Shown here in pieces: positions 1 to 64,000 of a DNA stretch of 64,000 bases. The DNA lies in contig NZ_FUWS01000007.1 of the NCBI RefSeq assembly GCF_900167435.1, positions 101,522 to 165,521 of the forward strand. Reading direction: 5' to 3'. Every line of letters starts with the position of its first letter. Within the stretch, counting starts at the first letter, position 1. Origin of the DNA: Marinactinospora thermotolerans DSM 45154. Lineage in GTDB: Bacteria > Actinomycetota > Actinomycetes > Streptosporangiales > Streptosporangiaceae. Below the pieces are notes generated by a model, which worked only from the letters and a program-made list of their open reading frames with translations, was not told the origin of the DNA and did no database searches. Both the position numbers and the translations under genes were made by a program.

Positions 1-48
1 ACCGCCGACCTCACCGACCACACCCACCCCACCGGGGCCGACGCCACC

Positions 49-840
49 ATGCGCATCGACCCGGTCCCTCCCACACCCCGCACCGACGACGACGCTCCCC
101 GCACCTCCGTCCTACGTCCCGGGGAGACGACCCCGAACGCGGCGGCCGGTTCCGGCTCCGACGAAGACGGGGAGCAGCAGAAGGGGTCGAAGTTCAACCG
201 CTTCCTCGGTGACCTCAGGGAGGGACTGCAGGAGTACCGGTCGGAGCTGTCCGACGATCGCAAGAGGCGGCAGGAGGAACAGCGGGCCAGGGCCGAGGAG
301 GAGGCACGTAAGCGCGCCGAACGACAGGCGGAGGAGGAGCGGCGGCGCCGCGAGCTGGGCCCCCCGCCCCCGGCCCACCCGGCGCAGGGAGCCCCCCCGT
401 TCGGTTCCGCGGCGGCGGGCCCGTCCGCTCCCCCCGCCACCGGCCCCCAGTACCCGCCCTACCAGCCGCCCTCCGGCCCGCAGTACCCTCCCTACTCCCC
501 GCCGGCGGCGCCGCGCAAGAAGCGCGACCGTTCTCCGGCGCCCCAGGGATACCCTTCTCCCTATCCCCAGCCCGCCCCCGCCTACGACCCGCGTGCCGGT
601 CACGGCCGCCCCGCTCCCGCCCCGCCGGCGGGCGGACCCGCCTGGGGGCGTCCCTCCGGGGCGACGCCCTACCCCGTTCCGCCCCCGAAGAAGAAGAGGC
701 GCGGTTGCCGTGGCTGCCTGGGCTGCCTCGTGTTCGTCCTGCTGATCACCGTCGTGTTCTTCGTCGTCGGCTACCTCCAGTTCTCCGGCACCTACGACTT
801 CCTCGGCGAGTGGTTCGGCATCTACCTCCCCTTCCTCTGA
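49..840 (+). CDS. proline-rich, single-pass membrane protein
   Basis: About 263 residues from the ATG at 49. The frame is open upstream to the first base of the window, so the true start may lie outside. Residues about 45-105 are charged and probably coiled-coil (long runs of Glu, Arg and Lys). Residues about 105-220 are rich in Pro, Tyr and Gly. A basic/cysteine patch ([13 protein letters not shown]) leads into one hydrophobic segment near the C terminus, leaving a short tail outside. No catalytic domain is recognisable. The layout fits a tail-anchored membrane protein with a long disordered cytoplasmic part. A strong hairpin follows it, so it is separate from orn. Confidence 0.6.
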
Positions 841-844
841 TCCC

Positions 845-885
845 AGGCGCGCCCCCCGGACCACGCCGGTCCGGGGGGCGCGCCT
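845..885 (+). terminator. long GC-rich hairpin after the proline-rich gene
   Basis: An 18-bp perfect stem (845-862 with 868-885) encloses a 5-base loop directly after the stop codon at 840. There is no U-tract, which is common for actinobacterial terminators. Confidence 0.75.
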
Positions 886-931
886 CCACCGCGGCGGAGC
901 GGACCGGCGAAAAAGTCCTAAGCTGTCCCCT

Positions 932-1573
932 ATGAATGACAGCCTGGTGTGGATCGACTGTGAGATGACGGGGCTCGACCTCGAACACGACGCGCTGATC
1001 GAGGTCGCCTGTCTCATCACGGACGGCGACCTCAACCAGCTCGATGAGGGCATCGACGTGGTCATCAAGCCGCCGCAGGCGGCACTGGACCAGATGGGGG
1101 AGTTCGTCACGCAGATGCACACCACCTCGGGTCTGCTCGACGTGCTCGACAAGGGCGTGACGCTGGAGGAGGCCGAGGAACTCGTGCTCGGTCACATCAA
1201 GCGCTACATCCCCGAGCCGAAGAAGGCTCCGTTGTGCGGCAACTCCATCGCGACCGACCGCACCTTCCTGGCCCGTGACATGCCCCGCATCGACGAGCAC
1301 CTGCACTACCGGATGGTCGACGTCTCCAGCATCAAGGAGCTCCTGCGGCGCTGGTACCCGCGGGTCTACTTCGCCAGCCCCGAGAAACACGGAGGGCACC
1401 GCGCGCTGGCCGACATCACCGAGAGCATCCAGGAGCTCCGCTACTACCGCGCCGCCGCGTTCGTGCCCCAGCCCGGCCCCGACACCGCCACCGCGCGGGC
1501 GATCGCGGCCGACGTCGCCAGCGGTGGAACGGGTGTCCTCACCGCCCCCGACGCGATCGACGGGAAAAGGTGA
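932..1573 (+). CDS. orn: oligoribonuclease, DEDDh 3'-5' exonuclease
   Basis: 213 residues, the usual length for Orn, which degrades 2-5 nt RNA (and pGpG) to mononucleotides in the cytoplasm. The N terminus has the ExoI motif with the acidic pair ([10 protein letters not shown], residues 8-17). A central [12 protein letters not shown] stretch supplies the ExoII region, and GHRALADI near residue 150 supplies the ExoIII His and Asp. After about residue 180 the tail is a low-conservation Ala/Thr-rich extension. Orn beside tRNA-His is a common actinomycete arrangement. The ATG at 932 follows a purine-poor leader with no strong ribosome site, but the conserved N terminus fixes this start. Confidence 0.95.
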
Positions 1574-1648
1574 GCGAAGCACTCCCCAAGACCCGCTAGA
1601 ATCTTTCTAGAGCGCAGGCGCCGAAGTCACTTCGGAACCGCGGTCGTG

Positions 1649-1724
1649 GTGGGTGTAGCTCAGCTGGCAGAGCACTTGGTTGTGGTCCAAGATGTCGCGG
1701 GTTCAAGTCCCGTCACTCACCCCA
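1649..1724 (+). tRNA. tRNA-His (anticodon GTG)
   Basis: The cloverleaf folds fully. A 7-bp acceptor stem (1649-1655 with 1714-1720) has one G-U pair. The anticodon arm is 1675-1691 with anticodon GTG at 1682-1684, and the T-arm is GCGGG/CCCGT around TTCAAGT. The discriminator is C1721 and CCA is encoded at 1722-1724. A G at 1648 can pair with the discriminator C, the extra G(-1) expected of tRNA-His. Confidence 0.96.
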
Positions 1725-1729
1725 CGCGA

Positions 1730-1764
1730 GAGGCGCGTCGGTCACCACCGACGCGCCTCTTTTC
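1730..1764 (+). terminator. rho-independent terminator of tRNA-His
   Basis: A 13-bp perfect stem (1730-1742 with 1747-1759) with a 4-base loop is followed by TTTTCCTTTT, directly downstream of the tRNA. Confidence 0.9.
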
Positions 1765-1770
1765 CTTTTC

Positions 1771-2068
1771 CGGACACCCGTCCCCGCTATGGACATGCCG
1801 GAAGGTCCGTTCCGGCCCCCATCCCATGTCCATTACCGGCCATAGGGCAACAAACCGCCCTATTTGGGGTAAGACCCCTCTTGCCTTCCCGGTATCCCAT
1901 GACGCACGGTGGAAAGCCGGTCCCGTCCCTGTCCACAGGGAGCTTTCTCCCTGGCAGGCGGTTTCGAACACTCGTTACGATACGTCAGCGTGGAGTCACC
2001 ACCGTCCCTTAGTGTGAACCATCTCCCAGGACCTCAGCTCAAGCGCTCGACCCCCCAGGAGCCTGCCC
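1771..2068. other. intergenic leader upstream of the Tad block
   Basis: About 300 bases without a convincing gene. TACGAT at 1976-1981 could be a -10 element for the gene at 2069, but no good -35 sits at the right distance. The sequence is less GC-biased than the coding DNA around it. Confidence 0.4.
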
Positions 2069-3142
2069 GTGTCCAACGCCCGTCCCAGGTCGGTGAGCGT
2101 TGTCGCCCTGCTCGCCGACATTCCCACCACGGGACAACTCGGTGACGCCCAGGCCCGGCGTTTCCCCTTGGACGGACCCGACCTCGCGACCCAGGCGGAC
2201 GCCTTCCTCGACTTCGCCGGAGGGCACCTCGCAGCGGGCCGCAAGGTCGTGGCCCTGTATCCCAAGTGGCGAGCCGAACGGGCCCGCCGTGCCATCCGCT
2301 TCGCCCGGGGCTCCTTCCGCACCGACCACATCGCCGCCGTCGAGGTCGATCTCTCACCGCTGGCCTTCTCCCTGATGGCCGACCAGCTCGCCTACCTGGC
2401 TCCCTACCTTCCCTCCGGCCTGATCGCGGCCCTCGCCGACGAACTGCAACGCCACATCCTCGCGGGCGCCTGGCTGAAGAACGTCGGCAACCTGTCGACC
2501 ATCCCCATCACGGTCGGCCAGCACATGGGCTCCTACGCCCCGAAAGTGACCTTCCTCGCGGTATCCGCACCGGTTCAGCAGGTGGGACGGGTCCGGCGCG
2601 GCGATCCCACCCCCAACATCCCCTTCCGTCCGGTCGACCCCGTACAGATGCTCGTCTCCGCGGGCGGCGGAGCCGACACGGAGTCCTTCGACTCCCGGTT
2701 CCTCCCGGCACTACAGCCCGTCTCGGCGCAGAAACTGCCCGAACAACCCCTGGGCGCCGAATACTGGGGGTCGTCCAAGTACATCGAGTTCGTCGCCTTC
2801 AGCGCCCATCAGGACTCCCTGACCCGGCCCGCGCACGCGGTGCGCCCCACCGCCTGCGCCTGGTGTCGCGAACCCGTGACGGCCGCCCAGTGTCCCTTCT
2901 GCCGAGCCGTCAACCAGCGTCCGGCCGGCCGGCCCCCCTCCTACTCCCGCGCGGCCCAGGTGCCCGCCCCGACACAACCGGCTCCGGCCCGTCCAGGCGC
3001 GTCCGCCCCCATGGACGGCCTGCCAGGTCGTCCGGCGAGTTCCCTCCTCCCGGCCGGTGGCGAGACGGCCGGAGACGGACGGGTCGACCACGGCAACGTC
3101 GACCCCCACCTGCACGCGCCGTCCCAGCCGGTCCGCCGCTAG
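2069..3142 (+). CDS. unknown protein with C-terminal zinc ribbon, heads the Tad block
   Basis: 357 residues from a GTG with CAGGAG just upstream (2056-2061). The first 250 residues look like one globular alpha/beta domain that I do not recognise. Four cysteines then form C-x2-C-x8-C-x2-C (263, 266, 275, 278), a typical zinc ribbon. The last 75 residues are Pro/Ala-rich and probably disordered. The gene lies 38 bases before cpaB on the same strand and probably shares its transcript. No signal peptide or membrane segment is visible, so it should be cytoplasmic. A regulatory or assembly role for the pilus is a guess from position only. Confidence 0.7.
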   Translation: MSNARPRSVSVVALLADIPTTGQLGDAQARRFPLDGPDLATQADAFLDFAGGHLAAGRKVVALYPKWRAERARRAIRFARGSFRTDHIAAVEVDLSPLAFSLMADQLAYLAPYLPSGLIAALADELQRHILAGAWLKNVGNLSTIPITVGQHMGSYAPKVTFLAVSAPVQQVGRVRRGDPTPNIPFRPVDPVQMLVSAGGGADTESFDSRFLPALQPVSAQKLPEQPLGAEYWGSSKYIEFVAFSAHQDSLTRPAHAVRPTACAWCREPVTAAQCPFCRAVNQRPAGRPPSYSRAAQVPAPTQPAPARPGASAPMDGLPGRPASSLLPAGGETAGDGRVDHGNVDPHLHAPSQPVRR

Positions 3143-3180
3143 GCCCCTCTTCCCCCGAGCCCATCTAGAAACGGAGCGTC

Positions 3181-3939
3181 ATGAACCCCCGTCAACGACG
3201 CGGCGTCATGCTGATGATCGTCGCCGGGATCGGCGCCATCGCGGTCTTCTTCACCGTCGTCTCCTACGTCAACACGCTGCAGAACGAGATGGGCAGCTAC
3301 CGCACCGCCCTGCGGCTGACCCAGGACGTGCCGCCCTACCAGCCGATCACCGAGGACATGATCGAGGAGTACGAGGTCCCCGCGAAGTTCTTCGACGCCG
3401 ACGTGTTCCTCTCAGACCTCTCCCAGGCCGTCGAGCAACCCGGCCGTCAGGTCGTGTCGGCGACCTTCCTCAACGCGGGATCGCTCCTACAGAAGAGCAT
3501 GGTGATCGCCGCCCCCGAGCTGGAGAACGGCGAACGCGAGATCGCGATCATGATCGACGCGGAGACCGGCGTGGCCGGCAAGGTCGACCGACAGTCCCGG
3601 GTGGACGTCTACGCCGCCTACCAGCCCAACGACCAACAGGCCGCCTGCGCGGTCCGGGTCCTCACCAACGTCGAGGTGCTCGAGGTCGGCGAACTGGGTT
3701 CGGAGATCGACGAGAACACCGGCGCCACCAACGCCGTGGTGCCCGTCACCTTCAGGTTGACCGCCGAACAGACCCTCCAGCTCACCTACGCCGAGGGGTT
3801 CGCCAGCAAGCTGCGGCTGGCCCTGGTCAGCCCCGAAGGCGCCGGCGACCCGGGCGGGCTCGAGTTCTGCAGCTCCGACCAGGCCGATCTCCTGTCCGGC
3901 CAAAACGGTGGGGCCACTCCCGGAAACGGGGAGCAGTAA
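3181..3939 (+). CDS. cpaB: Flp pilus assembly protein CpaB/RcpC
   Basis: 252 residues. An N-terminal membrane helix (about residues 9-30) is followed by a SAF-like domain (about 45-110, around PYQPITEDMI) and the RcpC/CpaB C-terminal domain. In Tad systems this protein sits on the outer face of the membrane as a periplasm-type or wall-facing component. The start ATG at 3181 follows GGAGCG. It is three bases from the next gene, consistent with one operon. Length is normal for actinobacterial CpaB. Confidence 0.88.
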   Translation: MNPRQRRGVMLMIVAGIGAIAVFFTVVSYVNTLQNEMGSYRTALRLTQDVPPYQPITEDMIEEYEVPAKFFDADVFLSDLSQAVEQPGRQVVSATFLNAGSLLQKSMVIAAPELENGEREIAIMIDAETGVAGKVDRQSRVDVYAAYQPNDQQAACAVRVLTNVEVLEVGELGSEIDENTGATNAVVPVTFRLTAEQTLQLTYAEGFASKLRLALVSPEGAGDPGGLEFCSSDQADLLSGQNGGATPGNGEQ

Positions 3940-3942
3940 CCG

Positions 3943-5556
3943 ATGAACTACCAGGTCATGATCGGTGCGCCCTCAGCCGAGCTGGAGACGGCGCTGACCG
4001 CGCGTTTCGAGGAGCTGAGCGAGGCCGAGGTCGTCAGCGTCCACCGCTCCTCCCACGAGGTGGGCGACACCGTCGCCAAGCTTCCCGCTCTCGACGTCGT
4101 CCTGATCCACGAGGACCTCGGCCCCCTGCCCGTCCTCGACCTCATCCGCGACATCTCCCGCAACCACCCCCAGCTCGCGGTGATCCTCGTCGTCAACGAG
4201 GTCGAACCCGACACGTTCACCAACGCCATGGAGGCCGGAGCACGCGCGGTGCTCCCGACCAACGCCACGATCGAACAGCTCAGCGCGCGGGTCACCACGG
4301 CCGCCGAATGGTCACGGACCCTGCGCCGGCACCTGGAGGCCGCCTCGCTGGACCTGCCGGTGTCGGGGCGGCGAGGATCCATCATCACCTTCACCGGGGC
4401 CAAGGGCGGTGTCGGGACCACCACCACCGCCATCCACCTGGCGCGCCTGGCGGCCAAGGCGGGACGGGTGGTCTGCCTGGTCGACCTGGACCTCCAGGCA
4501 GGGGACATCCCCGGATACTTCGACCTGAAACACCGGCGCAGCATCGTCGACCTGGTCGGCGCGGCCGACGACATCAGCGCGGCCATGCTCGCCGACACCC
4601 TCTACGTCCATCCGGACGGTCCGCACATCCTGCTCGCCCCCGACGAGGGGGAGCGCGGCGAGGACGTCACCGCCCGAGGGGCGCGGCAGGTCCTGGGCGC
4701 GCTGCGCTCACGCTATGACCTCGTCATCGTCGACTGCGGGACCACGATGACCGAGGCGACCGCGATGGCGATCGAGCTGTCCGACACCGCCGTGGTCCTG
4801 GTCACCCCCGACCTCCCCGCGCTGCGCGGCGCGCAACGGCTCGTCGCGATGTGGGACCGGTTGCAGATCCGCGACCGCAAGAACGTGACGGCCCTGCTCA
4901 TGCGGCACAGCCGCAAGAACGAGATCCAGCCCGACTTCGCCCGCAAGCTCCTGGGCACCGCCATGCTGCGCACGCCCGTCCCCGCCGCCTACCGGGCGCT
5001 GGAGGAGGCCTCCAACACCGGTGACCCCGCCCGTCTCACCGACGAGTCACTCCTCCGCTCCTTCAGCAGGCTCGCCGGTGAGCTCGGAATGCTCGACACC
5101 CCCGGTGACGACGGGAACGAGTCCACCGAATCCGACCCGGCCCCGGAGACCGTGGGCGGTCCCGCCGCCGTCCCGGCCAAGGGACGGCGCTCCCGCCGCG
5201 ACGACTCCGGCGCGCTGCTCGTGGAGTTCGCCGCGCTGGTCCCCTTCCTCGGCCTGGCCCTCCTGCTGACCTGGCAGGTCATCCTGATCGGCCTCACCGG
5301 CATGTACGCCGGTCACGCCGCCAACGAGGGCGCCCGGCAGGCCGCCATCACCCCCGGCGACGAGGAGGCCATCGTCGAGGAGGCCAAGAAGCGCATCCGC
5401 GCGCCCTGGAACGAAGAGGACACCTTCGCCCTGGAACTCGTCCAGGACGAGGAGGGCACGTTCGTAACGGTCACCATCGCCATGCCCGCGGTGCTCCCCG
5501 GACTCGATACTCCGTGGAACATCAGCGACAGGGCGATGGTCATCCCCGAGAGGTGA
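3943..5556 (+). CDS. cpaE: CpaE/TadZ-type ATPase fused to a TadE-like pseudopilin
   Basis: 537 residues in one uninterrupted frame. Residues 1-130 form a degenerate receiver-like domain. Residues 145-385 form a MinD/ParA-type ATPase with the deviant P-loop typical of TadZ (KGGVGTTTT, 154-162; the second P-loop Lys is Thr) and DLDLQAGD near 181. An acidic linker (386-420) leads into a TadE module: DDSG, then ALLVEF with Gly423 and Glu428 in prepilin-like spacing, a membrane helix to about 450, and a 90-residue beta-rich end. CpaE localises the secretion machine at the cytoplasmic face, whereas TadE is an exported pseudopilin, so joining them is odd. An internal ATG at 5089 could give a separate TadE. 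The next tadE begins four bases later. Confidence 0.88.
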   Translation: MNYQVMIGAPSAELETALTARFEELSEAEVVSVHRSSHEVGDTVAKLPALDVVLIHEDLGPLPVLDLIRDISRNHPQLAVILVVNEVEPDTFTNAMEAGARAVLPTNATIEQLSARVTTAAEWSRTLRRHLEAASLDLPVSGRRGSIITFTGAKGGVGTTTTAIHLARLAAKAGRVVCLVDLDLQAGDIPGYFDLKHRRSIVDLVGAADDISAAMLADTLYVHPDGPHILLAPDEGERGEDVTARGARQVLGALRSRYDLVIVDCGTTMTEATAMAIELSDTAVVLVTPDLPALRGAQRLVAMWDRLQIRDRKNVTALLMRHSRKNEIQPDFARKLLGTAMLRTPVPAAYRALEEASNTGDPARLTDESLLRSFSRLAGELGMLDTPGDDGNESTESDPAPETVGGPAAVPAKGRRSRRDDSGALLVEFAALVPFLGLALLLTWQVILIGLTGMYAGHAANEGARQAAITPGDEEAIVEEAKKRIRAPWNEEDTFALELVQDEEGTFVTVTIAMPAVLPGLDTPWNISDRAMVIPER

Positions 5557-5559
5557 CGC

Positions 5560-5946
5560 ATGGAAGCCAGGCAGGCCCCCCTCCGGCCGCCGCGTGGCCG
5601 TCCCCGGGACGACCGCGGCTCCCAGATCCTGGAGTTCGCCGCCTACTTCCCCTTGTTCCTGATCATGGTCGCCGTGGCCTTGGAGGTGTTCATCTGCTTC
5701 GTCGCCGTGGAACGGGCCGAACACGCCGCCCGGGCCGGAGCCCGGGTCGCCGGCACCCAGGGGCTGACCGGCTCCGTCGACACCGCGCGGCGAGCACTGC
5801 CCGACTGGCTCGACGAGGCCGAGATCACCTCCGGCCCCCGCGACGACGGCGGCTACTACACCGAAGTGCGGGTGGATCTACCGGTCGCCTTCCAGATCGC
5901 CGATCTCAACATCACGATCACCCGCAGAGTCGACATGCCCGTCTGA
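5560..5946 (+). CDS. tadE: TadE-like minor pseudopilin
   Basis: 128 residues. A basic head (RGRPRDDRG) precedes SQILEF, which fits the prepilin pattern of Gly followed by Glu at +5, then a hydrophobic helix of about 20 residues and a beta-rich C-terminal part with VERAEHAARAGAR after the helix, typical of TadE. The product is probably cleaved by a prepilin peptidase and inserted in the membrane as a minor pilus component. The gene starts four bases after the CpaE-TadE fusion, giving two TadE modules in a row. It is on the short side for TadE. Confidence 0.87.
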   Translation: MEARQAPLRPPRGRPRDDRGSQILEFAAYFPLFLIMVAVALEVFICFVAVERAEHAARAGARVAGTQGLTGSVDTARRALPDWLDEAEITSGPRDDGGYYTEVRVDLPVAFQIADLNITITRRVDMPV

Positions 5947-5971
5947 CCCTCTCCCCACGCAGGTAAGGCCC

Positions 5972-7324
5972 ATGGGACTGAAAGACCGTCTCGACGAGGA
6001 CCGCCTCGTCGACCAGCAATCCGACCGCGGCAGCGTCGCCCATTGGCGGCAACGCCTGCTCAGCGAGATCAACCTCGACGACCTCGCCATGCTCACCCTG
6101 GAGCAGCGCCGGATCCGCTTGGAGAAGGTCGTCGGACACATCATCTCCCGCGAAGGACCGGTCCTGTCCGACCGCGAGCGCGGCAACATGATCCGCCGCG
6201 TCGTGGACGAGGCCCTCGGGCTCGGCGTCCTCGAACCCCTGCTCGCCGACGAGAGCATCACCGAGATCATGGTGAACGGCCCCGACAACGTCTACATCGA
6301 ACGCCGGGGACGGGTCGAGCGCATCGAGACCACCTTCGCCAGCGAGGAACAGCTCTACCAGACCATCGACCGGATCGTCTCCCAGGTGAACCGCCGCGTG
6401 GACGAGTCCAGCCCGATGGTCGACGCCCGCCTCCCCACCGGGGAGCGCGTCAACGTCATCATCCCGCCCCTGTCGCTGACCGGTCCCGTCATCACCATCC
6501 GGCGGTTCCCCAAGCCCTTCACCGTCGAGCAGCTCATCGCAAAGGGCAGCCTCGACGAGGCCACCGGCGTCCTCCTCGCCTCCCTGGTGCGGGCCCGGTT
6601 CAACGTGATCGTCTCGGGTGGTACCGGCACCGGTAAGACGACGTTCCTCAACGCGCTGTCGGCGTTCGTCCCCTCGGGGGAACGCATCATCACCATCGAG
6701 GACTCCGCCGAACTCCAGCTCCAGCAGGAACACGTCATCCGGCTGGAGTCCCGCCCGCCCAACATCGAGGGCGCCGGTTCCATCAGCATCCGCGATCTCG
6801 TCCGCAACTCGCTGCGCATGCGTCCCGACCGCATCATCGTCGGCGAGGTCCGCGGCGCCGAGACCCTCGACATGTTGCAGGCCATGAACACCGGCCACGA
6901 CGGCTCCCTGGCCACCCTGCACGCGAACTCCGCGGACGACGCCGTACACCGGCTCCTCACCCTGGCCTCGATGAGCGAGGTGCGGGTCCCCTTCGAGGCC
7001 ATCCGCGACCAGATCAACGCGGCGATCGACGTGATCGTGCACCTGAGCCGCTACCCCGACGGCAGCCGACGGGTCTCCGAGGTCTCGGTGGTGGCCTCGA
7101 CCCGGCGTGAGGAATTCCGCCTGGAGCCCCTCCTGCGTTTCGAGCCCCACCGGATGGACGTGGAGCAGAAGGTCACCGGCGAGTTCCACCGCTTCCCGCT
7201 CCCCCGCCACATCGCCGCGCGCGTCTACAACGCGGGCGAGACGGTCCCCGCCTCCTTCGGCGTCTCCTCCGCCACGCCTTCCAACGGCACCCCCTTCTCC
7301 TACTCCCTCGGAGGGCGGCTGTGA
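5972..7324 (+). CDS. cpaF: CpaF/TadA secretion ATPase
   Basis: 450 residues, the hexameric AAA-type ATPase that powers Tad pilus assembly from the cytoplasmic side. The Walker A motif GGTGTGKT lies at 216-223 and the Walker B region is RIIVGEVRG (287-295). A TGHDGSLATLHAN stretch (307-319) is characteristic of the GspE/CpaF family. The N-terminal 90 residues match the CpaF helical domain, and ITEIMVNGPDNVYIERRG is the usual signature near residue 100. The stop codon overlaps the GTG of tadB by four bases, implying translational coupling. Confidence 0.95.
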   Translation: MGLKDRLDEDRLVDQQSDRGSVAHWRQRLLSEINLDDLAMLTLEQRRIRLEKVVGHIISREGPVLSDRERGNMIRRVVDEALGLGVLEPLLADESITEIMVNGPDNVYIERRGRVERIETTFASEEQLYQTIDRIVSQVNRRVDESSPMVDARLPTGERVNVIIPPLSLTGPVITIRRFPKPFTVEQLIAKGSLDEATGVLLASLVRARFNVIVSGGTGTGKTTFLNALSAFVPSGERIITIEDSAELQLQQEHVIRLESRPPNIEGAGSISIRDLVRNSLRMRPDRIIVGEVRGAETLDMLQAMNTGHDGSLATLHANSADDAVHRLLTLASMSEVRVPFEAIRDQINAAIDVIVHLSRYPDGSRRVSEVSVVASTRREEFRLEPLLRFEPHRMDVEQKVTGEFHRFPLPRHIAARVYNAGETVPASFGVSSATPSNGTPFSYSLGGRL

Positions 7325-8250
7325 ACCACACCCTGATCATCCTGGCCGGTACCGCGGCCACGCTCTCCGTCCTGGTGTGGGGCATCGTGGTGTTCGCCGA
7401 CGGACTCGCCCAGCGCCGGCTGCTCGCCTCGCGGAGCGTCCTGGAGGAGGTCGAACGGCGGGCCAACCACCCCATGGCCCGACTGGACGTGGTGCTGCGC
7501 CGCACCGACCTGGGAAAGGCCGTGGAACGACGCCTCGCCCGCTCGGGGGTGCGGGTCAAGGTCTCCACGTTCCTGCTGTCGCTGACCGTGGCCTGTGTGC
7601 TCGCCATCGTGTTCGTCTGGCAGATCCTCGCGCCGCTCCTCGGCCTGCTCTCCGCCGGGCTCGTCGGTTTCCTCTTCTACGCCTACCTGCGCCGGCAGGA
7701 GGAACGGCGCCGCGAGGCGTTCACCGCCCAACTCCCCGAACTCGCCCGGGTGCTCTCCAACGCCACCTCGGCCGGACTCGCCCTGCCCACCGCCATCGAC
7801 ATGGCCGCCGACGAGCTCGACGATCCGGCCGGCTCGGAACTGCGCAGGGCGGCCGAGTCCATCAAGCTCGGCCAGTCCTTCGAGGCCGCCATCGAGGAGA
7901 TGCGCCGGCGGATGCCCTCACGCGAGATCGGCGTGCTGATCTCGACCCTGCTGGTCTCCGCCCGTTCGGGAGGCGCGCTGGTCACCGCGCTGCGCAACAT
8001 CTCCGAGACCCTGGAAAGCCGCAAGGAGACCCGGCGGGAGGTCAAGACCATCCTGGGCGAGACCACCAGCACCGCCTGGGCGCTGCTCGCCATGGGGATC
8101 GGCTCCCTGTTCCTCCTCAACCTCACGATGCCCGGAACGGTGGCGCGCATGACCGAGAGCCCGGCCGGGCTGATCATCCTCTGCGTCTCCCTGTCGCTGT
8201 TCACCACCGGTTTCGTCCTCATCCGCCGGATGGCCCGAATCGACTTTTGA
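7321..8250 (+). CDS. tadB: TadB, inner-membrane platform protein
   Basis: 309 residues beginning at a GTG that overlaps the cpaF stop. One helix lies at the N terminus, two near residues 85-125 and two at the C terminus. Between them is a cytoplasmic GspF/TadB domain (about 130-265) with the family features LPELARVLSNATSAG and RSGGALVTAL. It forms the membrane platform with TadC on which CpaF acts. Length and topology are ordinary for actinobacterial TadB. Confidence 0.92.
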   Translation: MNHTLIILAGTAATLSVLVWGIVVFADGLAQRRLLASRSVLEEVERRANHPMARLDVVLRRTDLGKAVERRLARSGVRVKVSTFLLSLTVACVLAIVFVWQILAPLLGLLSAGLVGFLFYAYLRRQEERRREAFTAQLPELARVLSNATSAGLALPTAIDMAADELDDPAGSELRRAAESIKLGQSFEAAIEEMRRRMPSREIGVLISTLLVSARSGGALVTALRNISETLESRKETRREVKTILGETTSTAWALLAMGIGSLFLLNLTMPGTVARMTESPAGLIILCVSLSLFTTGFVLIRRMARIDF

Positions 8251-8282
8251 CCCCGTTCCGAGCCCCCTGAGAGCACACCACC

Positions 8283-9191
8283 ATGAACATCACCCTCACC
8301 TTCCCCCTGATCCTGTTGCTCGGGCTCGCCGGGGCGCTGTGCGTCGTCCTGGCCGTGTGGGGCTACCATCTGGTCACCCGCAAGAGCGACATCGCGGCCG
8401 ACCTCGTCAGCGCGCCCCCGAGAAAACGGGCAGAGGGCACCTTCATCCTCCACCGCATCACCGAACTGGCCGGACGACCGTTCGGGGCGGCCCTGCTGGA
8501 GTGGCTGGGACCGGAACGCCAGGCCGCCATCCAGCTCCGCATCGACGCCGCGGGCCGGCCGGAGAACCTCACCGTCGCGCGCTACGTGCGCCGCAAGGCC
8601 GGCGAGGTCATCCTCTACGGCGGCGTCGCCCTGCTCATGCTGCTCAACGGTTCGCCGTTCTTCGCCCTGCTCGTGCTGACCTTCGTCGCCCTGACCGACC
8701 TCTCCCTGTACACCAGCGCGCAGCAGCGCCAGGAGAAGATCCAAAAGCAGCTTCCGGACTTCCTCGACGTCCTCGCCGTGACCGTCGGGTCCGGGCTGGC
8801 CTTCCGCCAGGCCCTGGGACGGGTGGCCGACTCCATGCCGGGGGTGCTCGCCGACGAGTTCCAGATCGCGCTCCGCCAGATGGAACTGGGCACCAGTCGC
8901 AGGGAGGCGTTCGGGGCGCTGCGCAAGCGCAACTCCAACGAGTCGCTGGGCAGGTTCATCTCCGCCCTGCAGCAGGCCGAGGAGCTCGGCGCCCCCCTCT
9001 CCCAGTCGCTCCAGACGATCAGCATGGACATGCGCCGCGAGGACGCCCAGTACCTGCGCCGCAAAGCCCAGCAGCTCAACCCGAGGGTCACCGCGGTCAC
9101 GGCCGCCACCATGCTGCCGGGCCTGCTGTTGCTGATCGGCGGCGGGCTGTTCATCGGCTCCGAGGTCGACCTGACCAGCATCCTCGGGTGA
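8283..9191 (+). CDS. tadC: TadC, inner-membrane platform protein
   Basis: 302 residues, with the same fold family as TadB. A helix at residues 5-25, a helix pair around 110-140, a GspF-type cytoplasmic domain (LPDFLDVLAVTVGSGLAFRQAL near 160) and two C-terminal helices are visible. It follows tadB by 32 bases and is presumed to form the heteromeric platform with it. The ATG at 8283 lies directly after GAGAGCACACC, a weak ribosome site. Confidence 0.92.
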   Translation: MNITLTFPLILLLGLAGALCVVLAVWGYHLVTRKSDIAADLVSAPPRKRAEGTFILHRITELAGRPFGAALLEWLGPERQAAIQLRIDAAGRPENLTVARYVRRKAGEVILYGGVALLMLLNGSPFFALLVLTFVALTDLSLYTSAQQRQEKIQKQLPDFLDVLAVTVGSGLAFRQALGRVADSMPGVLADEFQIALRQMELGTSRREAFGALRKRNSNESLGRFISALQQAEELGAPLSQSLQTISMDMRREDAQYLRRKAQQLNPRVTAVTAATMLPGLLLLIGGGLFIGSEVDLTSILG

Positions 9192-9195
9192 CCCC

Positions 9196-10458
9196 ATGGA
9201 CGGCGGTGGGGAGATGCTGACGACGCCACGCCTCGCCCGGCTGGCGCGACTCCTGATCCAGATACGCACCATGCTCATCGCGGTGGCCCTGCTCCTGCTC
9301 CCCGACGAGCGGCTGTCTCCGGCCACCGTCGTGCTGATGGTGCTCTACGCCCTGTTGTCCCTGATGCTGGGGCGCTACTGGGAACGGTTCACCCCCTACT
9401 TGCTGCGGCACCCGCTGCTCATCACAGCGGACGTCTTCATCGCGGTGTCGATCCTCGCCGTGGACGGCCCCTCGGGGGCCTTCTTCATCGCCACCGTCCT
9501 GACCAGCACCGCCGCCGGTGTGCTGTTCGGCCCTCGCGGCATCGCCGCCGTCACCGCCTTCCAGATCCTCGGCTACACCGCCGCCCTGCTCTCCCACACC
9601 TCCCTCATCACCGCTCCCGGTACGGGCGAGCTTCTCCGTTTCCAGTTCCTCGTCGTCCACCCGCTGCTGTATCCGGTGGCCGGATACAGCGGATGGCGTC
9701 TGCGCCAGATCTTCACCGAACTCGCCCTGGAACAGGAACGCCGCAGAGCCGCGGAGCTGGCCGCCGCGGCGGCCGAGGAACGCGCCCGGTTGGCCCGCGA
9801 CATGCACGACTCGGTGGCCAAGACCCTGCGCGGCGCCGCCATGGCCGCGCAGGCCCTCCCCCTGTGGATGAAGAAGGACCCCGAACGCGCCGAGGCCGCC
9901 GCCGCGCAGGTGGTGGTCGCCGCGGAGACCGCCGCCCAGGAGGCGCGGAACCTCATCGCCGACCTCCGCGACGAAGCGGCCGGGATGCCCTTCACCGACG
10001 CGGTCGAAACGGTCCTCGACACGTGGTCCGGTCAGACCGGGATCGCCACCGACTTAAGCGTCCCCCGGTATCCCCCCTCCCTCCTGGTCACCGCGCGGCA
10101 CGAGGCACTGGCCGTCCTCCGGGAAGCCCTCACCAACATCGAGCGGCACGCGTGGGCGACTCTCGTCACCGTCGAATTGACCGTCCAGCACGCGGATCAC
10201 CGGGAGGGGACCTCCGACCCCGGATACCTGGTCATGCACGTCACCGACGACGGGAGGGGGTTCCAGGCCCCCATCCCCCACGAGCATGACGCCCCCTCCG
10301 GCCCTCCCGGGCACTACGGCCTGGTCGGCATGGTCGAACGCGCACGGCGCGCCTGCGGAGACCTGACCATCGAATCGACGCCGGGAAAGGGAACCCGGCT
10401 CACGCTCCGAGTCCCCTTGGCCTCCGCCACCCCCACCCCTGAGAGGACGGTGCGATGA
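9196..10458 (+). CDS. membrane sensor histidine kinase, NarL/DesK type
   Basis: 420 residues. Five or six hydrophobic segments occupy residues 20-165 as a membrane sensor domain without a recognised ligand motif. A HisKA_3 dimerisation helix carries the phospho-acceptor in ARDMHDS (His204). The HATPase domain shows TNIERHA, VTDDGRGF and GLVGMVERA. The gene starts five bases after tadC, and its stop overlaps the ATG of the response regulator by four bases. It is embedded in the Tad block and probably controls it. A TTA leucine codon lies at 10054, a rare codon in such DNA. The signal is unknown. Confidence 0.92.
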   Translation: MDGGGEMLTTPRLARLARLLIQIRTMLIAVALLLLPDERLSPATVVLMVLYALLSLMLGRYWERFTPYLLRHPLLITADVFIAVSILAVDGPSGAFFIATVLTSTAAGVLFGPRGIAAVTAFQILGYTAALLSHTSLITAPGTGELLRFQFLVVHPLLYPVAGYSGWRLRQIFTELALEQERRRAAELAAAAAEERARLARDMHDSVAKTLRGAAMAAQALPLWMKKDPERAEAAAAQVVVAAETAAQEARNLIADLRDEAAGMPFTDAVETVLDTWSGQTGIATDLSVPRYPPSLLVTARHEALAVLREALTNIERHAWATLVTVELTVQHADHREGTSDPGYLVMHVTDDGRGFQAPIPHEHDAPSGPPGHYGLVGMVERARRACGDLTIESTPGKGTRLTLRVPLASATPTPERTVR

Positions 10459-11192
10459 CCCCCTCCCCTCCCCCCATCACGGTTCTGGCCGTCGACGACA
10501 ACATCGTCGTGCGCGCGGGCCTGATCTCCCTTCTGGAGACGGCCGATGACCTCGTCGTCGTCGGAGAGGCCGGTGACGGCGCCGAAGCCATCCAGCGGGC
10601 GCGCGAGCTGCGCCCCGACGTCGCGCTGTTGGACGTGCGCATGCCCGTCCGCGACGGCGTCGACACGGTCGAGGAGCTCAGCGAACTGTGCCGGGTCATC
10701 ATGCTGACCCACACCGAGGACCCCGCGACCATCCACACCGCGTTACAACGAGGAGCCCGCGGATACCTGGTACACGGCCATTTCACCCTGCCGGAACTCA
10801 GCCGCGCCCTACGCGAGGTGGTTCGAGGGACGGGAAGCCCTCTCTCCCCCGTCGCCGCGACGGCCGTTCTCGACGCCATGCGCGCGGCCCCGGAATCCCG
10901 ATCGGAGCGACCCTCGGCGCAGGATCTGGGGTTGACCGAACGCGAGGCGCAGATCCTCGCCTGCGCCGCGCGCGGCCTCTCCAATTCCGCGATCGCCCAC
11001 GAGCTGTTCCTTTCCGAAAAGACGGTGAAGAACCACATCAACCGCATTTTCCGCAAGCTCCGAGTGGGGACACGAGCCGCGGCCATCGCCCGCTGGAACG
11101 GCCACCCCGTCCCAGAAGGGCATCTCCCCGGCGTCCCGGTGCCCACCACCGGTCCCAGAAGGAGCCGCTGGGGAACGGGGTCCCGGCCGTGA
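10455..11192 (+). CDS. NarL/LuxR-type response regulator
   Basis: 245 residues. The receiver domain (residues 7-125) has the acidic pair Asp14/Asp15, phospho-acceptor Asp60 (ALLDVRMP) and Thr85. The conserved switch lysine of the GARGYLLK motif is His107 here (GARGYLVH). The LuxR helix-turn-helix domain (about 155-215) shows LTEREAQIL and SEKTVKNHINRIFRKL. A poorly conserved tail of about 25 residues follows. It is coupled to the kinase by an ATGA overlap. A TTA codon is present at 10743. It probably binds promoters in this block, perhaps that of flp, which starts a new transcription unit 109 bases downstream. Confidence 0.92.
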   Translation: MTPSPPPITVLAVDDNIVVRAGLISLLETADDLVVVGEAGDGAEAIQRARELRPDVALLDVRMPVRDGVDTVEELSELCRVIMLTHTEDPATIHTALQRGARGYLVHGHFTLPELSRALREVVRGTGSPLSPVAATAVLDAMRAAPESRSERPSAQDLGLTEREAQILACAARGLSNSAIAHELFLSEKTVKNHINRIFRKLRVGTRAAAIARWNGHPVPEGHLPGVPVPTTGPRRSRWGTGSRP

Positions 11193-11301
11193 CCGATTGG
11201 GCCTCGGGGCCCTATGCGCCCGACGTGTTCTTCTCTAGATTGTTCTCCATCGCGAAGACAGGAAGACGGAACGGCTTCCAGCCCCTCACAGGAGTGTTGA
11301 A

Positions 11302-11526
11302 ATGCAGAACCCGCTGGTCTCGGCCTACGTGAAGGCCCGTACCGCCCTGGCCAACCGAACGCACGCCCTACGCGCCCACGGCGACGAGGGAGCCGGCTTC
11401 GTCGAGTACGCGGCGATCATCGTCCTCGTCGCAGCGATCGCCGGCGTGGTACTGGGGACCGACATTGGAAGTCAGATCATGACCGGAATCACGGGAAAGA
11501 TCACTGAAATTCTAAGCGGAACCTGA
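11302..11526 (+). CDS. flp: Flp-type major pilin
   Basis: 74 residues. A 30-residue leader ends in GDEG; cleavage after Gly30 would leave AGFVEYAAII with Glu at +5 and Tyr at +6, the type IVb (Flp) pilin hallmark. One hydrophobic helix follows, and a short C-terminal tail (to residue 74) completes a mature pilin of about 44 residues. The ribosome site AGGAG is at 11290. The 30-residue leader is long for Flp. A hairpin follows the gene before the next reading frame. A prepilin peptidase is required but is not encoded in this window. Confidence 0.92.
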   Translation: MQNPLVSAYVKARTALANRTHALRAHGDEGAGFVEYAAIIVLVAAIAGVVLGTDIGSQIMTGITGKITEILSGT

Positions 11527-11532
11527 TCGTCT

Positions 11533-11557
11533 TCTCGGTTCCCACCTTACACCGAGA
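11533..11557 (+). terminator. hairpin between flp and the TadG-like gene
   Basis: A 7-bp stem (TCTCGGT 11533-11539 with ACCGAGA 11551-11557) with an 11-base loop lies six bases after the flp stop. There is no U-tract, so it may be a partial terminator or mRNA stabiliser that lets pilin outnumber downstream products. Confidence 0.45.
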
Positions 11558-11568
11558 GATGTTCCGAA

Positions 11569-12276
11569 ATGAAACTCTCACCAAGGCTCTCATCAGCCGA
11601 CGAGCAGGGACAGGCTAGCCTGTTCCTGCTCGTCGGCTTGACCCTGTCACTTCTCGCCCTTTCCCTTCTTTACGTCAGGCTAGGTAACGCAAATGATTTA
11701 CGCTCCCAGGCACAGTCTGCAGCTGATGCTGCCGCCCTGGCAGCTGTAGGAGCCATCCGAGACGAAGTTGCCCGCGATCTAGCCGAGCACAGAATTGTTT
11801 TCCACTCACTTCACAAACCAGCAGCCGCCCGTACCGCAGCCGAAAAATACGCTCGCGCCAATGGCGCAATATTAAGCGAAATTCGAGCAAGTGACAATAA
11901 CAACGGACAGACAGGGAACATCATACGAGTAGAGATTAGAGGAGCAAACTGCCAACGAGAACTAGAGGATGATCGAAGCCGACATTGGTCGGAGATCCTT
12001 TGCACAGGGGAGGAGGATGAAGATACCCCCGTCAACATAGGAAACGCGGCAGCCGTTGCCGAGATCGTAATGCCTAACTGCAATTACACCTTCGGGGAAG
12101 AATATCAGATAATTGGCGTAAATTGTGACGGAACCCCTATTTCTTACGGAGACTTTACCTCAGCCCAACAGGCCATCACCACTCGATTGACCGACAGAGA
12201 AGGGCGATGGCTATATCGTCCACTCGAGTCAATCAATGAAGATGATGAAGAAATCGAAGAAGAGCGCGTCCTGTAA
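11569..12276 (+). CDS. TadG-like / Rv3654c-type exported pilus-locus protein
   Basis: 235 residues. After DEQG comes QASLFLLVGLTLSLLALSLL, a prepilin-like junction lacking the usual Glu, and then LRSQAQSAADAAALAAVGA, the TadG/TadE-like pattern just after the membrane helix. The remainder is polar with four cysteines and is probably outside the cell. The DNA is clearly AT-richer than the upstream tad genes and uses TTA (11698, 11872) and ATA codons. No strong ribosome site precedes the ATG. The role is inferred from position and N-terminal pattern. Confidence 0.75.
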   Translation: MKLSPRLSSADEQGQASLFLLVGLTLSLLALSLLYVRLGNANDLRSQAQSAADAAALAAVGAIRDEVARDLAEHRIVFHSLHKPAAARTAAEKYARANGAILSEIRASDNNNGQTGNIIRVEIRGANCQRELEDDRSRHWSEILCTGEEDEDTPVNIGNAAAVAEIVMPNCNYTFGEEYQIIGVNCDGTPISYGDFTSAQQAITTRLTDREGRWLYRPLESINEDDEEIEEERVL

Positions 12277-12310
12277 AATTCCCCTCCCAGAAGGTGACGA
12301 CTTAGCGAAA

Positions 12311-13369
12311 ATGGATCCCAACCCGCTCTCCTCTCGCTCAGCACTCCTATGCATTCCGATCATTGCAGTTACACTATTAACCACTTCCTGCGTAGGTCAG
12401 CCAGATAGTGATCCTTCTACCGCATCCACCAGTAACGCAGATTCCGAAGAGCAAGGAGCCCCTCCCGGCCCGACCGAGAGCGACAGAAATAATAATCCTA
12501 TTGCGACCTCGCTTTCCAGTGCAACCCCACAAGGAAAAGACATCCAACTCGACATCTTTTCATTAGAGAGGCACAGCAAAGAAGTCCTAGTTCTAAATAT
12601 GAGAATCACCAACAAGGGAGATGAAGCTGCGCAGGTCCTCTACACACTCTCGGAGCTTGGCGGGGAAGCTGCATCTCCAGATGGGGTTTCACTCATAGAC
12701 ATGAGAGAAAACAAACGTTATATGCCCCTAAAGTTGACCGACGGAAAAACCTGTCATTGCTCAAACTGGAGCGGAGAAGAAAATCTAGCGCCCGGCGCAA
12801 GCATCAACCTATGGGCAGCTTTCCCCTCTCCACCCGGGGATGTCAAGGAAGTTGCGGTAGCCACTCCAGTGACTCCCGATTTTCTAGATATTCCAATAAC
12901 CGATGCAATCTCCCCGAACCCAGAGATATCCGATGCCCCTGTCTCCGAAGCTAGGATCCTGGACCTAAGAACCTTTCAGGACGACACCAGCAATGGCACT
13001 TCCCGCTCCGAATCGGGCGACGAAACAACCCTCATACTGTCTTCAGACGTACTATTCAATATAAACGAATCGGAGCTCACTAGCAAGGCAAACGAGACCC
13101 TCGCGAAAGTAGCCGGGGAGATCGACTCCTCCTCCACCGAAAACGTGAAAATTGACGGATACACCGATAACACTGGCAGCGATTCCATCAATAATCCACT
13201 TTCAGAAGAACGAGCCAGGGCAGTAGAAGCCCGACTAAAAGAACTCGTCTCGCGCGAAGGCCTCACATACACAGTTTCCGGACACGGCTCTAATGACCCA
13301 ATCGGAGACAACCAAACAGAAGAGGGACGAGAGAAGAACCGTCGCGTAACCGTAACTTTTTCCAAATAA
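12311..13369 (+). CDS. lipoprotein with OmpA-type peptidoglycan-binding domain
   Basis: 352 residues from the ATG at 12311; an in-frame ATG at 12236 would overlap the previous gene and lacks a ribosome site. The signal peptide ends in LLTTSC, a lipobox with Cys about residue 28. A Ser/Glu-rich linker is followed by a domain (about 75-210) with GVSLID and a C-x-C motif (TCHCS) that recurs in the next gene. The C-terminal 110 residues form an OmpA-like domain (GYTDNTGSD, LSEERARAVEARL, NRRVTVTF) expected to bind peptidoglycan. It could anchor the pilus to the wall. Base composition is AT-rich (27 of 60 GC in one line counted), with TTA at 12377. Confidence 0.8.
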   Translation: MDPNPLSSRSALLCIPIIAVTLLTTSCVGQPDSDPSTASTSNADSEEQGAPPGPTESDRNNNPIATSLSSATPQGKDIQLDIFSLERHSKEVLVLNMRITNKGDEAAQVLYTLSELGGEAASPDGVSLIDMRENKRYMPLKLTDGKTCHCSNWSGEENLAPGASINLWAAFPSPPGDVKEVAVATPVTPDFLDIPITDAISPNPEISDAPVSEARILDLRTFQDDTSNGTSRSESGDETTLILSSDVLFNINESELTSKANETLAKVAGEIDSSSTENVKIDGYTDNTGSDSINNPLSEERARAVEARLKELVSREGLTYTVSGHGSNDPIGDNQTEEGREKNRRVTVTFSK

Positions 13370-13377
13370 GGGGATTC

Positions 13378-13947
13378 ATGTACCCTAAAATTTCCTATAG
13401 AGTCATCTCTCTAGCAATCACTTTCACCTTAACTCTATCTTTTTCCACATCCATGTCACTCGCAGACAGAGAGGGAGGTTCTACACAAGAAGAGCCGGGA
13501 ATCGCACCGGGAGATTCTCTTCCAAAACTATCCACAGGGAGCGCCAGCAGAACAGAATGGAGAGGAGCAACTGTAGAGATAAACGAGATCAAGAGATCTT
13601 CGACAGGGAGTTACGCTTCACTCACCTGGACCCTAATAAATGAAAGTGACTCCACTATAAATTTGGGGGAAATGAGGAATAGAACCTACTACTACAAAGG
13701 ATCACATGATGGTAGCGGAGTTGTATTAATCGACGAAGAGAATTCCCTCCGACACAATCCATTTATAGACTCTCAGGGAAAATGTCTTTGCGCCGGTTCC
13801 GAGCATGCTCCTTTGAAGTTCGAACTGCTCACCGAGCCTGGTGAATCAACGACCTACTGGGCCTCTTACCAGCTTTCCGAGGACACCGAGACCGTGACCG
13901 TCGAGATTCCAGGTTTTCTTCCCATCAAGGATGTACCGGTCGGCTGA
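13378..13947 (+). CDS. secreted protein sharing a domain with the OmpA lipoprotein
   Basis: 189 residues with a classical signal peptide (basic start, hydrophobic residues about 8-26, cleavage probably after SMSLA). The mature part aligns by eye with the middle domain of the preceding lipoprotein: GVVLID against GVSLID, a C-x-C (KCLCA against TCHCS), EPGESTTYWASY against APGASINLWAAF, and a closing LPIKDVPV against LDIPI. It lacks the OmpA domain. AAGGGG lies five bases before the ATG. It belongs to the AT-rich islet and has TTA at 13726. The function is unknown; a partner or duplicate of the lipoprotein domain is likely. Confidence 0.75.
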   Translation: MYPKISYRVISLAITFTLTLSFSTSMSLADREGGSTQEEPGIAPGDSLPKLSTGSASRTEWRGATVEINEIKRSSTGSYASLTWTLINESDSTINLGEMRNRTYYYKGSHDGSGVVLIDEENSLRHNPFIDSQGKCLCAGSEHAPLKFELLTEPGESTTYWASYQLSEDTETVTVEIPGFLPIKDVPVG

Positions 13948-13977
13948 CCACGTCCCCCTGACCTTAAGGAGCCTTCG

Positions 13978-14628
13978 GTGGCGAGATTCGGTGTCCGCTT
14001 CTCTCCGGAAAAACCGCGTGACGACCGCGGTGCGTACTTCGTCGAGACAGGGGTCCTGGTCACCCTCGCCGCCGGGATCATCATCAGCGTGGCGCAGTCC
14101 CCCATCGGCGATCAGTTCCACGACAGTGTCCGCGAGATGGTGTGCCTGGTCGAGGGGCCCGAGTGCGGGGGCGAGACCTGGACCGAGCACGACCGTCCCG
14201 AAGAGCCGGACATCTACCAGTACTCTCCCGCCACGGTCTGGAACGGCGAGATCAAAGGGGAGGGGGACGCCCGCGTCGCCATCCAGTTCGCCTTGTCGCA
14301 GCAGGGTGACCCCTATGTCTGGGGCGGGACCGGACCGGACGGCTGGGACTGTTCGGGCCTCCTGCAGGCCGCTTGGCGCGCGGCCGGCGTCGAGATCCCC
14401 CGCACCACCTGGCCTCAGCACGCCGCCCTCCCCCCGGTCTCCATGGCCGATCTACAACCGGGGGACCTGATCTTCTTCCAGACGATTCCCGGCCCGCCCC
14501 CCACCCACGTCGGGATGTACATCGGCGACGGAATGATGGTGCACGCGGGCAACCCGGTACAGGTGGTCCCGTTCAACGACTACTGGAAGTCCCGTTGGGT
14601 CGGCGCGGGACGGGTGCCCCAGAAGTGA
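13978..14628 (+). CDS. prepilin-headed NlpC/P60 peptidoglycan hydrolase
   Basis: 216 residues from a GTG with AAGGAG six bases upstream. The head resembles Flp pilin: DDRG followed by AYFVE (Gly18, Glu23 at +5), a hydrophobic helix (24-40) and a C-x6-C (Cys56, Cys63). After a linker, residues 95-215 form an NlpC/P60 domain with Cys125 (GWDCSGLLQ), His177 (THVGMYIG) and His189 (MVHAGN), so the catalytic residues are present. Such enzymes cleave peptide bonds in cell-wall stem peptides. GC content returns to normal here. The same head module occurs in the gene at 15364. Placement implies export or anchoring through the Tad pathway rather than Sec. Confidence 0.85.
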   Translation: MARFGVRFSPEKPRDDRGAYFVETGVLVTLAAGIIISVAQSPIGDQFHDSVREMVCLVEGPECGGETWTEHDRPEEPDIYQYSPATVWNGEIKGEGDARVAIQFALSQQGDPYVWGGTGPDGWDCSGLLQAAWRAAGVEIPRTTWPQHAALPPVSMADLQPGDLIFFQTIPGPPPTHVGMYIGDGMMVHAGNPVQVVPFNDYWKSRWVGAGRVPQK

Positions 14629-14633
14629 GCCCC

Positions 14634-14723
14634 CGTATCGGCCGGGACAGGGTCTTCTCCCTCACTCCAGCGGCCCAGACCGTGGTGACCGTGGCCTGAG
14701 GAAGCCCCTGCCCGGCCGATACG
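14634..14723. repeat. 13-bp perfect inverted repeat with 64-base spacer
   Basis: CGTATCGGCCGGG at 14634-14646 is repeated in reverse complement at 14711-14723, starting six bases after the NlpC/P60 stop. The arms are flanked by further complementary C/G runs. It could form a long-range RNA stem or be a protein site; it is too widely spaced to be a simple terminator. Confidence 0.6.
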
Positions 14724-15363
14724 CCCCGGCCGCCTTCTCCGCCGAGCGCCCACCCGGCGCTGCCAGGCCGTGCCCGGGACGGTGAGCGAAGGCAGACCGT
14801 GGGCACGGCGTCCGCGGCCGCAACGTTCGAGTAGCTGTGCGGTCCGGCGCCCTCCTCGGCGGGGACGCCCCGTCTCCGCGCTCAGGACCCCATGCCGCAG
14901 TGCCCACGGGCAGCGGCCTCCCAGTGGGAACGTGGGACAAGATCGAGGGGACGTTCCGCGACGGCCCGGACCTGCTCATGGCGACCGGAGACCGCCCCGG
15001 ACAGCACCCGGCCCTGGCCCGGCGGCCCAGGCACCGAGACTGCGGCGTCGGGCGAACCGGTGGGCCGCGACCAGAACGGCGGGAGCGGGACGAAGCGATC
15101 GCGGTCGACGGACATCCCCACGTCGCGACCACCGCACCGCGCCCGCGCTCGGCCGGCGCCCCCAACGGCCGGCGCCGCCGGTCGACCCCCGCCGTTCCAC
15201 CCGGCTCCGACCGCAGCGTCCCAGACACCCTTTCTAGGGTCCTTGGACCTATTTCGCGGCGGTTGCGATTGATCCCGCGGACTCTCGTCCGCACGACGCC
15301 TCCTTCCTAGGATCACGCTGATCCCGCAATGCTCCACCGCGCCCACTCCGGTCTGGGGTTCCC
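14724..15363. other. 640-base gap without a recognisable gene
   Basis: Open frames here are Arg/Pro-rich and resemble nothing I know, so I regard the stretch as non-coding. TAGGAT at 15308-15313, 50 bases before the gene at 15364, could be a -10 element, but no -35 sits at a normal distance. Start and end are the limits of the adjoining features. Confidence 0.5.
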
Positions 15364-16737
15364 ATGTCCCCTTCGCCCCCCTCCCCCTTTTTTCCCCTGC
15401 GGCCACGCGACCGTTCCGACCGAGGCGGTGGTCTCCTCGAATACGCCGCCCTGGTCGGACTGGCCGCCGCCGTACTGGCGGTACTGGTGATCGGTCTCCC
15501 CCGGACCTCGTTGCCGGAACGGATCGAGCAGGTCATCTGCGCGATCTTCGGGAGTGACTGCGACGTCCCGCCACCGGTGGCGGAGGAGGACTACGAGCCC
15601 GCGCAGTGCCTGGTCTCGCAGGAGCACGAGGTGTCCGGCATGAGCTTCACCGTGGTGGTGACCTTCGGCGAGGAGGTCTCCTACCTGACCAAGCACTACT
15701 CCGACGGCCGGACCCACCTGACCGTCGTGGACACCGCGAAGCTGGAGGCCTCGCTCGGGCTGGGAGCCGGGGTGGGGGTGGGCAGGGCGCTGGAGCTGGG
15801 CGGCGACGTCTCCCTCACCGGGGCGCTGTCGGTCGCCAACGGCAGCACCTGGGTCTTCGACTCCGCGGAGGAGGCCACGGCGTTTCGCGACCTGATCGAC
15901 GAGCACGAGCTGTACGAGTATCAGCTCCAGCACAACCCGATCGGCACCTGGCTGTTCGGGGACGAGCCCGATCCGATCCGCGATCCCGACATCACGCGGG
16001 TGTCGGGCAGGGCCGAACTCGAGGCGTCGGCGTCGCTCGGCGGCGGACTCGGCAGCGGTCCCGGGGACGGCGGCGGGCGGTCCGATTCGCCCACGGCGGA
16101 GGAGAGACCGGAGTGGAGTGTCTCCCCGCGTCTACGGGCCGAGGGCGCGGTCGGGGTCACCAGCGTGCTCAGCAGGGAGACCGACGGCCGTGACGGTTCC
16201 ACCAGCACGGTCTACGAGCTGGGCGGGACGGCCTCGATCGGCGCGGACTGGGTCGTCGGCGACTGGACGCAAAGCCCGGGAACCAGTGGTTCGCTCAGCA
16301 TCAAGGAGAACGCGCGGGGCGAGATCGTCTCGATCGCGCTGACCCGCACGACACGGGGTGCCGACGGCCCCGAAGTCGTCACGACCGAGCTGGATGTCGA
16401 GGACGCGGAGGAGCGGGCGATCGTCGAGGAGTGGCTCGGCGTGTTCTGGGACGACCAGGTGCTCCCGTTGACCTGGGACGACATGGCACCGACGGAGCTG
16501 GTGTCCGACCCGAGTCCCATGGACCGCCTGCTGTTCGAGGAGGGGCGCACCAGCAGCGTCTCCTACGGTGAGACGAGCGACGTCCAGAAGGTGGGGGTCA
16601 GCGGCAAGCTGGGGGTGGCCCTGGGGATCGGGGCGACCTGGGGAGATGAGAGGCTCGACGTCACCGAGGCCCGCTACCTCGGCGCCCCCGACGGGACCAG
16701 CCGCGACTATGTTGCCTGGGAGGGATGTTCCCGATGA
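15364..16737 (+). CDS. prepilin-headed large exported protein of unknown function
   Basis: 457 residues. The head is Flp-like: SDRG (Gly21), GGLLEY with Glu26 at +5, a hydrophobic helix to about 45, then C-x6-C (Cys59, Cys66), as in the NlpC/P60 protein. The remaining 390 residues contain no known domain. They alternate polar and small or hydrophobic residues in Gly-rich stretches (LGLGAGVGVGRAL, GKLGVALGIGATW), suggesting long beta strands, with a Gly/Ser linker near 225-240. Further cysteines are near 79 and at the C terminus (Cys455). The stop overlaps the ATG of the lipoprotein gene. It may be a pilus-tip, adhesin or surface-layer type cargo; that is inference. Confidence 0.78.
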   Translation: MSPSPPSPFFPLRPRDRSDRGGGLLEYAALVGLAAAVLAVLVIGLPRTSLPERIEQVICAIFGSDCDVPPPVAEEDYEPAQCLVSQEHEVSGMSFTVVVTFGEEVSYLTKHYSDGRTHLTVVDTAKLEASLGLGAGVGVGRALELGGDVSLTGALSVANGSTWVFDSAEEATAFRDLIDEHELYEYQLQHNPIGTWLFGDEPDPIRDPDITRVSGRAELEASASLGGGLGSGPGDGGGRSDSPTAEERPEWSVSPRLRAEGAVGVTSVLSRETDGRDGSTSTVYELGGTASIGADWVVGDWTQSPGTSGSLSIKENARGEIVSIALTRTTRGADGPEVVTTELDVEDAEERAIVEEWLGVFWDDQVLPLTWDDMAPTELVSDPSPMDRLLFEEGRTSSVSYGETSDVQKVGVSGKLGVALGIGATWGDERLDVTEARYLGAPDGTSRDYVAWEGCSR

Positions 16738-17339
16738 GAACACGATGGCCCCGACGCCGGGGACGGCACCCGGTCGACCTGTTCCGCGTCGCCCGCCGAA
16801 CCGCCTGTCTGGGGTTGACCGCGGGCTTGGCGCTCACGGCCTGTTCGGGAGCCCCAGGGCATGGTCCCGCGCCGCCGGAGGGCTTCACCGAGGTGCGGGC
16901 CGGCGGACTGGCGTACGGCGTCCCCGCCGGCTGGGTGGCGGTGGAACCGCCCTCCGAACGCGCGGAGGCCTGGGAGGGCCTGCACGAGCTGCGCGACGGT
17001 GACAGGCCGGTCGCCGAGGTGGGGGTGATCACGGCGTTCGGAGACGTCGCGGATGCCCGCGAGCTCGCGTTCGAGTCCCTGTCGTTGGTGCGGTTCGAGA
17101 CGCGGGCCGCCCCTCCCCAGCGTGATCCCGGGTTCGAGGTCCCCGGAGCGGCCGACTCCGAGCGCGGCGACTACCACTACGAACATCCCGACGGCAGGTC
17201 GGGCCAGGTAAGGGGGGTCGACATCGCGGTGGTCCTGGAGGGCGGGGACGGCGTGGTGCTGCGCTTGACCGGGCTGACCGACCACCTGGGCGAGGAGGAG
17301 CTGGAGGAGATCGTGTCGTCCGTTCGCGTTCCCGGGTGA
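16734..17339 (+). CDS. lipoprotein of unknown function
   Basis: 201 residues if translation begins at the ATG (16734) that overlaps the upstream stop. The N terminus is very basic for about 25 residues, followed by a hydrophobic segment ending in the lipobox LTAC near residue 38. The mature part (GFTEVRAGGLAYGVPAGW onward) resembles the LpqN/PsbP-like style of actinobacterial lipoproteins, with a repeated pattern of short strands, but I cannot name the family with certainty. Coupling to the prepilin-headed gene suggests the two products work together on the outer face of the membrane. Confidence 0.75.
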   Translation: MRTRWPRRRGRHPVDLFRVARRTACLGLTAGLALTACSGAPGHGPAPPEGFTEVRAGGLAYGVPAGWVAVEPPSERAEAWEGLHELRDGDRPVAEVGVITAFGDVADARELAFESLSLVRFETRAAPPQRDPGFEVPGAADSERGDYHYEHPDGRSGQVRGVDIAVVLEGGDGVVLRLTGLTDHLGEEELEEIVSSVRVPG

Positions 17340-17370
17340 CGCGCCGGGCGAAGGGTGAGGAGTCGGACCG

Positions 17371-17787
17371 GTGGACCTGATCCGTTCCTGGGGTGCGGCG
17401 CTCGTCGCCTACCTGGTGGCGACCGCCCTGGCGACCGCGTCGGTCACCTCGCGGATCGCCGAAGGCGCCAGCGGGGAGCTCGGCGCGGTGCTGCTGCTGT
17501 TCGGTCCGGGCGCGCTGCTGGTCCCGTTGGCGACCACGCTCGCCGCGGGCCTGGGCTATCCGCGGTCGTGGCCGGGAGGGCCGACACGCCGGGCGTTCGG
17601 CGTTGCGACCGTCCCGGTGGCGACGGTCCTCATCGACACGGTGCCGTCGGGGTTGCTCGTGGGCGAATCCGGCTCGGCCGGTGTCGCCGCCTTGACGGTG
17701 TTGCGCGTCGCGGGGGTGGCGCTGGGGTGGGCGTCGGCGCGCCTCCTGCGCCCTCCCCGCACCGGCCCCTCCCGCCCCCACCGTTGA
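17371..17787 (+). CDS. small four-helix membrane protein
   Basis: 138 residues from a GTG preceded by GTGAGGAG (17356-17363). Four hydrophobic segments are visible at about 8-27, 38-60, 78-95 and 105-125, with short basic ends, so it should be an integral membrane protein. No motif is recognised. It follows the lipoprotein gene by 31 bases and probably ends the Tad-associated transcript. Confidence 0.65.
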   Translation: MDLIRSWGAALVAYLVATALATASVTSRIAEGASGELGAVLLLFGPGALLVPLATTLAAGLGYPRSWPGGPTRRAFGVATVPVATVLIDTVPSGLLVGESGSAGVAALTVLRVAGVALGWASARLLRPPRTGPSRPHR

Positions 17788-18589
17788 CCTGAACGTCTGC
17801 CACTCCCTGACGGGGTCACCGGGACCGTGGGCGCTCGTCGGTCCTGCGCCGTCGGCGTGCCACGGTCAGGCGCCCCGGCCCATGCCGTGCCGGGAACCAG
17901 ACGGCGAGGGGGTGCGCGGGCCGACGCCGGCGCCACGACGGCTCCCGGCCGATGGGGCCGGGACCGACGCGCCCTCGCCGAACAGAGGAGGCGAGCAGCG
18001 CGCGGTGACATCGGTGCGCCCAGACGCGCGGTGGGGCCCTCCCGTCCTGGGCGGGCGCGGGGCGGGCGGCAGGCGGCCGCCGACAGGAGGATCCCGGCAC
18101 GGGGCCGAGGTTCCACGGGAGGCGCCCAACCCGACGGGGGCGTTAGGAGTGGGACGACCGGCCCGGTGAGCGCGGACAACAGGAACCGGCCCCCTTCACC
18201 GCGCAGGGGAGCCGGGCCTCACGCGTCCTCTCCGGGCCGTGCCGGGCGGAACCTGCCGCCCGCCGCCCTTCGCGCCCGCCACTGGCCCCGCCCCCGGCCG
18301 CAGGACCTGGCCGTATCCGGTCAGCCGCCGGCACGTACCGTGAGCGCGCCCGCGCTCCGCCCGCCCGCCGCTACTCGATCGGGTGGCGCCTAGCGCGTCG
18401 AACGCGGTAACGGTCCGGCCCGGTCACTCCGTCCGCCACGCCGAAGTCCCCTCCCTCGGCCACGCACCGTGACCGCCCCATGGTGGGCGTGGAATCGTTA
18501 CGTGCTCGTTCGATCGCGCTGCGTAGGATGCGGGTCTACCCGTCCCGTCCCGATCCCGCGGGAAACCGCTGACCAGGAAGACCCGTCCC
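17788..18589. other. 800-base gap without a convincing gene
   Basis: Very GC-rich sequence in which every open frame is Arg/Pro/Gly-rich and lacks a good start context. No RNA gene or strong hairpin was seen. It separates the Tad block from the MinD-like gene. Confidence 0.5.
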
Positions 18590-19726
18590 GTGTCCTCCTT
18601 CCCCGCTCCCCCGCCTGTTCCGCGATCCGAGGGTCCCTCCCCCCACGCCGACGTTCCCGAGGCCTCCCCGGGAGGAGCGGGAGACGTGGGGGCGCCGGAC
18701 CGCCCGGCCCTGCCCGCCGGTTTCGACGTCCCGCCCTCGGGTGGCGGCGTGCCGGCCGCGCCCCCGCCCGCCGCACATCGGGCCCCCGCCCCGACCGGGT
18801 GGGCCCGTGACGACGAGTTGTCCTCGACAGCCCTGCTGCGGGATGGCCGGCCCCCTCCGCCGGGAGGTTGGAGGCGCGCCCTGTTCACCTTGACCGGAGG
18901 ACTGTTGAACCCTGGCGAGTCGCGGGACGAGCTGCGCCGGCGCGAGTTCCGGAATCGGGCGCGTACGCCGGCGGATCGGGGGCATCACCGCGTCGCGGTG
19001 CTGGGGATCAACGGTGGTGAGGGGCGCGCCGCGACCGCGGTGGGGCTCGGTTCGGCACTGGCGGAGGGGCGCGGCGACCGCGTCATAGCCCTGGACGCCG
19101 ACCCCGGTCGGGGCGCCCTCGCCCGGCACGCCTCCGCGCGCCCGCCCCGGGAACGGACGGTACGGGACCTGCTGGCGGCCGGGGACACGTTGAAGCGCTA
19201 CGCCGACGTGCGGTCCTACACCGGGCAGCTGCGGTCCCGCCTGGAGCTTTTGGCCTGCGCCCCGCTGCCCGTGGGGGAGGCGTTCACCGCCCGGGAGTAC
19301 CGCGATCTCGCGGCGGTCGCCGAACGCTTCTACTCGGTGTGCGTCATCGACTGCGACGCCGACCTCCCGCGTCCCCTGCTGGAGGAGGTCCTGTCGTCGG
19401 CCGACCAGATCGTGCTGGTGACGCCGCCGTCGCCGGAGGGGGTGCGCGGGGTGACGGGGGCGTTGGACCGGCTGAGCGGTCAGGGGCACGACGTCCTTGC
19501 GCGTGGCGCGGTCGTGGCGGTCTGCGCCGCCGGAGGGCGCGGGGAGCCGGGGTCGGACCGCGCCGCTGCGGGGTTCGCGCTCCGTTGCCGGTCCGTCGTG
19601 ACGATCCCCCATGACGCCGGTCTCGCGGCGGGGGCCGCCGTGGAGCCGGCCGTGTTGCGCCCGGTCACCCGTCGGGCCTACCTCCGGCTCGCGGTGGAGG
19701 TCGCCTCCGGTTTCGCGGCGGGCTGA
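18590..19726 (+). CDS. MinD/ParA-like protein with degenerate P-loop
   Basis: 378 residues from a GTG with CAGGAAG ten bases upstream. The first 95 residues are Pro/Ala-rich and disordered. Residues 120-375 follow the MinD/ParA fold: the P-loop position reads GINGGEGRAATAVGLG, where the Lys-Thr of the usual GGxGKTT is Arg-Ala, and the A-prime motif is VIALDADPGRG. CVIDCDADL and IVLVTPP follow at the expected places. Proline-rich MinD-like proteins of this shape accompany type VII secretion and other envelope systems, but none is nearby. Nucleotide hydrolysis is doubtful with this P-loop. Confidence 0.75.
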   Translation: MSSFPAPPPVPRSEGPSPHADVPEASPGGAGDVGAPDRPALPAGFDVPPSGGGVPAAPPPAAHRAPAPTGWARDDELSSTALLRDGRPPPPGGWRRALFTLTGGLLNPGESRDELRRREFRNRARTPADRGHHRVAVLGINGGEGRAATAVGLGSALAEGRGDRVIALDADPGRGALARHASARPPRERTVRDLLAAGDTLKRYADVRSYTGQLRSRLELLACAPLPVGEAFTAREYRDLAAVAERFYSVCVIDCDADLPRPLLEEVLSSADQIVLVTPPSPEGVRGVTGALDRLSGQGHDVLARGAVVAVCAAGGRGEPGSDRAAAGFALRCRSVVTIPHDAGLAAGAAVEPAVLRPVTRRAYLRLAVEVASGFAAG

Positions 19727-19742
19727 CAGCGTTCGAAGGTGC

Positions 19743-19836
19743 GGGGCCGGGGGCCCCGGAAAAGGGAACGCGCCTTCGCCGGGAGAGGGGTCGGCGAAGA
19801 CGCGGGTCCGAGCGGGCCGGCCGTGGCGGCCGGCCC
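19743..19836. terminator. bidirectional terminator region with three hairpins
   Basis: Between the converging ends of the MinD-like gene and the solute-binding protein gene lie GGGGCC/GGCCCC (19743-19757), a 13-bp stem with one mismatch (19769-19781 with 19792-19804) and a perfect 9-bp stem (19814-19822 with 19828-19836). Confidence 0.7.
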
Positions 19837-19844
19837 GGGGCGTG

Positions 19845-21560
19845 CTACTCCTTCATGTAGCCGATGTCCTCGTAGATGACCGAGGCCATGCCGTTGGCGC
19901 CGAAGTTGGCGAGGTCCTCCTGGACCGCCCAGATACCGGTGCGCTGGAAGAACGGGATGCCCTGGCCGTTCTCCCACAGCAGGGTGTCGATCTCGTTGGC
20001 GATCTCGTAGTAGCGGTCGAGGTCGGTGGTGCGCACCATCTCGGCGTACTTCTCGTTGATCTCCGGGGTGGAGGTGCGGCCGTTGTTGTTGCCCCAGTCC
20101 TCCTCGTCGTCGTTGAACGGGCCGCCGTAGTTCTCGTAGGACTCACCGGCGAACGGGGTGGTGCCGACCTGGACGAAGGACGACATGTCGAAGTTGCCGG
20201 TGTAGATGTAGTCGGTGAAGAAGGCGGTGGAGGGGACCGACTCGATCTTGACCTCGATGCCGATCTCGCCGAGCATCTGCTGGGTGATCTCGGCCTCGCT
20301 CTGCGTGGTCTGCAGGCCCGAGGGGACGACGTAGGTGAGGGAGAGCTTCTCGCCGTCGGCGTTGACGCGGGTCTCGCCCTCGGCCTCCTGGGTCCAGCCC
20401 GCCTCGTCGAGGAGCTGGGCGGCGCGCTCGACGTCACGCTGCCCCAGGTCACCGCTGTTGTCCTGGAAGGAGGGCTGGTTGGAGCGGATCAGCCGGTTGA
20501 CGGTCGGGTCGCTGGGCCAGTCGACCCCTTCGAGGGATGCCTTGGCCAGGGCCGACCGGTCGATGCCGAGCATGACGGCGTGGCGGACGTCGAGGTCGGC
20601 GAGCGGGCCGCGGCCGGCGTTCATCTCGATGTAGCGGTAGCCGTTGTCGATCGCGCGGGCGATGCGGGCGTCCTCGCGCTCCTGGGCGCGCTCGTAGGAG
20701 GGCGCGTCGTAGCCGACGTAGAAGGCGTCGATCTCGTCGTTGACGAACACGCCGGCCATCGCGTCGCTCTCGTAGGTCGCGTAGGTGATGCGGTCGAGCT
20801 TGGCGGGCTCACCCCACCAGTTGTCGTCGCGGACGACGGTGACGCGCTGGGTGGTCTTGTCGATCTCGTCGAGCTTGAACGGGCCCGCGGTGACCGGGAT
20901 GTCCTCGAGGTAGCCCTCGTTGAACTTCTCCGGGTCCTCCATGTACTCGGCCGGGTACAAGACGTCGAACAGCCCCTGCCACTCCGCGTAGGGGGTGTCG
21001 AAGGTGAAGACGACCTCGTACTCGTCGGCGCCCTCCTCGACCTTGGAGATGTCGCCGTAGCCGGCCTTGGTGCCCATGTTGAAGTCACCGTCGGCCCGGC
21101 CGGACATCGTCTCGACGGTCGCGGCGTAGTCCTCCCAGGTGATGGGCTCGCCGTTGGACCACTTCGCGTCGGGGTTGAGCTTGAACGTGACGGTGCTCCC
21201 GTCGTCGCTGACGCTGCTCTCCTCGACGTAGTTGGTGTTGGGCGTCGCCGCGCCGGTGTCGTCGAAGTTGTGGGCGCGCGGCATCAGCGCCTGCAGGATG
21301 TCGAGGTTGACACCCAGGTTGCCGTCGGTGTGGTAGCTGTTGAACTGGGTGATGAAATCGCTGACCGCCCAGTTGAGGGTGCCGCCGTCCTGGAGGGCGT
21401 CCCGCTCCTGCGGGTTGACGTCGCTGTTGGCGATGTCGGCGAGGGTCGGGGTGTCGTTGCCGCCCTCGTCCTCCTCCCCGCCTCCGCCACCGCACGCGGT
21501 GGCGAACAGGGTGAGCGCCAGGACCGGTGCGGCGAACGCCGCGCTCCGTCTGATTCGCAT
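19845..21560 (-). CDS. family-5 ABC transporter substrate-binding lipoprotein
   Basis: 571 residues. The signal peptide ends in LFATAC with Cys23, so the product is a lipoprotein; a Gly/Glu-rich linker follows. The body matches the SBP_bac_5 (DppA/OppA) family in length and pattern, including FKLNPDAKWSNGEPITWEDY near residue 125 and the closing half from about 380. It captures a peptide-like or other organic solute outside the cell for the permeases encoded upstream on the same strand. AGGAGGAAAC precedes the ATG. It is the last gene of the four-gene operon. The substrate cannot be read from the sequence. Confidence 0.92.
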   Translation of the reverse strand: MRIRRSAAFAAPVLALTLFATACGGGGGEEDEGGNDTPTLADIANSDVNPQERDALQDGGTLNWAVSDFITQFNSYHTDGNLGVNLDILQALMPRAHNFDDTGAATPNTNYVEESSVSDDGSTVTFKLNPDAKWSNGEPITWEDYAATVETMSGRADGDFNMGTKAGYGDISKVEEGADEYEVVFTFDTPYAEWQGLFDVLYPAEYMEDPEKFNEGYLEDIPVTAGPFKLDEIDKTTQRVTVVRDDNWWGEPAKLDRITYATYESDAMAGVFVNDEIDAFYVGYDAPSYERAQEREDARIARAIDNGYRYIEMNAGRGPLADLDVRHAVMLGIDRSALAKASLEGVDWPSDPTVNRLIRSNQPSFQDNSGDLGQRDVERAAQLLDEAGWTQEAEGETRVNADGEKLSLTYVVPSGLQTTQSEAEITQQMLGEIGIEVKIESVPSTAFFTDYIYTGNFDMSSFVQVGTTPFAGESYENYGGPFNDDEEDWGNNNGRTSTPEINEKYAEMVRTTDLDRYYEIANEIDTLLWENGQGIPFFQRTGIWAVQEDLANFGANGMASVIYEDIGYMKE

Positions 21561-21611
21561 CGTGATCGTTTCCTCCTCAGGGGATGTACCGGCCCGGCGG
21601 GCCGAGCGGGG

Positions 21612-23738
21612 TCAGACGACGGCGCGCTGCTGCGCGTAGTGGCAGGCCGCGCCGTGATCGCCGGTGGACAGTGGCCTGATCTGCGGCTCCTCGTCCAGGC
21701 AGAGCCGTCGCTCGCCGTCGCCGAGTTCCTTGAACTTCGGGCAACGGGTGCGGAAACTGCACCCCGATGGGGGGTCGGCGGGGCTGGGCAGGTCGCCTTC
21801 GAGCACGATGTGGGTGCGGGCGCGTTCCTTCTCCGGGTCGGGGATGGGGATCGCCGACAGCAACGCCTGGGTGTAGGGGTGGGCGGGCGCCCGGTAGATC
21901 GACTCGACGTCGCCCAGCTCGACGATCCTGCCGAGATACATGACGGCGACACGGTCGGCGATGTGCCTGATCACCGACAGGTCGTGCGCGACGAACAGGT
22001 AGGACAGCCCCAGCTTGACCTTGAGTTCGTCGAGGAGGTTGATGACGCCGGCCTGGATGGAGACGTCCAGCGCGGACACCGGCTCGTCGAGGACGAGCAG
22101 GCGGGGCTCCAGGGCGAGCGCCCGGGCGATGCCGATGCGCTGGCGTTGGCCGCCGGAGAACTCCTGGGGGTAGCGCGCCGCGTGGGCGGGGTCCAGGCCG
22201 ACCAGGCGCAGCAGTTCGTTGACGCGGGCGGCGAGCCGGGCCTTGGGGTGGCCGTGGGTGCGCAGCGGCTCGGCGACGATGTCGAAGACCGGCATGCGCG
22301 GGTCCAGGGAGGACATCGGGTCCTGGAAGACGACCTGGAGCTCGCGGCGGGTCTCGAAGCGCTGCCGGGAGTTGAGCGTGCCCGACTCGCGTCCCAGGAC
22401 GACGACCCGGCCGCGTTGGGGGCGGTCCAGGCTGAGGATCTCCATGAGGGTGGTCGACTTGCCGCAGCCGGACTCGCCGACGAGGCCGAGCGTCTCGCGT
22501 TCCCGGACGTCGAAGGAGATGCCGTCGACCGCGTAGACCGTGCCGACGCGGCGCTTGAACACCGCGCCCTTCATCAGGGGGTGGTGTTTGACGAGGTCCT
22601 CGACCTCCAAGACGACGTCGCGCTCCTGCCGGGGGACCTCCGCGGCGGTGTCGTCGGGGATGTCGGGCAACGGGTAGATGTCGGCCGCGCCCCACCCGTT
22701 CTCCTCGACCTCCTCGGCGCGGACGCAGGCCGCGCGGTGTCCGGACGCGCCGATCCGGACCAGTTCGGGTTCGGCCGCGGTGCACCGTGGTTCGGCGATC
22801 GGGCAGCGCGGCGCGAACGGGCAGCCGGGCGGCAGGTCGCTCAGCGACGGCGGGGTGCCCTTGATGGGCACCAACGGCGCCCTGCCCGCGTCGTCGAGCC
22901 GGGGCACCGAGCCGAGCAGGCCCATGGTGTAGGGCATGCGCGTGCGGTAGTAGACGTCGTCGACGTCGCCGATCTCGACGGGGCGGCCGGCGTACATGAC
23001 CAGGACCCGATCGACGAATCCCGCGACGACGCCGAGGTCGTGGGTGATCATGACGATCGCGGCGCCGGTCTCGCGCTGCGCCGTCTTGAGCACGTCGAGG
23101 ATCTGGGCCTGGATCGTGACGTCCAGCGCGGTGGTGGGCTCGTCGCAGATGATGACGTCGGGCTGGTTGGCGATGGCGATGGCGATCATGGCCCGCTGCC
23201 GCATGCCGCCGGAGAACTCGTGCGGGAACGCCTTGGCCCGTTGGGCGGCGTTGGGGATGCCGACGAGTTCGAGCAGTTCCACGGCGCGCGCCGCGGCCTG
23301 TTCCTTGCCGACGTCGGGGTTGTGGATGCGCACGGCCTCGGCGATCTGGTCGCCGACGGTGTAGACCGGGGTCAGTCCGGACAGCGGGTCCTGGAAGACC
23401 ATGGCGATCGACTTGCCGCGGCGTTTGGCCATCTCCCGGTCGTCCAGGCCGAGGAGTTCCTCCCCGTGCAGCCTGACCGAACCACGGATCTGCGCGTAGT
23501 CGGGCAGAAGGCCCATCGCGGCGAGGGAGGAGACGGACTTGCCCGACCCCGATTCGCCGACGATGCCGAGCACCTCGCCGCGCCGCAGCGCGTAGCTGAC
23601 CCCGCGCACGGCGCGCACGTCGGGGGCCTTGCCGACCCCGGGGAAGGTGACGTGCAGGTCGGTGACTTCGAGGACGGGGGCGTCCCCGGGTCGTTGGTCG
23701 GTCACGGACGTCTCTGTTCTGGTCTGGGATGCGGTCAT
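21612..23738 (-). CDS. dual-domain ABC ATPase (DppD-DppF fusion)
   Basis: 708 residues from the ATG at 23738. The first ATPase domain has Walker A GESGSGKS, signature SGGMRQRA and Walker [13 protein letters not shown]. The second has [15 protein letters not shown] and [12 protein letters not shown]. Each domain ends with the oligopeptide-transporter C-terminal extension: GCPFAPRCP and GCSFRTRCP, the cysteine motif of the Opp/Dpp family. Both domains therefore look functional and the single protein replaces the usual DppD/DppF pair. It powers the permeases encoded just upstream. Longer upstream start codons would overlap the permease gene and are rejected. Confidence 0.93.
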
Positions 23739-23755
23739 GTGCGGGTGCCTCCCGT

Positions 23756-24682
23756 CTAGGCGCGTCGCGACTTGGACTGGGGGTCCAGCGCGTCGCGCAG
23801 TCCGTCGCCGATGAGGTTGACGGCCAGGACCAGGACGACGAGCAGGCCCGTGCAGAAGACGAACGTCCAGGGGTGGGTGATCGCCTGGCGGGCTCCGATG
23901 GCGATGAGCGAGCCGAGGGAGACGTCGGGGGGCTGCACGCCGAAGCCGAAGTAGGACAGGCTGGTCTCGGCGATGATGGCGGAGCTGACGTTCATCGTGG
24001 CGTCGACGATGAGCAGCGAGGACATGTTCGGCAGGATGTGGCGGAAGATGATCTTCCAGGCCGGTACGCCCATGTAGCGGGCGGCGAGGACGTATTCGCG
24101 TTCCTTGAGCGAGATCGTCATGCCGCGGACCATCTTGGCGGTGATCATCCACATGAACGCGGCGAGCAGGAGGACGAACAGCAGCCAGTTGCTGCCCCGG
24201 ATCCAGGGGAACAGGATCGCCAGGATCAGGAAGCTGGGCAGCACCAGCGCCAGGTCGGTGATCCACATCAGCGCCTTGTCGGTGACGCCCAGGAAGTATC
24301 CGGCGAAGGAGCCGACGACGGCGGCGACGAGGGTGGAGATGACCGCGACGAGCAGGCCGATGATGATCGACTTCTGCAGGCCGACCATCGTGATGGTGAA
24401 GACGTCGCGTCCGGTGTTGTCCGTGCCGAGCCAGTGTTCGGGGCTGGGCGGCTGGAGGAAGTTCGCGTAGTCGCGTTCCTCGAAGGTCCAGGGGCTGATG
24501 GCCGGCCCGATCCAGGCGGCGGCGGTGAGCAGCAGCAGGACCACGATGCCGACCACGACCCTGCGCTGGCGGAGCATGGTGCGCAGCACCGTCGACCAGC
24601 GGCCGGGGATCCGTACCTCGTCGGTGCCGCCCTCGTGGCCGGCCCCGGTCTCTCCGGCCACGCGCTCGGTGGACATGCTCAT
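23756..24682 (-). CDS. dppC: ABC transporter permease, DppC/OppC type
   Basis: 308 residues from the ATG at 24682, which has GGAGAAG seven bases before it; an in-frame start at 24742 has no ribosome site. A cytoplasmic N terminus is followed by one helix, the [12 protein letters not shown] motif typical of DppC, and five more helices. The EAA loop lies around residue 200 ([19 protein letters not shown]). With DppB it forms the membrane channel. The ATPase gene starts 17 bases downstream. Confidence 0.93.
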
Positions 24683-24902
24683 GGCGTCTTCTCCAGCGGG
24701 GTGAAATGGGGCGCGAGGGGCACCGCCCCGTTGTCGGTCCACGGGTCGGGAAAACGGGTGGCGCGCGGACGGGCCGACACGCGATCCTGGGGGCGCGGCG
24801 CACGCCGGTTCTCGTCCGCGCGACGCCTTCCACGTGACATGCCCGAGGCGTGGGCGGGCCGCGTGGCGTGTGGGCCGGCGACGATCTCGATCGGGCTCAC
24901 GC

Positions 24903-25886
24903 TCAGCTCACCCGCACCCGCGGGTCGAGCCAGGCATAGAGGACGTCTGACAGGAAGGAGGCCACCATGATGCACACCGCCATGAAACACGACACGGCGG
25001 CGACCGAGTTGACGTCGTTCTTGACGATGGAGTCGATGACCCACGAGCCCATTCCGTTCCACCCGTAGATCTTCTCGGTGAACGTCGTCCCGGCCATGAG
25101 AGAGCCGAACACGAACGCGAAATAGGTGACGGTCGGGATGAGCGCGGTGCGCAACGCGTGTTTGAACAACGCCTTGCGGCGCGTGAGCCCCTTGGCCATG
25201 GCGGTGCGCACGAAATCCGAGCCGATCACGTCGAGCATCATGTTGCGCTGGTATCTGCTGAACGCGGCGAATTGACCGAGCGCCAGGGCGAGGGTGGGCA
25301 GGATCGCGTGTTGGATGCGGTTGCCGAGCGTGCCCCAGAATCCGGCGTCCAGGCCGGTCGTGTACTCGCCGGCGTACTGGAATATCGTCGTCCCGGTCCA
25401 TTCGTTGATGGCCGCGGCAATGACCTGGAGTGAGATCGCCACGACCACGGCGGGGACCGAGAGCATGAAGAACGCGGCGCCGGTGGAGACCCGGTCGAAG
25501 ACCCGGTACTGCCTGACCGCCCCGTAGGCGCCGATCAGCACGCCGGACACGGCGCCGATGACGGTACCGAACACGATCAACCGGATGGAGACCCCGGCGC
25601 GGCGCTGGATCTCCTCGTTGACCGAGGTGTCGCGTACCGTCCGGCCGAAGTCGCCGGTGACGACGTCGCCGAGCCACACCGTGTACCGCTCGGCCAGCGG
25701 CGTCTTGTCGTTGAGGTTGAGCCGGTCGAGCTGGGCGTCGACCGCGGCCTCCGTGGGACGGGGGCTCATCTCCGCGTAGTTGGCGCGGGGGCTGAGCGTG
25801 GAGGCGGCGAGCAGGTACGCGAACGTGGTGGCCAGGAAGACCAGGACCACGTAGTTCGCCAGTCGCCTGGCCAGGAACTTCCCCAA
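24903..25886 (-). CDS. dppB: ABC transporter permease, DppB/OppB type
   Basis: 327 residues if translation begins at the TTG at 25886, which is preceded by GGTGGGAGG at five bases and directly followed by the conserved LARRLANYVVLVFLATTFAYLL helix. An in-frame ATG at 26003 would add 39 Arg/Pro-rich residues unlike the family. Six helices and an EAA loop (RTAMAKGLTRRKALFKHALR, with GSDFV before it) are visible. It is the first gene of the importer operon. The gap to dppC is about 220 bases, unusually long for such an operon. Confidence 0.88.
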   Translation of the reverse strand: MGKFLARRLANYVVLVFLATTFAYLLAASTLSPRANYAEMSPRPTEAAVDAQLDRLNLNDKTPLAERYTVWLGDVVTGDFGRTVRDTSVNEEIQRRAGVSIRLIVFGTVIGAVSGVLIGAYGAVRQYRVFDRVSTGAAFFMLSVPAVVVAISLQVIAAAINEWTGTTIFQYAGEYTTGLDAGFWGTLGNRIQHAILPTLALALGQFAAFSRYQRNMMLDVIGSDFVRTAMAKGLTRRKALFKHALRTALIPTVTYFAFVFGSLMAGTTFTEKIYGWNGMGSWVIDSIVKNDVNSVAAVSCFMAVCIMVASFLSDVLYAWLDPRVRVS

Positions 25887-26489
25887 TGGGGGCCTCCCAC
25901 CTCGTGCCGCAGGGGCGTGAATGTTCCACGGTGGTCGGGTGGGATCTCCTGACGTGGCGTTGCGACACGCTTCTTGTCGCCAAGAGCGTCCGTCCCGCGC
26001 CACTGCAGAGGATCTTGCTCCACACGACTACCGAAACGCGTTTTCTCCGGTTCACGATCCGTGCGCCGAATGTCCCCGAGTCTGCGGTACCTCCAGACAC
26101 CTAGTGATCACCGCGACATCAAGAAAGCGTCACGAGGGCGGTTCCACGGCGGCACGGACCGTTCTCCGCGCAGAAGATTAACGTTCGCGGCCATCCGAGG
26201 GATTCAAGATCATCGAGCTCAATAAAATGCCCGAAATTACATTCGCGTACTGTCCATAATTCCTTTCCCGGGGGCCGCGCTCTCGTCTCCGCACCGAGTT
26301 CCCCCACGACCCGCTCCTCGCCCCTCCCTTCCGGCGCCACGCCCGCGCCCCGCCTGAGCAGGTCCGTGACGTCGATATGCCGGAGGAAGCACTCAAAGGC
26401 CCGGACAACCGACATCATGGGCTGTACGGCGTCCCCGGCCGGATCGCCGTGGCAGTACCGCGCACGCGATCAGGAAGGCTCCTCCATCG
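25887..26489. other. 600-base divergent promoter region
   Basis: It lies between the start of the ABC importer (minus strand) and the start of the OYE/ETF operon (plus strand). A 6-bp inverted repeat (GCGACA 25962-25967, TGTCGC 25975-25980) is a possible operator. The part from about 26100 to 26300 is AT-richer. I found no convincing gene; in particular no short frame ending like a mycofactocin precursor. Confidence 0.5.
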
Positions 26490-28454
26490 ATGCAGCTTCT
26501 GTCCCCGCTGCGCCTGGCCTGCGGGGTCACCTCCCCTAACCGCCTGGTGTTCGGACCACACGTGACCAACCTGGGCCACGGACGGGCCCTGTCGGAGCGG
26601 CACACCGCCTACTATCGGCGCCGCGCCTGTGGCGGCAGCGGAATCATCGTGACCGAAACCGCCTCCGTGCACGATTCCGACTGGCCCTACGAACGTGCCC
26701 CGCTCGCCGCCAGATGCGCCCCGGGGTGGGCCGCCATCGCCCGGGCCTGTCATGACGAGGGCGGCCTGGCCCTCGCCGGCCTCGGCCACACCGGCCTCCA
26801 GGGCACCGACGCCTACGGCCGGACCGCCCTGTGGGCCCCCTCCGACGTCGCCGACCCGCTCAGCCGCGAGGTGCCCCGGGAGATGGACACCCCCGAGATC
26901 GCCGAGATCGTCGCCGCCTTCGCCAACGCGGCCCGGCTCGCGGTGCGTTCGGGCATGGACGGGGTCGAAGTCGACGCCGGTGGACGCGCCCTGATCCGCC
27001 AGTTCCTCTCGGCCGTGACCAACCTCCGCGCCGACGGCTACGGTGGCGCGCAACGGACCCGCTTCGCCCGCGAGGTGCTCGGCGCGGTCCGGCGGGCCGT
27101 GGGGCGCGGCGCCGTCGTGGGACTGCGGCTGTGCTGTGACGAGCCGGGAACCCCGGGCGGGATCACTCCGGAGACGGCGCCCGCCATCGCCGCCGAGCTC
27201 GCCGCGGCCGGGGCCGTGGACTACGTCGTCGTGGTGCGCGGTTCGCTGCGCGCCCCTGATGTGTCCCGCCCCGACGGGCACGTACCGCCCGGTTTCAACG
27301 ATGCGGCGGCCCGACGGGTGCGCGCCGCCCTGCCCTCCTCGGTCGCGGTGTGCGCGCAGGGGTCGATCGTGGACCCTCGGCACGCCGAGGAGCTCCTCAC
27401 CGAGGGCCCCGCCGCGCTCGTGGAGATGACCCGGGCCCAGATCGCCGACGCCCGGCTGGGCGCCAAACTCGCCGCGGGGACGCCCGAACGTGTCCGCCCC
27501 TGCGTCCTGTGCAACCAGGCGTGCCAGGTGCGCGACCCGCGCAATCCGCCGGTCAGCTGCATCGGCGACCCCTACAGCGGCCACGAGTCCCACCCGCCTG
27601 TCGTGCCCGCCCCGGTGGATGACCCCGTCGAGGTGCTGGTGATCGGCGCCGGCCCCGCCGGCCTGGAGACGGCGCGCAACGCGGCGAAGGCCGGGCACCG
27701 GGTCCGGGTGGTGGAGCAGCGTGAGCGGACCGGGGGGATGCTGCGCGTGCTGGCCGCGGGAGCCGGCCTGGGGCGCCTGGCCCTGCTCGCCGACTGGTTG
27801 ACGGCCGAGTGCGAGCGCCTGGGCGTCCGGATCGAGACCGGGGTACGGGCCGGTGCCGCCGACATCGACGCCCGGCTGGCCACCGGCGGCGTGGTCGTGC
27901 TGTGCGCGGGTGGCCGGATGGGCGAGCCGGGATACCCGATCGAGGAGGGCGCGGTCGTCCACGACGTCGCCGAGCTGCTGTCGCTGCCCGAGGAGGAGCT
28001 GCGCCGGCGGCTGCCCGCGGGGCCGGCCACGGTGCACGATCCGTTCGGGGGCGTGTCGGGGGTGAGCGTCGCCGAGACCCTGGCCGCGTTGGGCCACGAG
28101 GTCACGCTGGTCACGCCGGACCATCTGGTGGGTGCCAGGATCGCGACACCGGACGACCGTGCCCGCGCGCTCGCCCGGCTGGCCCGGGCCCGGGTGGGGG
28201 TCGTGAAACGCTGCGCGGTGCGCGGTGCCGCCGAGGGCGTGCTGCGGATCGAGCACGTCCACACCGGCGAGACCGGTGAGGTCAAGGGAGGGTTCGTGGT
28301 GGAGTGCGGTTTCCGGCTGCCCGACGACGGGCTGTGGCGGGGGGAACGGCTCGGTATGGACCGGGCCGGCGACGTGGTCGCGCCCCGGGGCGTCTACGAG
28401 GCGATCCTGGAGGGGCGCCGCGCGGCGGCCGGCATCGAGGAGATGTACAGGTGA
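26490..28454 (+). CDS. FadH/OYE-family NADH:flavin oxidoreductase, paralogue 1
   Basis: 654 residues with the three-part layout of 2,4-dienoyl-CoA reductase and trimethylamine dehydrogenase. An FMN-binding TIM barrel occupies 1-340, with FLSAVTNLRADGYGG near 170. A 4Fe-4S site C-x2-C-x3-C-x11-C (starting CVLCNQAC) lies near 345. An FAD/NAD-binding part runs from 375, with VIGAGPAGLETARNAAKAGHRV. The barrel motif usually written H-x-AHGYL reads VDAGGRAL, so active-site residues differ from classic OYE. Its stop overlaps the GTG of paralogue 2. In other actinomycetes such pairs are, as I recall, named mycofactocin system FadH/OYE oxidoreductases 1 and 2. The substrate is unknown. Confidence 0.88.
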   Translation: MQLLSPLRLACGVTSPNRLVFGPHVTNLGHGRALSERHTAYYRRRACGGSGIIVTETASVHDSDWPYERAPLAARCAPGWAAIARACHDEGGLALAGLGHTGLQGTDAYGRTALWAPSDVADPLSREVPREMDTPEIAEIVAAFANAARLAVRSGMDGVEVDAGGRALIRQFLSAVTNLRADGYGGAQRTRFAREVLGAVRRAVGRGAVVGLRLCCDEPGTPGGITPETAPAIAAELAAAGAVDYVVVVRGSLRAPDVSRPDGHVPPGFNDAAARRVRAALPSSVAVCAQGSIVDPRHAEELLTEGPAALVEMTRAQIADARLGAKLAAGTPERVRPCVLCNQACQVRDPRNPPVSCIGDPYSGHESHPPVVPAPVDDPVEVLVIGAGPAGLETARNAAKAGHRVRVVEQRERTGGMLRVLAAGAGLGRLALLADWLTAECERLGVRIETGVRAGAADIDARLATGGVVVLCAGGRMGEPGYPIEEGAVVHDVAELLSLPEEELRRRLPAGPATVHDPFGGVSGVSVAETLAALGHEVTLVTPDHLVGARIATPDDRARALARLARARVGVVKRCAVRGAAEGVLRIEHVHTGETGEVKGGFVVECGFRLPDDGLWRGERLGMDRAGDVVAPRGVYEAILEGRRAAAGIEEMYR

Positions 28455-30421
28455 CCGGTACGGGCCGCTTCCCCCACCTGTTCCGGCCGATGCGGCTGGG
28501 GCCGATCACCCTCGCCAACCGGATCGTGTTCGGTGCCCATCCCACCGGGTACGCCGAGGACGGTCTGCCCACGGAGCGTCACGCCGCCTACTACGCGGCG
28601 CGGGCGCGCGGCGGCGCCGGCCTGATCATCGCCGAGGAGCAGTCGGTCCATCCCTCGGATCGGCCCCGGGAGCGGACGATCCGCGGCTTCGATCCCGCCG
28701 TGGTCGCCCGGCACCGGAAGGTGACCGAGGCCGTGCACCGCGAGGGCGTGCCGATCCTGGCCCAGATCAACCACAACGGCGGCCAGTCGACCTCCCTGTA
28801 CTCGCGTCGCCCGTTGTGGGCGCCCTCCCCGGTGGCCGATCCGGCCTTCCGCGAGGTGCCCAAGGCGCTGGAGCGGCAGGAGATCTCCGAGATCATCGAC
28901 GGCTACGGGCTGGTGGCGGGTCACTGTGTCGAGGGCGGATTCGACGGGGTCGAGCTCCAGTGCGCCCACTCCTCGATCGTCCGCGCCTTCCTGTCCCCCG
29001 CCACCAACCGGCGCGGCGACCGTTACGGGGGGTCTCCGGCGAACCGGACGCGGCTGTTGTCGGAGATCATCAGCGAGGTACGGCGCCGTATCGGCCCCGA
29101 TCTGGTCCTGGGCGTACGCCTGTGCTGTGACGAGCTCGTCGACGGCGGCACGACCCTGGAGGACGCGATCGCCGTGGCCCGCGTGCTGGAGGCCAGCGGG
29201 AAGGTCGACTACGTCGGCGCCTCCATCGGCGTGTCCACCGCGGCACCGCACCTGGACGGGGCGTCCATGCACATTCCGCCGGGCTATGCCCTGTTCGTCG
29301 CCAACGCGCTGCGCCGCGCGGTGGACCTGCCGGTGATCGGCGCCGGCAGGTTCAAGGATCCCGTTCAGGCCGACCGGGCCCTCGCCGATGGCCACTGCGA
29401 TCTGGTGGACGTGGTGCGCGGCCAGATCGCCGATCCGGACTTCGCGGCGAAGGCGCGCGCCGGTGCGCCCGAGGCGGTCCGGGTGTGCCTGTCCTGCAAC
29501 CAGGACTGTGTCGGCCGGGTCCGCGCGAACCGGCGGTTGGGGTGTGTGGAGAACCCGCGGGTCGGCCGCGAGTTCCTGCCCGCGCTGTCGTCGCGGCGGG
29601 CCGGGCGCGACGTGCTCGTCGCGGGCGCCGGCCCGGCCGGTCTGCAGACCGCGCTCGCGGCGGCACGCGCGGGGCACCGGGTGCGCGTGTACGAGGCCGA
29701 GCGCGCGGCGGGAGGCCAGGTGCTCCTGGCGGCGTCCACGCCCGGTCGCGCCGAGTTCGGCGTCCTGGTCCGCAACCAGCTGACCGAGTGCCGTCGTCTC
29801 GGGGTGCGCGTCGAGTACGGTCGGCCCGTGGACGCCGAACTGGTGCGGCGCGAGGCCCCGGAGGTCCTGGTGGTGGCGACCGGGGCGAGGCCGCGGCGTC
29901 CCGCTTGGGGGCGGGGACGCGAGCGGGTCGTGGACGTGCGCGACGTCCTTTCCGGCCGGGTGCGTCCCAGCGGGTCGGTGCTGCTCGTCGACGAGGTGGG
30001 GTTCCACCAGGCCACGGGGACGGCCGAGCTGCTGGCCGACCGTGGTTGCGTCGTGGAGGTGGTGACATCGGCGATGGTCGTCGGCCAGGATCTCGCCACG
30101 ACGCTGGATCTGGAGAACTGGTGCGTGCGGGCGACCGCCAAGGGGATCGGTGAGACGTGTGACCACGAGGTGGTGAGGGTGGGCGAGTGCGCGCGGACGG
30201 GCCGCCTGGAGGTCGAGTTGGCCTATCTGCCGACCGGGGAGACCAGTGGGCGCACCGTCGACTGGGTGGTGTGCGCGCTGCCCCAGGCCCCGCTGGACGG
30301 CTTGTACCGCGCCCTGCGCAGGCACCCGAGTGTCCAGACGCTGCGCGTGGGCGACTGTGTCGCGCCACGTCGGGTGGACATGGCGGTCATCGAGGGCGAG
30401 CGGATCGGAACGTCGCTGTGA
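28451..30421 (+). CDS. FadH/OYE-family NADH:flavin oxidoreductase, paralogue 2
   Basis: 656 residues starting at the GTG that overlaps the previous stop. It has the same three-part layout: an FMN barrel with QINHNGGQ, a CAHSS motif and FLSPATNRRGDRYGG; the Fe-S motif CLSCNQDC (C-x2-C-x3-C-x11-C) near 345; and a second FAD/NAD-binding section with VAGAGPAGLQTALAAARAGHRV. It keeps the second His of the barrel motif that paralogue 1 lacks, so the two are probably not redundant. The stop codon overlaps the GTG of etfA. It probably oxidises an organic substrate and passes electrons on to ETF. Confidence 0.9.
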   Translation: MTGTGRFPHLFRPMRLGPITLANRIVFGAHPTGYAEDGLPTERHAAYYAARARGGAGLIIAEEQSVHPSDRPRERTIRGFDPAVVARHRKVTEAVHREGVPILAQINHNGGQSTSLYSRRPLWAPSPVADPAFREVPKALERQEISEIIDGYGLVAGHCVEGGFDGVELQCAHSSIVRAFLSPATNRRGDRYGGSPANRTRLLSEIISEVRRRIGPDLVLGVRLCCDELVDGGTTLEDAIAVARVLEASGKVDYVGASIGVSTAAPHLDGASMHIPPGYALFVANALRRAVDLPVIGAGRFKDPVQADRALADGHCDLVDVVRGQIADPDFAAKARAGAPEAVRVCLSCNQDCVGRVRANRRLGCVENPRVGREFLPALSSRRAGRDVLVAGAGPAGLQTALAAARAGHRVRVYEAERAAGGQVLLAASTPGRAEFGVLVRNQLTECRRLGVRVEYGRPVDAELVRREAPEVLVVATGARPRRPAWGRGRERVVDVRDVLSGRVRPSGSVLLVDEVGFHQATGTAELLADRGCVVEVVTSAMVVGQDLATTLDLENWCVRATAKGIGETCDHEVVRVGECARTGRLEVELAYLPTGETSGRTVDWVVCALPQAPLDGLYRALRRHPSVQTLRVGDCVAPRRVDMAVIEGERIGTSL

Positions 30422-31443
30422 GCGGGAGTCCGGTGGGCCGGGAACAGAGCTGGGAGGAAAGGGAGCCCAGCGGGACGATCGCGGTGGTCCCGGTCCGCGA
30501 GGGCCGGTTGCCCGAGGGCGGTCTGGAGGTCATCGCTGAGGCCGGTGGCGCGGTCCTGGCCGGCGATGGCGCCCGGGCGGCGGCGTCCGCGCTGGACGGC
30601 GCCGCTCACCCGTTGCTCGTATGGGAGACCGAGGGGTTCCGTCCCGCCGCGTGGTCCCACGCCCTCGCCGAGACCTGCTCGGGGTTCGGCGTGGTGCTGC
30701 TGCCGGCCTGCCCCGACGGGCGTGATCTCGCTCCGCGGCTGGCGGCGCGGCTGGGCCGCCCGCTGCTGGCCGGCGCCGTCGAGATCGGCCCCGGTTTCGC
30801 GGTGCTCCCGCGTGACGGTGACCGCCGTGGCATCCGGGTGGGGCTGACCGGTCCGGCCGTGGTCACGCTGCGTCCGGGGACGGGGGGAGCGCTTCCCCGC
30901 GCCGACTCCGACACGGCACCGGCACCGGTCGGCGGGCTTGCCGCCGGAGACGAGCACGCGGACGTTCTGGACGCCGAGACGCTGGCGGTGGTCGCCCCCG
31001 ATCCAACGGCCGTGGACCTGTGGGAGGCGCGGCGCGTCATCGCGGGCGGTGCCGGACTCATGAGCGGCCCGGATCGCGGCGTGGCGGCGTTCGCGCTGCT
31101 GAGCGAGGTCGCCGCGGCGTTGGGTGCCTCGGTGGGAGCGACCCGTCCGGTGACGGACGCGGGTTTGCTCCCATTGGACCGGCGGATCGGTTCGTCCGGG
31201 GCTAGGGTGAGCCCCGACCTTTATGTGGCGTTGGGGGTGTCTGGAGCGCCGCAGCATCTGTCGGGCACCGACCATCCGGCCCATGTGGTCGCGGTGAACC
31301 TCGACCCGGGATGTCCGATGATGGCGGTCGCCGACCTGGGGCTGGTCACCGACGCGGCCGCGTTGCTGGAGGTGTTGGCGCGGCGGCTGGGGGTCGGGAC
31401 CGGTGTCGATCGGGTGGGCGGGGACGAGGAGGAGCTCGGGTGA
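30418..31443 (+). CDS. etfA: electron transfer flavoprotein alpha subunit
   Basis: 341 residues from the GTG overlapping the previous stop. The N-terminal domain (about 20-190) is divergent. The C-terminal FAD-binding domain is clear: RRIGSSGARVSPDLYVALGVSGAPQHL near 275-300, then HVVAVNLDPGCPMMAVADLG, matching the EtfA signature. It pairs with EtfB encoded 1.7 kb downstream, an unusual separation because FixC- and FixX-like genes lie between them. The heterodimer carries electrons from the flavoenzymes to the FixC-like dehydrogenase. Confidence 0.9.
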   Translation: MSGSPVGREQSWEEREPSGTIAVVPVREGRLPEGGLEVIAEAGGAVLAGDGARAAASALDGAAHPLLVWETEGFRPAAWSHALAETCSGFGVVLLPACPDGRDLAPRLAARLGRPLLAGAVEIGPGFAVLPRDGDRRGIRVGLTGPAVVTLRPGTGGALPRADSDTAPAPVGGLAAGDEHADVLDAETLAVVAPDPTAVDLWEARRVIAGGAGLMSGPDRGVAAFALLSEVAAALGASVGATRPVTDAGLLPLDRRIGSSGARVSPDLYVALGVSGAPQHLSGTDHPAHVVAVNLDPGCPMMAVADLGLVTDAAALLEVLARRLGVGTGVDRVGGDEEELG

Positions 31444-32741
31444 CGCGATTCGACGTGGTGGTGGTGGGAGCGGGCCCGGCCGGATCGGCCGCGGCGCTGG
31501 CCGCCGCCCGGACGGGGGCCTCGGTGCTGCTGGTCGAGCGTGGCCCGTTCCCCGGAGCGAAGAACATGCACGGGGGCGTCATCCACGGTGGCGTGCTGGA
31601 GAGGCTGATCCCCCGCTGGTGGGAGCGCGCACCGGTGCAACGGTGGGTGACCCGGCGCACGACCATGGTCATGACGGGGACGCAGTCGCTCAGTCTCGAT
31701 TTCCGTTCCGCCGGCTGGACCCGGCCGCCCTACAACGGGGCGACCGCCTACCGCTCGGAGTTCGACTCCTGGCTGGCCGGCGAGGCCGAGCGGGCGGGCG
31801 CCCGGTTGGTGTGCTCCACCACGGTGACCGGGCTGCTGCGCGCCCCCGACGGCACGGTGCGCGGCGTGACCACCGATCGCGAGGGCGGCGACATCGAGGC
31901 GGGCGTGGTGATCGCCTGCGACGGGGTGAACTCCCTGCTCACCGGCGAGGCGGGGCTGTCCGCCGCCCGCGATCCCGGCAACTTCGCGCTGGGGGCCAAG
32001 GAGGTCCTGGCCCTGTCCCGTGAGGAGATCGACGAACGGTTCGGGCTCAGCGGGCGCGAGGGCGCCGAGATCGAGATGCTGGGCTGTACCGCGGGCATCC
32101 CGGGCGGGGCGTTCCTGCACACCTACCTGGACACGGTCGCGGTGGGGGTGGTGGTGTCGGTCGACGGGCTGTCCGCCTCGGGGGTGCGGCCCGAGGAGCT
32201 GATCGCCCGGGTGAAGGCCCACCCCTCGATCGCACCGTACCTGCGCGGCGCCGAGTTGAAGGAGTACTCGGCGCACCTGGCACCGCAGGGCGGCTACGAC
32301 GCGCTGGCCAGGCTCGCCGGTCCCGGTCTGCTCGTGTGCGGTGACGCCGCCGGGCTGTGCCTGGCCGCGGGGCCGTGGCTGGAGGGGGTGAACTTCGCGA
32401 TCGGCTCGGGCATGGCGGCCGGCGAGGTGGCGGCACGGTCCGTGCGCGCCGGAGACGTCTCCACGGCGGCCCTGGCCGCCTACCGGAACCGCTTGGAGGC
32501 CTCGTTCGTCCTCTCCGACCACCGGAGGTGGCGGGAGGTTCCGCGATTGCTACGCTCACAGGCCGTCCACGAGAAATACCCGCGGCTGGTGTGCGACGCC
32601 GCCGAACGGGTGCTCACCGTTCCGGCGCCGCGGCCACGCAAGGGCCTCAGCTCGATCCTGCGCGAGACGGCGGCGGCCAACGGAACCCGGCTGCGCGACC
32701 TCGTCCGGGACGGCTGGCAGATCCTGAGGAGCTTCACGTGA
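31440..32741 (+). CDS. fixC: FixC-like ETF dehydrogenase flavoprotein
   Basis: 433 residues from a GTG overlapping the etfA stop. The N-terminal Rossmann motif is VVVGAGPAGSAAALAAA with VERGPFPGAKNMHGG, the FixC/ETF:quinone oxidoreductase pattern. LLVCGDAAGLCLAAGPWLEGVNFAIGSGMAAGE near 300 is the second FAD-binding stretch. Length fits FixC and lacks the fused ferredoxin domain of mitochondrial ETF-QO, which is supplied by the next gene. It is expected at the cytoplasmic face of the membrane, passing electrons from ETF to quinone. The name fixC is by family; no nitrogen-fixation genes are nearby. Confidence 0.9.
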   Translation: MTRFDVVVVGAGPAGSAAALAAARTGASVLLVERGPFPGAKNMHGGVIHGGVLERLIPRWWERAPVQRWVTRRTTMVMTGTQSLSLDFRSAGWTRPPYNGATAYRSEFDSWLAGEAERAGARLVCSTTVTGLLRAPDGTVRGVTTDREGGDIEAGVVIACDGVNSLLTGEAGLSAARDPGNFALGAKEVLALSREEIDERFGLSGREGAEIEMLGCTAGIPGGAFLHTYLDTVAVGVVVSVDGLSASGVRPEELIARVKAHPSIAPYLRGAELKEYSAHLAPQGGYDALARLAGPGLLVCGDAAGLCLAAGPWLEGVNFAIGSGMAAGEVAARSVRAGDVSTAALAAYRNRLEASFVLSDHRRWREVPRLLRSQAVHEKYPRLVCDAAERVLTVPAPRPRKGLSSILRETAAANGTRLRDLVRDGWQILRSFT

Positions 32742-33112
32742 CGATGTTGCCCCGTTTCCGCCGTCGTCCCTGGTCGCGGACCTCGGCCCCCCGCAGGAGC
32801 GGTGACGAGACACCCGGCCCTCCCGATTGGCCGGAGCACGCGTTCGAGGACCGGATGGCCACGGTGGAGTTCCGCGTGGCCGAGCAGCCCCACATCGTCG
32901 TGGACACCGAGGCGTGCCGCTCCTGTGCCGGACGGCCGTGCATCGGAGTCTGTCCCGCCGACCTGTTCACCCCCACCGCCGATGGCGGCATGGTGTTCAA
33001 CCACGAGCAGTGCTTCGAGTGTGGCGCCTGCACCCTGGTCTGCTCCCAGGAGGGGACCATCTCCTGGTCCTATCCCCCGGGCGGCCAGGGGGTGGTGCTG
33101 CGGTGGGCGTGA
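32738..33112 (+). CDS. fixX: FixX-like ferredoxin
   Basis: 124 residues from the GTG that overlaps the fixC-like stop. The first 45 residues are basic and poorly conserved. The ferredoxin domain (about 45-124) has two cysteine groups: CRSCAGRPCIGVCP and CFECGACTLVC. It is the usual Fe-S partner of FixC and completes an ETF:quinone oxidoreductase in two polypeptides. The 46-base gap to etfB contains the ribosome site of that gene. Confidence 0.9.
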   Translation: MTMLPRFRRRPWSRTSAPRRSGDETPGPPDWPEHAFEDRMATVEFRVAEQPHIVVDTEACRSCAGRPCIGVCPADLFTPTADGGMVFNHEQCFECGACTLVCSQEGTISWSYPPGGQGVVLRWA

Positions 33113-33158
33113 ACGGTTCCGGCGTCCCCCTCTCCCCCGTTCTCCAGGAGATCGCCAG

Positions 33159-34052
33159 ATGACCATCGCCGCCGCTCTCAAGCTGGTCGACCTGCGCCCC
33201 GACATCGATCCGTTGACGGGGACGGTCCGCCTCCGACACCGGCGCGCGACGCACACGCTCGGGGTCTCGCCCGCCGACATGGCGGCGTTGGAGACGGCGT
33301 TGCGGATCGGCGAGGCGTGGGGGCAGGAGGTGGTGGCGGTCAGCGTGGGGCCTCCCGAGGCCGCGGAGATCCTGCGCGACGCCCTGTCCGTGGGCGCCAC
33401 GCGGGCGGTCCGGGTGGAGTTGCCCACCGCGGGGCCGCACGGTTCCGCGGGGAGCTCGACCGTGGCCGCGGCCCTCGCCTCGGTGTTGAAGCCCGCCGGT
33501 CCGGCCCCGGCCGGGGTCGTGGTGTGCGGGAACGCGAGCACCGACCGGGGAAGCGGCGCGGTTCCGGCCTTCCTCGCCGACGAGCTGGGGGCGGCGCAGG
33601 CCCTGGGGCTGGTGTCGCTGGAGGCGCGCGGCCCGGACGGTTCCCGCGAGCTCCGCGCGGTCCGGCGGTTGGACGGTGGCCGGCGCGAGGTCCTGCGCGT
33701 GCCCACGCCGGCCGTGGTGTCGGTCGAGGCGGGGGTGGCGCGGTTGCGGCGGGCTCCGCTGGAGGCGATGTTGGAGCGGGGGTCGCTGTCGGTCGAGACC
33801 GCGCTGGCCCCGGCGCCGCGCGACGGCTTCTCCGGTTTCCCGCAACGTCCGGGGCCGTTCCGGCCCCGTCCACGCGCCCTGCCGGCTCCCGACCCCGCCG
33901 CCAGCGCGCGTCAGCGGGCGCTGGCGCTGGTCTCGGTGACGATGCGCGGCGCGCCGCGCATCGTCACCGCCACTCCGGAGGAGGCCGCCGAGGAGCTGTT
34001 GGCCTATCTGCGCGAGACCGGCCACCTGCCGCCCGACACCGGACGGCGGTGA
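33159..34052 (+). CDS. etfB: electron transfer flavoprotein beta subunit
   Basis: 297 residues from the ATG at 33159 with CCAGGAG eight bases upstream. The EtfB fold is visible: MAALETALRIGEAWGQEVVAVSVGP near 40, a VVVCGNASTDRGSGAVPAFLADELG stretch near 125 (the family pattern G-x-x-S-x-D), and RRLDGGRREVLRVPTPAVVSV. The last 60 residues are unusually Pro/Arg-rich. It binds AMP and the mobile flavin with EtfA. It closes the redox operon. Confidence 0.9.
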   Translation: MTIAAALKLVDLRPDIDPLTGTVRLRHRRATHTLGVSPADMAALETALRIGEAWGQEVVAVSVGPPEAAEILRDALSVGATRAVRVELPTAGPHGSAGSSTVAAALASVLKPAGPAPAGVVVCGNASTDRGSGAVPAFLADELGAAQALGLVSLEARGPDGSRELRAVRRLDGGRREVLRVPTPAVVSVEAGVARLRRAPLEAMLERGSLSVETALAPAPRDGFSGFPQRPGPFRPRPRALPAPDPAASARQRALALVSVTMRGAPRIVTATPEEAAEELLAYLRETGHLPPDTGRR

Positions 34053-34071
34053 GCCGTGCGCGCGGGCGGGG

Positions 34072-34572
34072 TCACAACTCGATGCGGTGACGCAGCTCGG
34101 TGAAGACGACACCGTGGCGGGTCTTGGAGCGGCGTGCCCCGTCCAGGCGCCATCCGGTGGACCGGTAGAAGGCGCGCGGGCGGTGGTTCTCCTCGGCCGT
34201 CCACAGGGTGGCCGCGCGGTAGCCGGCCGCGCGCAACCGGGCGAGGGCGTCGGCCATGAGAAGCCGGGCGACACCGGTCCCCCAGACCCGGGGGTGGGCG
34301 TAGAACATGTGGAGTTCCCCCACCTTGGCCTCGGCGTCGTTGTCGGCCGAGGGGCGCAGGACCGCGAACGCCGTCACCCGGTCCCCGTCGACCGCGACGC
34401 GGACGGTCGTTTCGAAGGCGCGGATCGCCTGGTCGAACATCTGTGGACGCAGTGCCTCGGCCCGCAGCTCCTCCTCGGGGAGGAACCCGCTCCAGGCCGC
34501 CAGGCCGGCGGCGTGGAAGATCTCGCTCATGACGGGGGCATCGGCTCGGCGCGCCGCACGTATTTCGACCAT
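34072..34572 (-). CDS. GNAT-family acetyltransferase
   Basis: 166 residues. It starts with IRAARRADAPVMSEI, the usual first strand and helix, and has the acetyl-CoA binding stretch HPRVWGTGVARLLMADAL (about residues 100-118; Q/R-x-x-G-x-G/A form) followed by ENHRPRAFYRSTGW. It should transfer an acetyl group to an amine; the acceptor is unknown. It converges with etfB and stands alone on the minus strand. Confidence 0.88.
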   Translation of the reverse strand: MVEIRAARRADAPVMSEIFHAAGLAAWSGFLPEEELRAEALRPQMFDQAIRAFETTVRVAVDGDRVTAFAVLRPSADNDAEAKVGELHMFYAHPRVWGTGVARLLMADALARLRAAGYRAATLWTAEENHRPRAFYRSTGWRLDGARRSKTRHGVVFTELRHRIEL

Positions 34573-34647
34573 CGCCCCATCGTCGCATCAGGGTCTGCGC
34601 CGTGGGCGGCCGAAGCCCCCGCCGCCCGGGGCGGCGGGGGCGAGGGC

Positions 34648-35724
<1,077 letters not shown>

Positions 35725-35783
35725 GATCGGAATCCTTTCACGTGGGTGACACCGACCGGGCCGCGGGCGGGCCGGGAACGGAG

Positions 35784-35815
35784 CGGTCCCCGCCCCTGGA
35801 CGGGGACGGGGACCG
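35784..35815 (-). terminator. hairpin downstream of phoX
   Basis: A 9-bp perfect stem (CGGTCCCCG 35784-35792 with CGGGGACCG 35807-35815) sits 25 bases past the phoX stop on the minus strand. Confidence 0.65.
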
Positions 35816-35839
35816 CGGGCGGGACCCGGGGGGCCGACG

Positions 35840-37891
35840 TCAGACGCCGACGTCCTTGCCCCTGGTGTGCCAGATGGAGACCACCGAGGGCCGCGGGAAG
35901 TCGCCGCGGTCGGGCCAGGTGCTCTGGGGGGCTCCGACCACACCGTCCTCGCCCGGGTGCTGCGGGGCGATGAAGACCGTCTTCTGGTCCTCGGTGATGA
36001 AGGGGCCGCAGCACTCGGCGCCGACGGGGACGGTCGCGAAGGTCTTGAGCTCGCCGCGGTGGCGGCCCTCGACCGGGACGGCGTGCAGCGCGTCGTTGCA
36101 GTTGATCGTGCCGGGCTGGCCGTCCGTGGAGATCCACAGGTTGCCGCGCTTGTCGAAGGTGAGGTTGTCCGGCGAGGAGATCGGGACGACCTTGGACTTG
36201 TCGTAGCCGGCGAAGTAGGTGCTCTCGTCCTCGGGGTCACCGCAGACGAGGAGGACCTTCCAGGTGAAGGAGGTGGCCCCGGCGTCGTTGCGGCGCTCGG
36301 TGATCTCGAGGATGTGGCCGAACTTGTTGGCCGCCCGCGGGTTGGGCTCGTCGGCCTGCTCGGGGGTGCGGCTGGTGTTGTTGGTCAGCGCGCAGTAGAC
36401 CTTGCCGGTGACGGGGCTGGCCTCGAAGTCCTCGGGGCGGTCCATCTTGGTGGCGCCGACGGCGTCGGCGGCCAGACGGGTGTGGATGAGGACCTCCGCG
36501 ACGGTGAACCCCTCGACGTAGCTCTTGCGCGAGTCGCACAGCTTGATCCACGTTCCGGTGCCGTCGAACTCGCCGTCGCGGGGCAGCTTGCCCGAGCCGT
36601 CGATCTGGCTGGCGGGGCTGTCGCCGGTCAGCTTCGCGACGTAGAGGGTGCCCGAGTCCAGCAGCGTGTCGTTGTGCCGTCGGGATCCCTTGCGGTACTG
36701 CTTGTCGCTGACGAACTTGTACATGTAGTCGAAGCGCTCGTCGTCGCCCATGTACACGGCGACCCGCTTGTCCTTGGTCAGGCGGGTGTTGGCGCCCTCG
36801 TGCTTGAAGCGCCCCAGGGCGGTGCGCTTGCGCGGCTTGTAGTCGGGGTCGAAGGGGTCGATCTCGACGATGTAGCCGAACCGGTTGGCCTCGTTGGGGT
36901 GCTTGGAGAGGTCGAAGCGCTCGTCGACGCGGTCGAAGCGCCGGCTGCCCGCGCGGGTGTCGCCGCTGGTGGCGAAGCCGTAGCGCTTGAGGGCGGCCTT
37001 GGCCTCCTCCGGCGCGCTCTCGCCGCCGACGAAGTACTGGTTGAAGTTCTCCTCGGCCGTGAGGATGGTGCCCCAGGGGGTCATGCCGCCGGCGCAGTTG
37101 TTCAGCATGCCGAGCACCTCGGTGCCCTTGGGGTCGGCCTCGGTCCGCAGCAGCGGGTCGCCGGCGGCGGGACCGGTCAACCGCATCGGGGTGGTGGCGG
37201 TGATGCGCCGGTTGTAGCGACGCCGTCCCTTGGTGACGAGCTTCCAGGCGCCGGTGCGGCCGACCCGCTCGATCTCGACGATGGAGCCGCCGTGGGCGGC
37301 CATCCCGATCTTGATCTGTTCGAGGTCGGCGTCGTTGCCGTCGGTGTAACCGGCGAACATGAGGTTCTCGTTGGTGTACTCGTGGTTCACCCAGAGCAGA
37401 CCCCGGTCGCGCTCCAGCTCGACGAAGGCCACGTAGTCACAGTTGTAACCGAACTGTTTCTCCTGGGCCTCGGCCGTCTGGCGGGAGAAGTCGAACTCCG
37501 GGGCGCCGGGCAGGACGGGGTCGCCCCAGCGCACCACGACCCGGTGGTCGTATCCCTCGGGAACGACGACGTCGTCGATCGTGTTGGGGGCGACGGAGGT
37601 GAAGCCGAGCCGGGGGTTGCCCCGGCCACCGGGGGCGGCGAGGGCCGGACTGAACGCGCCGCCGGCCCCGACGCCCACGGCCGCGGCCCCTGCGCCGACG
37701 GCTCCGGCCCGGAGCACGTTGCGGCGTGAGAGCACTCCGGCGTAGATGTCGCCGAAGTACTCGTTACCGCTGGTGTTGGGGGCCTCGTGGAAACAGGCGT
37801 CACCGCAGCGGAAGCGGCAGGTCGCGCGGGAACGGCCACCGAAGTGCGAGATGAGCGGCAGCAGCCGTCGGCGGGGCGCGGGTTGGGACAC
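35840..37891 (-). CDS. phoX: PhoX-family alkaline phosphatase, Tat-exported
   Basis: 683 residues from the GTG at 37891, which has AGGAGGA immediately upstream; a GTG at 37906 overlaps that ribosome site. A twin-arginine signal follows a 55-residue leader: SRRNVLRAGAVGAGAAAVGV, ending near ALAAPGG. Family features (DUF839/PhoX) include LLWVNHEYTNENLMF, NNCAGGMTPWGTILTAEEN with the metal-binding Cys and Glu region, and RPEDFEASPVTGKVYCALTNN. PhoX enzymes use Ca and Fe and release phosphate from esters outside the cell. The long leader before the Tat motif is typical of this family in actinomycetes. A possible PHO-box lies upstream. Confidence 0.93.
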   Translation of the reverse strand: MSQPAPRRRLLPLISHFGGRSRATCRFRCGDACFHEAPNTSGNEYFGDIYAGVLSRRNVLRAGAVGAGAAAVGVGAGGAFSPALAAPGGRGNPRLGFTSVAPNTIDDVVVPEGYDHRVVVRWGDPVLPGAPEFDFSRQTAEAQEKQFGYNCDYVAFVELERDRGLLWVNHEYTNENLMFAGYTDGNDADLEQIKIGMAAHGGSIVEIERVGRTGAWKLVTKGRRRYNRRITATTPMRLTGPAAGDPLLRTEADPKGTEVLGMLNNCAGGMTPWGTILTAEENFNQYFVGGESAPEEAKAALKRYGFATSGDTRAGSRRFDRVDERFDLSKHPNEANRFGYIVEIDPFDPDYKPRKRTALGRFKHEGANTRLTKDKRVAVYMGDDERFDYMYKFVSDKQYRKGSRRHNDTLLDSGTLYVAKLTGDSPASQIDGSGKLPRDGEFDGTGTWIKLCDSRKSYVEGFTVAEVLIHTRLAADAVGATKMDRPEDFEASPVTGKVYCALTNNTSRTPEQADEPNPRAANKFGHILEITERRNDAGATSFTWKVLLVCGDPEDESTYFAGYDKSKVVPISSPDNLTFDKRGNLWISTDGQPGTINCNDALHAVPVEGRHRGELKTFATVPVGAECCGPFITEDQKTVFIAPQHPGEDGVVGAPQSTWPDRGDFPRPSVVSIWHTRGKDVGV

Positions 37892-38435
37892 TGGTCCTCC
37901 TGTCACAAGCGGGGAACGGCCCTCGCCGCACGACGGGTCACACCATCGGTCAGCGGAGGCTCATGACGGCGGGCGGGGAGTCGCCGTACCCTCTTGACTT
38001 TCGCTGAGCAGTTCCTCAGGGAGGTGAACCCGGCGTTTACCTCGTAACAACTTCTGTTCACGTTTCCACCTCCCGTACCGCTAAGTAACTCACAAATCAC
38101 GATGGGTCGCCAGGGAAGTTCCTCCTTGGCCGTCCCCGGCCTTCAGTGCCGGCCGACAGGGACGTCCCGCGGATCTGCCCCACGGTCTCCGTCCACAGAA
38201 TCGGGTTACTTCCCACCCCCACCTGGGACACCGGGAGCATCGCGCGTATCCTGGCCGTGGATGACAAGTCCATAGCCGCGAACCTCACCCGTCACCGCAT
38301 GCACTGCCCCGCGTGTGGCCCTTCGCCATCGCGCCGTGAGCCTTCGGGCAGCGGACGCCTCACGGACGGCCACCCCACGTACGTCGCCGCGGCTTGATTC
38401 CGGCGTGTCCGCGCACGCCGCTGGGGAGTGATCAC
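37892..38435. other. 545-base divergent region between phoX and the HATPase gene
   Basis: It holds the PHO-box-like repeats at 38019-38051 and otherwise no feature I can name. Short open frames (for example 38146-38397) have no family resemblance and are not called. Confidence 0.5.
38019..38051 (-). promoter_or_regulatory. possible PHO box upstream of phoX
   Basis: On the minus strand three 11-base units follow each other: GTTGTTACGAG, GTAAACGCCGG and GTTCACCTCCC. The last matches the actinobacterial PhoP unit GTTCACC fully, the others at about four of seven positions. It lies about 130 bases before the phoX start. Confidence 0.4.
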
Positions 38436-38990
38436 ATGCCCGACACCCCAACCTCACCGGCACAGGTGCCCACGCCCCGTGCCGGCTCCGTCCACCCGGC
38501 CCCCGACCTTCCGGCGAATCCCATGGAAGAGCGCCCTGTCCTCCCGCCCGACGCCGACGCTCCCTTCTCCCGGCGGCGCTTCCCCGGGCTGCCCAGTCAG
38601 ATCAAGCACGCCCGGCGGTTCGTCGAGCGACTACTCGCCACCTCGCCCGAGGCGGCCACCGCCACCCTGTTGACCAGCGAACTCGCTACCAACGCCATCA
38701 CCCACAGCGCCTCGGGCCGCCCGGGCGGCAAGTTCGAGGTCACGGTCCGCGCGGCCTCAGGGTGGACCCGGGTCGAGGTGCGCGACCTCGGGGGCTCCGA
38801 GCTTCCCCAGGCCCAGCACAAGGATCCCTACGACACCAGCGAGCACGGCCGCGGCCTCGACCTGGTCGAGGCTCTCGCCACGAAGTGGGGGACCGAGCCG
38901 CGCGCCGACGGTCTGGGCCTGCTGGTGTGGTTCGAGCTCACCTGGGACGAGGGGGCCTCCCTGGATTCCCCCGGCGTTCGATCGGGCTGA
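38436..38990 (+). CDS. HATPase_c_2 anti-sigma-factor-type ATP-binding protein
   Basis: 184 residues from the ATG at 38436 with GGGGAG seven bases before. The first 45 residues are Pro-rich. The rest is an RsbW-like ATPase domain: LLTSELATNAITHSASG (N-box), VEVRDLGG (G1) and HGRGLDLVEALATKWG (G2). Such proteins bind or phosphorylate anti-sigma antagonists; actinomycetes carry dozens with unknown partners. It stands alone, with a hairpin downstream. A second member of the family is encoded at 59493-60059. Confidence 0.88.
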   Translation: MPDTPTSPAQVPTPRAGSVHPAPDLPANPMEERPVLPPDADAPFSRRRFPGLPSQIKHARRFVERLLATSPEAATATLLTSELATNAITHSASGRPGGKFEVTVRAASGWTRVEVRDLGGSELPQAQHKDPYDTSEHGRGLDLVEALATKWGTEPRADGLGLLVWFELTWDEGASLDSPGVRSG

Positions 38991-39013
38991 CCCCGCCGCC
39001 CCTTCCATGACGA

Positions 39014-39039
39014 GGGTCCCCCACCGAGGTGAGGGACCC
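39014..39039 (+). terminator. hairpin after the HATPase gene
   Basis: GGGTCCC (39014-39020) pairs with GGGACCC (39033-39039), and inner CACC/GGTG pairing extends the stem. There is no U-tract. Confidence 0.65.
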
Positions 39040-39083
39040 GTGACGGCCGCCGGGGCCGGGGATCGGAGCTGCGCGCACGCCCG

Positions 39084-39227
39084 TCAGCCGTCGGCCGGCG
39101 CCTGTGGCTCCCGCGGGAGGCGGTACCTCTCATACAGTTCCCGCGCGTAGTCCATGGCCTCCTGCGAGGGTTCCGCGCCGAGCTCCGCGCGGACGAGGTC
39201 GTCGAGGTCGGTGTCGATAGGTTCCAT
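39084..39227 (-). CDS. small acidic hypothetical protein (47 aa)
   Basis: The short frame from the ATG at 39227 gives 47 residues, beginning MEPIDTDLDDLVRAELGAEP and continuing with a helix rich in Glu, Tyr and Arg. The composition (acidic, regular third-position GC) looks coding, and an AGG-containing leader precedes it at about nine bases. It lies between a terminator on each side, so it would be a single-gene unit. I do not recognise a family. Confidence 0.45.
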   Translation of the reverse strand: MEPIDTDLDDLVRAELGAEPSQEAMDYARELYERYRLPREPQAPADG

Positions 39228-39326
39228 GGGGCGAGCCTGCCTGTGCCGCGGACGGAATGACAAATTCGACGCGCCCCGTCAGCGGAATCGCATGGTTCCT
39301 CTCGCCCCCAGCGGGCGTTTGCCGCG

Positions 39327-39368
39327 AAAAGGGGCGCCGTACCCCCCGAAACGGAGGGTACGGCGCCC
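39327..39368 (-). terminator. rho-independent terminator of the RND exporter
   Basis: A perfect 13-bp stem (39332-39344 with 39356-39368) and, reading on the minus strand, CC then TTTT (39327-39330) follow the RND gene's stop. This is a clear intrinsic terminator. Confidence 0.88.
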
Positions 39369-39401
39369 TGGTGTGTCACTCCGGCGAGACCGGAGACGGG
39401 G

Positions 39402-42400
39402 TCACTCCTTGTCCGTCTCCTTCTCGGTGTCGTCGGTGGCCGCCGGCTTCTTGGCGGTGCCCGCCGCGGCCAGGGCCGCCTCACGCCGCTCGGCCTGACG
39501 CAGGGCGCGCTTCTCCTTGCGCGCCTCGGCCATCGTGTACAGGACCGGGACCAGCACCAGGGTCAGCAGCGTCGAGGTGATCAGACCGCCGATCACCACG
39601 ACCGCCAGCGGCTGGGAGATGAACGCCCCGCCGCCGGTGATGCCCAGCGCCATCGGCGTGAGCGCGCCGACCGTGGCCAGCGCGGTCATCAGGATCGGAC
39701 GGAGCCGGTGCCGCGATCCCTCGATCACCGCCTCGCGCAGCTCCATCCCCTCCTCGCGATACTGGTTGATCAGGTCGATCAGCACGATCGCGTTCGTGAC
39801 GACGACGCCGATCAGCATCAGCAGACCGATCATCGCGGGCAGCCCCAGCGGGATCCCCGTGATGAGCAGCAGTCCCAGCGCGCCGGTCGCGGCGAACGGG
39901 ATGGACACGAGCAGGATCAGCGGCTGGATCAGGCTCTTGAACGTGGCCACCATGATCAGGTAGACGATCGCGACCGCGGCGACCATGGCGATGCCGAGCT
40001 GGGCGAACGCCTCGTCCTGGTCGGCGCTGACGCCGCCGATCTCGGCGGTGGCGCCCTCGGGCAGGTCGAGCCCGTCCAGGGCCTGGGTGAGCTCGGCGGT
40101 CACGGCGCCGAGGTCGTCGGCCGTCGGCGTCGCGGAGACGGTCGCGCTGCGCACGCCGTCGCTGCGCGACAGCTCCGGCGCCTGCATGACCTCCTCGACC
40201 TCGGCGACGTCGCCGAGCCGCACCTCGCCCCGGGGCGAGGCGATCTCCAGGTCCTCCAGCTCCTCGACGCTGGCGGGCGCCTCCTCGACGCGCACGACCA
40301 TGTCGCGCTGGACGTCGTCGATCGTGGCGGTGCCGGCGCGGGCCCCCTGGAAGGCCTGGGTGACGGCCTGGCCGATCTGGCCCTCGGTCAGCCCTTCCTC
40401 GGCGGCCTGCTCCGCGTCGACCTGCACCTCAAGGGCGGGCTGCTCGGCCGCGATGCTGTTCTGCACGTCGGCGGCCCCGGGGATGTCCCGGACGGCCTGC
40501 TCGACCTGCTCGGCGGCCTCCTCCAGCGTCTCCTGGTCCTCGGCCTTGACCTGGACCTCCAGCGTGCTGCCCATGCCGCCGGTCTGGTCGATGCGCGTCT
40601 CGGCCTCGGTGTCGACCTCGTCCAGCGCCTCGCGCAGACGTTCCTTGTACTCGGCCTGGTCACCGTCGGGGTCGGTGGTGAGCGTGTACTGGATCGTGTC
40701 GCTTCCGCCGCCCATCATGCCGGCCATGCCGCCGCCGCCGATGGAGGACTGGTAGGACTGGATCCAGGGAAGCTCCTCCAGCTTCTCCTCGACCTTGAGG
40801 GCCTCCTCGTCGGCCTTCTCCAGCGACGTGCCGACCGGCAGCTCCTGGGTGACGTAGACGGTGTTCTGCCCCTGGTCGCCGATGAACTCGGTCTTGAGCA
40901 GGGGGACGAGCGCGAGCGTGCCGATGAGGATCGCCACGGACGCGACCAGCGTGATCGCCCGGTGGGCGGTGGCCCAGCGGATGACCGGCAGGTAGGCCCG
41001 CTGCAACGGGTTGCGCAGTTCGCGCTGGTACTCCTCGGCCTTCAGCCGCTCCAGCTCCTCGGCCGGAACCTCCTTGGGCTTCATGAACCAGTAGGCCAGG
41101 ACCGGGATGATCGTCAGCGAGACCAGCAGCGACGCGGCCAGCGAGACGCTGACGGTGACGGCGAACGGGCGGAACAGCTCGCCCACCATGCCCCCGACGA
41201 AGCCGACCGGCAGGAAGACCGCGATGGTGGTCAGGGTGGCGGAGGTGATGGCCGCGGCGACCTCGCGGACACCGGTGTAGACGGCCGTGTACTTGTCCTC
41301 GCCGTAGCCCATGTGGCGCTTGATGTTCTCCAGCACCACGATCGAGTCGTCGACCACTCGGCCGACGGCGACGGTGAGCGCGCCCAGCGTGAGGATGTTC
41401 AGCGAGTAGCCGAAGGCCTGCACCCCGAGCATCGCGACCAGCAGCGACACCGGGATGGAGACCGCGGTGACGATGGTGGAGCGCAGCGACAGCAGGAAGA
41501 CCAGGATGACGATGATCGCGAAGGCGAGGCCGAGCGCGCCCTCCTCCGCCATTGCGATGATCGAGTCGTTGATGAAGGGCGCCTGGTCGAACACGATGCT
41601 GATCTCGGCGTCGTCGCCGAGGAGCGGGGTGAGCTCGTCCAGTGCGTCCTGCACGGCCTCGGAGATCTCGACCGTGTTGCCCTCGGGCGTCTTGGTGATC
41701 ATGATGCCGAGGCTGGGCTCACCGTCGGTGCGGGTGATGCTGCTGGCCGGGTCCTGCCTGAGCTCGACCTCGGCGACGTCCTTGAGCTGCACCGGCTCGG
41801 GCGCCGCGGGGGCCGCCCCGCCCATGCCCTGGGGCGTCTGCTGCGCGGCGGCCGGGGCACCGCTCGGCATCAGCCAGATGTCCTCGACCTCCTCCAGCGA
41901 CTCCAGCCGGCCGCCGGTGGTGACGGTGAGGGTGCGGTCGTCCTCGGTGACGTCGCCACCGGGGGAGAGCACGCCGCTGGACTGCAGGGCGTTGGTGAGG
42001 TCGGTGACGCTCAGGCCGGCGTCGGCGAGCTCGTCGGCGTCGGGCGTGATGGTGACGCTGGACTCGCGCACACCCACGACCTGGACGCCTCGGACGCCGT
42101 CGATCGACTCCAGCTCGGGGACGACCTGCTCCTCGAGCGGTTCGGCCAGCTTCTGCTCGTCGCCGTCCCCTGCGCCCGCGGCGAGCATCACGACCGGAAG
42201 GTCGTCGATGCCGAACGCCTGCACGTAGGGATCGACGTCCTCCGGCAGCATGGGCTGGATCTGGTCGACGGCCTGCTGGAGGTCGCGGACGACGTCGTCG
42301 GTGGAGTCGCCGTAGTCGAACTCGACCATGACCGAGCCGGAGCCGTTGGCCGCGGTGGAGGTGTATCCGCTGACACCGGGAACGCCCTTGACCGCCTGTT

Positions 42401-42605
42401 CGAGCGGAGCGACGATCTCCGTCTCGACCACCTGGGGGGAGGCTCCCTGGTACTGGGCGCCCACCACGGCCATGGGGAGTTCGATCGATGGCATGAGCTC
42501 ACGCTTGGCCGATCCGGTGGCTATCACACCGAAGACGATCGACGCGAGCGTGATCAGCAGGATGAGCGCCCGGTTGGCAAGGCTCATCTTGGCCAATCTG
42601 GACAT
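39402..42605 (-). CDS. RND-family efflux transporter (AcrB/SwrC type)
   Basis: 1067 residues, full length for an HAE/RND pump. The N terminus has the first helix and PSIELPMAVVGAQYQGASPQ. Two halves each carry a large extracytoplasmic domain and six helices. GRVVDDSIVVLENIKRHM in helix 4 supplies the conserved proton-relay Asp pair; GIPLGLPAMIGLLMLIGVVVTNAIVL marks the second half. The C-terminal 40 residues are charged. In Gram-positive cells such pumps (SwrC/YerP relatives) export lipophilic compounds without a periplasmic partner. It is divergent from a MarR gene that probably controls it. The cargo is unknown. Confidence 0.93.
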   Translation of the reverse strand: MSRLAKMSLANRALILLITLASIVFGVIATGSAKRELMPSIELPMAVVGAQYQGASPQVVETEIVAPLEQAVKGVPGVSGYTSTAANGSGSVMVEFDYGDSTDDVVRDLQQAVDQIQPMLPEDVDPYVQAFGIDDLPVVMLAAGAGDGDEQKLAEPLEEQVVPELESIDGVRGVQVVGVRESSVTITPDADELADAGLSVTDLTNALQSSGVLSPGGDVTEDDRTLTVTTGGRLESLEEVEDIWLMPSGAPAAAQQTPQGMGGAAPAAPEPVQLKDVAEVELRQDPASSITRTDGEPSLGIMITKTPEGNTVEISEAVQDALDELTPLLGDDAEISIVFDQAPFINDSIIAMAEEGALGLAFAIIVILVFLLSLRSTIVTAVSIPVSLLVAMLGVQAFGYSLNILTLGALTVAVGRVVDDSIVVLENIKRHMGYGEDKYTAVYTGVREVAAAITSATLTTIAVFLPVGFVGGMVGELFRPFAVTVSVSLAASLLVSLTIIPVLAYWFMKPKEVPAEELERLKAEEYQRELRNPLQRAYLPVIRWATAHRAITLVASVAILIGTLALVPLLKTEFIGDQGQNTVYVTQELPVGTSLEKADEEALKVEEKLEELPWIQSYQSSIGGGGMAGMMGGGSDTIQYTLTTDPDGDQAEYKERLREALDEVDTEAETRIDQTGGMGSTLEVQVKAEDQETLEEAAEQVEQAVRDIPGAADVQNSIAAEQPALEVQVDAEQAAEEGLTEGQIGQAVTQAFQGARAGTATIDDVQRDMVVRVEEAPASVEELEDLEIASPRGEVRLGDVAEVEEVMQAPELSRSDGVRSATVSATPTADDLGAVTAELTQALDGLDLPEGATAEIGGVSADQDEAFAQLGIAMVAAVAIVYLIMVATFKSLIQPLILLVSIPFAATGALGLLLITGIPLGLPAMIGLLMLIGVVVTNAIVLIDLINQYREEGMELREAVIEGSRHRLRPILMTALATVGALTPMALGITGGGAFISQPLAVVVIGGLITSTLLTLVLVPVLYTMAEARKEKRALRQAERREAALAAAGTAKKPAATDDTEKETDKE

Positions 42606-42745
42606 GAAAGAGGTGCTCCTCGAAAGCTGTTCGCGCTGGAAACGGCACCGCCTCGACGGGCGGTGAAGGTTTTTGGGGGCTCCGCGCGGAGCTGAGCAGG
42701 GGGACCGCGCGGCTTATGCCGGGCACGCGCAGTTCACGATACTTC

Positions 42746-42777
42746 GTGTCACTTTGAAAATCACATCAGAGTGATAC
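42746..42777. promoter_or_regulatory. candidate MarR operator between RND and marR-type genes
   Basis: GTGTCACTT (42746-42754) and GAGTGATAC (42769-42777) form an imperfect inverted repeat, seven of nine positions, in an AT-rich stretch of the 178-base divergent region. Confidence 0.45.
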
Positions 42778-42783
42778 AAATCA

Positions 42784-43311
42784 GTGAAACATCAGGGAAG
42801 ACTCGACGGGATCTCAGGGATGCGCGTTCATGGAGCGGGTGGCGACGACAGGGAGGAGCTCCTCCTCCGGCTGCGCGAACTGCGGTTGCGCAGCGCCCGG
42901 CTGGCCATGCGCGACCGCTCCTTCTCCCTGCTCACCACGACACTGACGATCCAGCAGCTCAAGGCGCTGGTCCTGCTGGCGGTCGACGGCGAGATGGCGG
43001 CACACGAACTGGCCCGGGGCATCGGCGTGAGCGTCGCCACACTGACCGGTATCGTGGATCGGATGGTCGCCCGCGGCCTGGTGCACCGGCGCGAGGACCC
43101 CGACGACCGGCGGGTGCGCCGCATCGGTCTGACCGGGAAGGGGCAGGAGCTCATCGACGAGTTGTGGAACGTCGGCGAGCGCGGTAGCGAGATCGCGATG
43201 GCCCGGCTCGACACCGAGACGTTGAACGGGCTGGTCAAGGGGCTGGAGGCGCTATGCGAGGCGATCGAGGCGGAGCAGTGCGATGACCACGGGACCCGTG
43301 ACCGGGGCTGA
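42784..43311 (+). CDS. MarR-family transcriptional regulator
   Basis: 175 residues from the GTG at 42784; the ATG at 42820 is an alternative and removes 12 residues. The winged helix is clear: MAAHELARGIGVSVATLTGIVDRMVARGLVHRREDPDDRRVRRIGLTGKG, with the DRR wing. It is divergent from the RND pump and presumably represses it until a ligand binds. The end overlaps the next gene by 29 bases in another frame. Confidence 0.92.
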   Translation: MKHQGRLDGISGMRVHGAGGDDREELLLRLRELRLRSARLAMRDRSFSLLTTTLTIQQLKALVLLAVDGEMAAHELARGIGVSVATLTGIVDRMVARGLVHRREDPDDRRVRRIGLTGKGQELIDELWNVGERGSEIAMARLDTETLNGLVKGLEALCEAIEAEQCDDHGTRDRG

Positions 43312-44098
43312 GGACGTCCCGCGCGACCGCGCTCTCTCCGACGCCGACACGGCCGAGCTCATCGACGACGTCGACGCCCTCGGGGGCTTCTTCTCGCTGT
43401 CGACCACCCTCCCCGACACGCCGGACCTGTACTCCTTCGCCCGGCTGTACGCGACGCCGGCCCTGGTGGACGCCCGCATCGAGACGGTTCGGCGCAGGCA
43501 CGAACCCGCCGAGGCGCGTGTGGCGGCCTCGATCATGTTCCTGGGCCTGGCCGCCCGTCTCGTCTCCCCCGCCCTGGCCGCGGCCTGCCGGGGAGCCCTG
43601 GTGGAGCTTCCGGCCACGTCGCTGTACCGGTGCGGGTCGCAGACGGGACCGGAGCGACTCCACCTGGCCGAAGCCCGCGCCACGGTCTTGGACCCGTCCG
43701 ACCCCGCCACCGCCGCCGCGGGACTGCGTCGCACGGTCGTCGAGGAGCACCTGCGCCCCCTCGTGGCCGCGGTGCGCGGGCGAGTGCGGGTGGCCGAGCG
43801 GTTGCTGTGGGGCAACGCCGCCTCGGCCGTGGGGGGCGCGGTGTGGATGCTGTCCCGCCGCTGGCCCCGCCAGGCCGACACGGCCGAGGCCATCGCCGAC
43901 GCCCTGATCGGGTCGGGACCGATGGCCGGACTCGGCACCGTCGAACACCCGTTTCCCGCCCGGCCCGAGCGCTTCTTCGCCCGCCGTTCGTGCTGCCTGT
44001 TCTACCGGGCGCCGCGCGGTGACATGTGCGGGGACTGCTCCCTTCTCGACCGCGCCGAGCTGGCGGCGCGATGGCGCGCGGAGCTGGCGGCCTCCTGA
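43283..44098 (+). CDS. FhuF-like (2Fe-2S)-binding protein
   Basis: 271 residues from the ATG at 43283, overlapping the marR-type stop. The C terminus has CC-x10-C-x2-C (starting SCCLFYR), the 2Fe-2S site of the FhuF C-terminal domain, which in ferric siderophore reductases releases iron from siderophores. The N-terminal 230 residues are helical, with the FhuF-like central region. Coupling with a MarR regulator and a pump hints at a siderophore- or iron-linked function, but the family has many members of unknown role. Confidence 0.8.
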   Translation: MTTGPVTGAEDVPRDRALSDADTAELIDDVDALGGFFSLSTTLPDTPDLYSFARLYATPALVDARIETVRRRHEPAEARVAASIMFLGLAARLVSPALAAACRGALVELPATSLYRCGSQTGPERLHLAEARATVLDPSDPATAAAGLRRTVVEEHLRPLVAAVRGRVRVAERLLWGNAASAVGGAVWMLSRRWPRQADTAEAIADALIGSGPMAGLGTVEHPFPARPERFFARRSCCLFYRAPRGDMCGDCSLLDRAELAARWRAELAAS

Positions 44099-44112
44099 GG
44101 GCGGCGTCGGGT

Positions 44113-44451
44113 TCAGCCGGCCCGCACCGGGGTGGACTCCCCCGGGGGGACGTGGTCCTGGGCGACCCCCCAGACCACGTTGAGCAGGTCCTCCAGGGCG
44201 TGCGTGAGCGAGGCGTCGACCAGTTCGTAGCTGACCTGCCGACCGCGCGCGGTGGCGGCCACGAGACCGCACTCGCGTAGACAGGCGAGGTGGTTGGAGA
44301 CGTTCTGTCGGGTCAGTCCGAGGTGTTCGGCGAGCTTGGCGGGGTAGCTGGGTCCGTCCAGGAGCGCCAGCAGGAGCCGGCAGCGCGTGGGGTCGGCCAG
44401 GGCCCGTCCGAGGCGGTGGAGCGCGGAGAGGCGTTGCTCGGTGGTCAACAT
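44113..44451 (-). CDS. cmtR: CmtR-type ArsR/SmtB metal-sensing repressor
   Basis: 112 residues from the ATG at 44451. The sequence closely follows M. tuberculosis CmtR as I remember it: LGRALADPTRCRLL, HLGLTRQNVSNHLACLRECGLV. Cys24, Cys57 and Cys61 are at the same numbers. Cys57 and Cys61 are two of the three Cd/Pb ligands; the third, Cys102, is replaced by Pro here (QDHVPPG), with His100 close by. The metal site is therefore altered. It is divergent from a CDF metal exporter and should repress it (and itself) from the palindromes between the two genes. Translation is nearly leaderless. Confidence 0.88.
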   Translation of the reverse strand: MLTTEQRLSALHRLGRALADPTRCRLLLALLDGPSYPAKLAEHLGLTRQNVSNHLACLRECGLVAATARGRQVSYELVDASLTHALEDLLNVVWGVAQDHVPPGESTPVRAG

Positions 44452-44473
44452 GAAAATCATTGTACATTGTTTG

Positions 44474-44503
44474 CTGTATAGACAGTCTTGGCTGTATAAA
44501 CAG
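44474..44503. promoter_or_regulatory. twin 12-bp palindromes, candidate CmtR operators
   Basis: CTGTATAGACAG (44474-44485) and CTGTATAAACAG (44492-44503), each a CTGT/ACAG palindrome, are 18 bases apart and so on nearby helical faces. TATAAA at 44495-44500 could be the -10 of the CDF gene, and TATACA on the minus strand (44476-44481) that of cmtR, so repressor binding would cover both promoters. Confidence 0.65.
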
Positions 44504-44570
44504 AGAGTGTCCCCGTCCACCGGGACCGGCACACGCGCCCACCGGCCGTCCAACGACACGAGGAGGTCCC

Positions 44571-45482
44571 ATGGGCCATGGCCACGACCACGGCCATCGA
44601 ACCGCCGCGGCAGCCCATCGAGGGCGACTCGCCATCGTCTTGGGACTGACCCTGGCCGTGATGGTCGTCCAGATCCTCGGCGGTCTCGCCTCGGGCAGTC
44701 TGGCCCTGTTGGCCGACGCCGGTCACATGGCCGCCGACTCCTTCGGCATCGTGCTGGCGCTGTTCGCCGTCTGGATCGCGGGACGCCCCTCCTGCGCGAA
44801 GCGGACGTTCGGCTTCCAACGGGCCGAGATCCTGGCCGCCGCCTGCAACGCGCTCCTGCTGTTCGGGCTGTGCGCCTACATCGCCTACGAGGCCGTCCAG
44901 CGCCTCTTCGCCCCCGAACCGGTCGTCGGCCCCACGGTCCTGGCGGTGGCGGCCGTGGGCCTCGCGGTCAACATCGTGGGGTTGTTCCTGCTGCGCGAGG
45001 GCCACTCCCACAGCCTCAACCTGCGCGGCGCCTACCTTGAGGTGCTCAGCGACACGCTGTCCTCGCTCGGCGTCATCGCGGCCGGCGCGATCGTATGGCT
45101 GACCGGCTGGGAACGCGCCGACTCCCTCGTCTCCCTGGGGATCGCGGTGTTCATCGTGCCGCGGGCCTGGAGCCTGTTGCGCGAGGCGACCCACATCCTC
45201 CTTGAGGCCACCCCGCGCGACATGGACCTCGACGAGGTGCGCGACCATCTGCTGCGCCAGCCCGGGGTGCTCGGTGTGCACGACCTGCACGCCTGGACCA
45301 TCACCTCGGGCGTTCCGGTGATGTCGGCGCACGTGGTGGTCGAGGACGAGCGGCTCGGCGACTCCGGCCGGATGCTGGACGAGTTGCACGCCTGCCTGTC
45401 CGGGCACTTCGACGTGGAGCACTCCACGCTGCAACTGGAGCCGGCCGGACACGCCGACCACGAGGGCGCGCGACACAGGTGA
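44571..45482 (+). CDS. CDF-family metal efflux transporter (CzcD type)
   Basis: 303 residues from the ATG at 44571 with a full AGGAGGT site. A His-rich start (GHGHDHGH) is followed by six helices. The transport site in helix 2 is H52-x3-D56 (AGHMAADS). In helix 5 the usual H-x3-D is E157-x3-D161 (LEVLSD), so one ligand is Glu. A cytoplasmic C-terminal domain (from about 215) has VHDLHAWTITSG, typical of CzcD. It should export Zn, Cd or a related divalent ion in exchange for protons, under the divergent CmtR-like repressor. Confidence 0.92.
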   Translation: MGHGHDHGHRTAAAAHRGRLAIVLGLTLAVMVVQILGGLASGSLALLADAGHMAADSFGIVLALFAVWIAGRPSCAKRTFGFQRAEILAAACNALLLFGLCAYIAYEAVQRLFAPEPVVGPTVLAVAAVGLAVNIVGLFLLREGHSHSLNLRGAYLEVLSDTLSSLGVIAAGAIVWLTGWERADSLVSLGIAVFIVPRAWSLLREATHILLEATPRDMDLDEVRDHLLRQPGVLGVHDLHAWTITSGVPVMSAHVVVEDERLGDSGRMLDELHACLSGHFDVEHSTLQLEPAGHADHEGARHR

Positions 45483-45711
45483 TGTGATTCACACGCCGGC
45501 GCGCTCCCGCTCGCGGTCGGGGGCTCCCCCGCCTCCGGCTCGACACCAGGACCTCGCACGTTTGGACAAACCGGGCAGCGCGCTGGCATAGTGCCCGAGG
45601 GGATCCGGCATCCGTCGGAACAGGTTCCGGATCGGACCTGCACCCCACGGGTGTGCCGGGAAGTCTGGTCGGCGAACGTTTTTGGTGTACCGACTCCCAG
45701 GGGGCGTGAGC

Positions 45712-46971
45712 ATGACCAGGACAGACGGCACGAACCGACTCGCCTCGTGGCTGCGCAAGGACGTGGTCTCGGGCAGCATCCTCATCGCCGGCGCCGTCAT
45801 CGCGCTGATCTGGGCCAACTCCCCGCTCGAACCCGCCTACGAGGCGATCCGGACGTTCTCCTTCGGCCCCGAGTCACTGCACCTGCACCTCTCGGTCGAG
45901 GCGTGGGCCGCCGACGGCCTGCTGGCGATCTTCTTCTTCATCGTCGGCAACGAGCTCAAGCAGGAGTTCGTCAACGGCGAGCTGCGCAACCCGCGGCGGG
46001 CGATGCTGCCGATCATCGCCGCGTTGTGCGGGATGGTGGTCCCCGCGCTGATCTACGCGGTGATCAACATGTCGCGCGGGGCCGAGGCGCTGCACGGCTG
46101 GGGCATCCCGATGGCCACCGACATCGCCTTCGCCGTCGCGATCCTCGCCGTCATCGGCCGTTACCTGCCGCCGGCGCTGCGCACCTTCCTGCTGACCCTG
46201 GCGATCGTCGACGACCTCGGCGCGATCATCGTCATCGCGATCTTCTACACCGCCGATCTCGCCTTCCTGCCCCTGTTCGGCGCCTTCGCGCTGCTCGCCG
46301 TGTTCGGTTACCTCCAGCGGGGCCGGGGAATCGCCGCGGCGCTGGACCGCTCGGCGCTGCCCAACTGGGTCGTCTACGTTCCGCTGGCCTTCGCCATCTG
46401 GGCCCTGATGCACGCCAGTGGCGTGCACGCCACGATCGCCGGTGTCGCGATGGGCATGCTCATGCGCACCCGCAAGCTGCCCGGCGAGGAGCACGACCCG
46501 AGTCACCGCGCCGAACACCTGCTGCGCCCCTGGTCGTCGGCCATCGCCCTGCCGATCTTCTCGCTGATGTCGGCCGGCGTCGTCTTCGACGGCCTGGGCA
46601 GCCTGTTCACCGACACCGTCGCCCTGGGCGTCATCGCGGGTCTGGTGGGCGGCAAGTTCGTCGGCATCTTCGGCGGTTCCTGGATCACCACCAAGATCAC
46701 CAGCGCCGAGCTGAACCCCTCGCTGAAGTGGATCGACATCGCCGGCATGTCGCTGCTGGCCGGGATCGGCTTCACCGTCTCGCTGCTGATCAGCGAGCTG
46801 TCCTTCGCCGCCAACCCGGTCGAGCTGGCCCACGCCAAGGGCGGTGTGCTCATCGCCTCCCTCATCGCCACGGTGCTCGCCGCGGCCGTGCTCGGCTCGC
46901 GCAGCCGCCATTACCGCAAGCTCGGGCTGGCTCCGGTCCGCACCGACACCGCCGGTGGCAGCATCGACTGA
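45712..46971 (+). CDS. nhaA: Na+/H+ antiporter NhaA
   Basis: 419 residues from the ATG at 45712; a TTG start ten codons upstream is possible but less likely. About twelve helices are visible. The NhaA signature lies in the middle: GWGIPMATDIAFAVAIL (the Asp of helix 4) and LAIVDDLGAIIVIA (the Asp pair of helix 5). Length is normal. It exchanges sodium for protons across the membrane and supports pH and salt tolerance. The Trk potassium genes follow about 150 bases downstream, so ion balance genes are grouped here. Confidence 0.95.
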   Translation: MTRTDGTNRLASWLRKDVVSGSILIAGAVIALIWANSPLEPAYEAIRTFSFGPESLHLHLSVEAWAADGLLAIFFFIVGNELKQEFVNGELRNPRRAMLPIIAALCGMVVPALIYAVINMSRGAEALHGWGIPMATDIAFAVAILAVIGRYLPPALRTFLLTLAIVDDLGAIIVIAIFYTADLAFLPLFGAFALLAVFGYLQRGRGIAAALDRSALPNWVVYVPLAFAIWALMHASGVHATIAGVAMGMLMRTRKLPGEEHDPSHRAEHLLRPWSSAIALPIFSLMSAGVVFDGLGSLFTDTVALGVIAGLVGGKFVGIFGGSWITTKITSAELNPSLKWIDIAGMSLLAGIGFTVSLLISELSFAANPVELAHAKGGVLIASLIATVLAAAVLGSRSRHYRKLGLAPVRTDTAGGSID

Positions 46972-47117
46972 GCCGGTTCCGATCGGCTGCGCCCGGCCCG
47001 CCGGATGCCTGTCATCAACACCGCAGGTCGATTGGCCCGGAACGCCCGACAGCGCTACCGTCGATCCCTGGAAGGGCCGCCTCGGCGGCTGTCGGACACG
47101 AGGTGGCGGACGTAGAG

Positions 47118-48539
47118 ATGCTGGGGAGCCTGCGCGGGGCGCGCAGCAGGATCGTGCGGTTGCTGCACCGGGAGCGCGCCTTCCCCGGTTTTGCGCACTC
47201 CCCGGGGAAGGGGAACCTCTGGCGGCGCCCCGCCCGGCTCTTCGTTCTCGCCTTCGCGACCGTCGACCTCCTCGGAACGGTCCTGCTCCTGCTGCCGGCG
47301 GCGCACGCCGACGGTGAGGGGGCGCGGTTCACCGAGGCGTTCTTCACCTCGACCTCGGCCCTGTGCGTGGCCGGGCTCGCGATCGTGGACACCGGCGGCC
47401 ACTGGTCCGTGTTCGGCGAACTCGTCATCCTGGGTCTGATCCAGGTGGGCGGGCTGGGCATCATGACCCTCGCCTCGCTGCTCGGCATCGTCGTCATCCG
47501 CAGGTTCGGGTTGCGCATGCAGTTGAGCGTGCAGACCGAGACGCGCAGCCTCAACGTGGGCGAGGTCAGGGGGATCGCCGGACGGGTCCTCAAACTCGCC
47601 CTGGTGTGCGAGGTGCTGGTCGCGTTGGTGCTGGTGCCGCGCATGTGGCTGAGTTACGACATGACGCTGCCCGAGGCGATCTACAGCGGCGTCTTCCACG
47701 CCGTGTCGGCCTTCAACAACGCCGGGTTGTCGCTGTACGGCGACAGCCTCACCAGGTTCGTCTCCGATCCGATCATCCTCGTCCCGATCGCGCTGGCCAC
47801 GATGTTCGGCGGGCTGGGTTTCCCCGTGCTCCTGGAGCTGCGCCGCAGGTTCACCGCGCCACGTCAGTGGACACTGCACACCAAGATGACCGTCTACACC
47901 AGCGGCGCCCTCTTCGCCATCGGCATGGTCGTGGTGACGGCGCTGGAGTGGTCCAACCCCGCCACGTTGGGGACGATGGACACCCTCCACCGGTTGCTGG
48001 CGGGCGCGTTCCACGGTGTCATGCCGCGCAGCGGCGGTCTCAACGTGGTCGATGTGGGCGCCATGGAGGACTCGACGCTGTTCGTCACGATCATGCTCAT
48101 GTTCGTCGGCGGTGGCAGCGCGGGCACCTCGGGCGGGATCAAGGTGACCACGTTCGCGGTGATCCTCCTCGTGGTGTGGGCCGAGGTGCGCGGCCACCCG
48201 CACGTCCACGCCTTCGGGCGGCGGCTGTCCTCCAGCGCCATCCGTCAGGCCCTGAGCCTGACCTTCCTGTCGATGACGGTGGTGGCCACGGCGACCGTCT
48301 ACCTGCTCATCACGACCGATTTCGCCATGGAGCAGATCCTGTTCGAGGTGGTCTCGGCGTCCGCGGTGGTGGGACTGTCCACGGGGATCACGCCCGATCT
48401 GCCGGAACACGCCCAGCTCATGCTGGCGATGCTGATGTTCGCCGGCCGGGTCGGGCCCATCACGTTCGCCTCGGCTCTGGCGCTGCGGGAGCGCACCCGC
48501 CGCTACGACCTGGCCGAGGCACGGCCCATCATCGGGTGA
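47118..48539 (+). CDS. TrkH/KtrB-type potassium channel-transporter subunit
   Basis: 473 residues if started at the ATG at 47118; a GTG at 47103 is an in-frame alternative. The four-fold M-P-M layout of the TrkH/KtrB family is visible, with selectivity loops near SALCVAGLAIVD, AFNNAGLSLYG, VMPRSGGLNVVD and GLSTGIT, each with the key Gly. GGGSAGTSGGIKVTTF forms the gating region. The length is closer to KtrB than to TrkH. It imports potassium together with the TrkA-like subunit encoded 20 bases downstream. Confidence 0.93.
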   Translation: MLGSLRGARSRIVRLLHRERAFPGFAHSPGKGNLWRRPARLFVLAFATVDLLGTVLLLLPAAHADGEGARFTEAFFTSTSALCVAGLAIVDTGGHWSVFGELVILGLIQVGGLGIMTLASLLGIVVIRRFGLRMQLSVQTETRSLNVGEVRGIAGRVLKLALVCEVLVALVLVPRMWLSYDMTLPEAIYSGVFHAVSAFNNAGLSLYGDSLTRFVSDPIILVPIALATMFGGLGFPVLLELRRRFTAPRQWTLHTKMTVYTSGALFAIGMVVVTALEWSNPATLGTMDTLHRLLAGAFHGVMPRSGGLNVVDVGAMEDSTLFVTIMLMFVGGGSAGTSGGIKVTTFAVILLVVWAEVRGHPHVHAFGRRLSSSAIRQALSLTFLSMTVVATATVYLLITTDFAMEQILFEVVSASAVVGLSTGITPDLPEHAQLMLAMLMFAGRVGPITFASALALRERTRRYDLAEARPIIG

Positions 48540-48559
48540 GAACGCACGGAGGAGAGCCA

Positions 48560-49228
48560 GTGCAGCACAACAAGACCCACGACAAACGGGTGCTCGTCAT
48601 CGGGCTGGGCCGCTTCGGCAGCTCCCTGGCCCTGGAGTTGGTCACCCACGGGTGGGAGGTGCTCGGCATGGACAGCAACCCCCGACTCGTCCAGGCCTAC
48701 GCCGACTCCCTGACCCACACCGTCGTCGCCGACTCCACCGACGACGAGGCCCTGCGCCAGGTCGGGGCGCAGGAGTTCTCCCGGGCCGTCGTGGCGATCG
48801 GCACCCATCTGGAGGAGAGCATCCTCACGACCTCGCTCCTCGTGGACATGGGGGTGCCCAACATCTGGGCGAAGGCCATCAGCCGCCGGCACGGCCGCAT
48901 CCTCCAGCAGATCGGCGCGCACCATGTCGTGCTGCCCGAGCACGACATGGGCGAGCGCGTGGCTCACCTGGTGTCGGGCCGGATGCTCGACTACGTCGAG
49001 ATCGAGGAGGACTTCGCGCTCGGCAAGACCCGCGCGCCCCGCGAGATCCTCGGGCGCAAGCTCGGCGAGAGCGGGATCCGCGCCACCCACGGCATCACGG
49101 TGGTGTGCATCAAGCGGCACGGCGAGCAGTTCACCTACGCGACGGCCGAGACGGTGCCGCAGAAGGGCGACATCATCATCGTCGCCGGCAAGACCGACCG
49201 GGTGGAGCGCTTCGCCGAGCTGACCTAG
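48560..49228 (+). CDS. TrkA/KtrA-type potassium uptake regulatory subunit
   Basis: 222 residues from the GTG at 48560 with GGAGGAG ahead. The RCK-N domain begins VLVIGLGRFGSSLALEL (Rossmann GxGxxG) with Asp near 37 (MDSNPRLV) for nucleotide binding. The RCK-C domain occupies about 140-222. It forms a cytoplasmic ring that gates the membrane subunit in response to ATP/ADP or NAD(H). Length matches KtrA rather than the double-length TrkA. Confidence 0.93.
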   Translation: MQHNKTHDKRVLVIGLGRFGSSLALELVTHGWEVLGMDSNPRLVQAYADSLTHTVVADSTDDEALRQVGAQEFSRAVVAIGTHLEESILTTSLLVDMGVPNIWAKAISRRHGRILQQIGAHHVVLPEHDMGERVAHLVSGRMLDYVEIEEDFALGKTRAPREILGRKLGESGIRATHGITVVCIKRHGEQFTYATAETVPQKGDIIIVAGKTDRVERFAELT

Positions 49229-49605
49229 ATGTAGTGACCACGAGCGTTGTCGACGCTGAGTGGCAAGGGGCCGGGACCGACGACACTGCGCGCTCGGTCG
49301 GAACGCTCCCCGGGGTCCCGGGGAGCAGCGGTCAGCGCAGAGAGCCGGGAGGCCGGATCCCTTCTGTCCGTGCGCGTCCACCCGTCGGGCGAAGGCGTTC
49401 CCGAACGCGGTCGTGACGATCCGCGCCACCGGCCGGACGGTACCGTGGTCCGCGCCCGGCTGCGATAGCGCGGCGCAGACCGCCGCGCACACCACGGCGG
49501 GTCCGGGCCCGGGCCGCACCGATCGATCCGCAAGCCGATGATCACAACGCCGTTTCCGGAGATGACCTCGTCGAAGCCGTCCGCGGTCAGCTCGACGTCG
49601 CTCAT
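49225..49605 (-). pseudogene. decayed thioredoxin gene
   Basis: A good ribosome site (AGGAG) and an ATG at 49605 begin MSDVELTADGFDEVISGNGV, the standard start of an actinomycete thioredoxin. The next stretch, where WCGPC should be, reads IDRCGPGPDPPWC, so the active site is destroyed. After that the frame gives only Arg/Pro-rich sequence to a stop at 49225. Parts of the normal fold may continue in another frame (AAVCAALSQ), so substitutions and a frameshift are both likely. It lies next to the frameshifted exporter, and the region looks like a decaying redox/export island. Confidence 0.6.
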
Positions 49606-49731
49606 GAGTGCCACTCCTGATATGTGCCGAGGTGGTGGGCTGTGCCGGGAGCCGCGCGGCCGTCGGGCCCACCACGGTGTCGCGGCGTGCCCGACGGTCC
49701 CCACACCGTCTGCGGGACAGGTCCTGCGGGG

Positions 49732-51343
49732 TCAGCGGGCGGCGGCGTTCTCCGCGGCCCCGACCTCCGGGACCGCCGCGTCGTCGGCCTGGCGGGGCGC
49801 GGTGTTCTTCGGACCGCGCAGGGCGACGTAGGCGAGCAGTGCGGCCATGACGGCGGCGCCGGCCCACATGGCCTGCTGCCAGCCGTCGACGAAGGACTGC
49901 TGCGCGGCGTGGATCAGGTCCTGGGCGTGGGCGCCGGTCGTGGGCGCTACCTCGATGGCGTTGGCGATGCCTTCGCGGGCGGTGTCCGCGGCGCCCATGG
50001 GAACGCCGTCGAGCCTGCCGTCGATGGTGCTGCGGTAGCCGCCCGCCAGGAGCGCGCCGAGCATGGCGACCCCCAGGGCGGTGCCGAGCTCGCGGGTGAC
50101 ATCGTTGAGCGCGGAGGCGACCCCCTGCCTGGCACGGGGGAGCGAGTTGGTGATGGCCTCGGTGGAGGGGGTCATCGACAGGCCCATACCGATCCCCATG
50201 GCGAGCATGCCGGCCAGGATGGACAGGTAGCCGCCGTCAACGGACACGAACAGCGCCATCAGTACCAGGCCGAGAGTGACCAGGGCGACGCCCACGGTCA
50301 TGGTGGAGCGGGCGCCGATCTTGGTGGCCATCTTCGGGGCCAGGCCCGAGGTCACCATCATCATGACGGCCATGGGCATCATCGCCACGGTCGACAGCAG
50401 CCCGGACCAGCCCAGCACGGCCTGGAAGAACGGGAAGAGCACGACGGCGATACCGGCCTGGACACCGAAGACGACCAGCAGTGTGATCGAGCCGCTGGCC
50501 AGACCGCGCTCACGGAACAGGCGCACATCCAGCAGCGAGGCATCACCGCGGTGCAGCTCCCAGACCACGAAGGCGATAGCGGCGACTACGCCGACGGCCA
50601 GGCCGACCAGGGTGAGAGGGTCGCTCCAGCCGACCTCGGCCCCCTCGTGCAGGACGAAGATGAAACCGATCACGGCGATGGTGGAGACCAGCGCGCCGAT
50701 GGTGTCGAAGGAATGGGGGGAGCGTTCGCGGGAGTCGGGCACCGTCTTCAGCGTCATCGCCAATGCGACGACGGCCAGTACCACGGGCAGCACGAACAGC
50801 CACCGCCAGTCGGCGACGTCGAGCAGCAGAGCGGAGAGGAACATGCCCAGGATGCCACCGCCTCCGGCGACACCGGTCCATACACCGATCGCCTTGCCCC
50901 GTTTCTCTTCGGGGAAGGTGGAGGTGATGACGGCCAGCGTGATCGGCATGATCATGGCGGCGCTGATACCGGCCGCCGCACGGGCGCCGATCATCACCGT
51001 GGCCGAGGGGGGCCAGGCCGGCGGCGACGCTGGCGGTAGCGAAGATGATCAGACCGGTGATCAGCATGGGCTTGCGGCCCAGCCGGTCACCGATCGCTCC
51101 GAGGGGCAGCAGCAGGGCGGCCAGGGCGAGCGTGTAGATGTTGATGATCCACAGAACGGTGGTCTGGGAGGCACCCCATTCGACCGCCATGTGGGTCTGG
51201 GCGACGTTCAGCCCGGACACCGAGGCGATGACGGCCATCAGCGCGATCGAGACGGTGATCAGGATCGCGCGCAGCTGACGCGCATCCGGCGCGTCCCCAT
51301 TGCTCACTGGCGCGGCCGCCTGGGGAGGCTGATCAGTACTCAT
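49732..51343 (-). pseudogene. DHA2-type MFS exporter, frameshifted
   Basis: Together the two frames would encode about 536 residues of a 14-helix QacA/EmrB-type drug exporter. The first part, from the ATG at 51343, gives helices 1-3 with GAIGDRLGRKP (motif A) and ends in phase at LAPLG. The second part continues from MIGARAAAGISAAMIMPITLAVI to the stop at 49732 in another frame. The switch is at a run of six G (51007-51012); five G would restore one frame reading LAPSATVMIGARA. So this is either a recent inactivation, phase variation, or a sequencing error. It is followed on the same strand by nothing nearby and preceded by a thioredoxin-reductase-like gene. Confidence 0.85.
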
Positions 51344-51478
51344 GGTTTCCTTTCGAAGGGGCATGCGGAAGCAGCGCCGGGACAGGCCGGTCGCCACGTT
51401 GGTGAGGTAGGGACTTCCGCACCGCGCGGACCGTTGGACCGCGGTCCGCGCGGTTCTTCAGCGGCGGGGGCTCATGCG

Positions 51479-52483
51479 TCAGCCGGTGGCCTTCTGTGCG
51501 GCGGCGAGCGCGGCGTCAGTGTCCGCGGTGGCCAGCAGGGCGTTGATGTGGGAGCCGGCCAGGGCCCCGGCCGCGGCGGAGGCGCCGACTTGGGCGGTGA
51601 GGTCGGTGGCGTTGCCGGCCACCCACACGCCCGGGATCTCGGTGGCGCCGGCCAGGGTGGAGGCGAAACGGCGGCCCGTGTTGCCGGGCAGGTCCTCCAT
51701 CGGCAGTTTCAGACCCTCCACGCCCTCGGTACGGGCCTGCATCTGCGTGGCCACGGCCAGAATCCGCCGTGCCACGAAGGTGCCGTCGGTCAGGCGGACG
51801 CCGGCGAGGGCGCCCTGTTCGTCGACGACCTCCTTGACGTCGGTCTCGATGATGCGGATGTCGCGGGCGGCGAAGCGGGCGCGAGTGTCCGCGTCCAGCT
51901 CGGTACCGCGAGTGAAGAAGACGAGGTCATCCGTCAACTGGCGGAACAGCCAGGCGTGATGGACGGAGGCGGGGCCGGTGGCGAGGATACCGATGGACTC
52001 GTCGCGGACCTCCCAGCCGTGGCAGTAGGGGCAATGCACCACGCTGTGGCCCCAGTGCCCGGCCAGGCCGGGCACCTCGGGCAGCACGTCCCGCAGGCCG
52101 GTGGCCACCAGCACCCGGCGTGCCCTCAGCATGCGACCGTCGGCCAGGGTGATGGTGAACCGTAGGTCGCCGTCTGCTGAGGGGGCGGCGGGTTCGGCCG
52201 TGGCCACTTCCCCGAAGACGATCCGGCCGCCGTATTCGCGTACCTGCCGGCGTCCGAGCTTGAGAATCTCGGCGGGTGGGGTGCCGTCGAGGACAATGAA
52301 TCCGTGCATGGCCGTGGCGGGTGCGTTGCGCGGGGTGCCGCTGTCGACCACGACGACCGAGCGGCGCGAGCGTGCCAGGATCAGCGCGCCGTTCAGGCCC
52401 GCGGCGCCGCCGCCGATCACCACCACATCCACGGTCTCGGTGGGCAGCGCGTCGCTCTCGTAGCGGGACGTCTGCGCAGACAT
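51479..52483 (-). CDS. thioredoxin-reductase-like FAD/NAD(P) oxidoreductase
   Basis: 334 residues. FAD-binding VVVIGGGAAGLNGALILARS is at 19-38, and the redox pair CPYC lies near residue 150 (VVHCPYCHGWE), as in bacterial thioredoxin reductase-like proteins. The NAD(P) site is weaker (GILATGPASVHHAW). The last FAD contact is PGVWVAGNATDLTAQVGASAAAG. It probably reduces a small disulfide or acts on a dithiol substrate with NADPH; the nearest thioredoxin gene is dead. It is transcribed divergently from the XRE-cupin regulator. Confidence 0.9.
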   Translation of the reverse strand: MSAQTSRYESDALPTETVDVVVIGGGAAGLNGALILARSRRSVVVVDSGTPRNAPATAMHGFIVLDGTPPAEILKLGRRQVREYGGRIVFGEVATAEPAAPSADGDLRFTITLADGRMLRARRVLVATGLRDVLPEVPGLAGHWGHSVVHCPYCHGWEVRDESIGILATGPASVHHAWLFRQLTDDLVFFTRGTELDADTRARFAARDIRIIETDVKEVVDEQGALAGVRLTDGTFVARRILAVATQMQARTEGVEGLKLPMEDLPGNTGRRFASTLAGATEIPGVWVAGNATDLTAQVGASAAAGALAGSHINALLATADTDAALAAAQKATG

Positions 52484-52566
52484 GTCACACCCTTTCGTCG
52501 TCCGTGGTCCCCTGTGCCGGACCTCCGGTACACGACGTTAAATCCGCCTTGCATCGAGGGCATACC

Positions 52567-53157
52567 ATGTTGCTTATGACGCAAGAAGATGGACAGCTGG
52601 ACAGCCTCGTACGCAAACGGATCCGCGCCCTGCGCGTCGCGCAGGGCTGGTCCCTGGAGGAACTGGCCACCCGCGCCAACCTCAGCCAGTCCTCACTCAG
52701 CCGCATCGAGAACGGTCAGCGGCGCCTCGCCCTGGACCAGCTGGTCACTCTCGCCCGCGCCCTGGACACCACGTTGGACCAGCTCGTAGAGAACGCCGCC
52801 GACGATGTCGTCATCAGTCCGATGATCGATGGCACCCACGGCGTGATGCGGTGGCCGATCATGGGCGACCCCGGCATGAGTGTGATGCGTCAGCGGATGA
52901 CCGACCCGCCACCCGACAATCCCGCCCGCATGCGCGCCCACCCCGGCCGTGAATGGCTGGTGGTGCTGTCCGGCACCGCCATCCTGATGCTCGGTCACCG
53001 GCGCTTTCGCGTCGAGACCAACCAGGCCGCCGAGTTTCCCACCATGATGCCGCACGCCATCGGCTCCGCTGGCGGACCGTGCGAGATCATGGGCATCTTC
53101 GACCGTGACGCCCGCCGCGGCCACCACAAGGACGTCGACGGACCCGGAGCCGGCTGA
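52567..53157 (+). CDS. XRE-family regulator with cupin domain
   Basis: 196 residues from the ATG at 52567 (GAGGG six bases before); an ATG three codons later is an alternative. The helix-turn-helix occupies 12-70 (LRVAQGWSLEELATRANLSQSSLSRIENGQR). The C-terminal cupin (about 100-190) has HPGREWLVVLSGTAILMLG and ends in FDRDARRGHH. Such regulators sense small metabolites through the cupin. It probably controls the divergent flavoprotein/exporter genes, whose start is only 83 bases away. Confidence 0.92.
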   Translation: MLLMTQEDGQLDSLVRKRIRALRVAQGWSLEELATRANLSQSSLSRIENGQRRLALDQLVTLARALDTTLDQLVENAADDVVISPMIDGTHGVMRWPIMGDPGMSVMRQRMTDPPPDNPARMRAHPGREWLVVLSGTAILMLGHRRFRVETNQAAEFPTMMPHAIGSAGGPCEIMGIFDRDARRGHHKDVDGPGAG

Positions 53158-53254
53158 GGCGGCCCCGGGTCCCGGTGAACAACAGGCCGCCGCCGCACCC
53201 GCCCCCGACCTGACGGGTGATCTTGCGCGGGAGGCAGCACTTCACGCCACCTTA

Positions 53255-53293
53255 TTGCGCATTCCGCAAATAGTCATGCCGCAGGCGCATGAC
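53255..53293 (+). promoter_or_regulatory. two adjacent palindromes before the methyltransferase gene
   Basis: TTGCG-N5-CGCAA (53255-53269) and GTCATGC-N7-GCATGAC (53273-53293) stand side by side, ending 17 bases before the ATG at 53311. They probably mark an operator over the promoter. Confidence 0.5.
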
Positions 53294-53310
53294 AGGCTTA
53301 CGGTGTCGCT

Positions 53311-54204
53311 ATGACCCGAACACACCAGCACGCCCCCCGCCCCGGCGAAGGAAGCCACCAGCCCGGCCATGGTCATGACGGCCACCAGGAGCATGGTGAT
53401 GCCGGCCAGGCGGAGATCCTCGACCTGGATGCCGAGGTGCTCGCCGAGCACGTGGAGTCCATCACCGCCTGGCTGCCGCTGAACAACGAGCCGCGCCAGA
53501 TCGTGGATCTGGGCTGTGGCACGGGAGCGGGAACCTTCGCGCTCCTCACACGCTTCCCCGACTCGCACGTCACGGCCGTCGACCTCTCGGCCGGGCACCT
53601 CCAGATCCTGCGCGAGAAGGCACGCGACCGCGGTGTCGAGCGGCGCGTACGTACCGTGCAGGCCGACCTCGACAGCGACCACTGGCCCGACCTCGGTACC
53701 CCGGACCTGGTGTGGGCCTCCGCCTCGATGCACCACATGGCCGACCCCGACCGCGCCCTGGCCCGCGTCCACGATCTGCTCGCTCCTGGCGGCCTGTTCG
53801 CCGTCGTCGAGCTGGACGGCTTTCCCCGCTTTCTGCCCGCGGACGCCCCCGAAAGCCGGCCCGGTCTCGAAGAGCGCGTCCACGCCGCGGCCGACGGCCT
53901 CCACGCCGAGCGCGTCCCGCACCGCGGCGCCAACTGGGGCCCGATGCTGTCCGCCGCGGGGTTCACCATTGCGGACGAGCGCACCTTCACCATCAACATC
54001 GAAGGCGAGCGCAGCGAAGCGATCGGCCGCTACGCCTACCGCGGCCTGCAGCGCATCCGCGGTGCCGTCGCCCCCGCGCTCAGCCCCGAGGACCGCGCCG
54101 CCCTCGACGATCTCCTCGACACCGACAGCCCGAACAGCATCCTGCGCCGCGACGACCTGGCGGTACGCACCGAGCGCACCGTCTGGGCCGCACGCCGCGC
54201 CTGA
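53311..54204 (+). CDS. class I SAM-dependent methyltransferase
   Basis: 297 residues. The first 30 residues are His-rich (seven His between 5 and 28). The SAM-binding motif IVDLGCGTGAGTF is near residue 65, then VTAVDLSAGHL with the acidic residue, and DLVWASASMHHMADPDRAL; LAPGGLFAVVELD forms the post-motif strand. The C-terminal 130 residues complete the fold. The substrate is unknown. It starts a three-gene operon with the DUF1684 and SnoaL-like genes. The His-rich head could bind metal. Confidence 0.9.
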   Translation: MTRTHQHAPRPGEGSHQPGHGHDGHQEHGDAGQAEILDLDAEVLAEHVESITAWLPLNNEPRQIVDLGCGTGAGTFALLTRFPDSHVTAVDLSAGHLQILREKARDRGVERRVRTVQADLDSDHWPDLGTPDLVWASASMHHMADPDRALARVHDLLAPGGLFAVVELDGFPRFLPADAPESRPGLEERVHAAADGLHAERVPHRGANWGPMLSAAGFTIADERTFTINIEGERSEAIGRYAYRGLQRIRGAVAPALSPEDRAALDDLLDTDSPNSILRRDDLAVRTERTVWAARRA

Positions 54205-54364
54205 CATCCGGCGCACCCCATGGTCGCCTGCCGGGTGCCCGTTCACTCGCCCGGCGACCACCGCCTGCGCGCCGTCGCGCGTCTCGTCGCGCTGAGCGGC
54301 CATGCCCGCGCATCGCCACCGCCGCGCTCCCCACGGCGCGAAGAAGAGGAAATGGAGCACCTTC

Positions 54365-55171
54365 ATGACCGCACCGCATATCCCCGCCGACTACGAAGCC
54401 TGGCGCCGGGGCCGGTGGGAGGAGATCGCCGGAGCCAACGGCAAGGGAAAGGTCGTCGCCAATGCCAAGATCACCGATCCGGGCCCTCACACGCTTCCCG
54501 GCATCCCCGGCGAGTGGCGCACCACCGAAGCAGGAGACCTGACCGTGACGGCCAAGGCCGCCGACGGCGTGAAGGTGGCCGGCCACCTGGTCGATGGAAC
54601 GAGTCCCGTCCCCTCTGGCAGCTCCCTGGAATTCCCCGACAACCGGGGCGGCCTCGCAGGCGGCGCGAACGGCTCCTATGGGCTGGTCGTCACGGACCAC
54701 GACCGCCTTGAGCGCACCGGCCTCAAGGGCATCGACACCTTCCCCTACAACCCCGTCTGGGTCTTCGAGGGCCGGTACCGGGCAGCTCCTGAAGGGCGCC
54801 GCATCGAGGTGCCGCGGCTGACCAGCCCGCGCAGCACCGAAGCCATCCTGGCCCCCGTCGACCTGGCCGTGACCATCGACGGCGCCGAATACGTCCTGGC
54901 CGTCCTCCAGGACTTCCCCGGCCAGCGCCTGGTGATCTTCACCGACGAGACCAACGGCGAATCGACGCCGACGATCGGCCGCTGGCTGGTGCTACCGCTG
55001 CTGGAACCCGGCAGCACCGTGACCGTCGACTTCAACAAGGCCACGCTCTCGCACCACCACCTGAACCCGGACGTGTTCGTCTGTCCGCTCTCGCCACCGG
55101 GCAACCACCTGCCGATGCGCATCGAGGCCGGCGAGCGCGCCCTGATCCACGCCACCGCCGACCAGGGCTGA
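54365..55171 (+). CDS. DUF1684 family protein
   Basis: 268 residues from the ATG at 54365 with GGAG eight bases upstream. The family pattern is seen in the second half: GIDTFPYNPVWVFEGRY, FTDETNGESTPTIGRWLVLPL, VTVDFNKATLSHHHLNPDVFVCPLSPPGNHLPMRIEAGER. DUF1684 proteins are widespread in actinobacteria and have no assigned activity I know of. No signal peptide is seen, so it is cytoplasmic. It lies between the methyltransferase and the SnoaL-like gene. Confidence 0.88.
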   Translation: MTAPHIPADYEAWRRGRWEEIAGANGKGKVVANAKITDPGPHTLPGIPGEWRTTEAGDLTVTAKAADGVKVAGHLVDGTSPVPSGSSLEFPDNRGGLAGGANGSYGLVVTDHDRLERTGLKGIDTFPYNPVWVFEGRYRAAPEGRRIEVPRLTSPRSTEAILAPVDLAVTIDGAEYVLAVLQDFPGQRLVIFTDETNGESTPTIGRWLVLPLLEPGSTVTVDFNKATLSHHHLNPDVFVCPLSPPGNHLPMRIEAGERALIHATADQG

Positions 55172-55219
55172 TACGCCCCCCCTGCCAGGACCCACCGACC
55201 CACGTGAAGGAAGACCCGC

Positions 55220-55594
55220 ATGAGCCAGGACCTGAAGGACAGAGCCGTCACCTACCTCCGCGCGCTGGAGAACCGCGACTGGAAGGCCGCCCGAGCCCTG
55301 TGCGCCGAGACCGCCACCGTCTGGCACAACGACGGCAAGGGCGAGCAGTCCATCGAGGAGAACATCGCCGGAATGGAGGGGCAGATCGAATCCATCGAGT
55401 CGATGCGCTACAGCATCCTGCGCCAGCTCTCCCAGCCGGGCGAAGTCCTCCAGCAGCACGTGGTCCATGTCGCCACCACCAGCGGCATGCGCGGCGAGGT
55501 CCACGCCGCCGTCTACTTCGGCTTCGACGATGCTGGACGGATCACCCGCATCGAGGAGTACGCCAACTTCATCCCCGTGGATGGCCGGAGCTGA
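55220..55594 (+). CDS. SnoaL/NTF2-like small protein
   Basis: 124 residues, the usual length of a single SnoaL-like cone domain. YLRALENRDWKAARALCAETATVWHNDGKGEQSIEENIAGM is the characteristic first half, and GRITRIEEYANF the final strand. Relatives act as ketosteroid-isomerase-like enzymes or bind small molecules. It follows the DUF1684 gene by 48 bases with GTGAAGGAAG upstream, and a terminator lies beyond. Confidence 0.88.
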   Translation: MSQDLKDRAVTYLRALENRDWKAARALCAETATVWHNDGKGEQSIEENIAGMEGQIESIESMRYSILRQLSQPGEVLQQHVVHVATTSGMRGEVHAAVYFGFDDAGRITRIEEYANFIPVDGRS

Positions 55595-55612
55595 CGCCGG
55601 CAGTCGGTACCG

Positions 55613-55656
55613 GTCCCCTCGCCGTCACGGCGCACGGTCCGTGCCGGCGAGGGGAC
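55613..55656. terminator. bidirectional terminator between converging genes
   Basis: A perfect 12-bp inverted repeat (GTCCCCTCGCCG 55613-55624 with its complement 55645-55656) lies between the SnoaL-like gene and the convergent flavoprotein gene. Confidence 0.75.
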
Positions 55657-55700
55657 GCTGCCGGTCAAGCGCGGCGGCGCCATGACCTCGAAGGGCGGCC

Positions 55701-56831
55701 TCACGCTCCGCCGAAGCGGCCCGGTCCCAACCGTTCCGGATCCAGGCCCTGGTCGAGGATGTCGGCGGGGACGGGGGCGCCCAGCAGCAGGGCGGCGCCC
55801 AGACGCGCCGCGGCCGGAGCCGTCTGGATGCCGTACCCACCCTGCCCCGCGCACCAGAAGAACCCCGGGACGGCCGGGTCGTGGCCGATGACCGGAACCC
55901 GGTCGGGGGCGAAGGTGCGCAGTCCCGCCCAGGCCGTGTGGATCGCGCGCAGTCCCAGCGTGGTCGCCGCGTTGACCCGTTCCAGCGCGAGGGCCACGTC
56001 GACGTCCTCGGGGCGGGCGTCGGAGGGCTCCGTGGGGGTCTCGTCGGCGGGAGAGAGGAGCACTCCCACCCCTTCCGGCCGGAAGTAGAACGTCTCATCC
56101 GCGTCGACGACCATCGGCCAGGAGGGGTCGATCCCCACGGCGCCGGGACGCGCCAGGGCGGCGGTGCGGCGGAGCGGGGTCAGGCCGAGTGGGCTGGCAC
56201 CGCAGCGTCGGGCCACGTCGTCGGCCCAGGCCCCGGCGGCGTCGACGATCACGTCGGCGCGCAGGCGCGTGCCCCCGCAGTCCACCTCCCAGCGCCCGGC
56301 GACGCGCTCTGCGCTCTGCAGACCCGTCCCGGAGCGCACCCGGCCGCCGAGGGCGCGCAACCGCCGCAGGTAGTGGGCGTGCAGGGCCGCGACGTCGATG
56401 TCGCGGGCGTCGGGCTCGACGGCGGTGTGCAGGCCGTCGGGGCGGAGCACCGGGCACAGCCGCAGCGCGTCCGCGGGGTCGAGGGGGCGCAGTCCCGGCG
56501 TGGAGGCGACGGCGGCGTCGAGCTTTTCCCGCCCCTGTGAGTCGGTGATCCACAGGACGGGCCGTGGCCGCAACAACGGGGCCTCGGTCTCGGCCTCCTC
56601 GTAGTCGCGGCGGCCGGCGCGGGTGAGGGCCCGGATCTCCGCGCCCCCGTAGCTCTCGGAGAACACCGCGGCGGAGCGGCCCGTGGCGTGCCGGGCGAGT
56701 TCGGTTTCGCGTTCCAGCAGGACGACGCGGCGCCGGGCGGCGAGTTCCGCGGCTATGGAGACACCGGCGATGCCGCCCCCGACGACGATGACGTCGGTGT
56801 CGGGTTCGGAGCCGGACGAGCTGGTGGCCAT
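55701..56831 (-). CDS. D-amino-acid-oxidase/glycine-oxidase-like flavoprotein
   Basis: 376 residues from the ATG at 56831. The N-terminal FAD motif is VIVVGGGIAGVSIAAELA followed by VVLLERE. The DAO family body includes ATGRSAAVFSESYGGAEIRAL and ends with FFWCAGQGGYGIQTAPAAARL, which closes the FAD site. It oxidises an amine or amino acid with oxygen or another acceptor; the substrate is unknown. It is divergent from the Zn-binding lipoprotein, and its mRNA leader is short. Confidence 0.88.
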   Translation of the reverse strand: MATSSSGSEPDTDVIVVGGGIAGVSIAAELAARRRVVLLERETELARHATGRSAAVFSESYGGAEIRALTRAGRRDYEEAETEAPLLRPRPVLWITDSQGREKLDAAVASTPGLRPLDPADALRLCPVLRPDGLHTAVEPDARDIDVAALHAHYLRRLRALGGRVRSGTGLQSAERVAGRWEVDCGGTRLRADVIVDAAGAWADDVARRCGASPLGLTPLRRTAALARPGAVGIDPSWPMVVDADETFYFRPEGVGVLLSPADETPTEPSDARPEDVDVALALERVNAATTLGLRAIHTAWAGLRTFAPDRVPVIGHDPAVPGFFWCAGQGGYGIQTAPAAARLGAALLLGAPVPADILDQGLDPERLGPGRFGGA

Positions 56832-56900
56832 GGCCGTCAGCCTCGCACATGGGCGCCGCTCCCTTCCCGGCGCCCCACGGGGTAGCACAATACTCCCAAA

Positions 56901-56929
56901 TTGACAACCATTTTCATTCTCCGCATGAT
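56901..56929 (+). promoter_or_regulatory. promoter with overlapping Zur-like box
   Basis: TTGACA (56901-56906), a 17-base spacer and CATGAT (56924-56929) make a good promoter. TGACAACCATTTTCA (56902-56916) matches the actinobacterial Zur palindrome TGAAAATGATTTTCA at 12 of 15 positions and covers the -35. The start of transcription would fall on or next to the ATG at 56936, so the mRNA is probably leaderless. Confidence 0.7.
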
Positions 56930-56935
56930 GGACGC

Positions 56936-57838
56936 ATGCGATCGGGGATGATGACCAAGGTGGCGGCCGCGGGGGCGGCCGGGCTGGTGGCCGTGGCCGC
57001 GGCGGGATGCGGCGGGGCCACCGAAGAGGCCGACGGCGTGAGCGTCGTCACCGGCGTCTACCCCCTGGAGTGGCTGGCCTCCCAGGTCGGGGGCGAGGCG
57101 GTCACCGTCACCAACCTCACCGAACCCGGCGCGGAACCGCACGACCTGGAACTCAGCCCACGCCAGATCGGTGTCATCAGCGACGCCGATGTCGCCCTCT
57201 ACATCCAGGGCATGCAGCCCGCGGTGGACGACGCCGTCGCCCAGCAGGCCGCGGACTCCGCCCTGGACGTCGCACAGGTCGTCGAACTGCGCGAGGTCCC
57301 GTCCGCGGACGGCGGCGGGACGGACCCGCACATGTGGCTGGACCCCCAGCGCATGGCCGAGGTCGCCGGCAGCCTCGGCGAACGCCTGGCCGAGATCGAC
57401 CCCGACGGGGCCGCGGCCTACCGCGCCAACGCGCAGCGGGTCGCCGACGAGCTCGGCACCCTTGAGGCGGAGTACACCGAGCGCCTGGACGACTGCGAGA
57501 CGCGCAACTTCGTGGTCAGTCACGCCGCCTTCGGCTACCTCGCCGACAAGTACGACCTGAACCAGATCGGCATCACCGGCATCGAGCCCGACAGCGAGCC
57601 CTCCCCCGCCCGCATGGCCGAGGTCGCCGAGACCGTCCGTGAGCAGGGGGTCACCACGATCTTCACCGAGACCCTGGTCAGCCCGGCGGTGGCCGAGACC
57701 GTGGCCGAGGAGACCGGCGCGCGGACCGCGGTGCTGGACCCGCTCGAAGGGATCACCGACGCCTCGCCCGGCGACGACTACCCCTCGGTGATGCGCGCCA
57801 ACCTCGACACGCTGGCCGAAGCCCTGTCCTGCTCCTGA
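56936..57838 (+). CDS. zinc ABC transporter substrate-binding lipoprotein (ZnuA type)
   Basis: 300 residues from the ATG at 56936. The lipobox is AAAGC with Cys25. Features of cluster A-I metal-binding proteins are present: EPHDLELSP (first His), GTDPHMWLDP (second His) and FVVSHAAFGYLA (third His), then IFTETLVSP with the acidic ligand and LDPLEGI. There is no His-rich loop. It should capture zinc (or Mn) outside the cell. No permease or ATPase gene follows; a terminator comes 15 bases after the stop. The partners must be elsewhere. Confidence 0.92.
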   Translation: MRSGMMTKVAAAGAAGLVAVAAAGCGGATEEADGVSVVTGVYPLEWLASQVGGEAVTVTNLTEPGAEPHDLELSPRQIGVISDADVALYIQGMQPAVDDAVAQQAADSALDVAQVVELREVPSADGGGTDPHMWLDPQRMAEVAGSLGERLAEIDPDGAAAYRANAQRVADELGTLEAEYTERLDDCETRNFVVSHAAFGYLADKYDLNQIGITGIEPDSEPSPARMAEVAETVREQGVTTIFTETLVSPAVAETVAEETGARTAVLDPLEGITDASPGDDYPSVMRANLDTLAEALSCS

Positions 57839-57852
57839 CCTGTATCGGTCCT

Positions 57853-57882
57853 GTCCCGTCGGAACATCCGGCGGGACTTTTT
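57853..57882 (+). terminator. rho-independent terminator of the Zn-binding lipoprotein gene
   Basis: A 10-bp stem with one G-T pair (57853-57862 with 57868-57877), a 5-base loop and TTTTT directly after. Confidence 0.88.
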
Positions 57883-57955
57883 CATGCAATTTCCTGAGCG
57901 AGATTGCACAGCCTTACACGTCGCCTACACGAGACCGTCCTCTCGGGTTCTTCTC

Positions 57956-58003
57956 ATGCACGTGCGCTATCCTGTTCAAAGTACGGTGCTAATGCACGTG
58001 CAT
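57956..58003 (+). promoter_or_regulatory. paired ATGCACGTGC sites before the DUF397 gene
   Basis: ATGCACGTGC at 57956-57965 and the complete palindrome ATGCACGTGCAT at 57992-58003, 36 bases apart, lie upstream of the DUF397 start. The same core recurs before the HATPase gene at 60150-60160. Confidence 0.6.
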
Positions 58004-58063
58004 CAGAGAGTGCATAAGCACACGGCACGGAATCGGCCCGCACAAGCGAAACGAGGGATCTCC

Positions 58064-58297
58064 ATGAGCGCCTACAACGGCATCCCCGCGACCGAACTCC
58101 AGGACGTGACGTGGCAGAAGAGCCGGCGCAGCAACTCCCGCGGCAACTGCGTGGAGATGGCCCGGCTGTCCAACGGATCGATCGCCGTGCGCAACTCCCG
58201 CTTCCCTGACGGGCCCGCGCTGGTCTACACCCAGGCCGAGATCGACGCGCTGATCCTGGGCGCCAAGGACGGCGACTTCGACAACCTGCTCAGCTAG
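58064..58297 (+). CDS. DUF397 domain protein
   Basis: 77 residues from the ATG at 58064 with GAGGGA upstream. The DUF397 pattern is complete: WQKSRRSNSRGNCVEMARL, VRNSRFPDGPALVYTQAEIDALI. These small proteins are abundant in actinomycetes next to XRE-DUF5753 regulators and are thought to act as partners of them, as in the BldB/WhiJ-like systems. The XRE gene converges on it, and a HATPase gene lies beyond. Confidence 0.93.
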   Translation: MSAYNGIPATELQDVTWQKSRRSNSRGNCVEMARLSNGSIAVRNSRFPDGPALVYTQAEIDALILGAKDGDFDNLLS

Positions 58298-58338
58298 GTC
58301 CCACCCCGACAGACATCGCCAACGGCACCGCGGCCGTG

Positions 58339-58370
58339 AGAGCCCCACCCCTTCCGAGTGGGGCTCTTCT
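58339..58370. terminator. bidirectional hairpin between DUF397 and XRE genes
   Basis: A perfect 10-bp stem (AGAGCCCCAC 58339-58348 with 58358-58367) with a 9-base loop separates the converging genes; a short T-containing tail follows. Confidence 0.8.
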
Positions 58371-58399
58371 GCTGTCCGGGCCCGCCGCCTACCAGACTG

Positions 58400-59284
58400 T
58401 CAGGCCGTGCCGGAGGGAAGGTCGTCGATCATCCGCTCCAGCATTCTGGGGGTGTGGTTCGGCGGCTCCGCCGCCACGCTCAGCCGCTCCATGGCCATCG
58501 TGTAGGCGTCCACGTCATCGCGCTTGTCCAGATAGAGCGCCCCGGTGAGCTGCTCGATGTAGACGACGTCGGCCAGGTCGTACTCGGGATAACGCAGGAT
58601 CGTGAACGAGCCGGCCTCGGCCGCGTGCGCCCCCACGCTGAAGGGGATGATCTGGAGCGTGATGTTGGGATAGCCGCACAGCTCGATCAGCCGGCGGAGC
58701 TGGCCGCGCATGACCTCGCTGTTACCGACCGGCCGACGGACCGCGGCCTCGTCCACGATCGCCCACAGTTTGACGTTCTCGTTCTCAATGATGCGCCGCT
58801 GCCGGCGCATCCGGACCGCGATCCGGTTCTCGTCCTCGGGATCGGGCTTCTTCTTGCCGCCGGCGATGATGGCGCGGGCGTAGTCCTCGGTCTGGAGCAG
58901 ACCCGGCAGGAACTGGGCCTCATAGGTCCGGATCCGGGTCGCCGCCTCCTCAAGGCCGACGTAGGACTGGAACCAGGTCGGCAGGGCGTCACCGTAACGC
59001 TGCCACCAGCCGGGCTTGTTGGACTCCTTGGCCAGTTTGAGGAGCGGCTCGCGGTCCCTGTCCTCGGTGATCCCGTAGAGGGTCAGCAGGTCTTCGACGT
59101 CGCGGAGCTTGAAACCGACCCGTCCCAGCTCCAGACGGCTGATCTTGGACTCGGAGCCACGGATCTTGTAGCCCGCGTCGGCGCGCGTGATGCCCTTGGC
59201 CTCGCGCAGTTTGCGCAACTGGTAGCCGAGCAGGATCCGGCGTACGGTCGGGCCACTATCCGGCTCCGGTTGGGCCACGCTCAC
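58400..59284 (-). CDS. XRE-family regulator with DUF5753
   Basis: 294 residues from the GTG at 59284 with GGGGAGG eight bases before. The helix-turn-helix is at 15-75 (LRKLREAKGITRADAGYKIRGSESKISRLELGR). DUF5753 fills the rest: FQSYVGLEEAATRIRTYEAQFLPGLLQTEDYARAI, and LRRLIELCGYPNITLQIIPF near 200. Members such as WhiJ regulate development and antibiotic genes and work with a DUF397 partner and often an anti-sigma-like ATPase, both encoded here. Confidence 0.94.
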   Translation of the reverse strand: MSVAQPEPDSGPTVRRILLGYQLRKLREAKGITRADAGYKIRGSESKISRLELGRVGFKLRDVEDLLTLYGITEDRDREPLLKLAKESNKPGWWQRYGDALPTWFQSYVGLEEAATRIRTYEAQFLPGLLQTEDYARAIIAGGKKKPDPEDENRIAVRMRRQRRIIENENVKLWAIVDEAAVRRPVGNSEVMRGQLRRLIELCGYPNITLQIIPFSVGAHAAEAGSFTILRYPEYDLADVVYIEQLTGALYLDKRDDVDAYTMAMERLSVAAEPPNHTPRMLERMIDDLPSGTA

Positions 59285-59492
59285 CGCTACTGCCTCCCCA
59301 CCTACGGTTCCGCACCGGCGCGTCCCCTCCCCTGAGGATCGTCTCGTTCGCGCCGTGCAACGGTTTACACGATATAGCGGGCAGCACAGCTCACTCGGCA
59401 GGCGGTGCCGAGACACCACACACTGGGACGAAGAGGGTCATCCGCCGCATCCCATGTCCCGGCTGGGCACCGAGGACCTTCGAGCGGGTGTG

Positions 59493-60059
59493 TCAGGTGA
59501 ACAACGCCCAGACGAACTTGCCTCCTGAGGCGACGGGAACACTACCCCAACTGCGGCTGAAGCAGGAGACGAGGTGGAGTCCCCGCCCGGTCTCCGCCAG
59601 GAAATCGGGCTCGCGCTGGGCCGGGAGACGGTCGCTGCCGTCACGGACGGCGCAGACCAGTTCGCCTCCCCGGCGCAACATCGCCAACTGGATCACGTTC
59701 TCATAACCGGGGGCGGCGGGCGTCATCGCCTGGGCGTGGCGCAGGGCGTTGGTGACGAGTTCGGAGACGACCAGTTCCACGTCGCCGGAGAGCCGGGCCA
59801 TGCTCCACTCGCGAAGGACGGCCATGGCGAGCTCACGCGCGGCGTGCACCGAGCCCGAACCGCGGCTGAGGGTCCAGGAGGCGCTGTCGTGGCTGGCGTG
59901 ACCGGGACGGGTGTCCCATCGAAACGTTCCGTTACGCAGGGACGGAAGCCACCAAGGCTGCGGAGAGTCGGCTTCGAGGACGGCCTCAAGGACGACTGGG
60001 TGCATCCGGTCCCATCCCGCCGCCCGTCCTGTCGGTTGCTGGGGTGAATGTCCGGTCAC
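59493..60059 (-). CDS. HATPase_c_2 anti-sigma-type protein of the DUF397/XRE trio
   Basis: 188 residues from a GTG at 60059; an ATG at residue 19 is an alternative. The ATPase domain has VELVVSELVTNALRHAQA (N-box), VCAVRDGSDRLP (G1 position) and ETGRGLHLVSCFSRSWG (G2). The G1 box lacks the usual Gly, so ATP binding is possible but kinase activity uncertain. It lies 208 bases upstream of the XRE gene on the same strand and carries the TGCACGTGCA palindrome before it, shared with the DUF397 promoter. Confidence 0.87.
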   Translation of the reverse strand: MTGHSPQQPTGRAAGWDRMHPVVLEAVLEADSPQPWWLPSLRNGTFRWDTRPGHASHDSASWTLSRGSGSVHAARELAMAVLREWSMARLSGDVELVVSELVTNALRHAQAMTPAAPGYENVIQLAMLRRGGELVCAVRDGSDRLPAQREPDFLAETGRGLHLVSCFSRSWGSVPVASGGKFVWALFT

Positions 60060-60149
60060 CGCGATCCCCTTGGAGTCGACTCGATCGCACGTATGCCTTG
60101 GCGCGCGAACGCCAGTATTTCCCGAGGCTTATGCAGATGCAAGGTCCAG

Positions 60150-60160
60150 ATGCACGTGCA
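60150..60160 (-). promoter_or_regulatory. TGCACGTGCA palindrome before the HATPase gene
   Basis: A 10-bp perfect palindrome (60151-60160) preceded by A lies about 92 bases before the GTG. It is identical in its core to the two sites upstream of DUF397. Half-sites ATGCA flank it at 60131-60141. Confidence 0.6.
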
Positions 60161-60230
60161 GGCGCCTCTTGCACCCCATCCTAGGACATCGTCCCCGGGA
60201 GAACAGTTGAAGCCTGGACAAAACCGAGAG

Positions 60231-60266
60231 GATTAAGCACTCATATGGGATTTAAGGTGCTTAATC
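60231..60266. repeat. 10-bp perfect inverted repeat, AT-rich
   Basis: GATTAAGCAC (60231-60240) and GTGCTTAATC (60257-60266) enclose a 16-base spacer. It is AT-rich against its surroundings and not followed by a T-run, so it looks more like a protein site than a terminator. Confidence 0.6.
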
Positions 60267-60481
60267 GGCGATTCTGAACCTGGGCTTTCCCGCCTCATGT
60301 TCGCCTCCGAGGCGGGACCCATCCCGGGGCGCCCGCGCTCGCCCGGCTCCGGCGACAGACCGCGCGCCGATTACCTTCGCCGTCACCCGGGTAGGCCGCC
60401 GAGAAGACGCCGCCACGGCGGTTTCGGCCCCTCGGCGCCCACCCGCCTCCCCCACGGCCCACCCTTCCCAAGGAGACGACG

Positions 60482-60811
60482 ATGGACCACCGGCGACCGC
60501 CGGCTCCCTCCCGTGGCCCCCTCGGCGTCACGGTGGTGGCGGGAGCCGCCAGTGGGGTCGTACTGGCCCTGACACCCGCCGTCCTCCTGGCCACGCTCCC
60601 CGCCTCCTGGAGCAGGGCGGCCCCGCTCCTGGGCGTGATCCTGTTGTGCGCGGCGATCACCCTGGTGATCGTGCGCCCCGCTCCCGGGGTCACCGCGGCC
60701 GGCTGGGGGTACATCGCCTGCTTCGGCGTCCAGCTCCTGTTCGTCATCGTCGCGGTCACCGGAGCCGTCCTGCTCGGCGGCTCGCTGCTGCTGTGGAGCG
60801 GGACGGGATGA
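60482..60811 (+). CDS. small membrane protein
   Basis: 109 residues from the ATG at 60482 with AAGGAGACGACG upstream. Three hydrophobic segments are clear (about 15-38, 45-63, 74-103), the last long enough to be two. No motif is recognised. It stands alone between the DUF397 group and the amidohydrolase gene. Confidence 0.65.
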   Translation: MDHRRPPAPSRGPLGVTVVAGAASGVVLALTPAVLLATLPASWSRAAPLLGVILLCAAITLVIVRPAPGVTAAGWGYIACFGVQLLFVIVAVTGAVLLGGSLLLWSGTG

Positions 60812-60871
60812 GCCCGCCCCGCGCGCGGGGCCGACCGCCCGCGGTGGGACCGTTCGACCTCTCCCCCAGGC

Positions 60872-61624
60872 TCACCCCAGGGAATCGACGCCGTAGAAGT
60901 CGACGGCGTTACGCGAGAGCGCGCATTCGGCCTCGTGTTCGGTGAGCGCGGCGGTGAGCAGCGACACGTCGCTGTCGACGAAGGGCCAGGCCGCCCCGGT
61001 CGAGGGAAGGTCGGTGCCGAACATCAACGCGCTGGGGTTGATCCCGGCGATGGTCCGCACGACGGCGGGAACGTCGAGGTCGCCGCGGCCGAACCCGGTC
61101 GCCTTGACCCGGGCTCCCGAGGCGACGAGGTCGAACAGCGCCGGCAGCCCCTCCTCGGCCAGTCCGAGGTGGTCCACGCTGATCCTGCGCAGCGGCGCCA
61201 GGTGAGTGGACAGGCCGCCGAGCTCGCGGGAGTCGACGCGCAGCTCCGCGGGCCAGCCGAGGAGGTCCGCGGCCCGCAACGCGAGTTGGACGAGGCCGTC
61301 CACATCGACGGCGCCCCGCCTGCGCAGGTCGAGACGGAGCGCGCGGACCCCCGCCGAGTGCAGGTCGCGCAACTCCGAATCGGGGGTGTCGGGTTCCAGC
61401 ATGGCCACCCCGACGAACCCGCCGCCGAGTTCACGCAGAGCGTTGACGAGGCCGGCGCGGGCCCGGGGATGGGAGGATCCGGCGACGACCGCGCCGCCCA
61501 CGACCCCCAGCGCCGCGACACGCGAGCGGTAGTCGGCGACCGTGAACGGCCGTGGGGGATCCTCGTCGTCCCCGGGCCACGGTGGGGACTTCGGGTCGAT
61601 GATGTGCAGGTGGGCGTCGAACAA
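60872..61624 (-). CDS. amidohydrolase-2 family (TIM-barrel) protein
   Basis: 250 residues if the TTG at 61624, with GGAGAGG eight bases before, is the start; no other start in frame is plausible. The barrel begins FDAHLHIIDP (His-x-His) and has RLDLRRRGAVDVDGL, ISVDHLGLAEEG and, near the end, LMFGTDLPSTG with the metal-binding Asp. This is the pattern of PF04909 lactonase/decarboxylase-like enzymes. The substrate is unknown. It is divergent from the FabG/acyl-CoA dehydrogenase operon. Confidence 0.85.
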   Translation of the reverse strand: MFDAHLHIIDPKSPPWPGDDEDPPRPFTVADYRSRVAALGVVGGAVVAGSSHPRARAGLVNALRELGGGFVGVAMLEPDTPDSELRDLHSAGVRALRLDLRRRGAVDVDGLVQLALRAADLLGWPAELRVDSRELGGLSTHLAPLRRISVDHLGLAEEGLPALFDLVASGARVKATGFGRGDLDVPAVVRTIAGINPSALMFGTDLPSTGAAWPFVDSDVSLLTAALTEHEAECALSRNAVDFYGVDSLG

Positions 61625-61769
61625 CGCCTTCGCCTCTCCGAAGGGACGGGGAGCGCGCGAGAACGGCGGCCACGCCGACGCGAACCCGCCCCTCCACGTT
61701 AGCGTCCAGCCCCGCGCCGGGGGCGGCGCGCCGATCTCGGACGCGCCCGGCCGCCACCACCACACCCCA

Positions 61770-61789
61770 CATACCACCCGGTCGGTATG
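61770..61789 (+). promoter_or_regulatory. candidate TetR-type operator before fabG-like gene
   Basis: A 20-bp imperfect palindrome with arms CATACCACCC and GGTCGGTATG (eight of ten positions) overlaps the region before TAGGAT (61797-61802), a possible -10. Such arms are typical of TetR-family sites in fatty-acid gene clusters. Confidence 0.5.
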
Positions 61790-61844
61790 AAGTGGATAGG
61801 ATCGGTCCAGCGTGTTCCAGACCACACCGACTGGAGGAAACCCC

Positions 61845-62603
61845 ATGGCCCAGACTCCCCGCGTCGCGATCGTCACCGGGGCGGCCCGCGGCATCGGCGC
61901 CGCGACCGCCCGCCGCCTCGCCGCCGAGGGCCACTCCGTCGCCGTCGTCGACCTCAAGGAGGGCGACGCCGAGGCCACGGCGACGGCGATCACCTCCGAG
62001 GGCGGCACCGCGATCGCGGTGGGCGCCGATGTCAGCGACTCCGACCAGGTGTCGGCGGCGGTCGCGCAGATCGCCGAGCGTCTCGGCCCGCCCGCGATCC
62101 TCGTCAACAACGCCGGGGTCATCCGCGACAACCTGCTGTTCAAGATGTCCGACGACGACTGGGACACCGTCATGGGCGTGCACCTGCGCGGCTCCTTCCT
62201 CATGAGCCGGGCCGCCCAGGCCCACATGACCCGGCAGGGCTGGGGCCGCATCGTCAACCTGTCCAGCAGCTCCGCGCTGGGCAACCGCGGCCAGGCCAAC
62301 TACTCCGCCGCGAAGGCCGGCCTCCAGGGCTTCACCAAGACCCTCGCCATCGAGCTCGGCAAGTTCGGTGTCACCGCCAACGCGGTCGCCCCGGGCTTCA
62401 TCGCCACCGACATGACGCGGGCGACCGCGCAACGTGTCGGCATGGACTTCGAGGAGTTCACCAAGGCCGCGGCGGCCGGAATCCCGGTCCGCCGGGTGGG
62501 GCAGCCCGAGGACATCGCCGCCACCATCGCCTTCCTCACCAGTGAGGAGGCCGGGTTCGTGTCCGGCCAGGTCATCTACGTGGCCGGCGGACCGCTCGAC
62601 TGA
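61845..62603 (+). CDS. FabG-like short-chain dehydrogenase/reductase
   Basis: 252 residues from the ATG at 61845 with GGAGGA six bases before. The cofactor motif is TGAARGIGAATARRLA, then NNAGV, the catalytic Ser in LSSSSALG and Tyr/Lys in YSAAKAG (YxxxK). The C-terminal part ends VSGQVIYVAGGPLD. It is of the 3-oxoacyl-ACP/3-hydroxyacyl-CoA reductase type. With two acyl-CoA dehydrogenases downstream it probably works in beta-oxidation or in degradation of a substituted acid. Confidence 0.92.
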   Translation: MAQTPRVAIVTGAARGIGAATARRLAAEGHSVAVVDLKEGDAEATATAITSEGGTAIAVGADVSDSDQVSAAVAQIAERLGPPAILVNNAGVIRDNLLFKMSDDDWDTVMGVHLRGSFLMSRAAQAHMTRQGWGRIVNLSSSSALGNRGQANYSAAKAGLQGFTKTLAIELGKFGVTANAVAPGFIATDMTRATAQRVGMDFEEFTKAAAAGIPVRRVGQPEDIAATIAFLTSEEAGFVSGQVIYVAGGPLD

Positions 62604-62674
62604 CCCGCGGGCGGCGGGAGCGCCGCGGACCGCCTCGTGTCCCCACTTCCTGTCCACCGCTTCACGGAGGCTCC

Positions 62675-63880
62675 ATGACAACGGCTCCAACCGGCGGCGT
62701 CCCCGACGCCGCCGCCCTGCGGGCACGGGTCGCCGACTTCGTCGCCGCCCACGATCCCGCCACCACCGACCCGATCGAGTTCCTGGCCGCCCGCTTCGAC
62801 GCCGGTCTGGCCTGGGTGCACTTCCCCGAAGGGCTCGGCGGGCTCGGCGCGCCCCGCGCCCTCCAGGCGGTCGTCGACGAGGAGTTCGCCCGGCTGGGCG
62901 CGGCTCCGAGTGGCCGTGAGGCCCTGGTCATCGGGTTGGGCATGGCGGCGCCCACGATCCTCGCCTTCGGCACCCCGGAGCAGCAGGAGCGCTTCCTCAA
63001 GCCGCTGTACACCGGCGAGGAGATCTGGTGCCAGCTCTTCAGCGAACCGGGGGCCGGCTCCGATCTGGCCGCCCTGGGCACCCGCGCCGTCCGCGACGGC
63101 GACACGTGGGTGGTCAACGGGCAGAAGGTGTGGACCTCGCTCGCCCACCGCGCCCGCTGGGCGATCCTGGTCACCCGGACCGATCCCGACGTGCCCAAGC
63201 ACCGCGGCATGACCTACTTCGTCTGCGACATGACCGCTCCGGGCGTGGAGGTGCGGCCCCTGCGCCAGATCACCGGCGAGGCGGAGTTCAACGAGGTCTA
63301 CCTCACCGACGTGCGCATCCCCGACTCCCATCGGCTGGGCGAGGTCGGTGACGGCTGGCGGGTCGCCCAGACCACGCTGATGAACGAGCGGGTGTCCATC
63401 GGGGGCGGGGCCGAACCCCGCGAGGGCGGACTCATCGGCCTGGTCGCCGGGATCTGGCGGGACCGTCCCGAACTGCGCACTCCGGGCCTGCACGACGCGC
63501 TGCTGCGCCTGTGGGTCGAGGCCGAGGCCGCCCGGCTGACCAAGGAGCGGCTGCGCCAGCAGCTCGCCGTGGGACAGCCCGGCCCCGAGGGGTCGGCGGC
63601 GAAGCTGTCCTTCGCCCGGCTCAACCAGGAGATCTCCGGGCTGGAGCTGGAGCTGCTGGGTGGCGAGGGGCTGACCTACGACGACTGGACGTTCCGCCGT
63701 CCCGACGGGGTCGACCTCGCCAAACGTGTCCCCGGCTTCCACTATCTGCGCTCGAAGGGGAACTCGATCGAGGGCGGCACCTCCGAGATCCTGCGCAACA
63801 TCATCGCCGAACGGGTGCTGGGCCTACCCGGGGAGATCAGGGTGGACAAGGACGTCGCGTGGAAGGACCTGCCGAAGTGA
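62675..63880 (+). CDS. acyl-CoA dehydrogenase
   Basis: 401 residues from the ATG at 62675 (GGAGGCTCC just before). The acyl-CoA dehydrogenase signatures are LFSEPGAGSDLAALGTRA, WVVNGQKVWTSLAHRARW and, at the end, GNSIEGGTSEILRNIIAERVLGLP. FAD and acyl-CoA would bind in the usual way. The catalytic base position cannot be fixed by eye. The stop overlaps the GTG of the next gene, a second member of the family, so the two probably form a heteromer, as in steroid-type FadE pairs. Confidence 0.94.
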   Translation: MTTAPTGGVPDAAALRARVADFVAAHDPATTDPIEFLAARFDAGLAWVHFPEGLGGLGAPRALQAVVDEEFARLGAAPSGREALVIGLGMAAPTILAFGTPEQQERFLKPLYTGEEIWCQLFSEPGAGSDLAALGTRAVRDGDTWVVNGQKVWTSLAHRARWAILVTRTDPDVPKHRGMTYFVCDMTAPGVEVRPLRQITGEAEFNEVYLTDVRIPDSHRLGEVGDGWRVAQTTLMNERVSIGGGAEPREGGLIGLVAGIWRDRPELRTPGLHDALLRLWVEAEAARLTKERLRQQLAVGQPGPEGSAAKLSFARLNQEISGLELELLGGEGLTYDDWTFRRPDGVDLAKRVPGFHYLRSKGNSIEGGTSEILRNIIAERVLGLPGEIRVDKDVAWKDLPK

Positions 63881-64000
63881 GCAACGACCCGGACCTGCTC
63901 TACAGCGACGTCGAGGAGGAGCTGCGCGCCAGCGTGCGCTCCCTGCTCGCCGACAGGTGCGGCTGGGACAGGGTCCTGGCCCGCGTGGAGTCCGACGAGG
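63877..64000 (+). CDS. acyl-CoA dehydrogenase, truncated by the window edge
   Basis: Only the first 41 residues are present, from the GTG that overlaps the previous stop. The start MSNDPDLLYSDVEEELRASV and the following LLADRCGWDRVLAR fit the N-terminal helical domain of an acyl-CoA dehydrogenase. The adjacency and GTGA overlap support a paired FadE arrangement. The rest lies outside the window. Confidence 0.75.
   Translation, partial: MSNDPDLLYSDVEEELRASVRSLLADRCGWDRVLARVESDE

Follow-up and report, generated by a model that had tools for sequence, protein, structure and literature searches.

Type IV filaments are built from subunits that are inserted by Sec, cleaved by prepilin peptidase and recruited in a Glu5-dependent manner. 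Modular type IV pilins, exemplified by PilB and PilC of S. sanguinis, combine a class III head with a grafted non-pilin module, and many such architectures have been described, including predicted peptidase modules of the S74 and M26 types (Raynaud et al. 2021, PMC8179133). In the Myxococcus Kil system, Tad minor pilins with variable C-terminal domains and disulfides provide interchangeable tips and are tied to prey killing; the authors suggested that TadG-type proteins encoded in other Tad loci may likewise form adaptable tips (Herrou et al. 2025, PMC12075869). These are the closest known concepts for the two proteins described here, and polymorphic toxin systems (Zhang et al. 2012, PMC3482391) are the closest for other cargo found behind the same kind of head.

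We analyzed a 64,000-nucleotide stretch of the Marinactinospora thermotolerans DSM 45154 genome (hereafter, the window), in which two proteins encoded with a Tad machine carry a prepilin head on non-pilin cargo. The likeness to modular pilins lies in the head bearing such a module. However, the survey in PMC8179133 was based on IPR012902 pilins and its text is silent on Tad and hydrolase, whereas the window proteins have a Flp/Tad-type head, and a single operon slot that swaps three peptidoglycan-hydrolase folds is a further feature that sets them apart. The trait shared with Tad tip minor pilins (KilL/M/N, TadE/F/G) is being encoded with the Tad machine, which applies to the hydrolase class and, as an enrichment that is not exclusive, to proteins with large cargo. 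In contrast to the Gram-negative Kil system, with its KilL/M/N trimers and putative prey-recognition domains, we find, in monoderm actinobacteria, single proteins whose enzyme or toxin part can be recognised; the main text of PMC12075869 contains neither the word peptidoglycan nor the word hydrolase. Searches of the open-access literature found no description of a Tad-linked peptidoglycan-hydrolase pilin or of a prepilin-headed polymorphic toxin. What appears to be new, judging from the sequences, is the pairing, in monoderms, of Flp-type heads with modules that are real enzymes or toxins.

Two proteins of a tad locus share a prepilin head

The two genes lie downstream of the following Tad genes of the window:

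3181..9191, + strand: Tad machine, comprising CpaB/RcpC, a CpaE-TadE fusion, TadF, TadA, TadB and TadC (ORFs, domain searches)
9196..11192, + strand: histidine kinase and response regulator (ORFs), kept in most relatives and absent in loci L073 and L076
11302..11526, + strand: Flp major pilin candidate (domain search, head scan)
11569..12276, + strand: TadE/G-like protein (PF13400, 5e-8)
12236..13369, + strand: OmpA-domain lipoprotein-like operon protein (PF00691, 1.1e-15), adjoining the hydrolase slot in relatives
13378..13947, + strand: g13378, a conserved small secreted protein immediately 5' of the hydrolase slot

The genome encodes a single prepilin peptidase with an intact GxGD-type motif and three Tad-type ATPases, so that the machine serving the two proteins is not fixed. 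At 3943-5556 of the window the CpaE/TadZ-type ATPase is in frame with a TadE-like pseudopilin, a fusion common among relatives; in locus L154 the ATPase and the TadE-like part are two separate genes (1946-3199 and 3196-3591). The TadG, OmpA and g13378 genes of the window (11569-13947) have 47-52% G+C within a 70% G+C region, and the dip of OmpA and g13378 is seen again in seven related loci (0.52-0.64 vs 0.62-0.72 locus-wide).

The proteins under study and their parts are as follows (a slash marks the predicted cut):

13978..14628, + strand: 216-aa NlpC/P60 hydrolase with a Flp-type prepilin head (ORF, head scan, PF00877)
13978..14217, + strand: prepilin head of the NlpC protein, with a leader ending in DDRG, a Glu5 helix, a Cys38/Cys45 loop and a conserved ETWxExxRPEEP linker (alignment, class-wide search)
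14305..14613, + strand: NlpC/P60 catalytic domain of the 216-aa protein (Pfam, residues 110-212)
15364..16737, + strand: 457-aa prepilin-headed predicted barrel protein of a family without a name (ORF, relatives, alignment, AF2 model)
15364..15570, + strand: prepilin head of the 457-aa protein (DRG/GGLLEY, Cys38/Cys45; head scan, profile search)

A head scan of the locus, which also picks up the Flp and TadF prepilins, reads PRDDRG/AYFVETGVLV... in the 216-aa protein and DRSDRG/GGLLEYAALV... in the 457-aa protein. Counted from the predicted cut, both proteins have Glu at +5 and Cys at +38 and +45, the cysteines being residues 56/63 and 59/66, respectively. The original prediction, made from the DNA alone, had claimed precisely such a shared head (DRG-x4-E, a Flp-like helix and C-x6-C). 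Indeed, both ORFs were found where it placed them. When the whole genome was searched in six frames with a profile made from the heads of other proteins, leaving out that of the NlpC protein, the NlpC head was recovered at E=6e-7. The two heads thus resemble each other through either homology or strong constraint. The same profile searches ruled out a chance origin. The heads differ in that the 457-aa protein has a Flp-type Glu-Tyr and the NlpC protein a TadE-like Glu followed by a residue other than Tyr; the cysteine spacing is nearly fixed in the hydrolase class and ranges from about x6 to x14 in the 457-aa class.

Both proteins present the features of Flp/type IVb prepilins, namely a short charged leader ending in Gly, Glu at +5 and a hydrophobic helix. 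The classical small pilin body is absent; the head is followed by cargo of ~140 residues in the 216-aa protein and ~390 residues in the 457-aa protein, which makes them modular rather than classical prepilins. In agreement with the definition of modular pilins, the pilin head is joined to modules not specific to pilus biology (PF00877, PF01551, SLT).

The gene for the 216-aa protein has a GTG start preceded by an SD-like AAGGAG. Its product was expected to be an NlpC/P60 hydrolase with its catalytic residues, and residues 110-212 match PF00877 at 2.8e-26 (92 bits against a Pfam cut-off of 23) with the Cys-His-His pattern intact. The best NCBIfam match of the domain is RipC, at 8.9e-31 but far below the membership cut-off of that model. 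The hydrolase domain is like that of RipC-type and other NlpC/P60 endopeptidases, but here a prepilin head replaces the usual secretion signal and partner domains. The PDB holds no sequence relative for the hydrolase head or for the 457-aa cargo.

One operon slot exchanges three peptidoglycan-hydrolase folds

We took a census of heads by combining profile searches with fetched genome stretches. Of 101 family genomes, 13, the window's genome included, encode a full-length head-NlpC protein, and strong matches to a head profile (E at most 5e-17) were found in 15 of 297 class genomes, all from the same family. Glu5, both Cys, Trp68 and Arg-Pro-x-Glu-Pro are invariant across the 13 NlpC-slot heads. 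Named relatives with the slot include Thermobifida cellulosilytica, Actinorugispora endophytica, Marinitenerispora, Streptomonospora and many Nocardiopsis. Most fetched loci share, with local variations, the gene order CpaB-CpaE/TadE-TadF-TadA-TadB-TadC-kinase-regulator-Flp-TadG-OmpA-g13378-hydrolase, in which the hydrolase gene is the last of the conserved tad operon. The NlpC-type head is tied to tad operons, as had been supposed: the OmpA/g13378 neighbours are kept in 42 of 43 stretches (duplicates counted), and TadA-C are visible on 28. A scatter of hydrolase heads over the genomes was considered and rejected, as the slot stays within the tad operon; heads of this class do not lie mostly outside tad loci.

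The cargo of the slot varies. An M23 domain (PF01551) stands behind the identical head type in two genomes (2e-27 and 6e-30), and an SLT-like/lysozyme-like domain behind the same head and in the same slot in other relatives; EGPEC and ETWxExxRPEEP of the head are retained with these cargoes too. An NCBIfam aggregation-promoting-factor model matches five members of a mixed set that contains some SLT-type proteins. Altogether, a peptidoglycan-hydrolase fold (NlpC/P60, M23 or SLT/lysozyme-like) terminates 39 of the 39 distinct head proteins sampled. Catalytic residues are present in all NlpC (15/15) and M23 (2/2) head proteins, and the SLT catalytic Glu (LWxxESxW) is retained in 9 proteins and lost in 13. 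In a tree built from the neighbouring OmpA and g13378 proteins, the 13 Glu-less proteins form one Nocardiopsis clade, while the NlpC loci are scattered and at least three label changes are required by branches with good support, which argues that cargo was exchanged while operon and head stayed. In Nocardiopsis loci including L147-L153 the SLT module reads LWxxxSxW and is otherwise conserved, a probable pseudoenzyme.

The convergence of the slot on peptidoglycan is the strongest functional clue, and the swap among three unrelated peptidoglycan-hydrolase folds supports a wall-related role. Since the catalytic Glu is lost in the Nocardiopsis clade, the SLT module there can at most bind and cannot simply cut. 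What the lineages have in common may be that the module binds or anchors to the wall, which most of them would also cut. The suggestion that the hydrolase opens the wall for the pilus is kept as one reading among several: the three-fold swap fits its wall-related part, and the Glu-less module speaks against simple cutting.

A predicted barrel protein and its lipoprotein neighbour

The second headed protein adds the following features:

15610..16728, + strand: predicted barrel region between invariant Cys82 and Cys455 (AF2 model, structure alignment, family alignment)
16725..17339, + strand: lipoprotein gene overlapping the 3' end of the 457-aa gene, predicted PsbP/Mog1-like fold (neighbour survey, alignment, model)
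18590..19726, + strand: MinD-like ATPase, whose gene immediately precedes that of the 457-aa orthologue in Thermobifida-like relatives

Pfam, NCBIfam and PADLOC provided no name or domain for the 457-aa cargo. Of 101 family genomes, 26 encode relatives, in many cases as paralogues and in tandem arrays, and the wider family extends to other families of the class, beside tad genes. Among 48 aligned members, G21 is conserved in 47, E26 in 41, C59 in 47 and C66, C82 and C455 in all 48; Cys82 and Cys455 are thus two further invariant cysteines beyond the head pair, to which the original prediction had not drawn attention, and 36 of the 48 members have exactly four Cys. The four conserved cysteines would fit an oxidising location outside the cell. 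Head position 5 is Gln, Asp or Gly in some paralogues, Gln being found in 457-type paralogues of loci L047, L063, L064 and L082.

The AF2 model of the 457-aa protein shows a long-stranded barrel-like sheet (pLDDT 80, pTM 0.73). Foldseek puts FadL first with TM-scores of only 0.1-0.25, so the barrel assignment depends on the AF2 model together with a second structure alignment, in which membrane barrels matched with Z about 10-13 and rmsd about 2.5-5 Å over 150-239 residues at 4-13% identity. Strand alternation is mildly above that of shuffled sequences, 44 of 2000 shuffles reaching the same value. The predicted arrangement is similar to that of the transmembrane beta-barrels EspP, NalP, CymA, KdgM and OmpG, from which the 457-aa module differs in having no sequence relationship to them, a monoderm host, a prepilin head and a cysteine staple. 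In the model, C82 sits just before the first strand and C455 just after the last long strand, the positions expected if a C82-C455 disulfide closes the predicted barrel.

Homologous lipoprotein genes adjoin many 457-aa relatives across families, and the lipobox Cys is the sole invariant column of their alignment; the closest relatives of the window's 457-aa gene have no adjacent lipoprotein gene. The lipoprotein model (pLDDT 88) adopts a PsbP/Mog1 fold that matches PsbP, Apa, the immunity protein Tsi3 and the effector chaperone SciW. On this basis the lipoprotein may be an immunity protein or a chaperone for the 457-aa protein. The earlier label of a large surface protein fits the 457-aa protein less well than that of a barrel, predicted to be stapled by disulfides and partnered by a lipoprotein.

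The 457-aa protein could also be a structural or adhesive part of the surface that the lipoprotein helps to assemble, and no effector. A long-stranded barrel with stapling cysteines, as modelled, would suit such a part, PsbP/Mog1-like partners can be chaperones, as in the case of SciW, and 457-type genes frequently adjoin tad genes. Nevertheless, tandem paralogue arrays and about 20 head-bearing matches in single genomes would be unusual for a structural component, and we consider this reading somewhat unlikely.

The same kind of head on toxins and other enzymes

The head had been proposed as a carrier of non-pilin domains, and profile searches uncovered far wider reuse than was then supposed. 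Outside the hydrolase and 457-aa families, PT-HINT was found in 26 of 74 head-bearing proteins, and further cargo includes calpain-like, GDSL, ADP-ribosyltransferase, deaminase, colicin D, Tox-REase-3/5, Ntox, RNase A, alpha/beta-hydrolase and M4 (thermolysin-like protease) domains. Imm52-like genes, scoring below the Pfam cut-off, follow Tox-REase-5 headed proteins. The headed toxins share with the polymorphic toxin systems of PMC3482391 tips of the PT-HINT, Tox-REase, Ntox and deaminase kinds as well as immunity genes next to them; unlike here, pilin or prepilin is not mentioned in the part of that article considered.

The window's genome has two more prepilin-headed proteins, both PT-HINT toxins on other contigs (L086 7643-9451 and L165 6321-8165), the former having a tip of the RNase A type and a CdiI_2 immunity gene downstream. 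Several toxins (L068 8496-10592, L155 4004-6322, L156, L157) have a multi-helix membrane domain N-terminal to the prepilin head, which is then internal, at about residue 150-180; in the L155-L157 type a conserved Met stands just before it. A standalone multi-helix membrane domain (L148 18375-18782) adjoins a headed toxin. GDSL-type esterases with prepilin heads are encoded at L161 12031-13125, adjoining 457-type paralogues and a tad locus, and at L137 604-1698. Two head-bearing proteins match the PADLOC candidate defence model PDC-M17A.

We measured distances to the main tadA in 20 genomes, counting a head in a frame of >300 aa as large cargo. Of 91 large-cargo heads, 36 are found no more than 50 kb from the main tadA, where 1.5 would be expected, and 55 lie >50 kb away or on another contig; for heads in frames of 150-300 aa, 16 of 19 are within 50 kb. 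Large-cargo heads are thus strongly enriched near tadA, but the concern that such heads might occur mostly outside tad loci is half borne out.

The heads might mark antagonism cargo, with Tad pili carrying the hydrolase and the barrel onto neighbouring cells, the barrel being membrane-damaging and the lipoprotein its immunity protein. Consistent with this, the same kind of head occurs on PT-HINT, ADP-ribosyltransferase, deaminase, colicin D, Tox-REase-3/5, Ntox and RNase A proteins, CdiI_2 and Imm52-like genes adjoin some of them, 457-type paralogues form tandem arrays, and the lipoprotein fold matches Tsi3 and SciW. Yet no immunity-like gene was found beside the NlpC protein, domain searches revealed no toxin domain signature in the 457-aa family, whose C-terminal Cys and flanks are conserved and not hypervariable, the PsbP fold includes non-immunity proteins too, and close 457-aa relatives lack the lipoprotein, all of which makes this proposal doubtful. 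It is improbable that the head serves only as an N-terminal anchor for modules working at the membrane independently of Tad: although many large-cargo heads lie far from tad genes and Glu5 is missing in some 457-family paralogues, Gly-1 and Glu5 are retained in >90% of a very divergent head set, a Glu inside the hydrophobic stretch is unnecessary for a plain anchor, and the hydrolase head is bound to the tad operon.

Discussion

We regard the 216-aa and 457-aa proteins as probable modular Flp-type minor pilins, in which a class III prepilin head bears a module that is folded outside the cytoplasm. The computations show the homology of the heads, the conservation of the operon, the swapping of domains, conserved cysteines and predicted folds; cleavage, Tad dependence, location and activity of both proteins we infer, as we do every step of the mechanism that goes beyond head homology. 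Sec would insert the prepilin head of both proteins, the genome's single prepilin peptidase would cut after DRG, and Glu5 would bring the mature protein to the Tad platform, with the module held outside the cell at the membrane or at the growing pilus tip. The NlpC module would act on the cell's own peptidoglycan at the site of the Tad machine or at the pilus tip. There it would most likely loosen the wall or bind to it and so let the fibre through, in a role comparable to making a wall gap or to a drill bit. An own-wall role is favoured for the NlpC protein because it has no immunity-like neighbour gene; as a point against, the Glu-less SLT modules suggest that cutting is not needed in the Nocardiopsis clade. 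The 457-aa module would form a disulfide-closed barrel and work together with the lipoprotein, be it as a component resembling an effector or as a protein of the cell surface.

More broadly, and only tentatively, actinobacterial Tad systems might be a general effector route, the Flp-type head being a tag for the export and display of polymorphic toxins (accompanied by immunity genes), of proteases and esterases, of peptidoglycan hydrolases and of a family of pore-like barrels, which would amount to a Gram-positive contact weapon and wall-remodelling machine on a pilus.

These observations address how a pilus passes through the thick monoderm wall and which roles Tad pili have in actinobacteria apart from adhesion and DNA uptake. 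A direct genetic handle on these questions is offered by a wall hydrolase that is made as a pilus subunit, with three folds swapped in one operon. Polymorphic toxins with prepilin heads would represent an additional secretion route, one unnamed in the part of the toxin-trafficking survey PMC3482391 covered here. Reuse of the head on wall enzymes and toxins suggests that the Tad pathway may carry working cargo and serve for more than fibre building.
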